Below are positions 1-64,000 of a DNA stretch of 64,000 nt, one piece after another. Made by a program: the position numbers and the translations under genes. The notes under the pieces are model-generated. The model saw only the letters and a program-made list of their open reading frames with translations. It had not been told where the DNA came from and made no database searches. Positions within the stretch are counted from its first letter, which is position 1. Each line of letters begins with the position of its first letter. The DNA is from Mycobacterium kiyosense (GTDB lineage: Bacteria; Actinomycetota; Actinomycetes; Mycobacteriales; Mycobacteriaceae), in contig AP025179.1 in NCBI GenBank assembly GCA_021654635.1, positions 2,666,001 to 2,730,000 on the forward strand. Direction: 5' to 3'.

Positions 1-1047
1 ACGGCAACCTGTTCTGTTCCTTCGACGTCGAAACCGAGCCGCGTCCGCGCAGCACACCGTCCCTATTAGCCGCCGATCGAGGACCAGTTTCGCTCAGCTG
101 CTAAGCTAAGGCGACCCCGACGGTGCTCGACCGGGTCGAGCTCTCACGGCGCAGAATAATGGATATGTCCTACCCCGGGGAAACCTAGCCATGACCAGGC
201 AGGCCTACCGTCATCTCGGTCGGGGGTACACGAATCCCGCCGAAGGGCGAATGCAGCCTGATGCCTACGGTCCGCGGGCGGGCCCGCCATGAGATTCACC
301 AACACATTGATCGTCGCGTTTTCGGGTGTTTGGATCGAGGAGGCGTTCAGCGCGTTTAGCTGGAGTGGCGATGAGCGCGGCGAGCGCGCCCAGCGGGTGC
401 CCGGTCGCAATGGCTTGCTCACGCGTTTCCGCGCTTGTTGCCAGCCCATTCAGCTTTGCAAATGTTACACCCCATTCGCGTACGACTAGCGGTGGCCCGA
501 AGAAGCGCTCACGGACCCGGTCGCAGTGTTGATGATGAGTATTCTGACTTTCACCGAAATGCTGGCAACGGTCGTCGTATTGAGCAAATTGCATGTGCGC
601 AGTTTGTCTGGGAATAAATGATGGCGAAAGGATATTTGCGCAGCCAAAAATGTTCATGATGGTAAACAGATTTCTCAGCCGGCCACATAGTTTAGGGTTC
701 ACGGTCCCGACCACTGTCAACCCTGCGTGGTCCTTGAGAATCAGCCTGTGTCTAGCCAGGTTATCAAGAGATTCGGAAAAGGGCTGTCCAGAGTCTTTTA
801 CCGCGGCGGTGTAGTTGAGAACCAATAGTTGCGGGATCCACAAATTAGAGTGCAGTTCTAGAATGCAGATCGGTTTGGCGACAGGGATCCCGAAGGGATG
901 CGAGTATTGATGAGGATTACTTGTCGCAGGGACTAAGTTGAGCTTTCTTTGGATCAAACTTGAGCTAGAGAAAGACTTCTGTGGGTAGCTTCCGAGTTGT
1001 ACGGCTGATACGCCGTTGTCGGCCTTTTGATCAGTGGAGGCGGGCTC
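1..1047. other. lower-GC accessory stretch, no confident gene
   Basis: This stretch is visibly less GC-rich than the rest of the window. The only long open frame is on the minus strand (265-957, 230 codons). Its translation is rich in Gln, His, Asn and Cys, has no domain I recognise and shows no convincing ribosome binding site. An uninterrupted frame of that length is somewhat unexpected at this base composition, so a foreign gene cannot be excluded. I see no RNA gene, inverted repeats or transposase remnant. Confidence 0.4.
265..957 (-). CDS. hypothetical protein, doubtful
   Basis: A 230-codon frame with no recognised family. It begins MIQRKLNL and ends in a Gly/Pro-rich tail. The C-terminal half has a plausible helical stretch (SAETREQAIATGHPLGALAA), but the N-terminal half reads like anti-sense or decayed sequence. 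No ribosome binding site or coupled neighbour supports it. It is listed because it is the only long frame in a lower-GC segment and could be a horizontally acquired orphan. Confidence 0.2.
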   Translation of the reverse strand: MIQRKLNLVPATSNPHQYSHPFGIPVAKPICILELHSNLWIPQLLVLNYTAAVKDSGQPFSESLDNLARHRLILKDHAGLTVVGTVNPKLCGRLRNLFTIMNIFGCANILSPSFIPRQTAHMQFAQYDDRCQHFGESQNTHHQHCDRVRERFFGPPLVVREWGVTFAKLNGLATSAETREQAIATGHPLGALAALIATPAKRAERLLDPNTRKRDDQCVGESHGGPARGP

Positions 1048-1211
1048 ATGCCATCTGTGGTAGTTGCACCGGATGTGGTCGCGGCGGCGGCGCGGGATGT
1101 GGCGCGGATTGGCTGGGCGGCAACGGCGGCACGACCGGCGGCATTGGCGGCAAAGGCGGCGTCGGCGGGCCGGGCGGCACGCCCGGCGGTATCAATGGCA
1201 TCAATGGATGA
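1048..1211 (+). pseudogene. PE_PGRS deletion remnant
   Basis: An ATG with a GGAGG ribosome binding site just upstream begins a canonical PE-domain N-terminus (MPSVVVAPDVVAAAARDVARIG). After about 20 codons the PE homology stops, and in another frame the DNA becomes the end of a PGRS domain (GGNGGTTGGIGGKGG, then GTPGGINGING and a stop at 1211). Nearly all of the PE domain and almost the whole PGRS domain are missing. The simplest reading is an internal deletion, perhaps between GC-rich repeats, that fused the first codons to the last and shifted the frame. It cannot make a normal PE_PGRS protein. Confidence 0.7.
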
Positions 1212-1566
1212 GCTGGTTTTCCTGTCGGCCGAGTCGGGGCCTCAACAGGATTTTCGGCAGCTGTTCGGACTTGGGATGAAACAGGAGTCCTCGGCGAGTC
1301 CGACGATGGCCACCCGGTCGGCAACTTCGGCGCGGCTGGCGCACCTGGTAACTCTCGGTCAGGCCATGATGGCTGCGGGAATGGTTGTCCTATTCCTCGG
1401 CACGCCGTTTGCGTCTCTGGGCTGGCGATCCTTGGTAGCCCGTACCGTGGCCCGAAAATGCAAGGTAACTGCGAACAGACGAAACGCTCATCGTCCCGAA
1501 TTACGTGGCAAATACCAGCAACAGCAGCCGATTAACTGCAACCTTGGCCCGGACAAGACACACAGG
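1212..1566. other. intergenic or decayed coding stretch
   Basis: No confident gene. The plus-strand frame that runs into the YHS protein stays open here and includes one hydrophobic segment (HLVTLGQAMMAAGMVVLFLG, about 1347-1406). That could be a remnant of a small membrane protein, but no start site supports it. Confidence 0.3.
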
Positions 1567-1770
1567 GTGGCCCTCGCCGTGGCCCGCCACCCACTCGACC
1601 CGGTCTGCGGCATGCGCATCGACCCGGCCACCGCACCCACCCGACTGCGCCACCACGATCGTGACTGGCGGTTCTGCTCAACCACATGCGCCCACCGATT
1701 CACCGCCGTACCAACTCGGTACACCGGCCAACCACAACACGGCAGAACAGAACAGGAAACACAGTCATGA
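1567..1770 (+). CDS. small YHS-domain protein
   Basis: A 67-aa protein whose core matches the YHS domain: HPLDPVCGMRIDP, then FCSTTCAHRF and a closing P-x-x-Y. The conserved Cys of DPVCGM and the FCS..C pair are the expected metal-binding residues. YHS domains occur alone or at the ends of heavy-metal ATPases and copper-handling proteins. The GTG start is chosen because it opens the domain; the frame extends further upstream, so the start is uncertain. The stop overlaps the next gene's start as ATGA, which implies coupled translation with the methyltransferase. A metal-related role fits the ctpG module next door, but this is inference. Confidence 0.6.
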   Translation: MALAVARHPLDPVCGMRIDPATAPTRLRHHDRDWRFCSTTCAHRFTAVPTRYTGQPQHGRTEQETQS

Positions 1771-2401
1771 CACCACGCTGGACTCGCAACCGGCTCAAAT
1801 TCTTCCTCGCGGGCCCGATATTCGAGGCCGGAAACCGCTTCATCCCCGGCAAGCCCCACGACCGTCTCGCGCAACACGTCGCCGCCCAGCGCCCCGGGCG
1901 TGTGCTAGAACTCTGCGGCGGCACCGGCTACGCGGCCCGGCTGCTCGCCACCCTCTCCCCGACACAATCATCGACTCCCTCGACATCTCCCCGGCGATGC
2001 TCGCCATCGGCCGACCCCAACTCGACCGCGCCGGGATTCACAACATGACTCTGCACGAGGGTGACGCCGCCGCACTCCCATTCCCCGACAACACATTCGA
2101 CGTTGTCATGAGCGTCTTCGGATGGCACGAACTACCCACCGACAGCCGCCATCAAGCTATCGACGAAACAGTCCGAGTGCTACGCCCAGGCGGGCGCGTC
2201 GTGGCCATCGACCTTGACCAACCACCCACCGCCCGACCGGCGTTCAACGCCTACCTGCGCCTAACCGAACGCCCCCATGCCCGCGACGTCCTCGGCACCG
2301 GCCTCGCCGACGAATTCACCGCCCACCACCTGACCATCACCGGCCACGAACCATCAACCAGTTGGACAACACCATTCCAGGTCCTCCAAGCCCATACCTG
2401 A
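1767..2401 (+). pseudogene. class I SAM-dependent methyltransferase, frameshifted
   Basis: The first part carries the SAM-binding motif I loop LELCGGTGYAARLLA. The rest, in a second frame, carries the acidic motif II (DSLDISPAMLAIGRPQL), FDVVMSVFGWHELP and VLRPGGRVVAIDLD, all typical of UbiE-like class I methyltransferases. The frame changes at a C run near 1957-1960; restoring one base gives a continuous 211-aa protein. As written the product is truncated. ATG 1767 overlaps the YHS stop. Substrate unknown. Real mutation or sequence error cannot be distinguished; other genes in this window show the same kind of indel. Confidence 0.6.
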
Positions 2402-2771
2402 AACACCGCACCAACCGGCACCACGTGGCCACCGGGCAGCGCCGCCAGCCGACATGCACGCGGGTCCACAGGGGCTCGACAAGGTCCTCAAGCCCGCTCG
2501 GTCTCTACTCAAACCAACAGCGAACAACTCCCAACCGACCAAGTCGAGCGCGGTGATTCCGGCTGGGTCGTCTGGGGTCCAACCCTTCATCGACGAGCAC
2601 GACACGTTACAGCGCCCATGCCGATGTCGACATCGAGCGCCGCTGCACGGTTCCATCGCCACCAACCGTGTTCCGCGATCAACGGATACATACCCTCTGA
2701 TCACCATTGGTAGTCAGAACCGGTGCGAAAGTAGTTACCCCAGCCGCGCAGGATCGAGTTCAAATCCGCGA
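2402..2771. other. intergenic, nothing recognised
   Basis: 370 bp between the ends of the methyltransferase and the convergent ctpG gene. Open frames on both strands are short and unconvincing. I see no strong hairpin, repeat or RNA gene. Confidence 0.4.
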
Positions 2772-5159
2772 TCATACCGCGGATACCGCACGACGTTGTC
2801 TCGGTGGGTAGCCGGTGAGCTGCCCGGCGGGCATTCTGCCCGTACTGCTGTGGTTGAGGGCTGTGATGCGGCCGGCGCGCACACCGTTGGCGATGACGAT
2901 GACCTCGGTGAGCTCGTGCACGAACACGACCGCGGCTAGGCCCAGGGTCCCGAACAACGCCAGCGGCATCAGCACCGTGATAATGCCCAGCGATAGTCCG
3001 ACGTTTTGCAGCATGATCCGTCGGGACCGGCGGGCGTGTTCTAGCGCTTGGGGCAGGTGCCGCAGGTCTTGGCCCATCAGCGCAACGTCGGCGGTTTCGA
3101 TGGCGACGTCGGTGCCCATGGCGCCCATGGCGATTCCCAGGTCGGCGGCGGCCAGAGCTGGAGCGTCGTTGACGCCGTCGCCGACCATCGCGGTGGGTCG
3201 CTGAGCTCGCAGCTGTCCGACCAGGCGCGCTTTGTCCTCGGGGCGCAGTTCGGCATAGACGTGCGCGATTCCGGCTTGATCGGCCAGGGCGGCGGCGGTG
3301 GCGTGGTTGTCGCCGGTGAGCATCGCCACCTGGTAGCCTTCCGCACGTAGCCTGCCGATAACTTCGGTGGCTTCAGGGCGTAATTCGTCGCGCACGGCGA
3401 TGGCACCGAGCAGTTGCTCGTCGCGTTCGACGAGAACCGCTGTGGCCCCGGCTTGTTGCATGCGCGCCACACGATCGGCGAGCTCGGCAGTGTCGAGCCA
3501 GCCGGGGCGTCCCAGTCGGAGGGTATGCCCGTCGAGGTGGCCGGTCAGCCCTGCCCCGGGGATGGCGTGCACGTCGCTGGCGGCGGCGATCGGCGCGTGG
3601 GTTGCGGCGAGGATGGCCGCGGCGAGGGGGTGTTCGCTGCGGGCCTCCAGCGCGGCCGCCACCGCCAGCACTTCCTCACGGGTGGCGCCGTTGGTGGTAG
3701 CGACGTCGATGACGGCGGGCCGGTTGGCGGTCAACGTGCCGGTTTTGTCCAGGGCGAGCCCGCCGATGGTGCCCAAGGCTTCCAGCGCGGCCCCGCCCTT
3801 GATGAGGACGCCTAGCTTGGAGGCGGCGCCGATGGCCGCCACGACAGACACCGGCACGGCGATGGCCAGCGCGCACGGGGAGGCCGCGACCAGCACTACC
3901 AGAGCGCGTTCAATCCAGACCGCCGGACTGCCGAAGACGCTGCCAGTCCCGGCGATCAGCGCCCCGGCGATCATGATGCCCGGCACCAGCGGACGTGCGA
4001 TACGGTCGGCCAGTCGCTGGCTGGCACCTTTGCGGGCCTGTTCGGCTTCCACGATGTGCACGATGCGTGCCAGCGAGTTGTCCTCTGCGGTGGCGGTGAC
4101 CTCCACCTGCAGCACCCCGGAGCCGTTGATCGACCCGGCGAATACTTCGTCACCGGGCCCGGCCTCGACGGGTACCGATTCGCCGGTGATCGCCGAGACG
4201 TCCAGGGCGCTGCGCCCGGCACGAATGACGCCATCGGTGGCCAGGCGTTCTCCGGGTTTGACGATCATGTGATCCCCCACCCGCAATTCGGCAGCGGTGA
4301 CAAGGGTTTCAGTGCCCTCTCGCAGCACCGTGGCCTGCTCGGGCACCAGCGAGAGCAGGGCGCGCAAACCGCGGCGGGTGCGCGCCACCGCGTACTCTTC
4401 CAAGCCCTCGCTGATCGAAAACAGAAATGCCAGCATGGTGGCCTCGCCGACCTGACCCAGTGCCACAGCGCCGGCCGCCGCGATGGTCATCAGGGTGCCG
4501 ACACCGATGCGGCCCTGGGCCACTCGCTTGAGACTGGAGGGCACGAACGTCGAGGCGCCCACCGCCAGCGCTAGGATCTTCAGGCCCAGTGCGACCGGCC
4601 CAAGGGGAGTCACCCACGCAGTAACCGCCGCGGCGGTCAGCAGCGCCCCGGACAACGCGGCCCGCCGCAGCCTGACGACTTGCCAGAGCCGCTGTGGCTC
4701 GCGCTCGTCATCGTGGTCGCAGCAGCCATCACTGAGCTTCGCGGCTCGTTGTGCGGCCCCGCCACCCCCGGCACCAGCGAGGTCAGCACCGCGCTGACCC
4801 GACCGCGTTCGCGCGGTCCAGTCGAAGATCTTCTGCACTACACCGGGCTTGCCGACCTCAGCCGAGTGCGGGGCACGCGCGGGCACCGACGTTGCAGGGA
4901 TCCGCTCGGCATCGGCGATCGCCGACAGGATGGCAGCGGTGTCGCAGCCCGCCGGCGAATGCCAGATCACTACTGATTCCGTTCGCGGATAGGCATGCAC
5001 GGCCTGCACACCTGTCACCGTGGCGACCGTGTCCTCGATCGCGACGGCCCGCACCGCGTCGAACCGAAACCCGCTAGCGTGCACACGCATCCGCCCCCCG
5101 GCGGCGGATACAACGGTCAGCTTGCCCCCGGCATCGGGGTGAGGAGCAGTGGTCAGCAT
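2772..5159 (-). CDS. ctpG: metal-exporting P1B-type ATPase CtpG
   Basis: A 795-aa P-type ATPase of the inner membrane that closely resembles M. tuberculosis CtpG. Visible parts: an HMA-like N-terminal domain (about residues 10-90); a Cys/His/Asp-rich linker with CC at 146-147; TGES in the actuator domain (325-328); the SPC transmembrane metal motif (427-429); the phosphorylated Asp471 in DKTGTLT; SEHPLA in the nucleotide domain; GDGVNDAP in the hinge; and HELTE in the last membrane segments. The family exports soft divalent metals such as Cd2+ using ATP. The start is the second of two adjacent ATGs because GGAGG is better spaced from it; 5162 is the alternative. It is the last gene of cmtR-pacL-ctpG, and its regulator's cognate metals suggest Cd/Pb efflux. 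Confidence 0.9.
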   Translation of the reverse strand: MLTTAPHPDAGGKLTVVSAAGGRMRVHASGFRFDAVRAVAIEDTVATVTGVQAVHAYPRTESVVIWHSPAGCDTAAILSAIADAERIPATSVPARAPHSAEVGKPGVVQKIFDWTARTRSGQRGADLAGAGGGGAAQRAAKLSDGCCDHDDEREPQRLWQVVRLRRAALSGALLTAAAVTAWVTPLGPVALGLKILALAVGASTFVPSSLKRVAQGRIGVGTLMTIAAAGAVALGQVGEATMLAFLFSISEGLEEYAVARTRRGLRALLSLVPEQATVLREGTETLVTAAELRVGDHMIVKPGERLATDGVIRAGRSALDVSAITGESVPVEAGPGDEVFAGSINGSGVLQVEVTATAEDNSLARIVHIVEAEQARKGASQRLADRIARPLVPGIMIAGALIAGTGSVFGSPAVWIERALVVLVAASPCALAIAVPVSVVAAIGAASKLGVLIKGGAALEALGTIGGLALDKTGTLTANRPAVIDVATTNGATREEVLAVAAALEARSEHPLAAAILAATHAPIAAASDVHAIPGAGLTGHLDGHTLRLGRPGWLDTAELADRVARMQQAGATAVLVERDEQLLGAIAVRDELRPEATEVIGRLRAEGYQVAMLTGDNHATAAALADQAGIAHVYAELRPEDKARLVGQLRAQRPTAMVGDGVNDAPALAAADLGIAMGAMGTDVAIETADVALMGQDLRHLPQALEHARRSRRIMLQNVGLSLGIITVLMPLALFGTLGLAAVVFVHELTEVIVIANGVRAGRITALNHSSTGRMPAGQLTGYPPRQRRAVSAV

Positions 5160-5263
5160 CATGCCTCCGTAGTTGTGGTTTGAGCCGAGCGATCTTTGTT
5201 TCATCCCACTCGCCCCGCGCGTCCAAAAGACCACCGTGGGACGAAGTGTGGACAGTCTGCTTG

Positions 5264-5542
5264 TCAGCAGCAGTCGTCGTCCTCGCGCTGGGTGGCAACC
5301 GGCAGGGGGGCCTCGTCGCCGATGCGCTCGCGGGCCTCGGCCACCACATCGGCGACCTTCAAACGGGCCGACTCGGCCGCCACCTCCGCGCGCCGGGTTC
5401 CCCGCAGACCCCACTCCGTAGCGGTCACCGCGGCGCGGTGAACCGGAGCCGCGCCCACCGCCTTCTTCACCACCTCATAGGCGCTCACCCCGACCAGCCC
5501 GGTGAACACCGTCCCGGCCGCCTTACCCAACAATTCAAGCAT
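5264..5542 (-). CDS. DUF1490 / PacL-type partner of CtpG
   Basis: A 92-aa protein of the mycobacterial DUF1490 family, like Rv1993c of M. tuberculosis. An N-terminal hydrophobic segment (about 8-28) is followed by an Ala/Glu/Arg-rich amphipathic region and a C-terminal tail ending EDDDCC, a plausible metal-binding motif. DUF1490 proteins (PacL) are encoded beside P-type metal ATPases and are reported to organise and stabilise them in membrane patches. The gene sits between cmtR and ctpG on the same strand, with a good AGGAAGG site before the ATG. The Cys pair at the C-terminus suggests a soft-metal preference (inference). Confidence 0.85.
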   Translation of the reverse strand: MLELLGKAAGTVFTGLVGVSAYEVVKKAVGAAPVHRAAVTATEWGLRGTRRAEVAAESARLKVADVVAEARERIGDEAPLPVATQREDDDCC

Positions 5543-5615
5543 CGCTAAACCTTCCTGCCGTGGTGTACTGTCAGCGAAATTCAGCCGGCCCGCTGTTCGC
5601 CGGATTCGTTGCTGC

Positions 5616-5987
5616 TCATCGATTACCTGTTCGATTACCTGTCATCTCGACCGCCCCCGCGAGCGGGGCTTGCTCGGCGGGGCAGGGCTGATCGGTATCC
5701 ACCGCGAGAACGACCTGCACCAACTCGCCCAAGGCACGGGTGAGGTGACTGTCGGCCAGCGCATACCGAACTTGGCGGCCCTCATAGGTTGCGATGACCA
5801 GCCCGCAGGCCCGCAGACACGACAAATGATTGGACACATTCGATCGGGTCAACCCCAGGTGCGACGCCAGCTGGCCGGGATAGCAAACCCCATCCAGCAG
5901 CGCCACAAGAATCCGGCACCGCGACGGATCGGCCAGCGCCCGACCCAGCCGGGCCAGCGCCGATTCCCGCGTCTCACACGTCAGCAC
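5616..5987 (-). CDS. cmtR: ArsR/SmtB-family Cd(II)/Pb(II)-sensing repressor CmtR
   Basis: A 123-aa winged-helix repressor nearly identical in pattern to M. tuberculosis CmtR. The three Cys that bind Cd/Pb in that protein are all present at the same numbers: Cys57 and Cys61 in the recognition helix (NHLSCLRACG) and Cys102 near the C-terminus (DTDQPC). Metal binding releases DNA and derepresses the operon. It is the first gene of cmtR-pacL-ctpG. The GTG start is supported by a -10 hexamer TACTGT seven bases upstream, so the mRNA is probably leaderless. Two palindromes over the -35 region are candidate operators for autorepression. Confidence 0.92.
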   Translation of the reverse strand: MLTCETRESALARLGRALADPSRCRILVALLDGVCYPGQLASHLGLTRSNVSNHLSCLRACGLVIATYEGRQVRYALADSHLTRALGELVQVVLAVDTDQPCPAEQAPLAGAVEMTGNRTGNR

Positions 5988-5994
5988 AACCGGA

Positions 5995-6030
5995 ACAGTA
6001 CAGCCGAAACTGACATGACAGCAAGTGCTG
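5995..6030 (-). promoter_or_regulatory. cmtR leaderless promoter with candidate CmtR operators
   Basis: On the minus strand TACTGT (5995-6000) lies 7 nt before the cmtR GTG. Immediately upstream, overlapping the expected -35 region, are two adjoining near-palindromes: CTGACATGACAG (6010-6021) and CAGCAAGTGCTG (6019-6030). Position and symmetry fit a repressor operator; binding by CmtR is inferred. Confidence 0.5.
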
Positions 6031-6492
6031 ATTGTCGCATTCGACCCTCCGCGCTGGCGTGGATTTCAGCGGGCGCCAGGGGCGATGGGGCCGCGACGCC
6101 GGTCAGCAGCTGCAGTCCGAGGCCCCCGGTCGATATCTCCGCCGGGTGGAATATGTTCCCGATGGCCGACCTGCGGGCGGCGGCACCCCGTTCATCGACG
6201 CGCGGTTCACACCGGCCCGCAACGCTGGCCGGCTCGTCGGACGGCGAATCACTCGATATTGCATCTGCCACGGTCGCCGACTCTGTCGGCGTTCCCGCGA
6301 TGCCAAAAGTGGGGTGACGACCGTCGGCGGCGCGGTTGTTGATTGGCCGGCGAGCGCATCAAGCTATCTGCCGCGGATGTTTCGGCCTGACCGTAGCCGC
6401 AGCTGGCGTGCGCAGGAAACGAGTTGTGGCGCCAATGATCACTCTGATTCTCGGCGGACACCACGGCCCGCCTTACGCGAGGAGCTACCGGC
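6031..6492. other. intergenic, nothing recognised
   Basis: About 460 bp upstream of cmtR. A short minus-strand frame (5981-6271) has no recognisable domain and runs through the cmtR promoter. No RNA gene or clear repeat is visible. Confidence 0.35.
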
Positions 6493-6738
6493 CAGGTGGT
6501 AGCGGATCAGCCGAGAGCTGTTGGTGACTACCGCGATCGAGGATGCGTTGTGCAGGATCGCGGCGAGCACCGGGGACAGTGCACCGCAGGCACCGATCAG
6601 CAGCCCGGCGGCGTTGACCGCGATCGACATGGCGTAGTTCTGGCCGATGACCTTGCCCGCGCGTGCACCCAGGTCAGACACGTCGAGCAGGCGTTGCAGG
6701 TTGTCGTTGGCCAACGCGACATCGGCGGTCTCGATAGC
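6493..6738 (-). pseudogene. 3' fragment of a P-type metal ATPase (CtpC-like)
   Basis: About 82 codons encode the end of a P1B ATPase: AIETADVALANDNLQRLLDV, then the last two membrane segments with QNYAMSIAVNAAGLLIGACG and LHNASSIAVVTNSSRLIRY. This ending resembles the CtpC group (Mn/Zn-type), not CtpG. All upstream parts (actuator, phosphorylation and nucleotide domains) are missing. The fragment shows that a second metal ATPase once stood beside the cmtR-ctpG module and was lost by deletion or a rearrangement joining different islands. Confidence 0.7.
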
Positions 6739-6756
6739 AGTAAAGAAAGTTCTCAC

Positions 6757-7052
6757 ATCGCAGGTCGGGGCCCTTTTTCCTCGCGGCCTTCGCCGGCGCC
6801 ATGCCGATCAACTGCGCGGCCCGAGAACACTGTGGTCGCGGCATGCGGGGCATGGCTGCGGCACCTCCTGGCTGAAAGCTCTCACACGCTCGCCGGGCGT
6901 CTGGCAGTTTCCGCTGGTCCAGTGTCCGGCGAGGCTATTGGGTCCGTGGCGGCGGACGGGAGCGCCAAGCGGACGGGAGCCGCCACGGCGGCTGTGTTGG
7001 CCCGCCGGGCATGAGCTGGCCGATGCTGAATAGACGGTCGGCGAGTGCTGGG
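6757..7052. other. intergenic, boundary between metal island and AICE block
   Basis: About 300 bp without a gene I can support. It separates the decayed ATPase from the HD-domain gene and could contain a left boundary of the integrative element, but I found no copy of the tRNA 3'-end sequence here. Confidence 0.35.
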
Positions 7053-7058
7053 TAGGCT
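7053..7058 (+). promoter_or_regulatory. leaderless -10 of the HD-domain gene
   Basis: TAGGCT lies six bases before ATG 7065. This fits mycobacterial leaderless promoters and sets the start of the HD protein. Confidence 0.5.
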
Positions 7059-7064
7059 AGCTTG

Positions 7065-7628
7065 ATGGCTGGTGTGCTGGCGGAGCGTGCCCGCGTGGTC
7101 GCAGAAGCGCGGCTGGAGCCGTTGGCGACGCGGTTGGCGCATGTGCGTGGTGTGGCGGCTGCCGCGGAGCGGTTGGTCTCGCGCATCGATCCGTTGGAGG
7201 CCGACGCGCTGATTGCCGCGGCCTGGCTGCACGATGTCGGATACGCGCCGTCGCTGTGTGCGACCGGTTTTCATCCGGTAGATGGCGCTGCGTTTGTTCG
7301 GGCGGAGAATTTCCCGCCGCTGGTGGTGTCGCTGGTGGCGTATCACACGGGCGCGGTGTTCGAAGCGCGGGAACGTGGCTTGTCGGACGTGTTGGGGGAG
7401 TTCCCGCAGCCACCGGATTTTTTGCTGGACTTATTGACCTGTGCAGACATGACGACCGGCCCGGACGGTTCGCCGATGCGCCCCGACGGTCGGATCAGCG
7501 AAATCCTGTCGCGGTATCCCGCTGAGGATCCGGTGCACCGTGCGATCGAGCGCTCCGCGCCGACATTGCTTGCCGCGGCTGCTCGTGTGGAGGTCCTCGC
7601 GCAACAGGCAACTTCCGGCGCGGAATGA
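7065..7628 (+). CDS. HD-domain phosphohydrolase-like protein
   Basis: A 187-aa protein with HD-domain landmarks: an early His (RLAHVRGVA), the metal-binding AAWLHDVGY, and a later AYHTGAVFE. HD proteins are metal-dependent phosphohydrolases acting on nucleotides or phosphate esters; the substrate here is unknown. Small HD proteins of this type are frequent next to Nudix and XRE genes in actinomycete integrative elements. The start follows a -10 hexamer by six bases. The gene converges with the Nudix gene, leaving a 5-bp gap. Confidence 0.65.
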   Translation: MAGVLAERARVVAEARLEPLATRLAHVRGVAAAAERLVSRIDPLEADALIAAAWLHDVGYAPSLCATGFHPVDGAAFVRAENFPPLVVSLVAYHTGAVFEARERGLSDVLGEFPQPPDFLLDLLTCADMTTGPDGSPMRPDGRISEILSRYPAEDPVHRAIERSAPTLLAAAARVEVLAQQATSGAE

Positions 7629-7633
7629 TCTCG

Positions 7634-8104
7634 CTAACCCAGGTATGGGGTTGGCCGCTGTTCGAGGTAGTGCTGGATGCGTAGCCGCATCGACGGATGC
7701 ATGCTCAGCGACTCAATATCTTGTGCGCGTGCCCAGGCGATGTTGGTGCTCTCGGAATCGATGTGCAGCTCGCCACCGATGAGTCGTGTGGTGAAGCATA
7801 GCGAAAATTGTTGGCGCACTTCGCCATCAGTGTAAGCCATGACGTGGCGCGGGTTGGTGTAGACGCCGATCAGGCCAGTGACTTCGACATCAAGGCCGGT
7901 TTCTTCCTTGACTTCACGCACCGCGGTTTCCACGATCGATTCGCCTAAGTCCATTCCGCCCCCGGGCAGTGCCCATAGGTCGTTATCGCGGCGTTTGATG
8001 AGCAGGATGCGAGCTTGCTCGTCGGTTACGACGGCTGTGGTGGAGGGCACCACACTGTTGGCGGGAGGCGCATCGGGATCGTTGTAGTAGTCGATTCGGG
8101 CCAT
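7634..8104 (-). CDS. Nudix hydrolase, Pif-like context
   Basis: A 156-aa protein with a full Nudix box: GGGMDLGESIVETAVREV continuing into KEETGLD, matching G-x5-E-x7-REUXEEXGU. The N-terminus (MARIDYYNDPDAPPANSVVP) is typical of Nudix proteins in actinomycete elements. The family hydrolyses nucleoside diphosphate derivatives. In pSAM2 the Nudix protein Pif blocks redundant transfer between element carriers; a similar entry-exclusion role is plausible here but inferred. Start ATG 8104 has an AGGGGA site. The XRE gene lies directly upstream on the same strand, 32 bp away. Confidence 0.75.
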   Translation of the reverse strand: MARIDYYNDPDAPPANSVVPSTTAVVTDEQARILLIKRRDNDLWALPGGGMDLGESIVETAVREVKEETGLDVEVTGLIGVYTNPRHVMAYTDGEVRQQFSLCFTTRLIGGELHIDSESTNIAWARAQDIESLSMHPSMRLRIQHYLEQRPTPYLG

Positions 8105-8136
8105 CTGGTTCCCCTGGTGTGAACGGGTCCGGCTGG

Positions 8137-8904
8137 TTATGGGTGAGCTTGGATAGGACGTGCGGTGTTCCAGACCCGTTCGAAGGCGAGTCGATGGTCG
8201 TTCCATAGGTCTGGTGCGTCGTCGCGCTTGATCACGATGGCGGGATTGTCGCTAGCCGGGGCACCGTAAAGGTGCGGGTTGGCGATAAGCGTGTCATCGG
8301 CGCGGAACATTGACGTGTACAGCGGTGCGGTGTGGGTGCGGATCTCCAGTCCCGAAGTGTCCGAGAGTGGTTGCAGGCGTGTCAATGTCATCCGGCAACG
8401 TGCCGCCAGGGCGGCTCCGATGCCTTCTTCCGCGCCACGCTGCATTACTGTGGCGCACTCGGGGTCACCGATGATGAAGCGGACCGCCACGCCGCGTTCG
8501 GTCGCGGCGGCGAGCATCTTGGTGAAGCGGGGAAGGCCGTCAAACAGGAATGTGCCGCCGTAGACCAGGATGTCAAGATGTTCGGCGGCGTCTTCGAATA
8601 ACTGCTTCCAGACGGTGATCGGGACGTCGGCTCGGCTGCTGTACACGCTGACGGCGACGGTGCCGGCGCTCGGCGGCGTCATGATCGGGAATAGATCGGG
8701 CCACAGGTCGGCCGGGTCGCAATCGAGCACCTCGGCGGTGCGGCGAGCATTCTGAGGGTAGGGCGCGGTTTCGCCCGACAGCCACCGCTCGACAGTCTTG
8801 GCGTCGACGGCGATTAGATCCGCTAGTTCTTGCACGCCTAGCCTTGTGCGCTCGATCTGAGCACGCAGTTGGCGGTTCGGCTTCGGTGTGTCCTGGTTAC
8901 CCAC
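8137..8904 (-). CDS. XRE-family regulator with C-terminal sensor-like domain
   Basis: 255 aa. Residues about 10-70 form an XRE-type helix-turn-helix (QIERTRLGVQELADLIAVDA, then KTVERWLSGETAPYPQNARR). The rest resembles the DUF5919/phospholipase-D-like fold found on such regulators (ITVWKQLFEDAAEHLDILVY, IIGDPECATV). This layout is common in AICEs, where it is thought to control transfer genes. The GTG start has AGGGAG upstream. It is transcribed divergently from the SCO3933-tra-rep operon, and GATGTC repeats between them are candidate operators. Confidence 0.7.
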   Translation of the reverse strand: MGNQDTPKPNRQLRAQIERTRLGVQELADLIAVDAKTVERWLSGETAPYPQNARRTAEVLDCDPADLWPDLFPIMTPPSAGTVAVSVYSSRADVPITVWKQLFEDAAEHLDILVYGGTFLFDGLPRFTKMLAAATERGVAVRFIIGDPECATVMQRGAEEGIGAALAARCRMTLTRLQPLSDTSGLEIRTHTAPLYTSMFRADDTLIANPHLYGAPASDNPAIVIKRDDAPDLWNDHRLAFERVWNTARPIQAHP

Positions 8905-8927
8905 CCGGTTGGCTCCCTACCTGTGAT

Positions 8928-9015
8928 GACATCGGTGTCCCGCACGATGTCGCCCGCTGTCCGAAGTCTGCCATGCAGATGTCCACAGATGCCGCCGAGA
9001 TGCGGTTTCGATGTC
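8928..9015. promoter_or_regulatory. GATGTC repeat array, candidate operator between divergent operons
   Basis: GATGTC occurs at 8946-8951, 8978-8983 and 9010-9015, exactly 32 bp apart each time (about three helical turns), plus an inverted GACATC at 8928-8933. The array occupies the intergenic region between the XRE regulator and the transfer/replication operon. Regular spacing on one face of the helix suggests cooperative binding of a regulator, most simply the XRE protein; that assignment is inferred. Confidence 0.4.
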
Positions 9016-9084
9016 TCAGATGCCGGGCTGAAGTGGGAGTCACTGCCGACGAGCGGCCGTACCGTTCCAGAAGGGATCAAACAA

Positions 9085-9477
9085 ATGCGTCTTCGAATCG
9101 ACACGACTGCAGCGCAGTTCTTCTGCACGCGCGAAGCTGAGCAGCGGACCGTGCACGAAACCGGTGCACCGCGGATCGACAAAGAAACGGGCCTGGTGCT
9201 CTGGCAAGTCCAGCTCATGGCCCTCGACCAGGACGGCGGGGAGATACTCGCCGTCACGGTGGCCGGCGAACCCAATGTCAAAGTGGGCGAGCCCGTCGCG
9301 GTCGAAGCTTTGGTGGCGATCCCGTGGTCACAGGGTGATCGCTCGGGAGTCGCGTTCCGGGCAACCTCAATCCGGCCAGCTGGTGCTCAGTCGGGCGTAC
9401 TTGGGCCACGTCCCACCGCCGCCGGCGGTAGCTCGCAATCCGCCCCCGCAGCCAAGCAGACCGGCAACAACGCGTAG
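9085..9477 (+). CDS. SCO3933-family element protein
   Basis: 130 aa beginning MRLRIDTTAAQFFCTREAE, followed by the family-typical IDKETGLVLWQVQLMALD, VTVAGEP and AIPWSQGDRSGVAFRATSIR, then a Pro/Ala/Gln-rich tail. These small proteins are annotated as SCO3933-family regulatory proteins and occur just before the tra gene in many actinomycete integrative elements; their biochemical role is not established. ATG 9085 is chosen for its AGAAGGGA site and conserved start. First gene of the right-hand operon. Confidence 0.7.
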   Translation: MRLRIDTTAAQFFCTREAEQRTVHETGAPRIDKETGLVLWQVQLMALDQDGGEILAVTVAGEPNVKVGEPVAVEALVAIPWSQGDRSGVAFRATSIRPAGAQSGVLGPRPTAAGGSSQSAPAAKQTGNNA

Positions 9478-9620
9478 CGGAGCGGGCGCCAAGCCATAAG
9501 CCTCACCAGGCCTGGCGCCTGCTTCACAAAAGCTTTGTATGCAAACAAGATTCGGCGTTCCCGGGCATGTCGGCGACGAGCGTGCCCAGGCGGCGTCTGC
9601 AGCGAAGGGAACAAGGCATT
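9478..9620. promoter_or_regulatory. gap before tra with two short palindromes
   Basis: The 143-bp gap contains CCAGGCCTGG (9506-9515) and the near-palindrome ACAAAAGCTTTGT (9526-9538). They could be operator sites or part of a cis-acting transfer locus such as clt, which in pSAM2-type elements lies near tra. There is no direct proof. Confidence 0.3.
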
Positions 9621-11039
9621 ATGCCTCCAAAGAGCAAGGTCAGTAATTCATCCGATGAGGATTGGGTCGGCGAGCTGCTGGTCGGCGTAGTCAAGGCCAC
9701 CAGCATCGGGATGTTCCGGTTTGCGCTGCGCTGGCCGGACATCGCGACCGTTTTGACCGTCTTCGCGGTCACCGGCGTCTTGGGCGGCTTGCGTTGGGCC
9801 TGCGTGCTGACCACGGTGTGGGCGGTTGGCGTATGGGGGTGGCGGTTGGGTGAGCCGGACTCCTATCAGCGGCTGATCGGCAAGCCGGTCGCTGATTATC
9901 GGCGCACGTATCTCGTGTATCGGCGACGCTGGCGCACCATCTGCGAACACCACGGCCTGACCATCTCCCCGCGCGGCAAACCCGACGCCGACCCGCTGGT
10001 GCCCGATTTGTCCTCGGTGCGCATCGGCGCGGCGGTCGACACCTTGGTAGTGCGGCTACTGGTCGGGCAATCTGTCAAAACCTGGCAGGCGCAAGTCGAC
10101 GGCCTGGCCGCAGCGTTCGGCGCCCACCATGTGACGATTCAACCCGGGCCGGTGGCCACGGGCCGGGGCCGCGACATCGTGATTCGCGTCCGCCACCACG
10201 ACGCCCTGGCCGCTCCCATCCCGCTGGCGCGTCCGTGCCCCGACACTCGCGTGGTGCGGCTGGCCAACGTGCCCGTGGGGACTACCGAGCAGGGCAGCCC
10301 GTGGTCGCTGCCGCTGTTCGGCCGCCACATCCTGGTCGGTGGGGCCACCGGCGCCGGCAAGGGCTCAGTGCTGTGGTCCCTGGTGGCCGGACTCGCACCG
10401 GGCATCAAAGCCGGCCTGATCGCCGTGCGCTGTCTGGACCCCAAGGGCGGTATGGAATTCGCTGCCGGCCAAGCCTTGTTCGACCGCTTCGCCTATGACA
10501 GCGATTCGATTCTGGCGGTGTTGCGCGACACGACGGCCACCATGGTGGGCCGAGCCCAGCGGTTGCGCGGAACCACCCGCTGTCATCGGCCCACCCGCGC
10601 CGAACCCCATATCGTGCTGCTGGTCGATGAGTTGGCCACCCTGACCGCCTATGCCGATCGCAAACAACGCGCCGAAGTCGACCAACTCCTCGGATTGTGG
10701 CTGGCCCAAGGCCGCGCGGTCGGAGTCAGTGTGATCGCCGCCGTGCAAGACCCCTCCAAAGACGTCGTCGCGCTGCGCCAACTGTTCCCGGTTCGGGTCG
10801 GGCTGCGCATGACCGAAGCCACCCAAACCGCGATGATCCTGTCCACGGCGGCCCACCAGCAGGGCGCACGCTGCGAAGAAATTCCCGACACCACGCCGGG
10901 CGTGGGTTATGTGCTCACCGAAGGCAACACCGCCGTAGCGCGAGTGCGGGCGTTTCATGTCACCGACACCGACATCGCCTGGCTTGCAGACAATTTCGCC
11001 CCACCGGCCCGTCGCGCCAGCAACCAGGGGCACCGGTGA
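9621..11039 (+). CDS. FtsK/SpoIIIE-type DNA translocase (TraSA-like conjugation protein)
   Basis: 472 aa. Two hydrophobic segments (about 41-74) anchor the N-terminus in the membrane. The motor domain has Walker A GGATGAGKGS (240-249) and Walker B IVLLVDEL (331-338), followed by AVQDPSKDVVALRQLFP, typical of FtsK-like conjugation ATPases. In actinomycete elements one such protein assembles into a hexamer that pumps double-stranded DNA into the recipient. ATG 9621 has an AAGGGA site; an upstream in-frame ATG (9567) lacks support. The stop overlaps the next GTG as GTGA. This is the main evidence that the element is, or was, conjugative. Confidence 0.85.
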   Translation: MPPKSKVSNSSDEDWVGELLVGVVKATSIGMFRFALRWPDIATVLTVFAVTGVLGGLRWACVLTTVWAVGVWGWRLGEPDSYQRLIGKPVADYRRTYLVYRRRWRTICEHHGLTISPRGKPDADPLVPDLSSVRIGAAVDTLVVRLLVGQSVKTWQAQVDGLAAAFGAHHVTIQPGPVATGRGRDIVIRVRHHDALAAPIPLARPCPDTRVVRLANVPVGTTEQGSPWSLPLFGRHILVGGATGAGKGSVLWSLVAGLAPGIKAGLIAVRCLDPKGGMEFAAGQALFDRFAYDSDSILAVLRDTTATMVGRAQRLRGTTRCHRPTRAEPHIVLLVDELATLTAYADRKQRAEVDQLLGLWLAQGRAVGVSVIAAVQDPSKDVVALRQLFPVRVGLRMTEATQTAMILSTAAHQQGARCEEIPDTTPGVGYVLTEGNTAVARVRAFHVTDTDIAWLADNFAPPARRASNQGHR

Positions 11040-11233
11040 GTATCCTCGCATCGACCTCGCTGACCGACTGGCTGGCACCGGGTTCCCCGGCCATCGATCA
11101 GGCGATCCGCGGCGCCTCACCCGGCCACGACTTCCACGCGCGGTGCACCCGCTCATCCCGGGCTAGCGAGGCCGACAGCGAGAACACCACCGGCACAGCC
11201 GGCGACAGCGGCAACCGTGCGGGGCACCAGTGA
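11036..11233 (+). CDS. 65-aa protein coupled between tra and rep
   Basis: A small acidic protein beginning MSILASTSLTDWLAPGSPAI and ending in a Ser/Thr/Glu/Gly-rich tail. Its GTG start overlaps the tra stop (GTGA) and has AGGGG upstream; its own stop overlaps the rep GTG in the same way. The double overlap makes it likely to be translated. No known domain. Short frames between tra and rep are common in AICEs, so a role in transfer or replication control is possible. Confidence 0.6.
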   Translation: MSILASTSLTDWLAPGSPAIDQAIRGASPGHDFHARCTRSSRASEADSENTTGTAGDSGNRAGHQ

Positions 11234-12850
11234 GCGCCGTCCACGAGGCAGGGAGCCCGGCAATCACACTGCCGGGTCTTCCCGCCGACATCGACCACCA
11301 CCGCGTGATCACCCAGATGGTGCGCCGCGCTTGCTCTCCGGGATTCGACGCCTGGTGGCGGCGCACCGAATCGGTCGGGTTCTGCGTCAACCCCATCCAA
11401 CTCGTCGGCACCGACGACTACGGTCGCAAAAGAATCGTATGGGTGCGGTGCAACAACCGCCGCGCCGCCGTCTGTCCCTCCTGCTCAGACCTGTACGCCC
11501 GCGACACTTGGCAACTCGTCGCCGCAGGAACCACCGGAGGCCGCCACAACATGAGCCCCGCCGTGGCCGACCGTCCCCAGGTATTCGTCACATTGACCGC
11601 GCCCAGCTTTGGCTCCGTCCATGGCAGCAGAGGCAGCGTCTGCCGTGACCACAGGACGATGGGTGGCTACAAGCGATGCCCGCACGGAAAACCCCTATGG
11701 TGCAGCACCATGCATGACGGCACCGATCCCACGGTCGGGCAACCGCTGTGCGCCGAGTGCTACGACTACCTCGGGCACGTCCTGTTCACCTGGCACCTGC
11801 CCGAACTATGGCGGCGTTTCACCATCGCCCTACGACGCAACCTCGCCAAACACCTCAAAGCTGCTGGCATCGAACCGAGTTCGGTGAAAGCCAGTTTCGT
11901 CAAGGTCGTCGAAATGCAGGCCCGTGCCATCCCCCACATCCACGCTCTCATCCGGCTCGATCCACCCGACGACCCCACCGGTACCGCCACCGCTGGCTCA
12001 CGTGACCACAACGATCACGGTCCCACCGCCACATGTGGCGGTGGGGAGGCACGTTCGGCAACCGGCCCTGCCTGGGAGCCGCCGATGTCTGCCGCCAAAC
12101 TCGCCGCCCTTATCCAGCAGGCCGCCCGCGCCGTCACCCTCGACGTTCCCAACCCCGACACCAACCGCCAAGCCGACAACCCCAACGAGTCTGGCGACGC
12201 TGCGCCGCTGGTGGTCCGGTTCGGCACACAGATCGATACCCAACCACTGAGGGCCGAAAACTGTGCGGCCCCAACAGAATCAGACACAGCCGTGGCCATC
12301 AGCCGGATGTCGTCACGGCGCATCTCCGGATACCTGGCCAAATACGTCACCAAATCCCTGCAAGACTTCGGTATCGCCGCCCGCCGCCTATCCGCTGAAG
12401 CCATCGCGGACCTCGACGTCACCGACCACGTCCGGGCGATCCTGACCACCATCGCCCACGTAGCAGACCAAGCCCACACCCTCGGTATCGATGCCTTGGC
12501 AGGGATCGGTCGCTGGCTACATACTCTGGGCTACCGGGGACATGTCACCACCAAATCCCGCCGCTACTCGGTCACCATGGGCGCGCTACGCGCCATCCGC
12601 GCCACCTGGGCCCGACACCAAGCAGGCAAAGACTTTTCACCACAACACCATTCGCCACTCGATCTAACCGAGCAAAGCGACGACGTGTGGTGGGAGTTCG
12701 ACCACGCCGGACACGCCACCCCCGGCGACCGCACCCCTCGTCTACTCCGCGGCCCTCCAACGGATCCACACCCGCCGCATCGGACTGGTGGAAGCCCGTC
12801 GCCAAGCCCGCGAGCAACAATGGGATCCGCCAGGGGGGCGCGATGACTGA
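11230..12850 (+). CDS. RepSA-type rolling-circle replication initiator
   Basis: About 539 aa. A Cys pair (CPSC, 82-85) and further Cys/His in 150-177 suggest zinc binding. HUH-endonuclease motifs are in order: FVTLTAPSFG (119-128), PHIHAL (His236, His238) and GYLAKYVTKS (367-376; candidate Tyr368 or Tyr372). The family nicks the origin of the excised circular element and starts rolling-circle replication. A frameshift probably lies at the C run 12719-12723: as written the frame ends at 12846 with a Pro/Arg-rich tail, while removing one C gives a family-like helical end (LVYSAALQRIHTRRIGLVEA) stopping at 12850. Translationally coupled to the gene before it. Confidence 0.8.
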
Positions 12851-12929
12851 CAAGTCCCGAACAGCACGTGCTCGCCCCGAGTGTGGCGCTCGAATCGATG
12901 CGCCGACCATGTCAGAGGGGGGGTGTTGA
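12843..12929 (+). other. 28-codon frame after rep, possible excisionase remnant
   Basis: ATG 12843 overlaps the rep end and reads MTDKSRTARARPECGARIDA, ending MSEGGC. In AICEs an excisionase gene normally follows rep. Only a stub remains, and its last codons come from a tRNA-3'-end-like sequence, as if the gene were cut at an attachment site. Confidence 0.35.
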
Positions 12930-12930
12930 A
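12910..12930. promoter_or_regulatory. candidate attachment site resembling the tRNA-Leu 3' end
   Basis: TGTCAGAGGGGGG (12910-12922) matches the tRNA-end sequence TGTCCGAGGGGGG (14666-14678) at 12 of 13 positions, and TTGAA follows in both (with a 1-bp spacing difference). The two copies flank the recombinase gene. This fits an attL/attR pair around a 1.76-kb recombinase-only element, or an old tRNA end displaced by successive insertions. Confidence 0.5.
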
Positions 12931-12989
12931 ATTGTCTTGCCCGACCACTGTCGACTTCCGCGCGAGGCCAACCGCGCGCTGGTACACGT

Positions 12990-12995
12990 CATAAT
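12990..12995 (+). promoter_or_regulatory. possible -10 of the recombinase gene
   Basis: CATAAT lies in the 108-bp gap upstream of the recombinase. It fits a mycobacterial -10 moderately; no clear -35. A strong AGGGAGGGA site follows at 13022-13030. Confidence 0.3.
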
Positions 12996-13037
12996 GGCTG
13001 TGCGGGACCGGACGCTCGGATCAGGGAGGGAAGTGGC

Positions 13038-14684
13038 GTGAGCCTGAGGTTCGCCTTCTACGGCCGAGTGAGCACCGAGGACGCTCAAGACCCGGAGGCG
13101 AGCCGCAGCTGGCAGAGGCGCCGGGCCGTCGACCTGATCACTCCGCATGGCGGAGTCCTCGCCGCTGACTACTTCGATGTGGGACAGAGCCGCTCGCTGC
13201 CGTGGAAGCGCAGGCCGGAGGCATCACGTCTGCTTGTTGATGTCGCTTCTCGTGACCGCGGCTTCGATGCCGTGGTGATCGGGGAACCCGCCCGTGCGTT
13301 CTACGGGCCGCAGTTCGCGCTCACTTTCCCGGTGCTCACGCACTATGGGGTCGGCCTGTGGGTGCCCGAGGTCGGCGGAGCGGTCGATCCCGGCTCCGAG
13401 GCGCATGACCTTGTGATGACGCTTTTCGGCGGTATGAGCAAGGGAGAGCGGGCGCGAATCCAGATGCGTGTTCGTGCGGCGATGTCGGCACTCGCGCAGG
13501 ACACGAGCAGATATCTCGGTGGCCGACCACCGTATGGTTACCGGCTCGTTGATGCCGGTCCGCACCCGAACCTTGCTAAGGCAAATCTCGGGCAGCGGCT
13601 TCACCGCCTCGAACCCGACCCCGAGACTTCTCCGATCGTCGAGCGGATCTACCGCATGTACGCCGATGGTGCTGGCCTCCGCTACATTGCGCAACGGCTC
13701 ACCGACGATGGCGTGCCGTCACCGAGCCAGTATGACCCGGTGCGGAATCGTCACCGTGACCCGCGAGGTTGGTCTCATTCGGCGATCCGCGCGATACTCG
13801 ACAACCCGACATATCGCGGTGTCCGCGTTTGGGGCAAGCAGGAGAAGTACGAGGTCCTGGTCAACCCTGACGATGTCGCCGCGGGGTATGAGACACGTAT
13901 GCGGTGGCGTGATGAGGCAGACTGGATCGCACCGGACCGCCGCACCCACGAAGCGCTGATCCCTGACGAACTGGCGCAGGCTGTTCGTCTTCGGACGCAG
14001 GCGCGGCGGGGTCCCGGTCTCGTCTGCAGCAGAGAATCGACGGTGCCGTATGCGCTGCGCGGACTGCTGTTCTGCGCCGCGTGTGGACGGCGGATGCAGG
14101 GCGCCGCTCGCGTCGGGAAGCGAACAACCCGCATCCTCTACCGTTGTGAGCTGGGTAAGTCGCGTTCTGTGCCTGCAGACCTGAGTGATCACCCGCGCAC
14201 TGTCTATCTCCGTGAAGACGAGGTGACAGCGCGACTTGACGAATGGATCGCCACCCTGGCCGATCCGGAAGACCTCGCACGCGGGCAGGACGCGGACCCG
14301 GCACCAGGAACTGGCTACGCCGCCTTGCAGCGCCAGCTCAGCGCGGCGAATGGCAAGGTTGCTGCTTTGGTTACCGCCGTGGAGTCTGGTGTGGCCGTTG
14401 AGGATTTGACTGCTGCATTGCGTCGCCGCACCGCTGAGCGCGACGAGCTGAGGGCCCGTCTTGAGCGAGCGGAGCGGCCCCGCGTCATGTCTGCCGCACA
14501 GATCAGCGAATTGGTCACGGAGTTGGGTGGGCTGTCAGCCGTGCTTGGTGCGGCAACGGGGGCGGAACGCGCACTTGTGTACGCAAGCCTAGGTTTGCGT
14601 CTTGACTACGATCCCTACATGCGACGAGTCACGGCAACGGCCGACCTGAGTCGTGTCGCCGGATGTGTCCGAGGGGGGACTTGA
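13038..14684 (+). CDS. large serine recombinase (site-specific integrase)
   Basis: 548 aa. The N-terminal resolvase domain starts FAFYGRVSTEDAQDP, with nucleophile Ser12; MSKGERARIQMRVR and GGRPPYGYR follow. A recombinase domain (WSHSAIRAILDNPTYRG) leads to a zinc ribbon (FCAACGRRM with a later YRCELGK), then a coiled-coil region (RRRTAERDELRARLERAERP). This is the architecture of large serine integrases, which need no host factor to integrate. GTG 13038 has AGGGAGGGA upstream. The last codons, Val-Arg-Gly-Gly-Thr-stop, are encoded by the 3' end of the tRNA-Leu on the other strand, so integration completes the reading frame. Confidence 0.9.
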   Translation: MSLRFAFYGRVSTEDAQDPEASRSWQRRRAVDLITPHGGVLAADYFDVGQSRSLPWKRRPEASRLLVDVASRDRGFDAVVIGEPARAFYGPQFALTFPVLTHYGVGLWVPEVGGAVDPGSEAHDLVMTLFGGMSKGERARIQMRVRAAMSALAQDTSRYLGGRPPYGYRLVDAGPHPNLAKANLGQRLHRLEPDPETSPIVERIYRMYADGAGLRYIAQRLTDDGVPSPSQYDPVRNRHRDPRGWSHSAIRAILDNPTYRGVRVWGKQEKYEVLVNPDDVAAGYETRMRWRDEADWIAPDRRTHEALIPDELAQAVRLRTQARRGPGLVCSRESTVPYALRGLLFCAACGRRMQGAARVGKRTTRILYRCELGKSRSVPADLSDHPRTVYLREDEVTARLDEWIATLADPEDLARGQDADPAPGTGYAALQRQLSAANGKVAALVTAVESGVAVEDLTAALRRRTAERDELRARLERAERPRVMSAAQISELVTELGGLSAVLGAATGAERALVYASLGLRLDYDPYMRRVTATADLSRVAGCVRGGT

Positions 14685-14751
14685 ACCCCCACGCCCATTA
14701 GTAGGGCACTAGCACCTCAAGCTAGCGCGTCTGCCATTCCGCCACTCGGAC
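14666..14751 (-). tRNA. tRNA-Leu (anticodon GAG)
   Basis: Read on the minus strand: a 7-bp acceptor stem GTCCGAG/CTCGGAC with discriminator A, D arm, anticodon stem CTAGC/GCTAG around loop TTGAGGT (anticodon GAG), a long class II variable arm with a TGCCC/GGGCG stem, and the T arm GGGGGTTCAAGTCCCCC. CCA is not encoded. It decodes CUC/CUU. Its 3' end overlaps the last 19 bases of the serine recombinase and is the integration target of the accessory region. Confidence 0.95.
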
Positions 14752-14853
14752 AAGGCCAACTGAGTTGGCAGCTAAGGCTATCGGATCGGTTCGCGTCGGC
14801 CCAATCGGGCTGGCCCGACCCGTGGCCCGTCGGTAGTGGTAGGAAAGGTGACT

Positions 14854-16209
14854 GTGACCCCTCAACGCCCGGCGACCGGGGACCCCGACGGTCCGATGGA
14901 TGACGTGGCCGAGGTGGTGAGCAAGCTGATCCGCTTCGACACCTCCAACACCGGCGAACTCGAAACCACCAAGGGCGAGGCCTTGTGCGCGCAATGGATC
15001 GCTGAGCAGCTCGCCGAGGTCGGCTACGCCACCCACTACGTGGAGTCCGGGGCGCCCGGTCGCGGCAACGTGTTCGCCCGCCTGCCCGGCGCCGATCCCA
15101 CCCGCGGCGCCCTGATGATCCACGGCCACCTCGACGTGGTGCCCGCCGAACCGTCCGACTGGAGCGTGCATCCGTTCTCCGGTGCCATCGCCGACGGCTA
15201 CGTGTGGGGCCGCGGCGCGGTCGACATGAAGGACATGGTCGGCATGACGCTGGTGCTGGCCCGCCACTTCAAGCGGGCCGGCATCGTGCCGCCGCGCGAC
15301 CTGGTCTTCGCGTTCGTTGCCGACGAGGAGAACGGCGGCAAATACGGGGCGCAATGGCTGGTGGACCATCAGCCCGAACTGTTCGACGGAGTGACCGAAG
15401 CGATCGGCGAGGTCGGCGGCTTCTCGCTGACGGTGCCGCGCCACGACGGCGGTGAGCGCCGCCTGTATCTGATCGAGACCGCCGAGAAGGGCATCCAATG
15501 GATGCGGCTGACCGCCCGCGGCCGCGCCGGGCACGGGTCGATGGTGCACGACAACAACGCGGTCACCGCCGTCGCCGAAGCCGTGGCCCGATTGGGCCGC
15601 CACCGGTTCCCGCTGGTCTGCACCGACACCGTCGCGCAGTTCCTGGCCGCCGTCAGCGAGGAGACCGGCCTGACCTTCGACACCACGTCCCCGGACCTGG
15701 ACGGGATGATCGACAAGCTGGGCCCGATGTCTCGCATGCTCAAGGCGGTGCTGCACGACACCGCCAACCCGACCATGCTCAACGCCGGCTACAAGGCCAA
15801 CGTGGTCCCGGCGACGGCCGAGGCGGTGATCGACTGCCGGGTGCTGCCCGGGCGCCTGGCGGCATTCGAGGCCGAGGTAGATGCGGTGATCGGTCCCGAC
15901 ATCACCCGCGAATGGATCCGCAGCCTGGATTCCTACGAAACGTCCTTCGACGGCGACCTGGTCGACGCGATGAACGCCGCGGTGCTCTCGGTGGACCCCG
16001 ACGGGCGCACCGTGCCCTACATGCTCTCCGGCGGTACTGACGCAAAGTCCTTCGCGCGCTTGGGGATTCGCTGCTTCGGGTTCAGCCCGCTGCGGCTGCC
16101 GCCGGAACTGGATTTCTCGTCGCTGTTCCACGGCGTCGACGAGCGGGTACCCATCGAGGCGCTGCGGTTCGGCACCGAGGTGCTGGCCCACTTCTTGACC
16201 CACTGCTGA
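14854..16209 (+). CDS. M20-family metallopeptidase (Rv2141c-like)
   Basis: 451 aa, close to the length of M. tuberculosis Rv2141c. M20 metal ligands are visible: HGHLDVVP (His and bridging-metal region), the bridging Asp in GAVDMKD, and the catalytic DEENGG. The dimerisation domain follows ([18 protein letters not shown]), then the closing SGGTDAKSF and [10 protein letters not shown]. The family removes N-acyl or C-terminal residues (DapE/ArgE/peptidase types); the exact substrate is not settled. GTG 14854 is chosen because AGGAAAGG lies six bases before it; in-frame GTGs at 14836 and 14848 are alternatives. First core gene right of the tRNA. Confidence 0.88.
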
Positions 16210-16241
16210 TCCCGACCCTTGATCACACGAGAGGATTGACC

Positions 16242-16769
16242 ATGACCGTGCCCAACCCCTACGACGCGCTGCCCGAGCTGCCGTCGTTCACCTTGACCTC
16301 GGAGTCGATCACCGACGGGCAACCGCTGGCCAAGCCCCAGGTCAGCGGGATCATGGGCGCCGGCGGCGAGGACGTCAGCCCGCAGCTGAGCTGGTCGGAC
16401 TTCCCGGCGGAGACCCGCAGCTTCGCGGTCACGGTGTACGACCCGGACGCGCCCACGGCGTCCGGGTTCTGGCACTGGGCGGTGGCCAACCTGCCCGCCG
16501 ACGTCACCGAGTTGCCGGCCGGCGCCGGCGACGGCAGCGACCTGCCCGGGGGAGCCCTCACGTTGGTCAACGACGCCGGGATGCGCCGCTACATCGGCGC
16601 CGCCCCGCCGCCCGGGCACGGCCCGCACCGCTACTACGTCGCCGTGCACGCGGTGGACGTCGACAAGCTCGACCTCGCCGAGGATGCCAGTCCGGCCTAC
16701 CTGGGCTTCAACCTGTTTCAGCACGCCATCGCCCGCGCCGTCATCCACGCCACGTACGAGCAGACGTAA
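16242..16769 (+). CDS. PEBP-family protein (TB18.6, Rv2140c-like)
   Basis: 175 aa, matching the YbhB/Raf-kinase-inhibitor-like family. [20 protein letters not shown] contains the DPxxP-side ligand fold; [20 protein letters not shown] holds the anion-binding DPDAP and the HW pair; [11 protein letters not shown] follows. Members bind phospholipid head groups or act as small binding proteins; the mycobacterial one has no firm enzyme role. ATG 16242 follows a GAGAGG site. It lies 32 bp after the peptidase, probably co-transcribed. Confidence 0.88.
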
Positions 16770-16829
16770 TCCCGGGCGTGCGGCTATGACCGGTCCCGGC
16801 ACTGTGCACCGCTGACAACCACGATTGAA

Positions 16830-16855
16830 GCCGGCCCTCCGACGTTAGGGCCGGC
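16830..16855 (+). terminator. hairpin terminator after the PEBP gene
   Basis: A perfect 9-bp stem, GCCGGCCCT and AGGGCCGGC, with an 8-base loop, 60 bp after the PEBP stop. There is no T run, as is usual for mycobacterial hairpin terminators. Confidence 0.6.
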
Positions 16856-16931
16856 GCCCGCGCTGCGATCCGAATTATTGTGCGGCACAAAGCATTTCGC
16901 ACGCCGGTGCGGTCCTGCGCGCGGCGCTGCG

Positions 16932-16970
16932 CCTCCCTCGATAGGGGGAGGAATGTTCATCCCCCGAATC
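16932..16970 (+). promoter_or_regulatory. palindrome motif, copy A
   Basis: CCTCCCTCGATAGGGGGAGG followed by AATGTTCATC and, after four bases, GAATC. It lies 132 bp before the small ORF at 17064. Copies B (17974) and C (33122) share the same core and downstream TTCA/ATC bases. Confidence 0.5.
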
Positions 16971-17063
16971 GAACCTTTGCCCTAGCGCCACCCGGCGCGA
17001 ATCGCGGCACAGTTATCGGCGAAGACACCCGGAATCCGGTTCAGCACAAAGGGGATCACCGCC

Positions 17064-17168
17064 ATGGCGTTCGCGTCGGCAAGCCAGCAGACCATTGGGT
17101 TGGCGACGGCCGACGACCCGGGCGCCGGCTGCACCGGGAAACCCGTCAACCCGTTATCTATTCCGTAG
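17064..17168 (+). CDS. 34-aa small ORF ahead of the response regulator
   Basis: It begins MAFASASQQTIGLATAD and ends NPLSIP. Its ATG is preceded by AAAGGGGATCACCGCC, nearly the same leader as the PE_PGRS gene at 18111 (AAGGGGATCGCAGCC), and both lie about 135 bp after the palindrome motif. It ends 29 bp before the chosen regulator start. It may be a truncated PE-type gene or a translated leader that couples to the regulator. No known domain. Confidence 0.4.
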   Translation: MAFASASQQTIGLATADDPGAGCTGKPVNPLSIP

Positions 17169-17197
17169 CTGAAGTTGCGAGAAGCATGGAGCACTTC

Positions 17198-17845
17198 ATG
17201 GCTGATGCCGCCAAGCGGGTGACGGTGGTGATCGCCGACGATCATCCCGTGACGCGCCGGGGTCTGGCTACGGCGCTGAATTCCAGCGGTCAGCTGACGG
17301 TCGTCGCGGAGGTGGCGGACGGCCGCGCGGCGCTGGAAGCGGTCCGAGGGCATCAGCCGGCGGTCGCCCTGCTGGACTATCGGATGCCCGAGCTGAACGG
17401 CATCGAGGTCACCCGCGCCATCAACCGAGACAGGTTGCCCACCAGCGTGCTGTTGCTCAGCGCGTTCGACGACAGCCAGATCGTCTACAAGGCGCTGGCC
17501 GAGGGGGCTTCGGGCTACCTGACCAAGGAATCCGACAGCGACGAAATCGCGCGCGCGGTGCTGACGTGCGCCGGCGGCGGCTCGTACCTGCCCGCCGCCG
17601 TCGCCGGCGGACTTGCCGGCGAAGTCAAGCGACGGGGCAGGGGAACGATGGCCGCGCTCACCGAGCGTGAAACCCAGGTGATCACGATGATGGCGGATGG
17701 CTTGTCGGTCCCCCAGATCGCGGACCGCCTGCACCTGGCGCGTAGCACCGTTAAGACGCACACGCGCAGCCTCTACGAGAAACTCGGGGTTGCCGACCGC
17801 GGTGCTGCGGTGGCCGAGGCGATGCGGCGCCGCCTGCTGGACTGA
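17198..17845 (+). CDS. orphan NarL/FixJ-family response regulator
   Basis: 215 aa. The receiver domain starts KRVTVVIADDHPVTRRG with the acidic pair, has the phospho-acceptor Asp in VALLDYRMPELNG, Thr/Ser in VLLLSAFDDS, and Lys in GYLTKESDS. The C-terminal LuxR-type helix-turn-helix is LTERETQVITMMADGLSVPQ, then IADRLHLARSTVKTHTRSLY. No histidine kinase gene is nearby. ATG 17198 has GGAG six bases upstream; ATG 17186 is the alternative. A truncated paralogue follows the PE_PGRS gene, so the regulator was duplicated around it. Its targets may include the palindrome motif found near this gene and the PE_PGRS gene (inference). Confidence 0.85.
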   Translation: MADAAKRVTVVIADDHPVTRRGLATALNSSGQLTVVAEVADGRAALEAVRGHQPAVALLDYRMPELNGIEVTRAINRDRLPTSVLLLSAFDDSQIVYKALAEGASGYLTKESDSDEIARAVLTCAGGGSYLPAAVAGGLAGEVKRRGRGTMAALTERETQVITMMADGLSVPQIADRLHLARSTVKTHTRSLYEKLGVADRGAAVAEAMRRRLLD

Positions 17846-17973
17846 CCGCCGCGTCGGGCCCTCGGAACCGCACTGACCGCCGCCCGAATCTGCGCGCGAC
17901 CAATTTTTTAACGCAGCCGATCTGAACCCGACGTCCGCCACCCCCCGGCCCCGGGATCGATCCGCTGCCCGCT

Positions 17974-18012
17974 GCCTCCCCTGTCGGTGGAGAAAATTTC
18001 ATCACTCAAATC
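17974..18012 (+). promoter_or_regulatory. palindrome motif, copy B (PE_PGRS upstream)
   Basis: CCTCCCCTGTCGGTGGAG followed by AAAATTTCATCACTCAAATC, about 137 bp before the PE_PGRS ATG. Less symmetric than copies A and C but with the same downstream TTCATC and AATC bases. Confidence 0.45.
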
Positions 18013-18110
18013 AGGCTTCTGGACGAGGGCGGCGACCCCCGTGGTGCGTGAGGGTGACCGGAGGGGCTGCGGCCGGGCACCGCGCCACTCAGGTCAAGGG
18101 GATCGCAGCC

Positions 18111-21100
18111 ATGTCTTATGTCGTCGTCGGCCACGAAGCACTCGCGGCGGCGGCCGCGCAGGTGGCAGGTATCGGCTCTGGCCTTCGCTGCGCAAACGTG
18201 CTGGCGGCGGCGCCGACCAGCAGCCTGTTAGCCGCGGGCGGCGACGAGGTTTCGGCGGCGATCGCCGCCCTGTTCGCCGAACACGGCCGGGCTTACCAGA
18301 CTGTGAGCGCTCAACTGGAAGCGTTTCACGACGACTTCATCCGCAACCTCACGTCAAGTTCGGCGGCGTACGCATCTGCTGAAGCGCTCAATGTGGCGCC
18401 GCTGCAGCTGCTGCTCGACGTCGTGAACGCACCCACCGAAGCGCTCCTGGGCCGTCCGTTGATCGGTAACGGCGCCGACGGTGCCAGCGGGGCGCAGGGG
18501 CAGGCCGGCGGGGCCGGCGGGATCTTGCTGGGCAATGGCGGCAACGGCGGCAACAGCAGTGATCCCGGGGCCGCCGGTGGCCCGGGTGGATCGGCGGGCC
18601 TGATCGGCAACGGCGGCCGGGGCGGCACCGGCGCAACAGGCGGGGTCGGTGGTGCCGGCGGAAGTGGCGGCTGGCTGCTTGGCTCCGGTGGCAATGGCGG
18701 GACCGGGGGCCTCGGTGCCGCCGGCGGTCGGGGCGGCGACGCGGTGCTGTTCGGCAACGGCGGTGCCGGCGGCGCCGGTGGTGTCGGCGCCCCCGGGACG
18801 GTAGGTGTGGCCGGTGGCACCGGCGGGGCGGGTGGTGCCGGCGGCACCGGTGGTCTGGTCGGGTCCGGTGGCCACGGTGGTGCGGGCGGCGACGGTGGAG
18901 CCGGCGGGGCGGGGTGGACGGGGTCTACGGCGGGAGTGGCGGTCCCGGGTCGGCCGGCGGCGCGGCCGGAGCGGGCGGAGCCGGCGGGCACGCCCGGATC
19001 GGCCTGGCCGGCGACGGCGGTCAGGGTGGTGTCGGCGGCCACGGCGGTGCCGGAGGCACCGGCGGCGCCAGCGTGACCGCCGACCAACCGGGTGGAACGG
19101 GCGGGGCCGGCGGCGCCGGAGGCGCGGCGGGTGCTGGTGGTGCCTCCGGCGGCTTCGGTGGCAACGCGGGCAGCATGGGCCGGGGTGGCACCGGCGGCAC
19201 CGGCGGTACCGGCGGCGACGGTGGGCAGGGCATGCCCGGCGTGACCGGTACGCAGCCGGGCGACGGCAGTAACGGTGGACTCGGCGGTAGTGGCGGCAGG
19301 GGCGGCGCTGGTGGTGCCGGGATCAACGGAGTCGGGGGCGGCGACGGCGGCCAGGGCGGCACCGGTGGCCGGGGCGGGGCCGGCGGAACTGGTGGAGACA
19401 ATCTCGGCACGGCCAGCGGGGGCGGTGGCGACGGTGGCGACGGGGAGCCGGAGGCAAGGCCGGCGCGGGCGGCGTGGGCCGTGACGGTGGTGCGGCCGGG
19501 GCAGCCGGCCAGGGCGGCGGCGGCGGTGTGGGCGGTGACGGCGGCAAGGGTGGCGCCGGCAGCGCGGCCACGGACTCGAGCCGCAACGGCAACGTCGGCG
19601 GCGCCGGCGGTATGGGCGGGCCGGCGGCGCGGGCGGGAAATCCGACGGCGGCATCAACGGCAGCGGCGGAGCCGGTGGCACCGGTGGTCAGGGCGGCCGA
19701 GGCGGCAACGGCTACCCCGACGTCGGCGGTAACAACGCCACGAATGGCGGCAACGGCGGAGCCGGCGGCGCCGGAGGAGCCGGCGGTGCGGTCGGTACTG
19801 GGGGTCACGGCGGCACCGGTGGCGCGGCGGGCACCGGCGGCAACGGCGGCGCAGGCGGTAACGGTGGCGACAGCAACATCGCCTCCCACCTCGCAGGCAA
19901 AGGCGGAGCCGGCGGCCAGGGTGGCCAGGGCGGTGCAGGCGCGGCCGCCGACCTCGGCGGCCAAGGCGGCCAAGGCGGCCAGGGCGGCACGGGCGGCAAC
20001 GCCGCCAGCGGCGCGATCAGGGGCGCAGGGGGCATGGGCGGCCGCGGCGGCACCGGCGGCGATGGCGGCGCCGGATACGCCGATGACGGCACCGACAACG
20101 CCGGAACCGGCGGCGCCGGCGGCACCGGTGGAACGGGCGGTAGGGGCGGCGCTCCGGGTGCCGGTCCCGTACCCGACACCGGTGCCGGGTACGGCACCGG
20201 CGGGCTGGGCGGTGCCGGCGGCACAGGAGGAAAAGGCGGCGCTACCACCATCAGTGGCCACACGGCCGGCAATGGCGGCGCCGGTGGCCAGGGCGGGCAA
20301 GGGGCCGCGGGCGTCACGAACGGCGGCAACGCCGGCCAGGGCGGTGTCGGCGGCCAGGGTGGTGCCGGCGGCGATGCCGTGTCGGGCGCGACCAACGGTT
20401 CCGGCGGTTCCGGGGGGCTGGGCGGCAGCGGCGGCGACGGTGGTCGCGGCTACAACGACGACGGGACCGGCAACGCCGGAGTCGGCGGCAAGGGCGGCAA
20501 GGGCGGCAACGGCGGAGTGGCCGGCGCTGCCGGTACCGGCGGTAGCGGAGGTGCTCGCGGCGTCGCCGGCAACGGCGGGACCGGCGGCAACGGCGGCGCA
20601 GGCGGTACCGGCGCAGCCGGTCGAGACGGTGCAACGCCGGCCGTGGGATACGACGGCGCCGCGGGTGGCGCAGCCGGTCGGGGCGGTGACGGCGGTGTCG
20701 GCCTCGCTGGTTCCGGCGGTGGCGACGGCGGTCAGGGCGGCATCGGTGGGCAAGGTGGCAATGCCGGCGCCGGCGGTTCCAACACCGGGACCGGGGCCGG
20801 CGCGAACGGCGGCGAAGGAGGTGCGGGTGGCGCGGCCGGTGCCGGAGGTGCGGCGGTCGACGGCGGTGTTCGCGGTCTGATCGGTGCCGGTGGTGACGGC
20901 GGCAACGGCGGCGCCGGGGGCAACGGAGCCGCCGGAAAGGCCGGGACGACGAGCACCTCGCCGACCCCGGGTCAAACGGGCAGCCGCGGCGGCGACGGAG
21001 GCCGAGGCGGAGCCGGGGGAGCGGGCGTCGACGGCGCGGGCGGCGGCAACGGCGGCCAGGGCGGCAGCGGTGGTCGAGGCGGCAACGGCGGCGACGGTGG

Positions 21101-23336
21101 TTCCAATACCGGCACCGACGGTGCTGCCGGCCGGGCCGGTGGTGACGGTGGCCTCGGCGGCGTGGCCGGCGCGGGTGGCGTCGGAACCGACGGTGGTACG
21201 GCCGGGGCCAACGGCAAGGGTGGCACCGGCGGCACCGGCGGCAATGGCGGCAACGGCGCCGCTGGACGGGACGGGACGTCTGGCAGCGCACCGACCGCGG
21301 GCAACCAGGGCGGCGCCGGTGGGGCCGGTGGTCGAGGTGGCGACGCCGGGGCAGGCATCAACGGCGTCGGTGGCGGCGATGGCGGCCAGGGCGGCAACGG
21401 GGGTCAGGGCGGCATCGGCGGGGTCGGCGGCACGAACACCGGCGGCACCGCCGGCAACGGCCGCCGGCGGCAAGGGCGGCACCGGCGGTGTGGCGGGTGC
21501 CGGGGTGTCAGCCCCCGGCGGTGCGGCCGGGGCGAACGGCACCGGCGGCACCGGTGGTATCGGCGGCACCGGCGGCAACGGGAGCACTGGTCTGGCGGGC
21601 ACGTCGGGTGATTCGCCGACCGCCGGGAGCCAAGGCGGCGGTGGGGGTGTCGGCGGCCAGGGCGGCGACGGCGGCGCCGGAATCAACGGTGTCGGCGGCG
21701 GCCAGGGCGGTCGGGGTGGAGTCGGCGGCGAAGGTGGCGGCGGCGGCACCGGAGGCTCCAACACATCGATTGCCGGTGCCGGCGCCCAGGGCGGCAAGGG
21801 CGGCACCGGCGGCACTGCCGGAGTGGCCGGCAAGGGCAGCGACGGTGGCGCGGTCGGCACGATCGGCCGCGGCGGAAGCGGCGGGGTCGGAGGTCTCGGC
21901 GGCGACGGTGGCACCGGGCAAGCGGGCACCTCGAGCACCACGCCGACAGCGGGTGGTCAAGGCGGCGGTGGGGCGCCGGCGGCCAGGGTGGCGATGGCGG
22001 TGCCGGCCTCAACGGGGTCGGCGGCGGCCAGGGTGGTCTGGGCGGTGTCGGCGGCCGGGGCGGTACCGGGGGCGCGGGCGGTGCCAGCACGGCGACCGCC
22101 GGTACCGGTGCCGACGGCGGCCAGGGCGGCACCGGTGGTACTGCCGGAGCCGCGGGCAAGGGCAGCGACGGCGGCCCGGACGGGTCGATCGGCAAAGGCG
22201 GCAAGGGCGGTGTCGGAGGTGTCGGCGGCACCGGCGGCACCGGGCAAGCGGGTGTATCCGGGACTTCGCCCACCCCCGGCGGCCAAGGCGGCCGGGCCGG
22301 AGCAGGTGGCCAGGGCGGTGACGGCGGTGCCGGGATCAACGGTGTCGGCGGTGGCCAGGGTGGTCAGGGCGGTGTCGGCGGTCAGGGCGGCACTGGGGGC
22401 GCCGGTGGCGCCAGCACCGCGACCGCCGGTAACGGCGCCGACGGCGGCAAAGGCGGCACCGCAGGTACTGCCGGAGCGGCAGGCAAGGGCGCAGACGGTG
22501 GCCCGGACGGGTCGATCGGCGCCGGCGGCAAGGGCGGTACCGGGGGTGCCGGCGGCAAGGGCGGTACCGGCCAGAACGGTGTCACCAGTGATACGCCCAC
22601 CGTGGGTGATCAGGGCGGTCGCGGCGGCAAGGGCGGTCTCGGTGGTGACGGCGGTGCCGGCATCAACGGGGTCGGCGGCGGCCAGGGCGGTCAGGGCGGT
22701 GCCGGTGGCCAAGGCGGCGACGGCGGTTCCGGCGGAACCAACACCGCCAAGGCGGGCGGCGACGGTGCCCGGGGCGGCAAAGGCGGAGTCGGCGGCGACG
22801 CCGGTAACGGCGGCGTAGGTGGCGACGGTAACGGCGACGGCGGAACCGGCGGCCAGGGCGGCGCCGGCGGCACCGGGGGCACCGGCGGAAATGGCAGCGT
22901 CAGCGGCGCCGGCGGTGTCGGCGGCGCAGGAGGCACCGCCGGTGCCGCCGGGACCGGCGGGAACGGTGCCGGTGAGCTCGGCGACGGCGGCGCCGGCGGT
23001 GTCGGTGGAGCGGGCGGCACCGGCGGCGGCGGCGGCGACGGCGGGGGCGGTGACGGCAACAAAAACAGCCGCGGATGGGGCGGTCAGGGTGGTGACGGCG
23101 CGGTCGGCGGTACCGGCGGTACCGGCGGCAACTCGGTGCGCGGTGACGGTGGGACGGGGGGCGTCGGCGGTGTCGGCGGTGACGGTGGCACCGGCGGCCA
23201 GAGCCACAGTAGCGGTAAGGCCGGTACCTCCGGCGGTTCCGGCTTTTCCGGCGGCGGTCATAGCGGAGGAACCGGCGGAAAGGGCGGCGCAGGCGGGTCA
23301 GCAGGGACCGGCGGCGCGGGGGGATCTCCCATTTAG
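18111..23336 (+). CDS. large PE_PGRS protein, frame interrupted
   Basis: About 1741 codons in total. Residues 1-95 are a PE domain ([20 protein letters not shown] and on), which in this family directs ESX-5 export to the cell surface. A short linker ([11 protein letters not shown]) leads to a very long PGRS region of GGA/GGN/GGQ repeats ending GGSPI. As written the frame breaks near 18910, 19440, 19620, 21465 and 21970. Switching frames restores uninterrupted PGRS each time and the final frame equals the first, so the total is a whole number of codons. From 21021 a 109-aa unit with [15 protein letters not shown] repeats about six times. ATG 18111 has CAAGGGGA upstream. Function is unknown; members are surface antigens. 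The breaks are probably mostly sequence errors. Confidence 0.8.
21021..22980 (+). repeat. 327-bp PGRS minisatellite
   Basis: The marker codons for (A)G(I/V/L)NG(V/A)GGG begin at 21021, 21351, 21676, 22002, 22329 and 22656. Spacings are 330, 325, 326, 327 and 327 bp. The base unit is 327 bp (109 aa). The 325 and 326 units lack 2 and 1 bases and coincide with the two frame breaks at about 21465 and 21970. Confidence 0.75.
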
Positions 23337-23447
23337 TACCTGCGGGTCGAGCGGTCCGGCGGGCAGCGAGCGTGAGCCGACCGCGTTGCATTCCCGATAG
23401 CCCACGTCAATATCGATCGGCGGCAGCCGAGTTGGGGTGTAGAGGAT

Positions 23448-23886
23448 ATGGGGCGGCCGGTGGCCGGGATTGCCAAGCGTGTCACCGTCGTCGTCGCCGA
23501 CGACCATCCGGTGGTGCGGCTCGGCATTGTGCGCGCCCTGACATCCAGCGGGCGGGTGGAGGTTGGTCGCCGAGGCCGCCGACGGCCGCGCTGCGCTGGA
23601 AGCCGTCCGCGAACACCGGCCCGCCGTCGCGCTGCTCGACTATCGGATGCCCGGGCTGGACGGCGTTGCGGTAGCCCATGCCGTCAGCTGCGACGGACTG
23701 CCCACCCGTGTGCTGCTGTTGAGCGCCTTCGATGACTCCCATCTGGTTTCCACCGCGCTGGACCAGGGGGCGGCGGGGTTCCTGACCAAGGACGCCGACA
23801 GCGACGAGATCGTGAACGCGGTGCTCGCGTGTGCCCGGGGTGGCGAGGATGCCGACGGCGGCGCGCAGCCTGCGCTCGCCACTTGA
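23448..23886 (+). pseudogene. truncated receiver-only paralogue of the NarL-type regulator
   Basis: Closely similar to the receiver domain of the regulator at 17198 (KRVTVVVADDHPVVRLG, VALLDYRMPGLDG with the phospho-acceptor Asp, LLLSAFDDSHLV, GFLTKDADSDEIV). The frame changes at about 23568, where GAGGTTGGTC has one base more than the paralogue pattern. The DNA-binding domain is absent: the frame ends 13 codons after the receiver. If the indel is an error, a 145-aa single-domain receiver could be made and might compete for phosphate; otherwise it is dead. An AGAGGA site precedes ATG 23448. Confidence 0.7.
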
Positions 23887-23945
23887 CACCGTCGCCTGCC
23901 ACACCCGCCGCTACCGGAGCAGCGCGGCCCCGGGTCGGCGCCTTG

Positions 23946-26900
23946 TCACTGCCTGAATCTGTGCGGCAGCGTGAAGTTGTTGAAGAATCCGGACAGGTTG
24001 ACTCCGACGTTCGCCAGCCCCGAGTCGAACGCCGCCTGGGTGAGGTCCAGCGGGCCGGTGTTGAACAAGCCGGAGATGGTGTTGCCGACATTGGCCAGAC
24101 CCGATTCGAGTTCGCCCTCGTTGAGGTAGCCGGAGTTGCCCGGACCGCCCGAGTTGTGCAGGCCGGAGTTGTTCGCGAACTCGTTCGCCAGGCCCGACAT
24201 CGGCCCGTCGCCGGAGTTGAAGAAGCCGGACGCGCCGCCGCCCCCAGAGTTGAAGAACCCGGATGACGGCTGATCGGTCGAGTTGAAAAACCCTGGGCCC
24301 GAAGATATTTCGAAGCCGAACGAGTACGGCCCCAGGTGGCCGCTGTCCGACGTCACAAAGCTGTTCGACAGCACCTCGTCGATGGTCGTCGCAGGCACCA
24401 GGGTTCTTTCGTTTATCGTCCAGCCGGCGATCGGGTCGTTGTACACCGGGATGGTGATGGTGTCGCAGCGGTAGAACGGGTATTCGATGATCGGGTAGCA
24501 GACCACCTGCTCCAAGTTGATCTTGAGCGGGATGTCGCCGACGTTGATGTCGCCGATGCTGATCTCGCTGAGCTCGCCGGTGACGGGTATCTCGATGTTG
24601 CCGACCACGTCGTAGTGCCAAGGGATTTCGGGAATGGTCGAGGAGTATCCCAGCGAGATCTGGCCCTGGTTATCCCCTCGCCACAACAGCCCGTTGCTGT
24701 AGTTGCCCGAGATGAAGGCGCCGGTGTTGACGTCGCCGGAGTTGGCCAGTCCGGTGTTGGAGTTCCCGGAGTTGAAAACGCCGGTGTTGTAGTCGCCGGC
24801 ATTGAGCCAGCCGCTGTTGTGACTGCCCGTGTTGAAGCTGCCGGTGTTGCCGTCGCCGCGGTTGTAGCTGCCGGTGTTGTAGCTGCCGACGTTGCCGATG
24901 CCGGTGTTGGCGACCCCGGTGTTGAGCAGTCCGGTGTTGGCGATGCCGGCGTTGAACAACCCGGTGTTGTAGTCGCCGCTGTTGCCGATACCCCAGTTGC
25001 CGTCGCCGGAGTTGAAGAAGCCGATGTTGTTGTTGCCGGAGTTGAACAGGCCGATGTTGCCGTGTCCGGAGTTCAGGGCGCCGATGCCGATTTGGTCGTT
25101 GCCGCTCAGGCCGATGCCGATGTTGTTGTTGCCGGTGTTGGCGAAACCGAGGTTGGAGTTGCCGACGTTGGCCAAGCCGATGTTCTGAACCCCGGAGTTG
25201 GCGAGCCCGACGTTGCCGTCGCCGATGTTGGCGAACCCGATATTGCCGAACCCGAGGTTGCCGCTGCCCAGGTTGAGGGCGCCAAGATTGGCGCTGCCCA
25301 AGTTGAAGCTGCCGAGGTTGCCGAACCCCGCGTTGAGGTGGCCGAGGTTGGCCAGGCCGAGGTTGGTGATCGTGGTTGCGGTGTGCAGAACGCCCGCGAG
25401 GTTGGTACCCGTGTTCAGCAGCCCGGACAGGTGAGCCGGGGTGCTCAGGTCGGTGCCGCTGGTGTTGTAGACCCCGGACAGGGTGTTGCCCCAGTTGAGC
25501 AGTCCGGACTGCTGGGCACCGACATTGCGGAAGCCCGAGACGCCGCCGAAGCCCGTCGCGGCGTTCTGCCAGCCCGAGATGTTGGCGCCGAAATTTCCGA
25601 AGCCCGACACGCCGCCGGCGCCGGAGTTGAAGAACCCCGACGACGGGTTGGTGGTCGAGTTTCCATAGCCGGGCGCCCCGCCCAGGTCGATGAGCGGGAT
25701 GGTGATCGGGCCCAAACCCGCTGTGCCGCCGATGGTTACCACGGTGGAGCCGTCCGGGTTGCCGATGTTGAGCTTCAGCAGGGGTTGGTCGCCGAAGTGG
25801 ATGAAGATGGGATCGCCGGGATTCTCGCCGTAGATGTTGATCGGGCCGAGCGAACCCGCTACGTCGCCGCCGAGGCCGCTGTCCAGACCGCTGAACGTGA
25901 TGGTCGGGATCTTGAGCGGGTTGATCTGGATGTCGGTGATACTCACGGTGATCGGGATGTTCACCGGCATCGCGAAATTCAGGTACGCCTGGATCTCGGG
26001 GATGGTGATGGCGTAGTAAATGCCGTATTGGCCCTGGTTGTCGCCGCGCCAGAGTAGGCCGTTGTTCATGTTGCCGGTGTTGAACAGGCCGGTGTTGACG
26101 TTGCCGCTGTTGAACAGGCCGGTGTTGGTGTTGCCGGTGTTGAACAGGCCGGTGTTGGTGTTGCCGGTGTTGAAGCTGCCGGTGTTGAAGTGGCCGGTGT
26201 TGAAGTTGCCGGAGTTGTAGTTGCCGGGGTTGAGCAGGCCGGTGTTGAGGTTGCCGGGGTTGAGTAGTCCGGTGTTGGTGGATCCGGAGTTGAACAGTCC
26301 GGTGTTGAGGGTGCCGGTGTTGGCGATGCCCCAGTTGGCGGTGCCGGTGTTGAACAGGCCGATGTTGTTTTCGCCGGTGTTGAAGAAGCCGATGTTGTTG
26401 GTGCCGGAGTTGAACAGGCCGATGTTGCCGGTGCCGGAGTTCAGGGCGCCGATGCCGATTTGGTCGTTGCCGGTCAGGCCGATGCCGATGTTGTTGTTGC
26501 CGGTGTTGGCCAGGCCCAGGTTGGAGTTGCCGGTGTTGGCCAGGCCGATGTTGTTGGTGCCGGTGTTGGCCAGGCCGTGGTTGAGGAGGCCCAGGTTGGC
26601 GGCGCCCCAGTTGTGCTCGCCGAGGTTGGCGATGCCCCAGTTGTGGTTGCCGTGGTTGGCCAGGCCGAAGTTGTGGTCGCCGAGGTTGCCCAGGCCGAGG
26701 TTGGCGGTGCCCAGGTTGGCCAGGCCGAGGTTGGTCATCAGGGGGGCCGGGTGGTGCAGCAGTCCGGCCAGGTGGGTGCCGGTGTTGGCCAGTCCGGACA
26801 GGTAGGCCGGGGTGCTCAGGTCGGTGGTGCTGGTGTTGAAGATGCCCGAGACGGTGTTGCCCCAGTTGAGCAGTCCCGATTGCAGGGCGCCGGCGTTGCG

Positions 26901-29900
26901 GATCCCCGAGACCCCGCCCAGCGAGGCGTTCTGCCAGCCCGAGGCGTTGGCGCCGGCATTGAAGAACCCCGAGGAACTGCCCGTCCCGGAATTGAAGAAC
27001 CCCGACGACGGAGCCGTCGTCGAGTTTCCGAAACCGGGTGCCGCCGGGATATCGATGAAGTTGATGTCGATGGGTCCCACGCCGCCGCGGATGGTGATCG
27101 GAATCGTCGTGTCGGGTCCGCCGATCTGGGTGTTGATCGAGGGCAGCAGGGCGGTGATCGCTGGGATGAAGATGCCGTCGAAGGTGATGCTCAAATACGA
27201 CGAGTCGAGGCCGGAAATCGTGAATGGCGCGATGGTGATGGGGTAGAGGACGAGGCTGGTCATGTCGCTGCTGAGCGGGATGTTGACCGGTATCGCGAAA
27301 CTGGAATCGATGAGCGTGAATTCGGGAATGTGTATTCCGACACGGAAGCCATGCAGTCCCTGATAATCGCCGCGCCAGAAGAATCCGTTGTTGTAGCTGC
27401 CGGTGTTGAATGCTCCGGTGTTGACATTGCCGCTGTTGAAGTGGCCGGTGTTGGAGTCGCCCGAGTTGAATCCACCGGTGTTGTAGTCGCCGGTGTTGAA
27501 GTTGCCGGTGTTGAAGCTGCCGGTGTTGTACAGCCCCGAGTTGTAGTCTCCGACGTTGCCGATTCCGGTGTTGGCGATTCCGGTGTTCGTCAAGCCGGTG
27601 TTGAACGATCCCGGGTTGAGCATGCCGGTGTTGCCGGCTCCGGGGTTCCACATACCCCAGTTGGCGCTGCCGGGGTTGGCGACGCCGATGTTGGCGACGC
27701 CGGCGTTGCCGATGCCCCAGTTACCGGATCCGGCATTGCCGATCCCGATGTTGCCGTCGCCGGAATTGAAGAAGCCGATGTTGTTGTTGCCGGAGTTGAA
27801 CAGGCCGATGTTGCCGTGTCCGGAGTTCAGGGCGCCGATGCCGATTTGGTCGTTCCCGGTCAGGCCGATGCCGATGTTGTTGTTGCCGGTGTTGGCCAGG
27901 CCCAGGTTGGAGTTGCCGGCGTTGGCCAGGCCGATGTTGCCGGTGCCGAAGTTCCACAGGCCGCGGTTGAGGCTGCCGAGATTGCCGGAGCCGATGTTCG
28001 CGTCGCCGAGGTTGGCCAGTCCCCAATTGTGGTTGCCGTGGTTGGCGATTCCGACGTTGAGATCGCCGATGTTGGCGAAGCCGAAGTTCTGGCCGCCGAT
28101 GTTTGCGCTGCCGAAATTGTAGGCGCCGAGGTTGCCGTTGCCGACGTTGAAGCTGCCGGCGTTGCCCAGACCCAGGTTCGAGATCGCGAAGCCGCTGAGC
28201 ATTCCGGAAACGTTGCTGCCGACGTTGCCGAAACCGGAGACATGGGCTGCCGTCGCCAGGTCCACGGCGCTGGTGTTGAACCATCCCGACACGGTGTTGC
28301 CGACGTTCTTCACTCCGGACACCAGGTCGCCGACGTTCTTGTAACCCGACACTCCGGTACCGCCGGTGCCCAGGTTGAGGAAGCCGGAGTTGTGGGCGCC
28401 GACGTTGCCGAAACCCGACGAGCCGCCGGCGCCGGAGTTGAAGAACCCCGACGACGGGTTGGTGGTCGAGTTTCCGTAGCCGGGCGCCCCGCCCAGGTCG
28501 ATGACCGGGATCTTGATCGGGCCGATGCCGCCACCGCCGGCCAGGCTCAACGCGATATCCGGCCCGCCGATGACGGTGTCAATCGACGGCAGGGCCAGCG
28601 TCACGTTCCCGAATTTCACCGGGCCGACACTGATGAATTCCGTGCTGCCGGTCCCGAGAACGTTGATTTCGGCGGTGTATTTGGGAATGGTGAAGCCCTG
28701 AAGCGTCACCGTACCCAAGGACATGCTGATCGGAATATTGATCGGAACGGAGATGCTCGCATCGAACGGGATCGCGGTGTCCGGAATCGACATCGTGTAG
28801 TTGAAGCCGTAGAGCCCGCCATATTCGCCGCGCCAGAGTAGGCCGTTGTTCATGTTGCCGGTGTTGAACAGGCCGGTGTTGACGTTGCCGCTGTTGAACA
28901 GGCCGGTGTTGGTGTTGCCGGTGTTGAACAGGCCGGTGTTGGTGTTGCCGGTGTTGAAGCTGCCGGTGTTGAAGTGGCCGGTGTTGAAGTTGCCGGAGTT
29001 GTAGCTGCCGGGGTTGAGCAGGCCGGTGTTGAGGTTGCCGGGGTTGAGTAGTCCGGTGTTGGTGGTTCCGGAGTTGAACAGTCCGGTGTTGAGGGTGCCG
29101 GTGTTGGCGATGCCCCAGTTGGCGGTGCCGGTGTTGAACAGGCCGATGTTGTTTTCGCCGGTGTTGAAGAAGCCGATGTTGTTGGTGCCGGAGTTGAACA
29201 GGCCGATGTTGCCGGTGCCGGAGTTCAGGGCGCCGATGCCGATTTGGTCGTTGCCGGTCAGGCCGATGCCGATGTTGTTGTTGCCGGTGTTGGCCAGGCC
29301 CAGGTTGGAGTTGCCGGTGTTGGCCAGGCCGATGTTGTTGGTGCTGGTGCCAGGCCGTGGTTGAGGAGGCCCAGGTTGGCGGCGCCCCAGTTGTGCTCGC
29401 CGAGGTTGGCGATGCCCCAGTTGTGGTTGCCGGTTGGCCGAAGGCTGTGGTCGCCGAGGTTGCCCAGGCCGAGGTTGGCGGTGCCCAGGTTGGCCAGGCC
29501 GAGGTTGGTCATCAGGGGGGCGGGGTGGTGCAGCAGTCCGGCCAGGTGGGTGCCGGTGTTGGCCAGTCCGGACAGGTAGGCCGGGGTGCTCAGGTCGGTG
29601 GTGCTGGTGTTGAAGATGCCCGAGACGGTGTTGCCCCAGTTGAGCAGTCCCGATTGCAGGGCGCCGGCGTTGCGGATCCCCGAGACCCCGCCCAGCGAGG
29701 CGTTCTGCCAGCCCGAGGCGTTGGCGCCGGCATTGAAGAACCCCGAGGAACTGCCCGTCCCGGAATTGAAGAACCCCGACGACGGACGCCCGGAGGAGTT
29801 CCCGTAGCCGGTCGCGCCGCCGAAGTCGATCAACGTCCACTGGGCCGGCCCCAGGCTGGCGTGGATCGGGATGACGATGGTCGTGGAGCCGTCCGCCTGT

Positions 29901-32842
29901 CCGACCTGAATGTGCGGTGCCGGGCCGTTGATGTACAGCGGTGGGATGGTCAGGGAGTTGATGGTGCCGCTCAACACCGGAATGGGGCCGATCTGGGTTG
30001 TGGTGCCGAACGGGATGTCGTCGATGGTGATCCCGCTGAAGACCGTCGTGGTGAAGTCGATACTGAGCGGGATGTTGACCGGGATGGTGGCCGTCAGATC
30101 CAGGGAGATCTCCGGCATGGTGATGGCGTAGTGGGCGCCGTATTGGCCCTGGTTGTCGCCGCGCCAGAATAGGCCGTTGTTCATGTTGCCGGTGTTGAAC
30201 AGGCCGGTGTTGACGTTGCCGCTGTTGAACAGGCCGGTGTTGGTGTTGCCGGTGTTGAAGCTGCCCGTGTTGGTGTTGCCGGGGTTGAAGCTGCCGCTGT
30301 TGAAGTTCCCGGCGTTGAAGTTGCCGGAGTTGTAGTTGCCGGGATTGAGCAGGCCGGTGTTGGCGTTGCCGGCGTTGAACAACCCGCTGTTGGCGACACC
30401 GGAGTTGAAGAACCCGGTGTTGTACTTGCCGCTGTTCCCGACACCCCAGTTGCCGTCACCGGTGTTGAAGAACCCGACGTTGCCGGTCCCGGAGTTGAAC
30501 AGGCCGATGTTGCCGGCGCCGGAGTTCAGGGCGCCGATGCCGATTGGGTCGTTGCCGGTCAGGCCGATGCCGATGTTGTTGTTGCCGGTGTTGGCGAAGC
30601 CCAGGTTGGAGTTGCCGGCGTTGGCAAAGCCGATGTTGCCGGTGCCGGTATTGGCGATGCCCTGGTTGAGGACGCCGAGGTTGGCGGCGCCCCAGTTGTG
30701 GTCACCGTGGTTGCCCAGGCCGAAGTTGTGGTCGCCCAGGTTGCCCAGGCCCAGGTTGGCGCTGCCCAGGTTGGCCAGGCCGAGGTTGCTGATGGTGCCG
30801 GCGTGGTGCAGCAGCCCGGTCAGGTGGGTGCCGGTGTTGGCCAGTCCGGACAGGTAGGCGGGGGTCGCCAGGTCGGTGGTACTGGTGTTGAAGAACCCGG
30901 AGACGGTGTTGCCCCAGTTGAGCAGTCCCGATTGCAGGGCGCCCACGTTGCGGAACCCCGAGACGCTGCCCAGCGCGACGTTCTGCCAGCCCGAGGCGCT
31001 GGCCCCGGCGTTGAAGAACCCCGAGGAGCTGCCGGTCCCGGAATTGAAGAACCCCGACGAGGGTGCCGTCGTCGAATTCCCGAAGCCCGGCCCGCCGGGG
31101 ATATTGATGATCTCGATGGTGCCGCCCTGCAGCATGCCCTCGAGCGCCACTCCGAAGACCGTTGACGGCCCGCCGAGGGCAATGGTGATTATCGGCTCGG
31201 TGAACGTGGACGGGTACACGTAGACGGGACCGACGTAGAAATCGCCGTTCAGGGACGTTTCCTCGAAGGTGAACGCCGGGATGTTGTGTACTTGGCCGCC
31301 GAGTACCCAGGTCTGATTCAGCGGCTTGATGGACGAGGTGTCGATGGAGATGCTCGGAATGTCGATCCCCACGTGCAGGCTGATCTGCCCTTGGTTGTCG
31401 CCGCTGACGAAGAATCCGTTGTTGTAATTCCCGCTGTTGAATGCGCCGGTGTTGACGTTGCCGGTGTTGAGGTGGCCGGTGTTGTAATTTCCGGGGTTGA
31501 ACCCACCGGTGTTGTAGGCGCCGGCGTTGTAGTTGCCGGAGTTGGTGCTGCCCGCATTAAGAAAGCCACTGTTGTAGCTGCCCGTGTTGGCTAAACCGGT
31601 ATTGCCGATGCCCGCGTTGAGAATGCCGGTGTTGACATTGCCGGTATTGGCGATCCCGGTGTTTCCCATGCCCGGGTTGCCGAAGCCCCAGTTCCCGGAG
31701 CCGGCGTTGCCGATGCCGACATTTCCGTTGCCCGAGTTGAAGAATCCGATGTTGCCGGTGCCGGAGTTGAACAGCCCGATGTTGCCGGTGCCGGAGTTGA
31801 ACAGGCCGAAATTTTCTGTGTTCAGCAGACCGATGCCGATTTGATCGTTGCCGCTCAAGCCGATGCCGATATTGTTGTTTCCGGTGTTGGCGAAGCCGAG
31901 ATTCGAATTTCCCGAGTTGGCGAAGCCGATGTTGCCGGTGCCGGAATTCCATAGACCGTGGTTGAGGCTGCCGAAATTTCCGGAGCCGATGTTGGCATTG
32001 CCGAGGCTGCCCAAACCGAGGTTGCCGAATCCGTCGTTGCCCAAACCCAGATTGCTGCTGCCGATGTTTCCCGAGCCGATGTTCGTGTTACCGATGTTGG
32101 CGCTGCCGAGGTTTTGGCTGCCGATGTTGCCGATGCCGAAGTTGAAGTCGCCGATGTTGCCGATGCCGAAGTTGAAGTCGCCGATGTTGCCCAGTCCGAT
32201 GTCGACGGAGCCGACGTTCACCGACCCCAACTTGGTGGCCAAGTTGTTGATGGCCGAACGGAACCGGGGGAACGGATCGCCTGCGGCTGCGGCCGGCGAC
32301 TGGTTGTTGGGGGTGACCGGCCCGGCGTAGAACCGGCGAAACTGGGTGATCGTCGAGGCGATCGCCGAGGACTCGGCGTGGTAGCCGAACATGGTGGCGA
32401 CGTCTTGTGCCCACATCTGCTCGTACTCGGTCTCCACCGCGGCGATCGCGGGCCAGTTCTGGCCCAGCACGTTGGACATTACGAGCCCGATCAGGCGGGA
32501 CCGGTTGGCGGAGATGGCGGCCGGATGCACGGTCGCGGTTTGCGCCGCCTCGAACGCTGCCGCCGCCAACTGGGCTTGGGTCGCGGCCTGCTCGGCTTGC
32601 TCGGCCGCCGAGCTCAGCCACTTGGAGTAGGGGGCCGCCGCGGTCAGCATCGCGGCCGCGGCCGAACCCTGCCACGACGAAGCAGCCAGCGCGGAGGTCA
32701 GTGCGGAGAACGACCGCGCGGAGGAACCCAACTCGGCGGCCAGGCCCCGCCAGGCCGTCGCGGCTGCCAGCATCGGACCGGGCCCGGCGCCGGCCAGCAT
32801 CTGCCGCGAATTGAGCTCGGGCGGCAGCCGCGCAAAATCCAT
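23946..32842 (-). CDS. giant PPE-MPTR protein, frame interrupted once
   Basis: Read from 32842: a PPE domain ([20 protein letters not shown] and on, with the WxG-type SSWQG) of about 180 aa, then major polymorphic tandem repeats of the NxGxGNxG type ([29 protein letters not shown]) for most of about 2965 codons. Several non-repetitive beta-rich inserts (such as [20 protein letters not shown]) separate the repeat blocks, as in PPE-MPTR genes of M. tuberculosis such as PPE55. The frame breaks at about 29344-29350, where a 4-bp deletion relative to a duplicate block lies; a nearby 6-bp difference keeps frame. AGGGAGA precedes the ATG. PPE proteins are ESX-secreted, surface associated and antigenic; specific function unknown. 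With the break real, the product would stop soon after residue 1190. Confidence 0.8.
26041..27012 (-). repeat. near-identical internal duplication of the PPE-MPTR gene, copy 1
   Basis: A 972-bp block nearly identical to 28825-29786 (962 bp). It covers MPTR units and the following non-repeat segment. The second copy is 10 bp shorter (4 + 6), which produces the frame break. A more diverged third block starts at about 30150. Confidence 0.75.
28825..29786 (-). repeat. near-identical internal duplication of the PPE-MPTR gene, copy 2
   Basis: Partner of 26041-27012. Relative to copy 1, 4 bp are missing at about 29345 (LNHGLANTG becomes LNHGLAPAP) and a net 6 bp at about 29435, where NFGLANHG is altered. 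Confidence 0.75.
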
Positions 32843-33311
32843 CGCATCTCCCTGATTTCAAACAGCTGCCCGAGGTGCTGCTGCGGGTGGCTGTGGCTGA
32901 TCGGACGGATACTGGGCCGCGTCGAGAGGAATCCACCGCAATTCATAGTGGAATTTCGGCGATGCGCAACCACCTTCGAACGCCGGGGTTGAGCCGGGTC
33001 GCACTGGCCGAGGGCTATCACGGACATCCGAAACGCATGCGAAAGCGCTTCTCCTGCAATGCGTTCCAGCAATTATGGAGACGATCGCGCCGCTGTGTCA
33101 GCGGCCACGCAGGCGTGATTGCCTCCCCCTATGGGGGGAGGAAAGTTCAACCCGAAGATCCACCACCGGTCCGAGGGATGGTGGGCCGTCGGTAGGCAAA
33201 TGTGTTCAGTAGATTGGTCATTCGACACACCCAACGCGTCGGGTGAAGCCGAAAGAGATGGCGGTCAATGGGATTGATAGCAGGAAAGTGCTGGCGAACA
33301 AAACCGGGACG
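32843..33311. other. intergenic between the PPE-MPTR gene and pyrD
   Basis: It contains palindrome motif C at 33122-33160 and, 136 bp after it on the plus strand, ATG 33258 with a weak GAAAGAG site opening a frame ([17 protein letters not shown]) that soon runs antisense into the pyrD end. This may be the stub of a third gene of the palindrome-motif group. Confidence 0.35.
33122..33160 (+). promoter_or_regulatory. palindrome motif, copy C
   Basis: CCTCCCCCTATGGGGGGAGG followed by AAAGTTCAACCCGAAGATC. It is the most symmetric copy. It lies about 280 bp upstream of the PPE-MPTR start on the other strand and 136 bp before a plus-strand ATG. Confidence 0.5.
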
Positions 33312-34435
33312 CTAGCCCGGCGGGGTCTGCCGGTTGCGCACCGCCGAGCCCACCGCGTCGGTCAGCGAAGCGAATCCGCCCTCGTGCAGCCGGCGAGCGA
33401 TCCCGTCGTGAATGTCCTTTGGCCCACAGTCCTCCGCCGTAGATGAAGCCGGTGTACCCCTGCAGCAGCGACGCGCCGGCGGTGATGCGCTCCCAGGCGT
33501 CGTCGGCGGTCTCGATGCCCCCGACACTGATCAGCACCAACCGGTCGCCGACCCGCTGATACAGCCGGTGCAGCACCTGCAGCGAACGACGCGCGACGGG
33601 CGGGCCGGAGATGCCGCCGGCGCCGAGCGCCTCAACCCCCCGGCGTGCGCAGCCCGTCGCGCGAGATGGTGGTGTTGGTGGCCACGATGCCGGCCAGCCC
33701 GAGTTGCACGGCCAGGTCGGCGATTTCGTCGATTTCGGGGTCGGCGAGGTCGGGTGCGATCTTCACTAGCACGGGGGTCGTCCCCGCTTCGGCGAGCACG
33801 GCCGCCAGGATCGGCCGCAGCGACTCCACCGCCTGCAGATCGCGCAGTCCCGGAGTGTTCGGCGAGCTCACGTTGACCACCAGGTAGGACACCAGGGGAG
33901 CCAGCAGCCGGGCGCTGGCGCGGTAGTCGGCGACGGCGTCGGCGGCGGGCGTCTTCTTGGTCTTGCCGATGTTCGCCCCGATCGGCACGTCGGGGACGTG
34001 CTGGGCCAGCCGGGCGGCCAGCGCGCCGGCGCCGTTGTTGTTGAAGCCCATCCGGTTGAGCAGGGCGCGGTCGTCGGGCAGCCGGAACAGCCGCGGTGCC
34101 GGGTTCCCGGGCTGCGGGTGGGCGGTGACGGTGCCAATTTCCGCATAGCCGAAACCCATTGCACCCCAAATGGAAAGCCCGGTACCGTCCTTGTCGAATC
34201 CGGCCGCCAGCCCGAGCGGTCCGGGAAACCGGACCCCGAATACGGTGCTGGCCAGGATCGGGTCGGTCGGTCCCAGCCGCCTGCTCAGCGTCCGGCGCGC
34301 CGGCGCGGTGGACGTGGCAGCACGCAGCGCACCGAACACCAGGGTGTGCACGCGCTCGGCCGGTACCGCGAACAACGCCTTCCGTAGCAGGCCGTATATC
34401 GGATGCCCGCCTTCGCCCGGTCGGCCCACCGTCAC
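33312..34435 (-). CDS. pyrD: dihydroorotate dehydrogenase (quinone), class 2
   Basis: About 373 aa after correction, the membrane-associated enzyme oxidising dihydroorotate to orotate in pyrimidine synthesis. Visible: [14 protein letters not shown] (FMN/substrate loop), [41 protein letters not shown] with the catalytic Ser of class 2, LVKIAPD, TNTT, and [13 protein letters not shown]. Two frame breaks occur: an extra base in the C run 33636-33641 and another in 33416-33422. Removing both gives a continuous protein ending RNRQTPPG. pyrD is essential for de novo synthesis, so the breaks are probably sequence errors. GTG 34435 overlaps the upstream gene's stop (GTGA). Confidence 0.85.
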
Positions 34436-34638
34436 GGCTCCGGCTGGTCGGGAACTCGGTTGTCCAGTCGGGTTTTCTTACGGCGCAACAACACTCGTCT
34501 GCTTCCATCGGTGTACAGCCGCACCCGGGTCAGCTCCCAGCCGCGGTACTCGGCCTCGATGGACAGCCGGGTGGAGGCGCTCAGGCGGGTCACCTCCGGG
34601 GGTAGGCGCAGCGGCGCCCACTCGTACTCGTCGGACAT
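34432..34638 (-). CDS. DUF5703-family protein
   Basis: 68 aa: [20 protein letters not shown], then [20 protein letters not shown] and [10 protein letters not shown]. This small conserved actinobacterial family has no known function. It is translationally coupled to pyrD by a 4-bp overlap and lies between lppL and pyrD. No signal peptide or membrane segment. Confidence 0.7.
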
Positions 34639-34691
34639 GTCGGCGTCCCACCCCGCGGGCAGCCGACTCCACCGTGGCGTGGTCCCGCTGG

Positions 34692-35726
34692 TCAAGGCTT
34701 GCCCGCCGCGTCGGCGATGACCTGCACACCCGCGCCGGACCCCGACACCACGTACAGGGTGTTCGAGGTCTCGTCGAAGGCCAGCGAGTTGGGTTGCTGC
34801 ACGGTCGGGTAACGCACCTTTTCCACGGGGATTCCGGTGCTCAGATCGTAACCAACGACCACGTTGGACGCGGTCAGGGACACCCACGCCAGCCTGGTGG
34901 ACCCGGCCAGCCCGTACGGCGCCTGCCGCACCGGAAAGGCCTGGCGCAGGATCAGCGGGTCCACCCCGTAGACCAGCAACTGGCCGCCCCGGGTGTCGGC
35001 GACCAGCACCCGGCCCAGCGGATCGGCGGCCAGCGTGGTCGCGCCCTCGCCGGCCCGCAGCGCCTGCTCGGCCCGGCCGTCGGCGCCGATCGTCGTCACC
35101 GACGTCTGGCCGCGGTCCAACACGATGGTCGTATTCCCTTGTGTCGCAAGCGCATCGACGCGGGCGAAGATCTTGTTCCGGCTGGCCACCGAACTGTCGG
35201 CGCCCAGCGTGTACACCGCGCCGTCGGCGGTGCCGAGCACCAGCCGCCCATCGGCGCGGCGTGCGATCGCGGTGAAGTCCGTCTGTGCGGACACGGTGAC
35301 CGCGGTGGTCTTGGCGTCGGCCAACTCGACCGCCAGGTAGCCGCCGCGCACCGCCACGAAAGCCCGGCCGTTGCCGTCGCCGGTGATGGCCGCGGTGGGC
35401 CCGGGCAGCGGAACGACGCGCGGCGCGGTCTGCGCGCCGAGCACGGCGAGACTGGCCGGGGCCGCCGGGTCGGTTCCCGGGCACAGCACCACCAGTTGGT
35501 GGGTGCCGACGTCGAAGAATGCGCTCTGGGGGTGCCCGCCCAGCGGTTGCACCGTGCCGGCCGGGTTCAGGCTGGGCGGCGAAACGGCGGGTTGCGCGGT
35601 TTGGATCGTCGGGGGAGTGGCGACCAGCGGATTCGCCGAGCACCCGGCCAGCCCGGCCGCGCCCGTCAGCAAACACGCGACAGCGGCGCAGCGCAGAAAA
35701 CCCCGGCTCGCATAGTCAAGCAGCAA
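34692..35726 (-). CDS. lppL: lipoprotein LppL (Rv2138-like)
   Basis: 344 aa. N-terminal signal with lipobox LAGC (GAAGLAGCSANP), then a Pro-rich linker and repeated blades that read as a beta-propeller (TTIGADGRAEQALRAGEGAT, DPLGRVLVADTRGGQLLVYG, LYVVSGSGAGVQV). Very similar throughout to M. tuberculosis LppL. It is exported and lipid-anchored; no biochemical role is established. The start reads TTG with GGAAG seven bases upstream. Confidence 0.88.
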   Translation of the reverse strand: MLLDYASRGFLRCAAVACLLTGAAGLAGCSANPLVATPPTIQTAQPAVSPPSLNPAGTVQPLGGHPQSAFFDVGTHQLVVLCPGTDPAAPASLAVLGAQTAPRVVPLPGPTAAITGDGNGRAFVAVRGGYLAVELADAKTTAVTVSAQTDFTAIARRADGRLVLGTADGAVYTLGADSSVASRNKIFARVDALATQGNTTIVLDRGQTSVTTIGADGRAEQALRAGEGATTLAADPLGRVLVADTRGGQLLVYGVDPLILRQAFPVRQAPYGLAGSTRLAWVSLTASNVVVGYDLSTGIPVEKVRYPTVQQPNSLAFDETSNTLYVVSGSGAGVQVIADAAGKP

Positions 35727-35824
35727 CTGTCAGCTTCCGATCGTCGGGCGGCACAAACGAAATTCTAAGGAACGCCAGCGCGCTCAATTTGTCATGTTGG
35801 GCGCATAAAGTGGTACGGCGCGGG

Positions 35825-35830
35825 TATTCT
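35825..35830 (+). promoter_or_regulatory. leaderless -10 (TATTCT)
   Basis: TATTCT ends six bases before ATG 35837. Confidence 0.5.
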
Positions 35831-35836
35831 CGCGCC

Positions 35837-36139
35837 ATGACCGTCATCGTCGACCGGCATATCGCGAACGCTGAGTTCGCCATCGAAGACATGTGCACGG
35901 GGATCTTCGCCAGCGGATACGGCGAAGTGGGAGATGGGCGCAGTTTCGCTTTCCACATCGAGCACCATTCGCTGATCGTCGAAATTTACCGGCCCCGGCT
36001 GTCCGGGCCCGTCCCGCAGGACGAAGACGTCGTCGCGCGATCCGTGCGCGGCGTCCGTGACATCGACCTCACCGACGAGCGCAGCCTAGCCGCCGCGGTA
36101 CGCGACTCCGTCGCCCACGCCGTCCCCGTTCCGCGCTGA
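35837..36139 (+). CDS. conserved hypothetical protein (Rv2137c-like)
   Basis: 100 aa: MTVIVDRHIANAEFAIEDMC, then GDGRSFAFHIEHHSLIVEIY and a Pro/Arg tail. Soluble, no signal, family function unknown; shorter than its M. tuberculosis counterpart at the same position before uppP. The start is fixed by a -10 hexamer six bases upstream. It diverges from lppL. Confidence 0.7.
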   Translation: MTVIVDRHIANAEFAIEDMCTGIFASGYGEVGDGRSFAFHIEHHSLIVEIYRPRLSGPVPQDEDVVARSVRGVRDIDLTDERSLAAAVRDSVAHAVPVPR

Positions 36140-36179
36140 GCGCCACCACGCGCGTCCGGTAACCGTCCCGTACACCAGG

Positions 36180-36185
36180 TACGGT
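36180..36185 (+). promoter_or_regulatory. leaderless -10 of uppP (TACGGT)
   Basis: TACGGT ends seven bases before GTG 36193. Confidence 0.5.
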
Positions 36186-36192
36186 CGTCGTC

Positions 36193-37041
36193 GTGTCTGC
36201 GGTTACCCCGATGTCCTGGACGCAAGTCGTCGTGCTGTCCGTGGTGCAGGGCCTGACGGAATTCTTGCCGGTCTCCTCGTCAGGGCACCTGGCGATCGTG
36301 TCCCGGGTGTTCTTCCACGCCGACGCCGGCGCGTCGTTCACCGCGGTCAGCCAGCTCGGGACCGAGGCCGCCGTACTGGTCTACTTCGCCCGCGACATCG
36401 TGCGCATCGCCCGGGCCTGGTTTCACGGCCTGGCGGTGAGATCACAGCGCAACACCGACTACCGGCTCGGCTGGTACGTCATCATCGGGACCATCCCGAT
36501 CTGCGTACTGGGTCTGTTCTTCAAAGAGGAGATCCGCTCCGGCGTGCGCAACCTGTGGGTGGTCGCGACGGCGATGGTGGTCTTCTCGGCGGTCATCGCG
36601 CTGGCCGAGTACCTCGGCCGGCAGACTCGCGACGTCGAGCGCCTCAACTGGCGCGACGCCGCCGTCGTCGGCAGCGCCCAATGTCTGGCGCTGGTTCCCG
36701 GTGTGTCGCGGTCCGGATCGACCATCAGCGCCGGGCTGTTCCTCGGCCTGGAACGCGAACTGGCCGCCCGCTTCGGCTTCCTGCTGGCCATCCCGGCCGT
36801 CTTCGCCTCCGGGCTGTTCTCCCTGCCGGACGCCTTCCACCCGGTCACCGAGGGCATGAGTGCCACCGGTCCACAGCTGGTCGCGTCCATGCTGATCGCA
36901 TTCGTCATCGGCCTGGCCGCGGTTTCCTGGTTCCTACATTTTCTGTTGCGCCACAACATGTACTGGTTCGTCGGCTACCGGGTGCTGGCCGGTACGGCCG
37001 TACTGATCCTGCTGGCCACCGGGACGGTCGCCGCCACATGA
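36193..37041 (+). CDS. uppP: undecaprenyl-diphosphatase UppP
   Basis: 282 aa, polytopic (about eight membrane segments). It dephosphorylates undecaprenyl/decaprenyl diphosphate, recycling the lipid carrier for peptidoglycan and arabinogalactan synthesis. Family signatures are present: [20 protein letters not shown] near the N-terminus and [20 protein letters not shown] in the middle. GTG 36193 matches the M. tuberculosis start and follows a leaderless -10. The stop overlaps the next ATG (ATGA). Known also as BacA; loss gives bacitracin sensitivity in related species. Confidence 0.95.
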
Positions 37042-37757
37042 CCGTGCTGCTGTTGCGCCACGGCCGGTCCACCTCGAACACCGCGGGCACCCTGGCCGGC
37101 CGCTCCGAAGGCGTCGACCTCGACGACAAGGGGCGCGACCAGGCGCTCGGGTTGATCGACCGCATCGGTGACCTGCCGATCCGGGCCGTGGTGACCTCGC
37201 CGCTGCTGCGCTGCCGTCGCACCGTGCAGCCGCTGGCCGAGGCGCTGTGCTTGGAGCCGCTGATCGACGAACGCATCGCCGAGGTCGACTACGGCGAGTG
37301 GACCGGGCGCAAGCTGGGGGAGTTGGTCAGCGAGCCGCTTTGGCGGGTGGTGCAGGCCCATCCCAGCGCGGCGGTGTTCCCCGGCGGCGAGGGCCTGGCG
37401 CAGGTGCAGTCCCGCGCGGTGGCCGCCGTCCGCGAGCACGACAGGCGGCTCAGCGAGCAGCACGGCGCGGACGTGCTGTGGATCGCCTGCACCCACGGTG
37501 ACGTGATCAAGGCCGTCATCGCCGACGCCTACGGCATGCACCTGGACAGCTTCCAGCGGGTCAACGCCGATCCCGCGTCGGTAAGCGTGGTGCGCTACAC
37601 CCCGCTGCGACCGTTCGTGCTACACGTCAACCACACCGGGGCGCGGTTGTCGGCGGGGCTACGCGCCGCGCCCGCGCCGTTGCCGGAGGCCAAAGCAGCG
37701 GGTGAAACCACCGAACCGTCCGCCGGCGACGCAGTGGTCGGCGGCTCCACCGACTAA
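37038..37757 (+). CDS. histidine phosphatase superfamily protein (Rv2135c-like)
   Basis: 239 aa. The N-terminal [10 protein letters not shown] contains the phospho-accepting His of the RHG motif; [14 protein letters not shown] and [13 protein letters not shown] supply the second catalytic His and partner residues. A Pro/Ala-rich tail follows. The family removes phosphate from small molecules or proteins; substrate uncertain. ATG overlaps the uppP stop, so the two are translated together. Confidence 0.85.
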
Positions 37758-37823
37758 CCGCGCGGCGGTAGCCGCGCATACGAGGCGCCGGTGCGGCTGT
37801 CTGCACGGTATTTTGGAAGAGCC

Positions 37824-38411
37824 ATGGCCCGCGCAATTCACGTATTCCGCACACCCGACCGTTTCGTCGCCGGGACCGTCGGGCAGCCCGGCAACCGCAC
37901 GTTCTACATTCAGGCGGCCCACGATTCCCGGGTGGTCTCGGTGGTGTTGGAGAAGCAGCAGGTTGCGGTGCTGGCCGAACGTATCGGCGCGCTGCTGCTC
38001 GAGGTCAACCGACGGTTCGGCACCCCGGTCCCGCCCGAGCCCGCCGAGGTCGACGACCTGAGCCCGCTGATCATGCCGGTCGACGCCGAGTTCCGGGTCG
38101 GCACGATGGGGCTGGGCTGGGACTCCGAGGCGCAGACGGTGGTGGTCGAACTGCTGGCCGTCACCGACGCCGAGTTCGACGCGTCGGTGGTGCTCGACGA
38201 CACCGACGAAGGGCCCGACGCGGTGCGGGTTTTCCTCACCCCGGAGTCGGCACGCCAGTTCGCCACCCGGTCCAACCGCGTCATCTCGGCCGGACGACCG
38301 CCATGTCCGCTATGCGACGAGCCCCTGGATCCCGAGGGCCACATCTGCGCCCGCACCAACGGCTACCGGCGCGACGCGCTCTTCGGGTCCACCGATGAAC
38401 CCGAGGAATGA
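37824..38411 (+). CDS. DUF3090 protein (Rv2134c-like)
   Basis: 195 aa. Begins MARAIHVFRTPDRFVAGTVG and has a C-terminal zinc-ribbon-like PPCPLCDEPLDPEGHIC. This actinobacterial family almost always sits between a histidine phosphatase gene and an SCO1664-family gene near mshC, as here; function unknown. TATTTT (37809-37814) lies nine bases before ATG. The gene overlaps the next one by 17 bp. Confidence 0.8.
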   Translation: MARAIHVFRTPDRFVAGTVGQPGNRTFYIQAAHDSRVVSVVLEKQQVAVLAERIGALLLEVNRRFGTPVPPEPAEVDDLSPLIMPVDAEFRVGTMGLGWDSEAQTVVVELLAVTDAEFDASVVLDDTDEGPDAVRVFLTPESARQFATRSNRVISAGRPPCPLCDEPLDPEGHICARTNGYRRDALFGSTDEPEE

Positions 38412-39210
38412 CGAACTCGAGGCGCTGCAGCACGGCGAGCTGACGGTCCTGGGACGGATCCGCTCGGCGAGCAACGCCACTTTTCTGTGCGAAGCGGCGC
38501 TGGGGTCGGTGACCGTGCACTGCGTGTACAAACCGGTCTCCGGTGAGCAGCCGCTGTGGGACTTCCCCGACGGCACGCTGGCCGGCCGCGAGCTGAGCGC
38601 CTACCTGGTGTCGCAGTCGCTGGGCTGGAACATTGTGCCGTACACCATCATTCGCCACGGCCCGGCGGGGCCCGGCATGCTGCAGCAGTGGGTGCAGCAA
38701 CCCGGTGACGCGGTCGATTCCGAACCCCGGCCCGGGCCCGACCTGGTCGACCTGTTTCCCAGCGGCAAGCCGCAGCCCGGCTATCTGCCGGTGCTGCGGG
38801 CCTACGACTACGCCGGCGACGAGGTGGTGCTGATGCACGCCGACGACATCCGGCTGCGGCGCATGGCGGTGTTCGACATCCTCATCAACAACGCCGACCG
38901 CAAGGGCGGGCACATCCTTTGCGACGTCGACGGCCGCGTGTACGGGGTGGACCACGGGGTGAGCCTGCACGTGCAGGACAAGCTGCGGACCGTGCTGTGG
39001 GGGTGGGCGGGAAAGCCGATCGACGACCCGACCATGGAGGCGGTCGCCGGGCTGGTGGAAGCGCTGCGGGGTCCGCTGGCCGAGGAACTGCACGGCCGGA
39101 TCACCAGCACTGAAATCGCGGCGCTGACCCGGCGCGCGCACTCCTTGCTGGACAACCCGGTGATGCCCTCGCCCAACCGGCACCGCCCGATTCCCTGGCC
39201 GGCGTTCTGA
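38395..39210 (+). CDS. SCO1664-family kinase-like protein (Rv2133c-like)
   Basis: 271 aa. Related to the phosphatidylinositol-3/4-kinase-like fold of the SCO1664 family: [20 protein letters not shown] has the nucleotide-binding Lys, and [19 protein letters not shown] plus [10 protein letters not shown] match the catalytic and metal-binding loops (D..xxN..D). Activity is not demonstrated. It overlaps the end of the DUF3090 gene, so co-translation is likely; linkage with mshC is conserved across actinobacteria. Confidence 0.75.
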
Positions 39211-39241
39211 GCCGCGGCGCCGTGTCGGCGATACTGGGTCG

Positions 39242-40036
39242 GTGAATCCCGCTGCTGACCTGACGGACGCCGCGCTGGCTGCCGAATTGGCCGCGGAGGC
39301 GGGGGAATTGCTGCTCGCGGTGCGCGAGGAGGTCGGTTTCGACTATCCGTGGGAGCTGGGCGACGCCGGAGACCGACGCGCGAACTCGCTGATTTTGCGC
39401 CGGTTGGCGGCCGCGCGGCCCGGGGATGCGGTGCTCAGTGAGGAAGCTCACGACGACCTGGTTCGGCTGAAGTCCGACCGGGTGTGGATCATCGACCCGC
39501 TGGACGGCACTCGCGAGTTCTCCACCCGCGGTCGTGACGACTGGGCGGTCCACATTGCGCTGTGGCAGCGCCCGTCGAACGGCCGGCACCAGATCACCGA
39601 CGCGGCCGTCTCCCTGCCGGCCCGCGGCAACATCGTCTACCGCAGCGATACGGTGTCCGCGCGGGCCGCGCAAGCCGCGTCCGGTGGTACACCAGGCGTC
39701 ATCCGGATCGCCGCCAGCGCCACCCGCCCGCCGGCCATCCTGTACCGGATGCGGCATCTGGTGGACATCGAACTGCTGCGGATCGGGTCGGCGGGCGCCA
39801 AGGCGATGGCGGTGGTCGACGGCGTCGCCGACGCCTACCTGCACGCCGGCGGCCAATGGGAATGGGATTCGGCGGCGCCGGCCGGGGTGGTGCTGGCCGC
39901 CGGCATGCATGCGTCGCGGCTGGACGGCTCGCCGCTGATGTACAACCAGCTCGATCCTTACCTGCCGGACCTGCTCATGTGTCGCAGCGAACTGGCGCCG
40001 ATCCTGCTGGACGCCATCCGGCAGGCGTGGTGGTGA
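39242..40036 (+). CDS. cysQ: 3'(2'),5'-bisphosphate nucleotidase CysQ
   Basis: 264 aa of the inositol-monophosphatase fold. It hydrolyses 3'-phosphoadenosine 5'-phosphate left over from sulfate activation; the mycobacterial enzyme also acts on fructose-1,6-bisphosphate and inositol-1-phosphate. Metal-binding motifs: [28 protein letters not shown] and the C-terminal [13 protein letters not shown] 39242 lacks a ribosome binding site; GATACT lies six bases upstream, a weak leaderless candidate. A tandem hairpin repeat follows the stop. Confidence 0.88.
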
Positions 40037-40060
40037 GCAGTCCCGTCGCCAGCCGGGCCT

Positions 40061-40169
40061 GACTGCGCGGCTCCTCCTCAGCACGCGGCGCGTGCTGCAT
40101 CGTCGCCACGCGGGGTTCGACTGCGCGGCTCCTCCTCAGCACGCGGCGCGTGCTGCATCGTCGCCACGC
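40061..40169. repeat. two tandem 58-bp units of an intergenic hairpin repeat
   Basis: A 51-bp sequence starting GACTGCGCGGCTCCTCCTCA occurs at 40061-40111 and identically at 40119-40169. Each contains the 8-bp stem CAGCACGC / GCGTGCTG around GGC. Similar GGCTCCTCCTCA-type repeats are scattered between genes in mycobacterial genomes. Placed between cysQ and mshC, the hairpins may also end cysQ transcription. Confidence 0.7.
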
Positions 40170-40171
40170 TC

Positions 40172-40177
40172 TAAAGT
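40172..40177 (+). promoter_or_regulatory. leaderless -10 of mshC (TAAAGT)
   Basis: TAAAGT ends seven bases before ATG 40185, directly after the hairpin repeat. Confidence 0.5.
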
Positions 40178-40184
40178 CATCGGC

Positions 40185-41420
40185 ATGCGGTCGTGGTCTT
40201 CTCCGCCGGTCCCGGATCTGCCCGGACGCGGCCCCGAGCTACGGCTTTACGACACCGCCGACCGCCAGGTCCGCCCGGTGACAGCCGGTCGCACCGCGAA
40301 CATGTACGTCTGCGGCATCACCCCGTATGACGCCACGCATCTGGGTCACGCCGCCACCTATCTCGCGTTCGACCTGATCCACCGGCTCTGGCTCGACCTC
40401 GGTCACGACGTGCAGTACGTCCAGAACGTCACCGACGTCGACGACCCGCTGTTCGAACGCGCCGACCGCGACGGCGTCGACTGGCGCGAACTGGGCGACC
40501 GTGAGGTCGAACTTTTCCGCACCGACATGACGGCGCTGCGGGTGCTGCCGCCACGTGACTACGTCGGGGCCACCGAAGCCGTCGCCGAGATCGTGGAGCT
40601 CATCGAGAAGATGGTGGCGTCCGGGGCCGCCTACGTGGTCGAGGGAAAGTACCCGGACGTCTACTACCGCGCCGACGCCACCGTGCAGTTCGGCTACGAG
40701 TCCGGCTACGACCGCGACACCATGCTGGCGTTGTTCGCACAGCGCGGCGGCGACCCGCAACGCGCCGGTAAGACCGACGAACTCGACGCGTTGCTGTGGC
40801 GGGCCAACCGCCCCGGCGAGCCGTCCTGGCCGTCGCCGTTCGGGCCGGGAAGACCCGGCTGGCATGTCGAATGTGCGGCGATCGCGCTGAGCCGTATCCA
40901 CAGCGAGCTCGACATCCAGGGTGGCGGCAGCGACCTGATTTTCCCGCACCACGAATTCACCGCCGCGCACGCTGAATGTGTCACCGGCGCGCGCAGATTC
41001 GCGCGCCACTACGTGCACGCCGGGATGATCGGCTGGGACGGGCACAAGATGTCGAAGAGCCGCGGCAACCTCGTCCTGGTCTCCACACTGCGCGCCCAGG
41101 GCGTCGACCCGGCGGCGGTGCGGCTCGGTCTGCTGGCCGGGCATTACCGGGCCGACCGCTCGTGGAGTCAACAGGTGCTCGACGACGCCCAGCGCCGTCT
41201 GCAGCACTGGCGCGCGGCGACCGCGTTGCCGGCCGGCCCGGACGCCGCCGACGTCCTCACCCGGGTTCGCCAGTACCTTGCCGACGATCTCGACACCCCT
41301 AAATCGCTTGCCGCACTGGATGGTTGGGCCACCGATGCACTGGAGTACGGCGGTCACGACGAGGCGGCGCCCAGGTTGGTGGCCGCCGCGGTCGACGCCC
41401 TGCTGGGAGTGGGTCTGTAG
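40185..41420 (+). CDS. mshC: mycothiol cysteine ligase MshC
   Basis: 411 aa. It joins L-cysteine to GlcN-inositol using ATP, the penultimate step of mycothiol synthesis in the cytosol. It is a relative of cysteinyl-tRNA synthetase without the tRNA-binding domain. Motifs: [20 protein letters not shown] (HIGH-like HLGH and zinc Cys), [10 protein letters not shown] (second Cys), [10 protein letters not shown] (His ligand) and [10 protein letters not shown] (KMSKS loop). The leaderless -10 upstream supports ATG 40185. Confidence 0.93.
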
Positions 41421-41431
41421 CGGCGCGGTGG

Positions 41432-41437
41432 TACGTT
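41432..41437 (+). promoter_or_regulatory. leaderless -10 of the SDR gene (TACGTT)
   Basis: TACGTT ends seven bases before ATG 41445. Confidence 0.5.
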
Positions 41438-41444
41438 TTCGGCC

Positions 41445-42347
41445 ATGGCGAGGGTGCAGCAGAACGTGCAGGACAAAGTCGTATTCATCACGGGCGCCGG
41501 CCGCGGTATCGGCGCGGAGGTCGCCCGCCGGCTGCATAACAAGGGCGCCAAGCTCGTCCTGACCGACCTGGGTGAGGCGGAGCTGAAGTCGATCGGCGCC
41601 GAACTCGGCGGCGACGGGCGCGTGCTGACGGTGGTGGCCGATGTACGTGATCTGGCCGCCATGCAGGCCGCCGCTGACCAGGCCGTGGCAAAGTTCGGCG
41701 GCATCGACGTGGTGGTGGCCAATGCGGGCATCGCCAGCTATGGCTCGGTGCTCAACGTCGACCCCGAGGCGGTCAAGCGGGTCATCGACGTCAACCTGCT
41801 CGGCGTCTTCTACACGGTGCGCGCCACCTTGCCGGCCATCATCGACCGCCGCGGCTACGTGTTGATCGTCTCCTCGCTGGCGGCGTTCGCCGCCGCTCCC
41901 GGAATGGCGCCCTACGACATGTCCAAGGCCGGCAACGAGCATCTGGCCAACGCGCTGCGGTTGGAGGTCGCGCATCTGGGGGTCAGCGTCGGCTCGGCCC
42001 ACATGTCCTGGATTGACACCGCGCTGGTGCGTGACACCAAGGCGGATCTGCCCGCGTTCGGCGAGATGCTGGCCAAGCTGCCGCCGCCGCTGGGCAAGAC
42101 CACCTCGGTGAACAAGTGCGCGGCGGCGTTCGTCAAGGGCATCGAAGAACGCCGGACGCGGGTGTACTGCCCGGGCTGGGTTGCGGCCCTGCGCTGGCTC
42201 AAGCCGGTGCTGTCCAGCCGAATCGGCGAAGCGCAGGTGCTCAAGTCCGCGGGTGGGGTGATTTCCAGGATGGATGACGACGTGGCCGCGCTCGGCCGGT
42301 TCACCAGCGCCTACACCCACGCCCTGGAGAAGCCGTCGGGTTCGTGA
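41445..42347 (+). CDS. short-chain dehydrogenase/reductase (Rv2129c-like)
   Basis: 300 aa classical SDR. Cofactor loop FITGAGRGIGAEVARRL, NAG motif VVANAGIASYG, catalytic Ser in VLIVSSLAAF and the YxxxK pair in PYDMSKAGNEHLA. The acidic LTDLG after beta-2 suggests NAD(H). The C-terminal extension (WVAALRWLKPVLSSRIG) resembles mycobacterial SDRs acting on lipophilic substrates; substrate unknown. A flavin monooxygenase follows after 4 bp, probably co-transcribed. Confidence 0.85.
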   Translation: MARVQQNVQDKVVFITGAGRGIGAEVARRLHNKGAKLVLTDLGEAELKSIGAELGGDGRVLTVVADVRDLAAMQAAADQAVAKFGGIDVVVANAGIASYGSVLNVDPEAVKRVIDVNLLGVFYTVRATLPAIIDRRGYVLIVSSLAAFAAAPGMAPYDMSKAGNEHLANALRLEVAHLGVSVGSAHMSWIDTALVRDTKADLPAFGEMLAKLPPPLGKTTSVNKCAAAFVKGIEERRTRVYCPGWVAALRWLKPVLSSRIGEAQVLKSAGGVISRMDDDVAALGRFTSAYTHALEKPSGS

Positions 42348-42351
42348 CCCC

Positions 42352-43530
42352 GTGCGGGTGATTATCTGCGGCGCCGGGATCGCCGGGCTGGCCGCCGCCG
42401 AACGCATGTCGAGCATGGGCGCCGAAGTGGTGTTGCTCGAGCGCGCCCCGGGTCCCGACGAACGCGGCTACCTGATCGACTTCTACGGCCCCGGTTACGA
42501 AGCCGCCGAAGCGGTCGGCGTCCTGCCTGCGATTAAGGACGGGTCCTACCGCATCGACGAGGCCACCCTGGTCGACCAGCAGGGCCGCCGCCGGGCCGAC
42601 CTGCCCTACAACCAGATCGCCAAGGCCCTCGGCGGCCGGGTGTCCAGCCTGCTGCGATCCGATTTGGCGAAAGCGTTGCGGGGCAACCTGCCCGACGGCG
42701 TCGACGTGCGTTACGGCGCGTCGCTGTCGGCGGTGACGGACCGCGACGACGGTGTCTCGGTGACGCTGGAAACCGGGGAGGAGCTGGCGGCCGACGTGCT
42801 GATCGGCGCCGACGGCAGCCACTCGAGGGTGCGGAGCCTGGTGTTCGGACCCGAGTCGCAATACCTGCGCTATCTCGGATTCCATTACGCGGCTTTTGTC
42901 TGCGACGCCTCCGACGTCGGCCGCCAAGCCGACACCGAGCAGATCGTGCTGACCGACACCGTCGAGCGGCAGATGGATCTGCTTTTTCTGCCCGACGGCC
43001 GCGCTGCCGTGCTGGCGACGTTCGCCGCCGCAGGTCCGGAATTGCCCGCGGATCCGCGTGCCGCGGTGCGGGACCGGTTCGCCGACGTGGGTTGGCTGGT
43101 GCCGGAAATATTGAACCGGTGCCCACCGGCCGGGGAGATGTACTACCAGGCAGCCGCCCAGGTCGTGATGCCGCGGTGGAGCAAGGGTCGGGTGGTGCTG
43201 CTCGGCGACGCCGCGGCCGCGGTCTCGCCGCTCGCCCCGCACGGCGCGTCGCTGGCGGTGGCCGGCGCCTACGTGCTCGCCGAACAGCTGCGTCTGACGT
43301 CCTCGGTCGAGCGGGCGCTGGACTTCTACGAGAAACTCTGGCGCTGGGTGGTCGAGGACAAGCAGAAAGCCGCCCGCGAGGTCGGCTGCTGGACGGTGCC
43401 CACGTCGCGCCGGGCCGCCCTGCGGTTCAGCTGGCGCCCGCTGGTCAATCGGTTCATCACCACGGCGTTGGCCGGTGAGCCGACCACGGTCATCGCGACG
43501 CTGCGCCGGGGAACTTCGGAACCGGGTTAG
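42352..43530 (+). CDS. FAD-dependent monooxygenase
   Basis: 392 aa. N-terminal GxGxxG in VRVIICGAGIAGLAAAERMS, DG motif VLIGADGSHSRVRS, and the second FAD motif VVLLGDAAAAVSPLAPHGAS match class A flavoprotein monooxygenases (PHBH fold). Substrate unknown. GTG 42352 is chosen because the FAD loop starts at once and the SDR stop is 4 bp upstream; the ribosome binding site is weak. The last 4 bp overlap the convergent PAC2 gene. Confidence 0.8.
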   Translation: MRVIICGAGIAGLAAAERMSSMGAEVVLLERAPGPDERGYLIDFYGPGYEAAEAVGVLPAIKDGSYRIDEATLVDQQGRRRADLPYNQIAKALGGRVSSLLRSDLAKALRGNLPDGVDVRYGASLSAVTDRDDGVSVTLETGEELAADVLIGADGSHSRVRSLVFGPESQYLRYLGFHYAAFVCDASDVGRQADTEQIVLTDTVERQMDLLFLPDGRAAVLATFAAAGPELPADPRAAVRDRFADVGWLVPEILNRCPPAGEMYYQAAAQVVMPRWSKGRVVLLGDAAAAVSPLAPHGASLAVAGAYVLAEQLRLTSSVERALDFYEKLWRWVVEDKQKAAREVGCWTVPTSRRAALRFSWRPLVNRFITTALAGEPTTVIATLRRGTSEPG

Positions 43531-44417
43531 CGGCCGAAGCCGGGGCGGCGGCGTTTGAGGTAGCGCTCGAACTCGGCGGCCAGTGCGTCACCGTCGATCT
43601 GGCCCAGTACCTCGTTGACGTCGACGGACGCGTCGCCGTGCTGTTCGAGTGACTGCACGTATTCGGCCAGCTCCTGGTCGTCGGCGGCCATCTCGGTGAT
43701 CTCCTGCTCCCACGCCTCGGCTTGCGCGGGCAGGTCGGCCAGCGGAACCTCGACGTCGAGTACTTCCTCGACGCGGCGCAGCAGCGCCACGGTCGCCTTG
43801 GGGTTGGGCGGGTGCGAGACGTAGTGCGGCACCGCCGCCCAGAACGTCACGGCCGGGATGCCCGCGGCCACGCACGCGTACTGGAAGACGCCGGCTATGC
43901 CGGTGGGGCCCTCGTAGCGGGTTTCCTCCAGTCCGAACAGCCGAGCCGAGTCCGACGAGTAGGCCGCACCCGAGACCGGTACCGGCCGGGTGTGCGGGGT
44001 GTCGGCCAGCAGCGCGCCCAGGATCACCACGGTGTCGACGTTGAGTTTGTCGATGATGCCCAGCAGTTCGTCGCAGAAGGTGCGCCAGCGCATGTTGGGT
44101 TCGACGCCGGACATCAGCACGACGTCGCGGTCGCTGTCGGGCGGGCGGCAGTGTGAGATCCGCATGGCCGGCCATTCCAGTTCCCGGGTGACGCCGTCGA
44201 CTTGGCGGATCACCGGGCGATTGACCTGGTAGTCGTAGTAGGCCTCGTCGTCGATCTCCACGATCGGCAGCGCGTCCCAGATGTCGAACAGGTGTGCCAC
44301 GGCGTCGCTGGCGGCGTCGCCGGCGTCGTTCCAGCCCTCGAATGCCGCCACTACGACGGTGTTCTGCAGTTGCGGCAGCCGTTGGGCATCATCCTGCCCG
44401 CGATCCGGCGAGTTCAC
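43527..44417 (-). CDS. PAC2-family protein (Rv2125-like)
   Basis: 296 aa. PAC2 domain: VVVAAFEGWNDAGDAASDAV near the start, VVLMSGVEPNMRWRTFCDEL, and VVILGALLADTPHTRPVPVS. The C-terminal third is acidic (LAEYVQSLEQHGDASVDVNE). PAC2 is the fold of a eukaryotic proteasome assembly chaperone; bacterial members are common in actinobacteria that have proteasomes, but a chaperone role is unproven. The GTG start has TAGGCT six bases upstream (leaderless). Confidence 0.8.
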   Translation of the reverse strand: MNSPDRGQDDAQRLPQLQNTVVVAAFEGWNDAGDAASDAVAHLFDIWDALPIVEIDDEAYYDYQVNRPVIRQVDGVTRELEWPAMRISHCRPPDSDRDVVLMSGVEPNMRWRTFCDELLGIIDKLNVDTVVILGALLADTPHTRPVPVSGAAYSSDSARLFGLEETRYEGPTGIAGVFQYACVAAGIPAVTFWAAVPHYVSHPPNPKATVALLRRVEEVLDVEVPLADLPAQAEAWEQEITEMAADDQELAEYVQSLEQHGDASVDVNEVLGQIDGDALAAEFERYLKRRRPGFGR

Positions 44418-44423
44418 CCGGCC

Positions 44424-44429
44424 AGCCTA
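44424..44429 (-). promoter_or_regulatory. leaderless -10 of the PAC2 gene (TAGGCT)
   Basis: On the minus strand TAGGCT ends six bases before GTG 44417. Confidence 0.45.
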
Positions 44430-44792
44430 CGGCGTGGCGCTCCGGTTACGACGCAGACGTGCGGTTCTCGCCTCCGTGCGTCGAGCGTCCCCAGATGTAC
44501 GGCCAAACGACCCTGCGAGCGGCATTTTGAGGCCGCTGGCGGGAGGCGACCGAAAGGCCCAGACGAAATACGGTTGGCTGCAATCTGGTTAACCTGGGTA
44601 ATTAAGTCATTGCCGACCAGATCCGCGCGCCGGCGCTCGGTGGGCACCGCGATCGCCGGCCGGATCGGGTCAAGCTTGGCGTCCAGGGTTCGGGTGACGA
44701 CGTAAACTCGTCTGGTCGAGAGGCGTTGCAACGGATTTTTTGGGGGGTCCTGGTCCCCCTGGTATCCGCCACGCTCGGCAGATCCAAGGACG

Positions 44793-44809
44793 CCTTCCGC
44801 GATGGAAGG
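44793..44809 (+). promoter_or_regulatory. hairpin over the metH ribosome binding site
   Basis: CCTTCC (44793-44798) pairs perfectly with GGAAGG (44804-44809) across a 5-base loop. GGAAGG is the ribosome binding site for GTG 44817, seven bases on, and the loop contains the alternative ATG 44802. Folding would hide the site. Confidence 0.45.
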
Positions 44810-44816
44810 ATTGCAT

Positions 44817-48561
<3,745 letters not shown>

Positions 48562-48579
48562 GCCGACGTCGGTGCGCCG

Positions 48580-50017
48580 CTACCGGCCTTCGTCGCCGGG
48601 TGTCCAGGTGTTCGGCAGCATTGGCTCCTGCGGGCCGTCGGTGAATTCGGCGCCGGGCAGCCGTGTGAGCCCCGAGCGCTGGTACGTCTGCTCTGCGCAG
48701 CGTGCCGACGAAGCCCTGCGGCCCCGCCCCGGAGGCCGAGGCTGCGACGTCGTCGGGCTCGGGCATGTCGGGCGGTCCGTCGACCTCTTCGTCGAGGTAG
48801 GCGAACTGATATTTGTGGCTGTGCTGGCGCACCCGTGCTCGGCGCTTGGCTCTGGCCTCGGCGGCGCTGGACAGCGGTGCGGCCGCTGGCGCCGCCGCCG
48901 CCGCACCGACGGCGGCGGCGGCTCTGGCCCCGAATGTAGGCGTGAATCCTTCACCGTCGGGGTCGCCGCCAACCGCATAGAACACTTGCACGCCGCCGGC
49001 GGCGGGGGCCGCCGGTGCCGGCGCGCCGGCCGACGATCCGGGGGCTCCGGCCGGTGCCGCGGCCGGTCCGCCGGCGCCGGTGCCGGCCAGCGTCACCCCG
49101 GTGACGGCGGGCGTCAGCTGCTCGGTGGGCGCTGTGGCGGCGACGGCGAGCGGCAACTCGGTGCTCGCCTCCAACCCGGCTAACCCGGCCAGCCCGATCA
49201 AGCCGACCGGCGCGAAGAGCGGGGCCAGCGCGGGAGCGAACGGGAAGATGTAGATGACCGGGTCGATGATCGAGTACGCCAGGATCATGAAGATCTCGGT
49301 GGTCATGAACGACAGCAACGAGTCCAGCGCTTGCACGACGAAGTCGCCCAGCGGTCCCGTCAGGTATTGGGCGGCCAGGTTGCGCATCAGGGTGACCAGA
49401 TAGTTCAGCGCGTCGAGGATGATTTCGGTCGGGTCGCCAGAGATGCTGCCGGTGTCGGCGGCCGGCGCTGCCTGGGTGGTGACGATCTGTGGTGCGGTGC
49501 CCAACGTCGCCGTAGCCGCCGCCAGGCTGGTCTCTGCGACGGTCTGGTAGACGCTCATGGTCGTCGCGGCCTGGACCCACATCCGCAGGTAGTCCGCCTC
49601 GTTCAGCGCGATGGGGACGGTGTTGATGCCGAAGAAGTTGGTGGCCACCAGGGCGCCGTGCACGGCATGGTTGGCCGCCAGTTCGACCAGGGTCGGCATC
49701 TCGGCGAGTGCGCAGGTGTAACCGGCGGCCACGGTCTCTGCTGCGGCGGCCGCCGCAGCGGACACCGTTGCGGCCTGGGTCAGCCAATACAGATACGGCT
49801 GATGGGCCGCGACGAACTGCGCCGCGGTCGGGCCCGCCCACGCGCCCGCCGCAACGGCGCCGAGCACGCCTTCGAGGTCCGCGGCGGTGGAGGTGTATTC
49901 GGCGGCGAGCGCGTGCCAGGCGTCGGCTGCTGCCAGCAATGGACCGGGGCCTGAGCCAGTGGACAGCAGCGTCGAGTGCACCTCGGGCGGCAGCGCGAAC
50001 CACACGGGACCGGTCAT
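48580..50017 (-). CDS. PPE37-like PPE-family protein, PPW subtype
   Basis: About 478 aa after correction. PPE domain ([20 protein letters not shown] and on, with SxxxW-type [13 protein letters not shown]), a hydrophobic middle region ([20 protein letters not shown]), an Ala/Pro-rich linker, and a C-terminal end [17 protein letters not shown] typical of the PPE-PPW group. Best match is M. tuberculosis PPE37 at the same locus (before hisE), which is iron-regulated. An extra base in the run 48670-48673 breaks the frame before this ending; as written the protein continues out of frame. Start: second of two adjacent ATGs. An IdeR-type box lies 54 bp upstream, predicting repression by iron. Likely ESX-exported. 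Confidence 0.8.
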
Positions 50018-50070
50018 CATCGGCTGAGTCCTTCGAGCCATAAAAGCCAGCTAGTCTGGCCAAACCGGCA

Positions 50071-50089
50071 TTAGGTTAGCCTAATCTTT
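50071..50089 (-). promoter_or_regulatory. IdeR iron box upstream of the PPE37-like gene
   Basis: TTAGGTTAGCCTAATCTTT matches the 19-bp IdeR consensus (TTAGGTTAGGCTAACCTAA) at most positions with the inverted TTAGGTTA/TAAT arms intact. It lies between the PPE37-like gene and the divergent hisE, 54 bp from each start. IdeR with Fe2+ represses siderophore and iron-uptake genes. Confidence 0.75.
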
Positions 50090-50142
50090 TGAAGTTGTTA
50101 TGAATACGCCGAAGAAACTGTTGTGACTTCTCTCGCGCTCGC

Positions 50143-50424
50143 ATGGAACAATCGCTGGCCGTGAAGACCTTCGACGATCTTTTCGCCGAACTGGGCGAAC
50201 GCGCGCGCACCCGGCCGGCCGGCAGCGCCACCGTTGCGGCGCTGGATGCCGGGGTGCACGCCCTGGGCAAGAAGATCCTGGAAGAGGCCGGCGAGGTGTG
50301 GCTGGCCGCCGAGCACGAACCCGACGAGGCGCTGGCCGAGGAGATCAGCCAATTGCTCTACTGGACGCAGGTGCTGATGATCGCGCGCGGCCTGTCCCTC
50401 GACGACGTCTACCGGAAGCTGTGA
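50143..50424 (+). CDS. hisE: phosphoribosyl-ATP pyrophosphatase
   Basis: 93 aa, the same length as M. tuberculosis HisE. It hydrolyses phosphoribosyl-ATP to phosphoribosyl-AMP, step two of histidine synthesis. The all-alpha NTP pyrophosphatase fold shows [20 protein letters not shown] with the metal-binding EExxE pattern and [17 protein letters not shown] 50143 matches the known start; hisG follows after 2 bp. Confidence 0.93.
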
Positions 50425-50426
50425 GC

Positions 50427-51278
50427 ATGTTGCGTGTCGCGGTGCCCAACAAGGGCGCGTTGAGCGAACCGGCCACCGAGATCCTGTCCGAGGCCGGCTA
50501 CCGGCGCCGCACCGACCCCAAGGACCTCACCGTCATCGACCCGGTCAACAACGTCGAGTTCTTCTTCCTGCGGCCCAAAGACATCGCCATCTACGTCGGC
50601 TCCGGCGAACTCGACTTCGGCATCACCGGCCGCGATCTGGCGCTGGATTCCGACGCCCCGGTGCGCGAACGCCTGGCGCTGGGCTTCGGCTCGTCCCGGT
50701 TCCGGTACGCCGCGCCGGCCGGACGGGACTGGACGGTCGAGGACCTGGCCGGCAAGCGGATAGCCACCGCCTACCCCAACCTGGTTCGTAAGGATCTGGC
50801 CGCCAGGGGCGTCGGCGCGACGGTGATCAGACTCGACGGAGCGGTGGAGATTTCGGTGCAGCTCGGTGTCGCCGACGCCATCGCCGATGTGGTGGGTTCG
50901 GGACGCACGCTGAGCCTGCACAACCTGGTGGCCTTCGGGGAGCCGCTGTGCGACTCCGAGGCCGTGCTCATCGAGCGGGCTGAGCCCGGCGGCCAGGCGG
51001 CCGCGGCCCGGGATCAGCTAATTGCCCGCGTTCAGGGCGTGGTGTTCGGCCAGCAGTACCTGATGCTCGACTACGACTGCCCACGCTCGGCGCTGGACCA
51101 GGCCACCGCCATCACCCCCGGATTGGAGTCGCCGACCATCGCGCCGCTGGCCGATCCGGATTGGGTCGCGGTCCGGGCGCTGGTGCCGCGCCGCGACGTC
51201 AACGGCATCATGGACCGGCTGGCCGTCATCGGAGCCAAGGCGATCCTGGCCTCCGACATCAGGTTCTGCAGATTCTGA
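50427..51278 (+). CDS. hisG: ATP phosphoribosyltransferase
   Basis: 283 aa, long-form HisG. It joins ATP and PRPP, the first and feedback-controlled step of histidine synthesis. Features: [33 protein letters not shown], the PRPP loop [14 protein letters not shown], and a C-terminal ACT-like regulatory domain ending in [20 protein letters not shown] with DIRFCRF. It sits 2 bp after hisE; the pair is an operon. Confidence 0.95.
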
Positions 51279-51388
51279 CCGTCGACCGCGGGCTTAGCTG
51301 TGTTAGCGTCCCGCTGGGAACTGCGGTAGGCCGCGGGCTTTCCCGCCATCGTCGCCAGGGGAGTACGTCTGTCCCAGGAGGGATTGCT

Positions 51389-51871
51389 GTGACGCAAGTT
51401 CTTGTCCTGCTGCTGGCATTGCTGATCGGGGTCGTGGCGGGGCTGCGGTCCCTGACGGCCCCCGCCGCGGTCGCGTGGGCGGTGTTCCTCAGCTGGCTCA
51501 ACATGACCGGAACGTGGGCGTCCTGGGTGGGCAACATCGTCACCGTGGTGATTTTCAGCCTGCTCGCCGTCGCCGAACTGGTCAACGACAAACTGCCCAA
51601 GACACCGCCGCGCACCGCGACGCCGGTGTTTCTGGTCCGGCTCATCATCGGCGGCTTCGCCGGGGCGGTGATCGGCACTGCGTGGGGGCACAAGTGGGCG
51701 GCGCTGGGGGCCGGCATCATCGGTGCCGTACTGGGCACCGTGGGCGGTTTCCAGGCCCGGCGGGCGCTCGTCGTCAGGAACGGCGGCCACGATCTGCCGA
51801 TCGCACTGCTGGAGGACGCGGTCGCGGTGTTGGGCGCCGTCGCCATCGTCGTGGCGGCAGCCGCGCTGTGA
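51389..51871 (+). CDS. DUF4126 membrane protein (Rv2120c-like)
   Basis: 160 aa, same length as Rv2120c. About four hydrophobic segments: VLVLLLALLIGVVAGLRSLT, WVGNIVTVVIFSLLAVAELV, LIIGGFAGAVIGTAWG and AVLGAVAIVVAAAAL, with a Gly-rich GAGIIGAVLGTVGGF. The DUF4126 family has no known function. GTG 51389 has AGGAGGGA upstream. Downstream of hisG by 110 bp. Confidence 0.8.
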   Translation: MTQVLVLLLALLIGVVAGLRSLTAPAAVAWAVFLSWLNMTGTWASWVGNIVTVVIFSLLAVAELVNDKLPKTPPRTATPVFLVRLIIGGFAGAVIGTAWGHKWAALGAGIIGAVLGTVGGFQARRALVVRNGGHDLPIALLEDAVAVLGAVAIVVAAAAL

Positions 51872-52004
51872 CCCAAGACGCTGTGCTGCAGGAGCTTTCG
51901 CCGCTATCGGACCGGTAGCCGCGGACGGGACCGCGGGGGCGGAGCGCGGGAAAAGATGTGACGCGGGCGGTCTTCGTCGAGGACCGATCCGGCAGCTGGA
52001 CGAG

Positions 52005-52742
52005 CTAACCGGCGGTGGTGCCTACCGGTGCGCTGGACAGTGTTGTGGGTTGCCGCTGCGTCTTGGGCAGCCGTTTGACCGCGATCAGCACACCGGTTCC
52101 CGCGATCGTGCACAGTGCCCACAACGCCAGGTACCAGAATGAGCGGAACTCGGGTCCGAAGAACACGGCGAGGGCGATGAACCAGAAGGTGATCATCCCG
52201 AGGTAACCCCACCAGACGATGGGGGCGGTTCCGGCGCTGCTGCGGCGGCGCATCAGGACGCCGACGTACATCACGGGTAAGGCGGCGTTGGCGACGGAGA
52301 AGTACGTCACCGCGAGCGGATCACCCATCGCATGGCTAAGGGCGTTCCAGATGACAATCGCCGCGGCGGCTCCGGCCACGATCAGCGCGGCGAACTGGCG
52401 CGGGTTCGCCGAAGGCAGCAACTCTGTCCTGCCGTACTGGATCGCCTGCACAATGAAGGCGACCTCGAAGGTGACGGTGAAAAGCAAAGCGACCCAAAAT
52501 AATTCGACGTACCAGTGGTGGTAGGTGGTGAACCAGGTGTGGTAGTGGGCGACGAACGAGCCGTCGCCGGCGAACCAGAACAGGGTGCAGAAGATCGGTA
52601 TCGAATACGTCTTTTCGCGGCGCGCAATCACGTAGGAGGCGAAGAACCAGGTGTAGTTGCAGACCATCGCCAGCGAGCACAGCGCCAAAATCCCGAGCTT
52701 GTGTTGGTCGATGGCGGTGAGCGTCTGTACTCCGTCGTACAT
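52005..52742 (-). CDS. polytopic membrane protein of unknown function
   Basis: 245 aa with about seven predicted membrane segments (for example LGILALCSLAMVCNYTWFFA, VALLFTVTFEVAFIVQAIQY, AALIVAGAAAAIVIWNAL, FRSFWYLALWALCTIAGTGV). Many aromatic and charged residues fall at segment ends (FWFAGDGSFVAHYHTWFTTY, YHHWYVELFW), which looks more like an enzyme-type integral membrane protein than a transporter; a resemblance to PaxB-type membrane terpene cyclases is possible but unproven. No counterpart in the equivalent M. tuberculosis position that I recall. ATG 52742 has GGAAGC upstream. A perfect inverted repeat lies in its promoter region. Confidence 0.6.
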   Translation of the reverse strand: MYDGVQTLTAIDQHKLGILALCSLAMVCNYTWFFASYVIARREKTYSIPIFCTLFWFAGDGSFVAHYHTWFTTYHHWYVELFWVALLFTVTFEVAFIVQAIQYGRTELLPSANPRQFAALIVAGAAAAIVIWNALSHAMGDPLAVTYFSVANAALPVMYVGVLMRRRSSAGTAPIVWWGYLGMITFWFIALAVFFGPEFRSFWYLALWALCTIAGTGVLIAVKRLPKTQRQPTTLSSAPVGTTAG

Positions 52743-52810
52743 TGCTGAGCTTCCTTCACCAGTCGAGCTGGGCGGTCTCTGGATGATCGCTCGCACCTCA
52801 ATCGCAATTA

Positions 52811-52831
52811 TTTGAGATGAGGTGTCTCAAA
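52811..52831. promoter_or_regulatory. inverted repeat TTTGAGA-N7-TCTCAAA, candidate operator
   Basis: Perfect 7-bp arms with a 7-base spacer, 69-89 bp upstream of the membrane-protein start. Size and symmetry fit a TetR/MarR-type dimer site. No regulator gene adjoins it. Confidence 0.5.
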
Positions 52832-52940
52832 GATTAGGCGGCGGCGAGGCGCGGTGTCAATGATTCTGTTGCCGGACTTGGCGTTCGGTCCGCGGGTGTG
52901 GCCGTTGGGCTAACGTCGCTGGATCAGGAGTAGCTGCCGG

Positions 52941-53801
52941 TCATGCCGCCGGTTCGCTGCGACACGCCGGCCAGCCCGGGTACGGCGGCGGCGTACCGCC
53001 GAATGCCGGGCAGTGCGCCTGGTGCGGGCACCAATCGCACAGTCGCGACGGGTTGGGCCGGAAATCGCCGGTCGCACCGGCGGATTGGATCGCGCGCCAC
53101 ATCGCCGTCAGGGTCTTCTCGAAGCGCAGCAGCTCGTCATGATCGGGGGTGTAATCCAACACCTGACGGTCGGCGAGGTAGATCAGTCGCAGCCGGGCGG
53201 GCAGCACACCGCGCGAACGCAGCAGCGCCACGGCATAGAACTTCATCTGGAACATGGCTCTGAACTCAGCGGCCGCACGCGTCTCCGGTGGCGCCTTGCC
53301 GGTCTTGTAGTCGACGACCCGCAATTCGCCGGTGGCCGCGACGTCGATCCGGTCGATGTAGCCGCGCAGCAGCGTGCCGTCGGCCAACTCGACCTCCACC
53401 CGCTGCTCGCAGCACTGCGGGTCGAAGCGGGTCGGGTCCTCGAGCCGGTAGTAACCGCGCAGCAGCGCACGGGCCTCGTCGATCAGCTGAAGACGCTGCT
53501 CGGGGCCCAACTCTGCGGCGAGTTCGGCCTCAGCGGCGACAACCTGCTCCCAGGCGGGTTCCACCAGCGCGCAGGCGGTATCGCGAACCCGCTGCGCCGC
53601 CGGCAGCCCGTACAGCCGCTCCAGCGCGGCGTGCACCAGCGACCCGCGCAGCTGTGCCGTCGAGGGGGCCTCGGGCAACCGGTCGATGGCCCGGAACCGG
53701 TACAGCAGCGGGCACTGCTTGAAGTCGGCGGCCCGCGACGGCGACAGGGCAGGTCGCGGGCTGGCAGCAGCCGGCGGGGGCGGCGCCAGCTGATCGGTCA
53801 T
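52941..53801 (-). CDS. RecB-family PD-(D/E)XK exonuclease (Rv2119-like)
   Basis: 286 aa. N-terminal ALSPSRAADFKQCPLLYRFR has the conserved SxSRxxxFxxCP start with the first cluster Cys. The nuclease core is GYIDRIDVAATGELRVVDYK followed by TGK (D..DYK catalytic residues) and QMKFYA. C-terminal Cys (RLCDWCPHQAHC) complete a probable iron-sulfur cluster as in Cas4/AddB-type nucleases. Likely a DNA-end processing enzyme; partner unknown. TAGGCT six bases before the ATG indicates a leaderless mRNA. Diverges from trmI. Confidence 0.85.
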   Translation of the reverse strand: MTDQLAPPPPAAASPRPALSPSRAADFKQCPLLYRFRAIDRLPEAPSTAQLRGSLVHAALERLYGLPAAQRVRDTACALVEPAWEQVVAAEAELAAELGPEQRLQLIDEARALLRGYYRLEDPTRFDPQCCEQRVEVELADGTLLRGYIDRIDVAATGELRVVDYKTGKAPPETRAAAEFRAMFQMKFYAVALLRSRGVLPARLRLIYLADRQVLDYTPDHDELLRFEKTLTAMWRAIQSAGATGDFRPNPSRLCDWCPHQAHCPAFGGTPPPYPGWPACRSEPAA

Positions 53802-53807
53802 ATTCGC

Positions 53808-53813
53808 AGCCTA
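53808..53813 (-). promoter_or_regulatory. leaderless -10 of the RecB-family gene (TAGGCT)
   Basis: On the minus strand TAGGCT ends six bases before ATG 53801. Confidence 0.5.
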
Positions 53814-53816
53814 TGA

Positions 53817-54716
<900 letters not shown>

Positions 54717-55010
54717 TCAGTCGTCGCTGCGGTGCAGACCTCGCCGAACCGACAGCAACTCGAACTCCGGATGCGCCGCGACCAGGCGCTCGGCGCGGTC
54801 CAGCACGTCGACGGTGTGAGCGCGGTCGGGCGACACCACCGCGACACCGATGCCTGAGCGCCGGTGCAGATCATGCGACCCGGTCTCGGCCGCGGACACG
54901 CTGAACTTGCGCTGCAGCTCGGCCACCACCGGCCTGATCACCGAGCGTTTCTGCTTCAGCGAGCGCACGTCGCCCAGCAGCACGTCGAACTCGAGCCAGC
55001 CGATCCACAT
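54717..55010 (-). CDS. DUF503 protein (Rv2117-like)
   Basis: 97 aa, same length as Rv2117. [20 protein letters not shown], then KRSVIRPVVAELQRKF and a ferredoxin-like alternation of strands and helices. DUF503 is a widespread small family often near ribosome-associated genes; function not established. ATG 55010 overlaps the lppK stop (ATGA), so the two are co-translated. Confidence 0.85.
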   Translation of the reverse strand: MWIGWLEFDVLLGDVRSLKQKRSVIRPVVAELQRKFSVSAAETGSHDLHRRSGIGVAVVSPDRAHTVDVLDRAERLVAAHPEFELLSVRRGLHRSDD

Positions 55011-55621
55011 CAGGGCGTCGGCGACGGACTCGCCGGCGGCCCGGCTTCCGGGCCGGGCGGCGGCGCCGGATTGGGCGCGGGCGCGGCCGGCGGTGACGTC
55101 GGCGGCAACGTCCCGGCGTTCTGCATGGCCAGCAGCATCTCCGCGGTCTTCCGGGACAGCTGCCAGCCGCCCGGCGTCGAGGTGAACTCCATCGGGAAAG
55201 TGAACTCCCGGTGATCCGGATTGGCGGTGTGGACGACGACGGTGGCCGTGGCGTTCGACGGGTTCTGGCTCGACCATGCGATGTTGTTCGCGACGAACGT
55301 CATCGGCAGGTAGCCGCCGTCGCGCGCGGCGGTGGTGAACCTGTCCAACGCGCCGGCCGTCTCGGGCCCGGCGCCTTGCACCAGGTTCAGCTTGTCGTTG
55401 CCCGGGACCGCCGCATCGGCAAGACGTGACAACACATCGGAGAGGATCTCCGGCGCGGGCAGGGGAGCGGTGGGCGCGGCGGCTACGGTGCTCGACGGCG
55501 CGGGCGGCACCGCCGTCTGGGCCGAATCCATCTTCTTGGCGGTGTCACGCGAGCATCCCGCGAGCGCCAGCACCGCCACCACGACGGCGGCGCCCAGGGT
55601 TACGCAGAGGTTTCGCGACAT
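55010..55621 (-). CDS. lppK: lipoprotein LppK (Rv2116-like)
   Basis: 203 aa. Signal peptide with lipobox LAGC ([13 protein letters not shown]), Pro/Ala linker, a helical-plus-beta domain ([40 protein letters not shown]) resembling low-molecular-weight T-cell antigen MTB12-type lipoproteins, and a long Pro-rich C-terminus. Exported and lipid-anchored; function unknown. Somewhat longer than the M. tuberculosis protein because of the Pro-rich tail. Diverges from mpa. Confidence 0.85.
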
Positions 55622-55894
55622 CCAGCGGCACGCTCAGCCGACAGCAAAACTGTGGAATGAAACGGATGTCACACTCGCGGCCCCGGTATCGGCCGAAGCG
55701 ACGGTCTGAACGCCCGTGGCTTGGGATTTCGCGGTCACAGAAGTCCTTTCGCGCGGCCCGAGTAGAACCCGAGATTACCAGCGTGACCTAACTTGTAACT
55801 TTTCAAGGGCATTTGACTGCGCACATGAAGCGCCGTCGGCCGGTAGCTTAGAGGTATCCGCCACGCCATTCCTGGTGCGGGAAAGGAGCGCAAG

Positions 55895-57724
55895 ATGGGT
55901 GACTCAGAGCGTTCTGAAGCATTCAAGAACCCCCGCGATATCCCCCTGTCCAGCGACGATGCTGCAGAACTGGAACAGCTGCGGCGTGAGGCCGCCGTGC
56001 TTCGCGAACAACTCGACAACGCCGTCGCACACCAAGGCTCGACGCGCTCGGCGCGCGATGTGCATCAACTAGAAGCTCGAATCGACTCGCTCGCGGCCCG
56101 CAATTCCAAATTAATGGAAACTCTTAAAGAGGCCCGCCAACAACTGCTGGCACTGCGCGAGGAAGTCGACCGACTGGGCCAGCCGCCCAGCGGTTACGGG
56201 GTGCTGCTCGGTGCGCATGAGGACGAGACTGTCGACGTGTTCACCTCGGGTCGCAAGATGCGACTGACGTGCTCGCCCAACATCGACACCGCGTCGCTGC
56301 GCAAAGGCCAGACGGTCCGGCTCAACGAGGCCCTGACCGTCGTCGAGGCCGGGACCTACGAGTCGGTCGGCGAGATCTCGACGCTGCGTGAGGTGCTCAA
56401 CGACGGGCACCGGGCATTGGTCGTCGGCCATGCCGACGAGGAACGCATTGTCTGGCTGGCCGAACCGCTGGTCGCCGAGGATCTGCCCGAAGGGCATCCC
56501 GACGCGCTCAACGACGACAGCCGGCCGCGCAAGTTGCGGCCTGGCGACTCGCTGCTGGTCGACACCAAGGCCGGTTACGCCTTCGAGCGCATCCCCAAGG
56601 CCGAGGTCGAGGACCTGGTGCTCGAAGAGGTGCCCGACGTCAGCTACTCCGACATCGGCGGTCTGACCCGGCAGATCGAGCAGATCCGCGACGCGGTCGA
56701 GTTGCCGTTTTTGCACAAGGATCTCTACCGGGAGTACGCGTTGCGTCCGCCCAAGGGTGTGCTGCTCTACGGCCCGCCCGGCTGCGGTAAGACCTTGATC
56801 GCCAAGGCGGTGGCCAATTCGCTGGCCAAGAAGATGGCGGACCTGCGTGGTGACGACGCCCGTGAGGCCAAGTCCTACTTCCTCAACATCAAGGGCCCTG
56901 AGCTGCTCAACAAGTTCGTCGGCGAGACCGAGCGGCACATCCGGCTGATCTTCCAGCGCGCCCGGGAGAAGGCTTCCGAAGGCACTCCGGTGATCGTGTT
57001 CTTCGACGAGATGGACTCGATCTTCCGCACCCGCGGCACCGGCGTCTCCTCCGACGTCGAGACCACCGTGGTGCCGCAGTTGCTGTCGGAGATCGACGGC
57101 GTCGAAGGGCTCGAGAACGTCATAGTGATCGGCGCCTCCAACCGCGAGGACATGATCGACCCGGCCATCCTGCGGCCCGGCCGGCTGGACGTGAAGATCA
57201 AGATCGAGCGTCCGGATGCCGAAGCGGCCCAGGACATCTTCTCCAAGTACCTTGTCGACACGCTGCCGGTGCACGCCGACGATCTCGCCGAGTTCGACGG
57301 CGACCGGGGCGCCTGCATCAGGGCGATGATCGAGAAGGTCGTCGAGCGGATGTACGCCGAGATCGACGACAACCGCTTCCTGGAGGTCACCTACGCCAAC
57401 GGTGACAAGGAAGTCATGTACTTCAAGGACTTCAACTCCGGGGCGATGATCCAGAACGTGGTCGACCGGGCGAAGAAGAACGCGATCAAGTCGGTGCTGG
57501 AGACCGGGCAGCCCGGTTTGCGCATCCAGCATCTGCTCGACTCGATCGTCGACGAGTTCGCCGAGAACGAGGACCTGCCCAACACCACCAACCCCGACGA
57601 CTGGGCGCGGATCTCGGGCAAGAAGGGTGAACGGATCGTCTACATCCGCACCCTGGTCACCGGCAAGTCGTCGAGTGCGTCGCGGGCCATCGACACCGAG
57701 TCCAACCTGGGCCAGTACTTGTAA
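55895..57724 (+). CDS. mpa: proteasome-activating AAA ATPase Mpa/ARC
   Basis: 609 aa, exactly the M. tuberculosis length. It recognises Pup through its N-terminal coiled coil, unfolds pupylated proteins and feeds them to the 20S core. Coiled coil about residues 20-95 ([20 protein letters not shown]), two OB domains (about 98-240), Walker A GPPGCGKT (293-300), Walker [11 protein letters not shown], arginine-finger region AILRPGRLD. The C-terminal Gln-Tyr-Leu that docks into the proteasome is present. GAAAGGAGC precedes ATG; TAGCTT (55844-55849) is a plausible -10. Confidence 0.97.
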
Positions 57725-57735
57725 GCGGCGCGAGG

Positions 57736-57772
57736 GTCGCGCCGGTCCGACCGAGGGTCGTGCCGGCGCGAC
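57736..57772. terminator. hairpin between mpa and the convergent gene
   Basis: GTCGCGCCGG (57736-57745) and CCGGCGCGAC (57763-57772) form a perfect 10-bp stem just after the mpa stop. It can serve both convergent genes. No T run. Confidence 0.55.
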
Positions 57773-57840
57773 TTCGCTTCGCTGGCGAGGACCTTGCTTG
57801 GCCGCCGACGTCGGGGTCTTCTTCCTGCAGCCGCAGGAAC

Positions 57841-58482
57841 TTAAGTCACCAGCGAGTAGCTGTTGGTCAGCTCGTCCTGCAGCACCTGGGCGGCCTGGGT
57901 GGTGGTGTCGATACGCAACTCGGTATCGAGCGTGCGGGCGCGGTAGGACCATCCCGCCGGAAGGTTAAGCCGCTCACCGAGCTTGGGCAGATCGGCCCGC
58001 GACAGGTTCGGATCAACCACCTGGCTCCAGGTTTGCATCACCCACTGCCGCCCGTGTGGGTCCTGCAGTTCGTAAATCTCCTCGCCGGCGTCGAACACGA
58101 ACACGGTGTGGCGGCTCACCTGGTTGACGGTGTAGGGCGTGGGGTTCATCGACGACAGCAGCACGGTGGCCTGCAGCAGCATGTCGATGCCGCCGAAGGT
58201 CTTGGTCATCTGCATGCCCTGTTGTGCCTTCTCGATGCGGTTCATCAGCCAATACCGCGGACCGTTGAGAAGTGCTGTGGCCGCACCGTTTTCGGTCGCG
58301 ATGGCGTGGGCGTCCAAGGCCGACCAGAGTTCGGCCGGACAGTCGTTGAGCCCGAAGCTGTTGTAGACGGTGGCTTGGGGACCCGCTTCGCCGGGAGTGA
58401 CGAGCAGAACTTCGCCGTAGCGTTTGCCGGACAGGTCGGCCGCGGCGTGGCGCGGCGCGGAATTTGATTGAGGGGCTGACAC
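57841..58482 (-). CDS. conserved protein next to the proteasome locus (Rv2114-like)
   Basis: 213 aa. Begins VSAPQSNSAPRHAAADLSGK, with GEVLLVTPGEAGPQATVYNS, GPRYWLMNRIEKAQQGMQMT and VFVFDAGEEIYELQDPHGRQ; a soluble mixed alpha/beta protein of unknown function with actinobacterial relatives. GTG 58482 is preferred to ATG 58521 because TAGGTT lies seven bases before it (leaderless). Linkage between mpa and dop is shared with M. tuberculosis, but no role in pupylation is known. Confidence 0.75.
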   Translation of the reverse strand: MSAPQSNSAPRHAAADLSGKRYGEVLLVTPGEAGPQATVYNSFGLNDCPAELWSALDAHAIATENGAATALLNGPRYWLMNRIEKAQQGMQMTKTFGGIDMLLQATVLLSSMNPTPYTVNQVSRHTVFVFDAGEEIYELQDPHGRQWVMQTWSQVVDPNLSRADLPKLGERLNLPAGWSYRARTLDTELRIDTTTQAAQVLQDELTNSYSLVT

Positions 58483-58489
58483 CAGGGTG

Positions 58490-58495
58490 AACCTA
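58490..58495 (-). promoter_or_regulatory. leaderless -10 (TAGGTT)
   Basis: On the minus strand TAGGTT ends seven bases before GTG 58482, which decides that start. Confidence 0.5.
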
Positions 58496-58743
58496 ATCAC
58501 CGGGTTGACCGGCGTCAACACGGGTCAAATAGCGTGTCGCCCACCTCGCGGCGTAGTGGTTGCGGGCGGTCGAAGTGGCGCGCAGATTGTCGGTCAACGG
58601 ATCGACGGCGGGGCGCTATCCGTCGTCGGGTCACCACCCTGGGCACTGACGGCAGGTCTCGCAGCAAAAACAGGCTTACTTGGCAACCAGATATGGCCCC
58701 TGGGCAAGGCCCTGCGCTATACCCGTTCGACGAGACAATCGAT

Positions 58744-59115
58744 TTACCGGATTGCGGACTGCGGCGTGCGGGTCGAGGACCCGTTCGGTCGTGATTCGGG
58801 AGGCCGAGCCTCGTCTCTCGAGAAAATCCGGTTCGAGAACTGCTGTTGCGGCACAGTGGTCATTCGTCCGGAACTGGGATCGTAGATTCGCAGACTATCC
58901 CCCTGGACACCAGTGACAACCATGATGTGCTGCGGATACCCTTCGCTGCCGATGTAGATCGGAGCGACATATCCAGCGCGCACCGAGCCGGCCAGCCCCT
59001 GATACCCCCAACTGATCGCACGAGACGGAACGCGAGTGCGGAGACTGCGCGAAGAGGACTGGTAGATGCCGGGCTCAGCCGACGATCGCGGGACCGTAGT
59101 CTTTAACCCATGCAA
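58744..59115 (-). pseudogene. C39-like/papain-like peptidase C-terminal fragment
   Basis: The translation ISWGYQGLAGSVRAGYVAPI followed by YPQHIMVVTGVQGDSLRIYD and PSSGRMTTV resembles the C-terminal half of C39-like peptidase domains (catalytic His in the QH...VTG strand, then DP..G). The Cys-containing N-terminal half is missing and the upstream end runs antisense into the dop start. Probably the remnant of a deleted gene; a short real protein is less likely. Confidence 0.4.
59097..59102 (+). promoter_or_regulatory. leaderless -10 of dop (TAGTCT)
   Basis: TAGTCT ends seven bases before ATG 59110. Confidence 0.5.
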
Positions 59116-60606
59116 CGGATTATCGGGACGGAGGTCGAGTACGGCATCTCCTCGCCGTCAGACCCGACCGCCAACCCGATCCTCACTTCCACCCAGGCCG
59201 TGCTGGCCTACGCCGCGGCCGCCGGCATCCAACGCGCCAAGCGGACCCGCTGGGATTATGAGGTCGAGTCGCCGCTGCGCGACGCCCGTGGGTTCGACCT
59301 GAGCCGCTCGGCCGGCCCGCCGCCGGTGGTCGACGCCGACGAGGTCGGCGCGGCCAACATGATCCTGACCAACGGCGCGCGGCTCTATGTGGACCATGCG
59401 CACCCGGAGTACTCCGCGCCCGAATGCACCGACCCGATGGACGCGGTGATCTGGGACAAGGCCGGCGAACGGGTGATGGAGGCCGCCGCCCGGCACGTCG
59501 CCAGCGTGCCCGGCGCCGCGAAGCTGCAGTGTACAAGAACAACGTCGACGGCAAGGGCGCCTCCTACGGGTCGCACGAGAACTACCTGATGTCGCGCCAG
59601 ACGCCGTTCTCGGCCATCATCGCCGGTCTGACCCCGTTTCTGGTGTCGCGGCAGGTGGTGACGGGTTCCGGTCGGGTCGGCATCGGGGGCCTCCGGCGAC
59701 GAGGCCGGGTTCCAGTTGTCGCAGCGGTCCGACTACATCGAGGTCGAAGTCGGGCTGGAGACCACGCTCAAGCGCGGCATCATCAACACCCGCGACGAGC
59801 CGCACGCCGACGCCGACCGGTACCGCCGGCTGCACGTCATCATCGGTGACGCCAATCTGGCCGAGACCTCGACCTACCTGAAGCTGGGCACCACCGCACT
59901 GGCGCTGGACCTGATCGAGGCGGGGGTCGACCTCAGCGATCTGGCGCTAGCCCGGCCGGTGCATGCCGTCCACGCGATCAGCCGCGACCCGTCGCTGCGC
60001 CAGACGGTGGCGCTGGCCGACGGCCGCGAGCTGACCGGCCTTGCGCTGCAACGGATTTATCTGGACCGGGTGGCCAAGCTGGTCGACAGTCGCGACCCCG
60101 ACCCGCGCGCGTCGCACGTGGTGGAGACCTGGGCGCAGGTGCTGGACCTGCTCGAGCGGGACCCGATGGAGTGTGCCGAGCTGCTGGACTGGCCGGCCAA
60201 GTTGCGGCTGCTCGAAGGTTTTCGGCAGCGGGAGAACCTGAGCTGGTCGGCGCCCCGGCTGCACCTGGTCGATCTGCAGTACTCCGATGTGCGGCTGGAT
60301 AAGGGCCTGTACAACCGCCTGGTGGCGCGCGGCTCGATGAAGCGGCTGGTCACCGAGCATCAGGTACTGGAGGCGGTGGACAAGCCGCCGACCGACACGC
60401 GCGCGTACTTCCGCGGCGAGTGTTTGCGCAGGTTCGGCGCCGACATCGCCGCGGCCAGCTGGGACTCGGTGATTTTCGACCTGGGCGGCGACTCGCTGGT
60501 GCGAATCCCGACGTTGGAGCCGCTGCGCGGCAGCAAAGCGCATGTCGGGGCGTTGCTGGATTCGGTGGACAGCGCGGTGGAGCTGGTGGAACAGCTGACG
60601 CGCTGA
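59110..60606 (+). CDS. dop: deamidase/depupylase of Pup, frame interrupted
   Basis: About 498 aa after correction. Dop converts the C-terminal Gln of Pup to Glu and removes Pup from substrates; it is related to glutamine synthetase. Motifs: [15 protein letters not shown] (nucleotide/metal Glu), [60 protein letters not shown], and [18 protein letters not shown]. Two breaks occur: one base missing at about 59529 (KLQ then YKNNVDG) and one extra in the G run 59685-59689; together they restore frame and length. As written the product is truncated at about 160 aa, implausible for so conserved a gene. pup follows. Confidence 0.9.
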
Positions 60607-60651
60607 CTGGTCGAAGGCGTGGTTAGACCGACGAAATGTCGGGGGCGACCG

Positions 60652-60657
60652 GTAGGG
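60652..60657 (+). promoter_or_regulatory. possible -10 of the pup-prcBA operon (TAGGGT)
   Basis: TAGGGT about 63 bp before the pup ATG, followed by a GCGGG/CCCGC hairpin in the leader. Confidence 0.35.
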
Positions 60658-60720
60658 TAGAGAAAAGCCAGCGGGCGTATGGACACCCGCCCGAAGGTGT
60701 ATGACGAGCAGGAGGCGGCG

Positions 60721-60915
60721 ATGGCGCAGGAGCAGACCAAACGCGGCGGTGGCGGTGGCGATGACGACGACGTCACCGGTGCGGCGGCCGCGGGTCAGGA
60801 ACGTCGCGAGAAGCTGACCGAGGACACCGACGATCTGCTCGACGAGATCGACGACGTCCTGGAGGAGAATGCCGAGGACTTCGTGCGGGCTTACGTCCAA
60901 AAGGGCGGCCAGTGA
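60721..60915 (+). CDS. pup: prokaryotic ubiquitin-like protein Pup
   Basis: 64 aa, same length as M. tuberculosis Pup. Disordered Gly/Asp-rich N-terminus ([11 protein letters not shown]), coiled-coil-forming Mpa-binding region ([20 protein letters not shown]) and C-terminal Gly-Gly-Gln, so it needs Dop deamidation before PafA links it to lysines. ATG 60721 has AGGAGG upstream. The stop overlaps the prcB GTG (GTGA). Confidence 0.97.
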
Positions 60916-61778
60916 CCTGGCAGTCGCCCGATCGCCTACCCATCAACTCAGCACTTCCCGGATCCTCAGGTGTAGACCTGTCGTCTTTTGCCGACTTCCT
61001 GCGCCGTCACTCGCCGGAGTTGCTTCCCGCCAGCATTAGTGGCGCCCAGGTCGGTGACCAGTTGCCGCATGGCACCACGATCGTCGCGCTCAAGTACCCG
61101 GGCGGAGTTCTGATCGCCGGTGACCGCCGCTCGACGCAGGGCAACATGATCGCAGGGCGCGACGTACGCAAGGTGTACATCACCGACGACTACACCGCCA
61201 CCGGCATCGCGGGCACCGCGGCGATCGCCGTCGAGTTCGCTCGCCTCTACGCCGTGGAGCTGGAACATTACGAGAAGCTCGAGGGCGTGCCGTTGACTTT
61301 TGCGGGCAAGGTCAACCGGCTGGCCATCATGGTGCGGGGCAACCTGCCGGCCGCGATGCAGGGTCTGGTGGCCCTTCCGCTGCTGGTCGGTTACGACATT
61401 CACGCCGCCGACCCGGAGTCGGCGGGGCGCATCGTCTCCTTCGACGCCGCCGGGGGCTGGAACATCGAGGAAGAGGGCTACCAGTCGGTGGGATCGGGTT
61501 CGATCTTCGCCAAGTCCTCGATGAAGAAGTTGTACTCCCAGGTCACCGACGGCGATTCGGCGCTGCGGGTGGCGGTGGAGGCGCTCTACGACGCCGCCGA
61601 CGACGACTCCGCGACCGGTGGCCCGGATCTGGTCCGTGGCATCTATCCGACCGCGGTCACCATCGACGCCGACGGCGCGATGGACGTCCCGGAACGGCGG
61701 ATCGCCGAACTTGCCCGCGATGTCATCGAAAGCCGTTCGCGTGCTGACACTTTCGGCCCCGACGGTGGTGAGAAGTGA
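60912..61778 (+). CDS. prcB: proteasome subunit beta
   Basis: 288 aa. Catalytic subunit of the 20S proteasome. A propeptide of about 54 residues ends at HG, exposing the nucleophile Thr55 in [11 protein letters not shown]; Lys and Asp partners lie in [23 protein letters not shown] start overlaps pup and the stop overlaps prcA (GTGA), so pup-prcB-prcA are translationally coupled. Confidence 0.96.
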
Positions 61779-62560
61779 GTTTCCCGTATTTCATCTCGCC
61801 CGAACAGGCGATGCGTGAGCGCAGCGAGCTCGCGCGGAAGGGCATTGCCCGCGGTCGCAGCGTGGTGGCCCTGGCCTACGCCGGTGGTGTGCTGTTCGTC
61901 GCGGAGAACCCGTCGCGCTCACTGCAGAAGATCAGCGAACTCTACGACCGGGTGGGCTTCGCCGCGGCCGGCAAGTACAACGAGTTCGACAACCTGCGCC
62001 GTGCCGGCATCCAGTTCGCCGACACCCGCGGTTACGCCTACGACCGCCGCGACGTCACCGGCCGCCAGCTGGCCAACGTCTACGCTCAAGCGCTGGGCAG
62101 CATCTTCACCGAGCAGGCCAAGCCCTACGAGGTGGAGCTGTGTGTGGCCGAGGTGGCGCACTACGGCGAGACCAAGCCCCCGGAGCTCTATCGGATCACC
62201 TACGACGGGTCGATCGCCGACGAGCCGCACTACGTGGCGATGGGCGGCACCACCGAGCCGATCATCAACGCGCTCAAGGAGTCCTATACCGAGGCCGCGG
62301 ACCTGGCCGACGCGCTGAAGATCGCGGTCGGCGCGCTGCGGGCCGGAAGCCCCGAGTCCAGTGGCAACGGCCAGTCCAGTGTCGCGGTCGCCAATCTCGA
62401 AGTCGCGATCCTCGACGCCAACCGGCCGCGGCGGGCGTTCAAGCGCCTGACCCGCGCGGCCGTGGAAACGGCGTTGCAGGAGACGGATTCCGGCGACTCC
62501 GCTGCAGCCGACGGGGAAACGCCGGACTCCGGCGAATCGAAGGATTCCGGAGACAGCTAG
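61775..62560 (+). CDS. prcA: proteasome subunit alpha
   Basis: 261 aa. Structural outer-ring subunit that gates the core and docks Mpa. [20 protein letters not shown] matches the gating N-terminus; [20 protein letters not shown] lacks the beta-type propeptide. The acidic tail ([20 protein letters not shown]) is longer than in M. tuberculosis (248 aa). Coupled to prcB. pafA follows after 124 bp. Confidence 0.96.
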
Positions 62561-62671
62561 ACCCGGTCCGCACACCGGATCGGCCGCCGTGCGCCGCTTC
62601 CGCTGATTCGGCCACGACACCTCATTGCCCCGTTCGGGCGCGGCTGTTCATCGTCCCGGGTGGACAACTTG

Positions 62672-62677
62672 TACCCT
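62672..62677 (+). promoter_or_regulatory. leaderless -10 of pafA (TACCCT)
   Basis: TACCCT ends seven bases before GTG 62685. Confidence 0.5.
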
Positions 62678-62684
62678 CGATTGG

Positions 62685-64000
62685 GTGCAGCGACGAATCA
62701 TGGGCATCGAGACCGAGTTCGGTGTTACCTGCACCTTTCACGGGCATCGTCGACTCAGTCCGGACGAGGTGGCCCGCTACCTTTTCCGCCGGGTCGTGTC
62801 GTGGGGTCGCAGTTCCAACGTTTTCCTCCGCAACGGTGCCCGGTTGTACCTCGACGTGGGCAGCCACCCGGAGTACGCCACCGCCGAATGCGACAGCCTG
62901 GTGCAGCTGGTCACCCACGACCGTGCCGGTGAATGGGTCCTCGAGGACCTGCTGATCGACGCCGAGCAGCGGCTGGCCGACGAGGGCATCGGTGGTGACA
63001 TCTACTTGTTCAAGAACAACACCGACTCGGCGGGCAACTCGTACGGCTGCCACGAGAACTACCTGATCGTGCGCGCCGGCGAGTTCTCCCGGATTTCCGA
63101 CGTGCTGCTGCCGTTCCTGGTCACCCGCCAGCTGATCTGCGGCGCCGGCAAGGTGCTGCAGACCCCCAAGGCGGCCACCTTCTGTCTTTCCCAACGCGCC
63201 GAACACATCTGGGAAGGCGTCTCCAGCGCGACCACCCGCAGCCGGCCGATCATCAACACCCGCGACGAGCCGCACGCCGACGCCGAGAAGTACCGCCGAC
63301 TGCACGTCATCGTCGGCGACTCGAACATGTCCGAGACCACCACCATGCTCAAGGTCGGCACGGCCGCGCTGGTGCTGGAGATGATCGAATCCGGCGTCGC
63401 GTTCCGGGACTTCTCGCTGGACAACCCGATCCGCGCCATCCGCGAGGTCAGCCACGACGCGACCGGCCGGCGACCGGTCAGGCTGGCCGGCGGGCGGCAG
63501 GCCAGCGCCCTGGACATCCAGCGTGAGTACTACAGCCGCGCCGTCGAGCACCTGCAGACCCGGGAGCCCAACGCGCAGATCGAGCAGGTCGTCGACCTGT
63601 GGGGCCGCCAACTCGACGCCGTCGAGAGCCAGGACTTCGCGAAGGTCGACACCGAGATCGACTGGGTGATCAAGCGCAAGCTGTTCCAGCGCTACCAGGA
63701 CCGCTACAACATGGAGCTGTCCGACCCCAAGATCGCGCAGCTCGACCTGGCTTACCACGACATCAAGCGCGGCCGCGGCGTCTTCGACCTGCTGCAGCGC
63801 AAGGGTTTGGCAGCCCGGGTGACCACCGACGAGGAGATCGCCGAGGCCGTCGACACACCGCCGCAGACCACCCGCGCGAGATTGCGCGGTGAGTTCATCA
63901 GCGCAGCTCAGGCTGCCGGCCGGGATTTCACCGTCGACTGGGTGCACCTCAAGCTCAACGACCAGGCGCAGCGCACGGTGTTGTGCAAGGACCCGTTCCG
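62685..64000 (+). CDS. pafA: Pup ligase PafA, 3' end beyond the window
   Basis: About 438 codons visible of an expected 452. It forms the isopeptide bond between deamidated Pup and substrate lysine using ATP; glutamine-synthetase fold. Motifs: [15 protein letters not shown] (metal Glu), [57 protein letters not shown] and [12 protein letters not shown]. The frame is uninterrupted to the edge (…VLCKDPF). It starts GTG with a leaderless -10. Unlike in M. tuberculosis it follows prcA directly. Confidence 0.96.

What the first reader, a model, noticed from the sequence alone, without database searches (positions are those of the whole stretch)
7065..12850. AICE-type conjugative element in a Mycobacterium
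Seen: an FtsK-type Tra ATPase, HUH replication initiator, SCO3933-family protein, XRE regulator, Nudix and HD proteins in a compact, coupled layout, close to a tRNA. Known: this set defines actinomycete integrative and conjugative elements (pSAM2, SLP1), best described in Streptomyces and relatives. Inferred: a mycobacterial AICE able, now or formerly, to move double-stranded DNA with a single Tra protein. This is the best candidate here for an undescribed system.
Basis: partly seen in the sequence, partly recalled or inferred. Interest (0 to 1): 0.8.

Follow-up and report, generated by a model that had tools for sequence, protein, structure and literature searches.

The report
Mycobacterial AICE island at leucine tRNA
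These genes are the right-hand end of a 94,000-base island in a mycobacterium's leucine tRNA gene and belong to an already described family of mobile elements; relatives 40,000 to 61,000 bases long are almost letter-identical in different species, so they have probably spread recently, likely pumped from cell to cell as double-stranded DNA by one protein.

Summary
HD, Nudix, XRE, SCO3933-family, FtsK-type Tra and RepSA genes lie at 7086-12846. A 19-bp core (14665-14683) is attR. An identical core with the element's other arm lies 93,946 bp to the left, outside the window. The block is therefore the backbone end of a 94-kb element. The kind is known: Ghinet 2011 (PMC3218068) reported Mycobacterium AICEs with similar serine recombinases in one tRNA-Leu gene. 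What I add: 77 of 396 genus genomes carry core plus arm. In the 47 of these with both ends on one contig and strand the median length is 47.7 kb. Among 11 whole elements compared, four sets of 40-61 kb agree across species to 0-22 mismatches, with right flanks 71-84% alike. Tra does not fall within FtsK or EccC, though deep nodes are weak. The window's own copy has no near twin, many insertion sequences and a Rep tail out of frame with relatives, so present mobility is uncertain. Transfer by Tra is inferred, not shown.

The parts
1..14683 (.). the part of the 93,946-bp element that lies in the window; attL is outside it at G000:C1:2586719-2586737
   Evidence: identical 19-bp cores at genome 2586719 and 2680665, no other within 3 mismatches in 2574001-2730000; length 93,946
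2772..5414 (-). cargo: heavy-metal (cadmium family) P-type ATPase
   Evidence: TIGR01525 583 bits, TIGR01512 521 bits; an 81% homologue lies beside HD in the G185 element, in the other orientation
5642..5987 (-). cargo: CmtR, Cd/Pb-sensing repressor
   Evidence: NF047906 178 bits, cut-off 150
7086..7628 (+). HD-domain hydrolase ('mdp' of AICE papers)
   Evidence: PF01966 37.5 bits
7634..8104 (-). Nudix hydrolase
   Evidence: PF00293 72.2 bits
8137..8904 (-). XRE-type regulator: N-terminal HTH plus a phospholipase-D-like C-terminal domain
   Evidence: HTH_31 21.7 bits, below its cut-off; model pLDDT 82; Foldseek hits to TrmBL2 and PLD-fold proteins, query TM-scores about 0.33-0.49
9085..9477 (+). 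SCO3933-family protein
   Evidence: NF051478 75.2 bits, cut-off 80
9621..11039 (+). Tra: FtsK/SpoIIIE-type ATPase, 472 aa (ORF opens at 9567)
   Evidence: PF01580 40.3 bits; homologues; model; tree
11036..11233 (+). small 65-codon ORF whose start overlaps the Tra stop and whose stop overlaps the Rep start
   Evidence: read directly from the sequence; no homologue sought
11230..12846 (+). RepSA-family replication initiator; last ~35 codons out of frame with relatives
   Evidence: PF20199 408.6 bits over residues 39-501; tails compared
13038..14684 (+). large serine recombinase (integrase), 548 aa
   Evidence: Resolvase, Recombinase and Zn_ribbon_recom; phrog_95 integrase 219 bits; 57 related loci
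14665..14683 (+). attR core, identical to the 3' end of the tRNA gene and to attL
14665..14751 (-). tRNA-Leu(GAG), the integration target
   Evidence: ARAGORN, Rfam 54.4 bits

Best explanation
[quoted passage not shown] it likely leaves and enters that gene through its serine integrase, and is predicted to replicate through a RepSA initiator and to cross to another cell as double-stranded DNA through its single FtsK-type Tra protein. Shown: both ends carry the same 19-bp core; the right core is the 3' end of the tRNA gene, so the integrated element supplies that end of the tRNA; the integrase gene runs into the core; in attP-type sites of relatives the element's two arms form an inverted repeat (CGTGTCG / CGACACG) around the core; a relative without the element (G006) has the plain tRNA. 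Shown for relatives, not for this copy: complete 40-61 kb elements occur nearly unchanged in different species. Inferred: integrase plus an unidentified directionality factor excises a circle; Rep copies it by rolling circle; Tra hexamers pump it into a recipient, where it enters the same tRNA gene. Nudix, HD and XRE would regulate transfer and exclude sister copies (Pif-like role, by analogy only). Cargo (metal ATPases, efflux, PPE and others) rides along.
For: Gene families. att cores at both ends. Integrase relatives in 57 named loci; tRNA-Leu(GAG) begins at the core (within one base) in 48 of them, and two of the other nine (L126, L148) show attP-type sites. Core-plus-arm pattern in 77 of 396 genus genomes, with no hit for the reversed control pattern. 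An integrase-type right end in 57 of these 77, on the same contig and strand as a left end in 47. Near-identical whole elements across species with divergent flanks. Presence/absence at the tRNA: 5 of 24 other genus relatives. Same gene order in three Streptomyces-type replicons from the plasmid collection: regulator, small protein, FtsK, Rep; an integrase gene follows Rep in all three, on the opposite strand in one. Tra profile scores: those Streptomyces-type Tra 87-135 bits, own FtsK 68, EccC domains at most 36.
Against: No circle, empty attB in this strain or transfer is shown. No near-identical copy of the window's own element was found: best of 26 named loci, 86% over half of 8.5 kb. The Rep tail is out of frame with relatives. 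The 94 kb is the largest of 47 and holds many IS genes, a group II intron maturase and reverse transcriptase, another serine recombinase and a tyrosine integrase, so it may be a composite. Tra's best NCBIfam matches are EccCb 33.6 and EccCa 28.2 bits (cut-offs 347 and 509), ahead of plasmid TraB 21.4 (cut-off 800); by PDB profile FtsK 72, TcpA 67 and EccC 67 bits are about equal. In the tree the Tra clade (92/81, not fully supported) is drawn next to three EccC domains, not next to the Streptomyces Tra, at a weak node (78/83). No directionality factor was identified (none was searched for systematically), and only two-copy repeats of 8-14 nt were found near tra and rep, no clt-like array. 20 of the 77 genomes with a left-type site have no integrase-type right end.
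Confidence: 0.85

Rival explanations
1. The window's copy is a decayed AICE: once mobile, now stuck. Its integrase and Tra look intact, but Rep has a changed tail and the cargo is full of insertion sequences.
For: Rep tail out of frame against relatives; no near-identical twin in 26 compared named loci; IS110-, DDE- and Mutator-type transposases and a group II intron maturase and reverse transcriptase in the cargo.
Against: Integrase is full length and 91-94% like its closest relatives, Tra full length; the RepSA domain match (residues 39-501) lies before the changed tail; both att cores identical.
Confidence: 0.4
2. The 94 kb is not one element: a smaller AICE sits next to other islands that share the tRNA site, and the left core belongs to an older neighbour.
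For: Largest of 47. Just left of attL lies a truncated piece 91-95% like the inside of other elements of this family, so accretion at this site has happened. A second serine recombinase and a tyrosine integrase lie inside. Tandem pair in G185.
Against: Only two cores within 3 mismatches in the stretch read and no internal attP-type junction; metal ATPase cargo next to HD also in the G185 element; sequence directly left of the core resembles the tRNA 3' flank in other genomes (by eye).
Confidence: 0.3
3. The elements spread, but not by Tra: phages, vesicles or helper conjugation systems carry them, and Tra does something else.
For: Function of Tra untested; conjugation shown in Mycobacteriaceae needs other genes (relaxase, VirB4, VirD4, TcpC and T7SS; PMC8190616 passages). 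Tra was found in 43 of 57 integrase loci, not in all (contig ends and distance explain an unknown part).
Against: Among 28 of 36 called ORFs of the 40.4-kb G016 element no relaxase, VirB4 or VirD4 family was matched (2 ORFs spanning locus borders and 6 backbone or doubtful ones were not scanned).
Confidence: 0.12

Closest known systems
Mycobacterium AICEs, tRNA-Leu serine-recombinase group (Ghinet et al. 2011, PMC3218068; sections 6 and 8 read, other parts as passages)
   Same: serine recombinases of high similarity, one tRNA-Leu target; their search required Int, Rep and FtsK-type Tra
   Different: their member list and sizes are in a supplement that I could not read (they looked in 30- to 60-kb regions); here the ends are mapped, the element is 93.9 kb, and 40-61 kb members are compared whole
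pSAM2 and other RepSA-type AICEs of Streptomyces
   Same: RepSA initiator, FtsK-type Tra, Nudix gene; order Tra-Rep-Int in AICE-like replicons read here
   Different: most AICEs use tyrosine integrases (only 19 of 144 had a serine one, PMC3218068); spread (Spd) genes seen in one Streptomyces replicon were not recognised here; reported sizes 11.9-36.3 kb in one Streptomyces population (PMC9513070, passage)
Frankia AICEs, Sco5349, pSE211, pMEA100 (mdp-nud-xre cluster; PMC3218068 passages)
   Same: HD-Nudix-XRE cluster; tandem AICEs at one tRNA already reported in Frankia and Streptomyces
   Different: the pSE211 and pMEA100 Tra clades go with other replication proteins (section 8)
ICEMyc226 (PMC7478629, passages)
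   Same: conjugative element in Mycobacteriaceae
   Different: T4SS-type with relaxase, 388 kb; no such genes matched in the ORFs scanned here

Membership tests
AICE | site-specific integrase next to one att site | tested here: met
   serine recombinase runs into the att core
AICE | flanking att direct repeats, usually at a tRNA 3' end | tested here: met
   19-bp cores 93,946 bp apart, right one in tRNA-Leu(GAG)
AICE | RepSA, RepAM or Prim-Pol replication gene | tested here: met
   PF20199 408.6 bits; NF041486 222 bits against a cut-off of 700; tail altered
AICE | FtsK/SpoIIIE-type Tra distinct from chromosomal FtsK and EccC | tested here: met
   profile scores; clade without FtsK and EccC at 92/81, window inside at 95/93; deep nodes weak
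AICE | no relaxase or type IV secretion genes | tested here: inconclusive
   none matched, but only 42 of 76 called ORFs of the interval were scanned, plus the window's backbone and ATPase genes
AICE | excision as a circle | not testable with these tools
   no reads; attP-type sites seen only in other loci
AICE | transfer of double-stranded DNA by Tra alone, acting at clt | not testable with these tools
   no clt-like repeat array found
AICE | size as reported (11.9-36.3 kb in one Streptomyces survey); usual, not defining | tested here: not met
   93.9 kb; family median 47.7 kb
Mycobacterium tRNA-Leu serine-recombinase AICE group (Ghinet 2011) | similar serine recombinase in the same tRNA-Leu gene | tested here: inconclusive
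   the recombinase and a tRNA-Leu target are met, but their eight members were not compared directly and their tRNA's anticodon was not seen
ESX (EccC) or chromosomal FtsK | Tra falls within EccC or FtsK | tested here: not met
   but EccC models are its best, sub-threshold NCBIfam hits

The most novel reading that the evidence does not exclude
Mycobacteria share a genus-wide traffic of very large AICEs: a one-protein, double-stranded-DNA conjugation machine carries whole 40-61 kb catabolic islands (P450, Baeyer-Villiger-type monooxygenases, acyl-CoA enzymes), and metal-resistance islands up to 94 kb, into one tRNA-Leu gene of widely different species, so recently that whole elements differ by 0-22 letters.
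Probability: 0.6. Interest if true: 0.75.

Novelty: new member of a known kind. Interest (0 to 1): 0.5.

Why it matters
How non-tuberculous mycobacteria exchange large gene blocks is poorly known; described routes are T4SS/T7SS plasmids and distributive transfer (the latter recalled). Here is a genus-wide element family with exact ends, one main target site and whole copies nearly identical across species, so excision, integration and transfer can be tested directly. Mycobacterial AICEs of this family are also mostly larger than those reported in one Streptomyces survey, with catabolic and metal cargo.

Tried and rejected
Rejected: Tra as a chromosomal FtsK or EccC (contrary hints are told above); a fixed chromosomal block; 'tandem AICEs are new' (already in PMC3218068). 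Led nowhere: clt or Rep-origin repeats; solved structures related to the integrase by sequence (none at E 0.001); a second att copy inside the window (no exact match of 14 bases or more to 14640-14790, plus strand, minus strand); M. cosmeticum and M. brisbanense papers as earlier descriptions (passages only, nothing seen on this element). Literature: the searches listed no paper whose title or abstract start describes near-identical 40-61 kb AICEs across mycobacterial species; supplements could not be read, and subscription papers are not held, so this is weak evidence of absence. One pattern hit is doubtful: G235 counts as attP-type by pattern, but its left flank does not read like an integrase end, so I treat it as attL; seven attP-type hits in 77 genomes remain, of which only G185 was checked gene by gene. 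G276 has attL and attR on opposite strands and was dropped from the size count; nine further genomes with an integrase-type attR had no attL on the same contig and strand, and 20 of 77 had no such attR.
Full report
WHAT IS THERE. The window is G000:C1:2666001-2730000 of a 6.35-Mb one-contig genome. Its stop lies inside tRNA-Leu(GAG), 14665-14751 on the minus strand.

THE ENDS. In two loci (L078 of G185, L063 of G000) DNA similarity to the element runs through window position 14683 and stops there; the core is then followed not by the tRNA but by an arm that the two loci share. That arm defines the other half of the element's attachment site. The same 19-bp core with such an arm occurs in the own genome at 2586719, in the same orientation as the core at 2680665; no third core within 3 mismatches lies in 2574001-2730000. 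The interval is 93,946 bp. Sequence just left of the left core resembles, by eye, the 3' flank of this tRNA in other genomes. The left flank of the empty site of G006 is found about 102 kb away from the tRNA in the own genome, which first showed that the island is large. Between that flank and attL lies a truncated piece, 91-95% like the interior of other elements of the family: a sign of earlier insertion at the same site.

THE FAMILY. The integrase has relatives at 57 named loci, a few of them outside Mycobacteriaceae. tRNA-Leu(GAG) begins at the core, within one base, in 48 of the 57; in three others (L103, L106, L129) the core is followed by a sequence in which ARAGORN finds no tRNA. All seven backbone genes are found at 31 of the 57, Tra at 43, Rep at 42. 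The core-plus-arm pattern is present in 77 of 396 genus genomes; the reversed control pattern gave no hit. 57 of the 77 have an integrase-type right end; in 47 it lies on the same contig and strand as a left end. Lengths run from 1.8 to 93.9 kb, median 47.7 kb; 39 of 47 exceed 24 kb; the window's is the longest; for G185 and G252 the nearest left end is an attP-type junction. Rep relatives occur in 53 of 198 genus genomes, and G000 itself has further Rep loci near 1.67, 1.93, 4.14 and 4.70 Mb, those at 1.93 and 4.14 with a stop inside.

RECENT SPREAD. I compared 8.5 kb left of attR with 3.5 kb right of it in 27 sequences (26 of the 57 named loci, chosen for having attR and long flanks, plus the window). 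Of 351 pairs, 52 have elements at least 95% identical over at least 90%, and in 51 of these 52 the aligned part of the flanks is below 85%. Examples at 100.0% (rounded): M. parascrofulaceum, M. koreensis, M. austroafricanum and strain IS-1742. I then compared 11 complete elements (11 of the 47). Near-identical whole elements: G087 and G191, 61,045 bp, 2 mismatches, right flanks 71.2%; G016, G068 and G045, 40,412 bp, 2 to 5 mismatches, right flanks 84.2, 76.1 and 76.3%; G022 and G099, 52,779 aligned columns, 0 mismatches and 2 gap positions, right flanks 79.1%; G145 and G357, 54,693 bp, 22 mismatches, right flanks 83.3%. The window's element (G000) and G019 had no such partner. Eight of the nine near-identical copies lie on contigs of over 4 Mb, and the held set is one genome per species, so a mixed sample is an unlikely cause. 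For the window's element the best of the 26 named loci is 86% over half of 8.5 kb.

CARGO. In the 40,412-bp G016 element 28 of 36 called ORFs were scanned, and in G022 ten of 43: ferredoxin (G016), ferredoxin reductase, P450 (G022), flavin monooxygenases, acyl-CoA ligases, thiolase, biotin carboxylase and an AtuA-family protein (G022), dehydrogenases, TetR and AraC regulators (G016). This looks like a terpenoid-type catabolic set; the substrate is inferred. No relaxase or type IV secretion family was matched. The window's own interval (42 of 76 called ORFs scanned, plus those) carries metal ATPases, a cation efflux protein, an MMPL protein, four PPE proteins, transposases, a group II intron maturase and other recombinases.

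TRA. With a profile of 24 relatives, three Streptomyces-type Tra proteins outside the profile score 87-135 bits, the own chromosomal FtsK 68, and EccC domains at most 36. In the tree the mycobacterial Tra proteins, with one MAG relative and one Tra-like protein from 3.84 Mb, stand apart from FtsK and EccC (92/81) and the window lies inside (95/93). Results that do not help: the clade is drawn next to three EccC domains rather than next to the Streptomyces Tra, at a weak node (78/83), so the deeper kinship is open; the NCBIfam hits of Tra are EccCb 33.6, EccCa 28.2, EssC 22.4, TraB 21.4 and FtsK 18.1 bits, all far under their cut-offs; and by PDB profile FtsK 72, TcpA 67 and EccC 67 bits are about equally near. 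The model (pLDDT 82.7) has N-terminal helices and an FtsK-type motor domain, with no separate domain after it; its best structural matches are the conjugation coupling protein TcpA and FtsK.

THE REGULATOR. The XRE-type protein joins an HTH to a domain with a phospholipase-D-like fold, nearest by E-value to TrmBL2, an archaeal chromatin protein; TM-scores are modest (query about 0.33-0.49). Its task is unknown; a sensor role is a guess.

HOW IT LIKELY WORKS. Integrase and an unidentified directionality factor cut the element out at the cores; the tRNA gene would be whole in both states, because the core is its 3' end. Rep copies the circle; Tra pumps double-stranded DNA into a neighbour; integrase inserts it in the same gene. 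Only the site structure and the spread of whole relatives are shown; excision, replication and pumping rest on what is known of AICEs (PMC3218068, sections 6 and 8 read).

KNOWN OR NEW. Ghinet et al. 2011 reported eight highly similar Mycobacterium serine recombinases that target one tRNA-Leu gene, called integration into tRNA genes by serine recombinases rare, and described the mdp-nud-xre cluster and tandem AICEs. So the kind is known and the window holds a new member. PMC8190616 and PMC7478629 (passages) say that few AICEs have been reported in Mycobacteriaceae; the AICE-like contig of the former, BCTA01000038.1, has the accession prefix of the M. novocastrense assembly in which L110 lies. 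In what I saw of the papers I did not find the large size or the near-identity of whole elements across species.

STATE OF THIS COPY. Integrase and Tra are full length. The last ~35 codons of Rep are out of frame with relatives, after the end of the RepSA domain match. Intact relatives exist.

Noticed in passing
L063:11600-11740 (G000:C1:1706671-1706704, minus strand): An attP-type site (59 bp like the integrase end, core, other arm) with no tRNA found in the 20-kb locus; about 30 kb further along lie SCO3933, Tra and Rep of another AICE-like locus. Unexplained.
   Followed up: partly
L086:10233-12690: Truncated piece of another element of the family directly left of attL, 91-95% like L126 and L063; it holds two ORFs of 322 and 285 codons that look like a regulator and nucleotidyltransferase pair (by eye).
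   Followed up: partly
L195, L196, L078, L091, L092 (G185:C1:2287617-2360899): Two different AICEs in tandem at one tRNA-Leu with an attP-type junction between them; the right one (29.7 kb) carries metal ATPases.
   Followed up: yes
L150:94-9049: A complete small relative (8,955 bp between cores, each with one mismatch) on a metagenome-assembled contig labelled Actinomycetes, integrase 60% identical.
   Followed up: partly
G002, G011, G023 near tRNA-Leu (L197-L199): Two cores only 1.2-2.4 kb apart with no integrase end: remnants or integrase-less passengers.
   Followed up: partly
L201:7400-10622 (NZ_AP022578.1, pJCM15296 of M. aubagnense): A 266-kb plasmid carries an 85.5% integrase match in two pieces and a Rep match in three pieces, apparently broken.
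   Followed up: no
window 18048-23400: PE_PGRS-like glycine-rich repeat region, GC near 79%, split over several frames (by eye).
   Followed up: no
window 23946-32842, minus strand: PPE-like protein with long asparagine/glycine-type repeats, open in two overlapping frames (by eye).
   Followed up: no
G000:C1:3838795-3839301: A further Tra-like protein (520 codons) that groups beside the AICE Tra proteins.
   Followed up: partly
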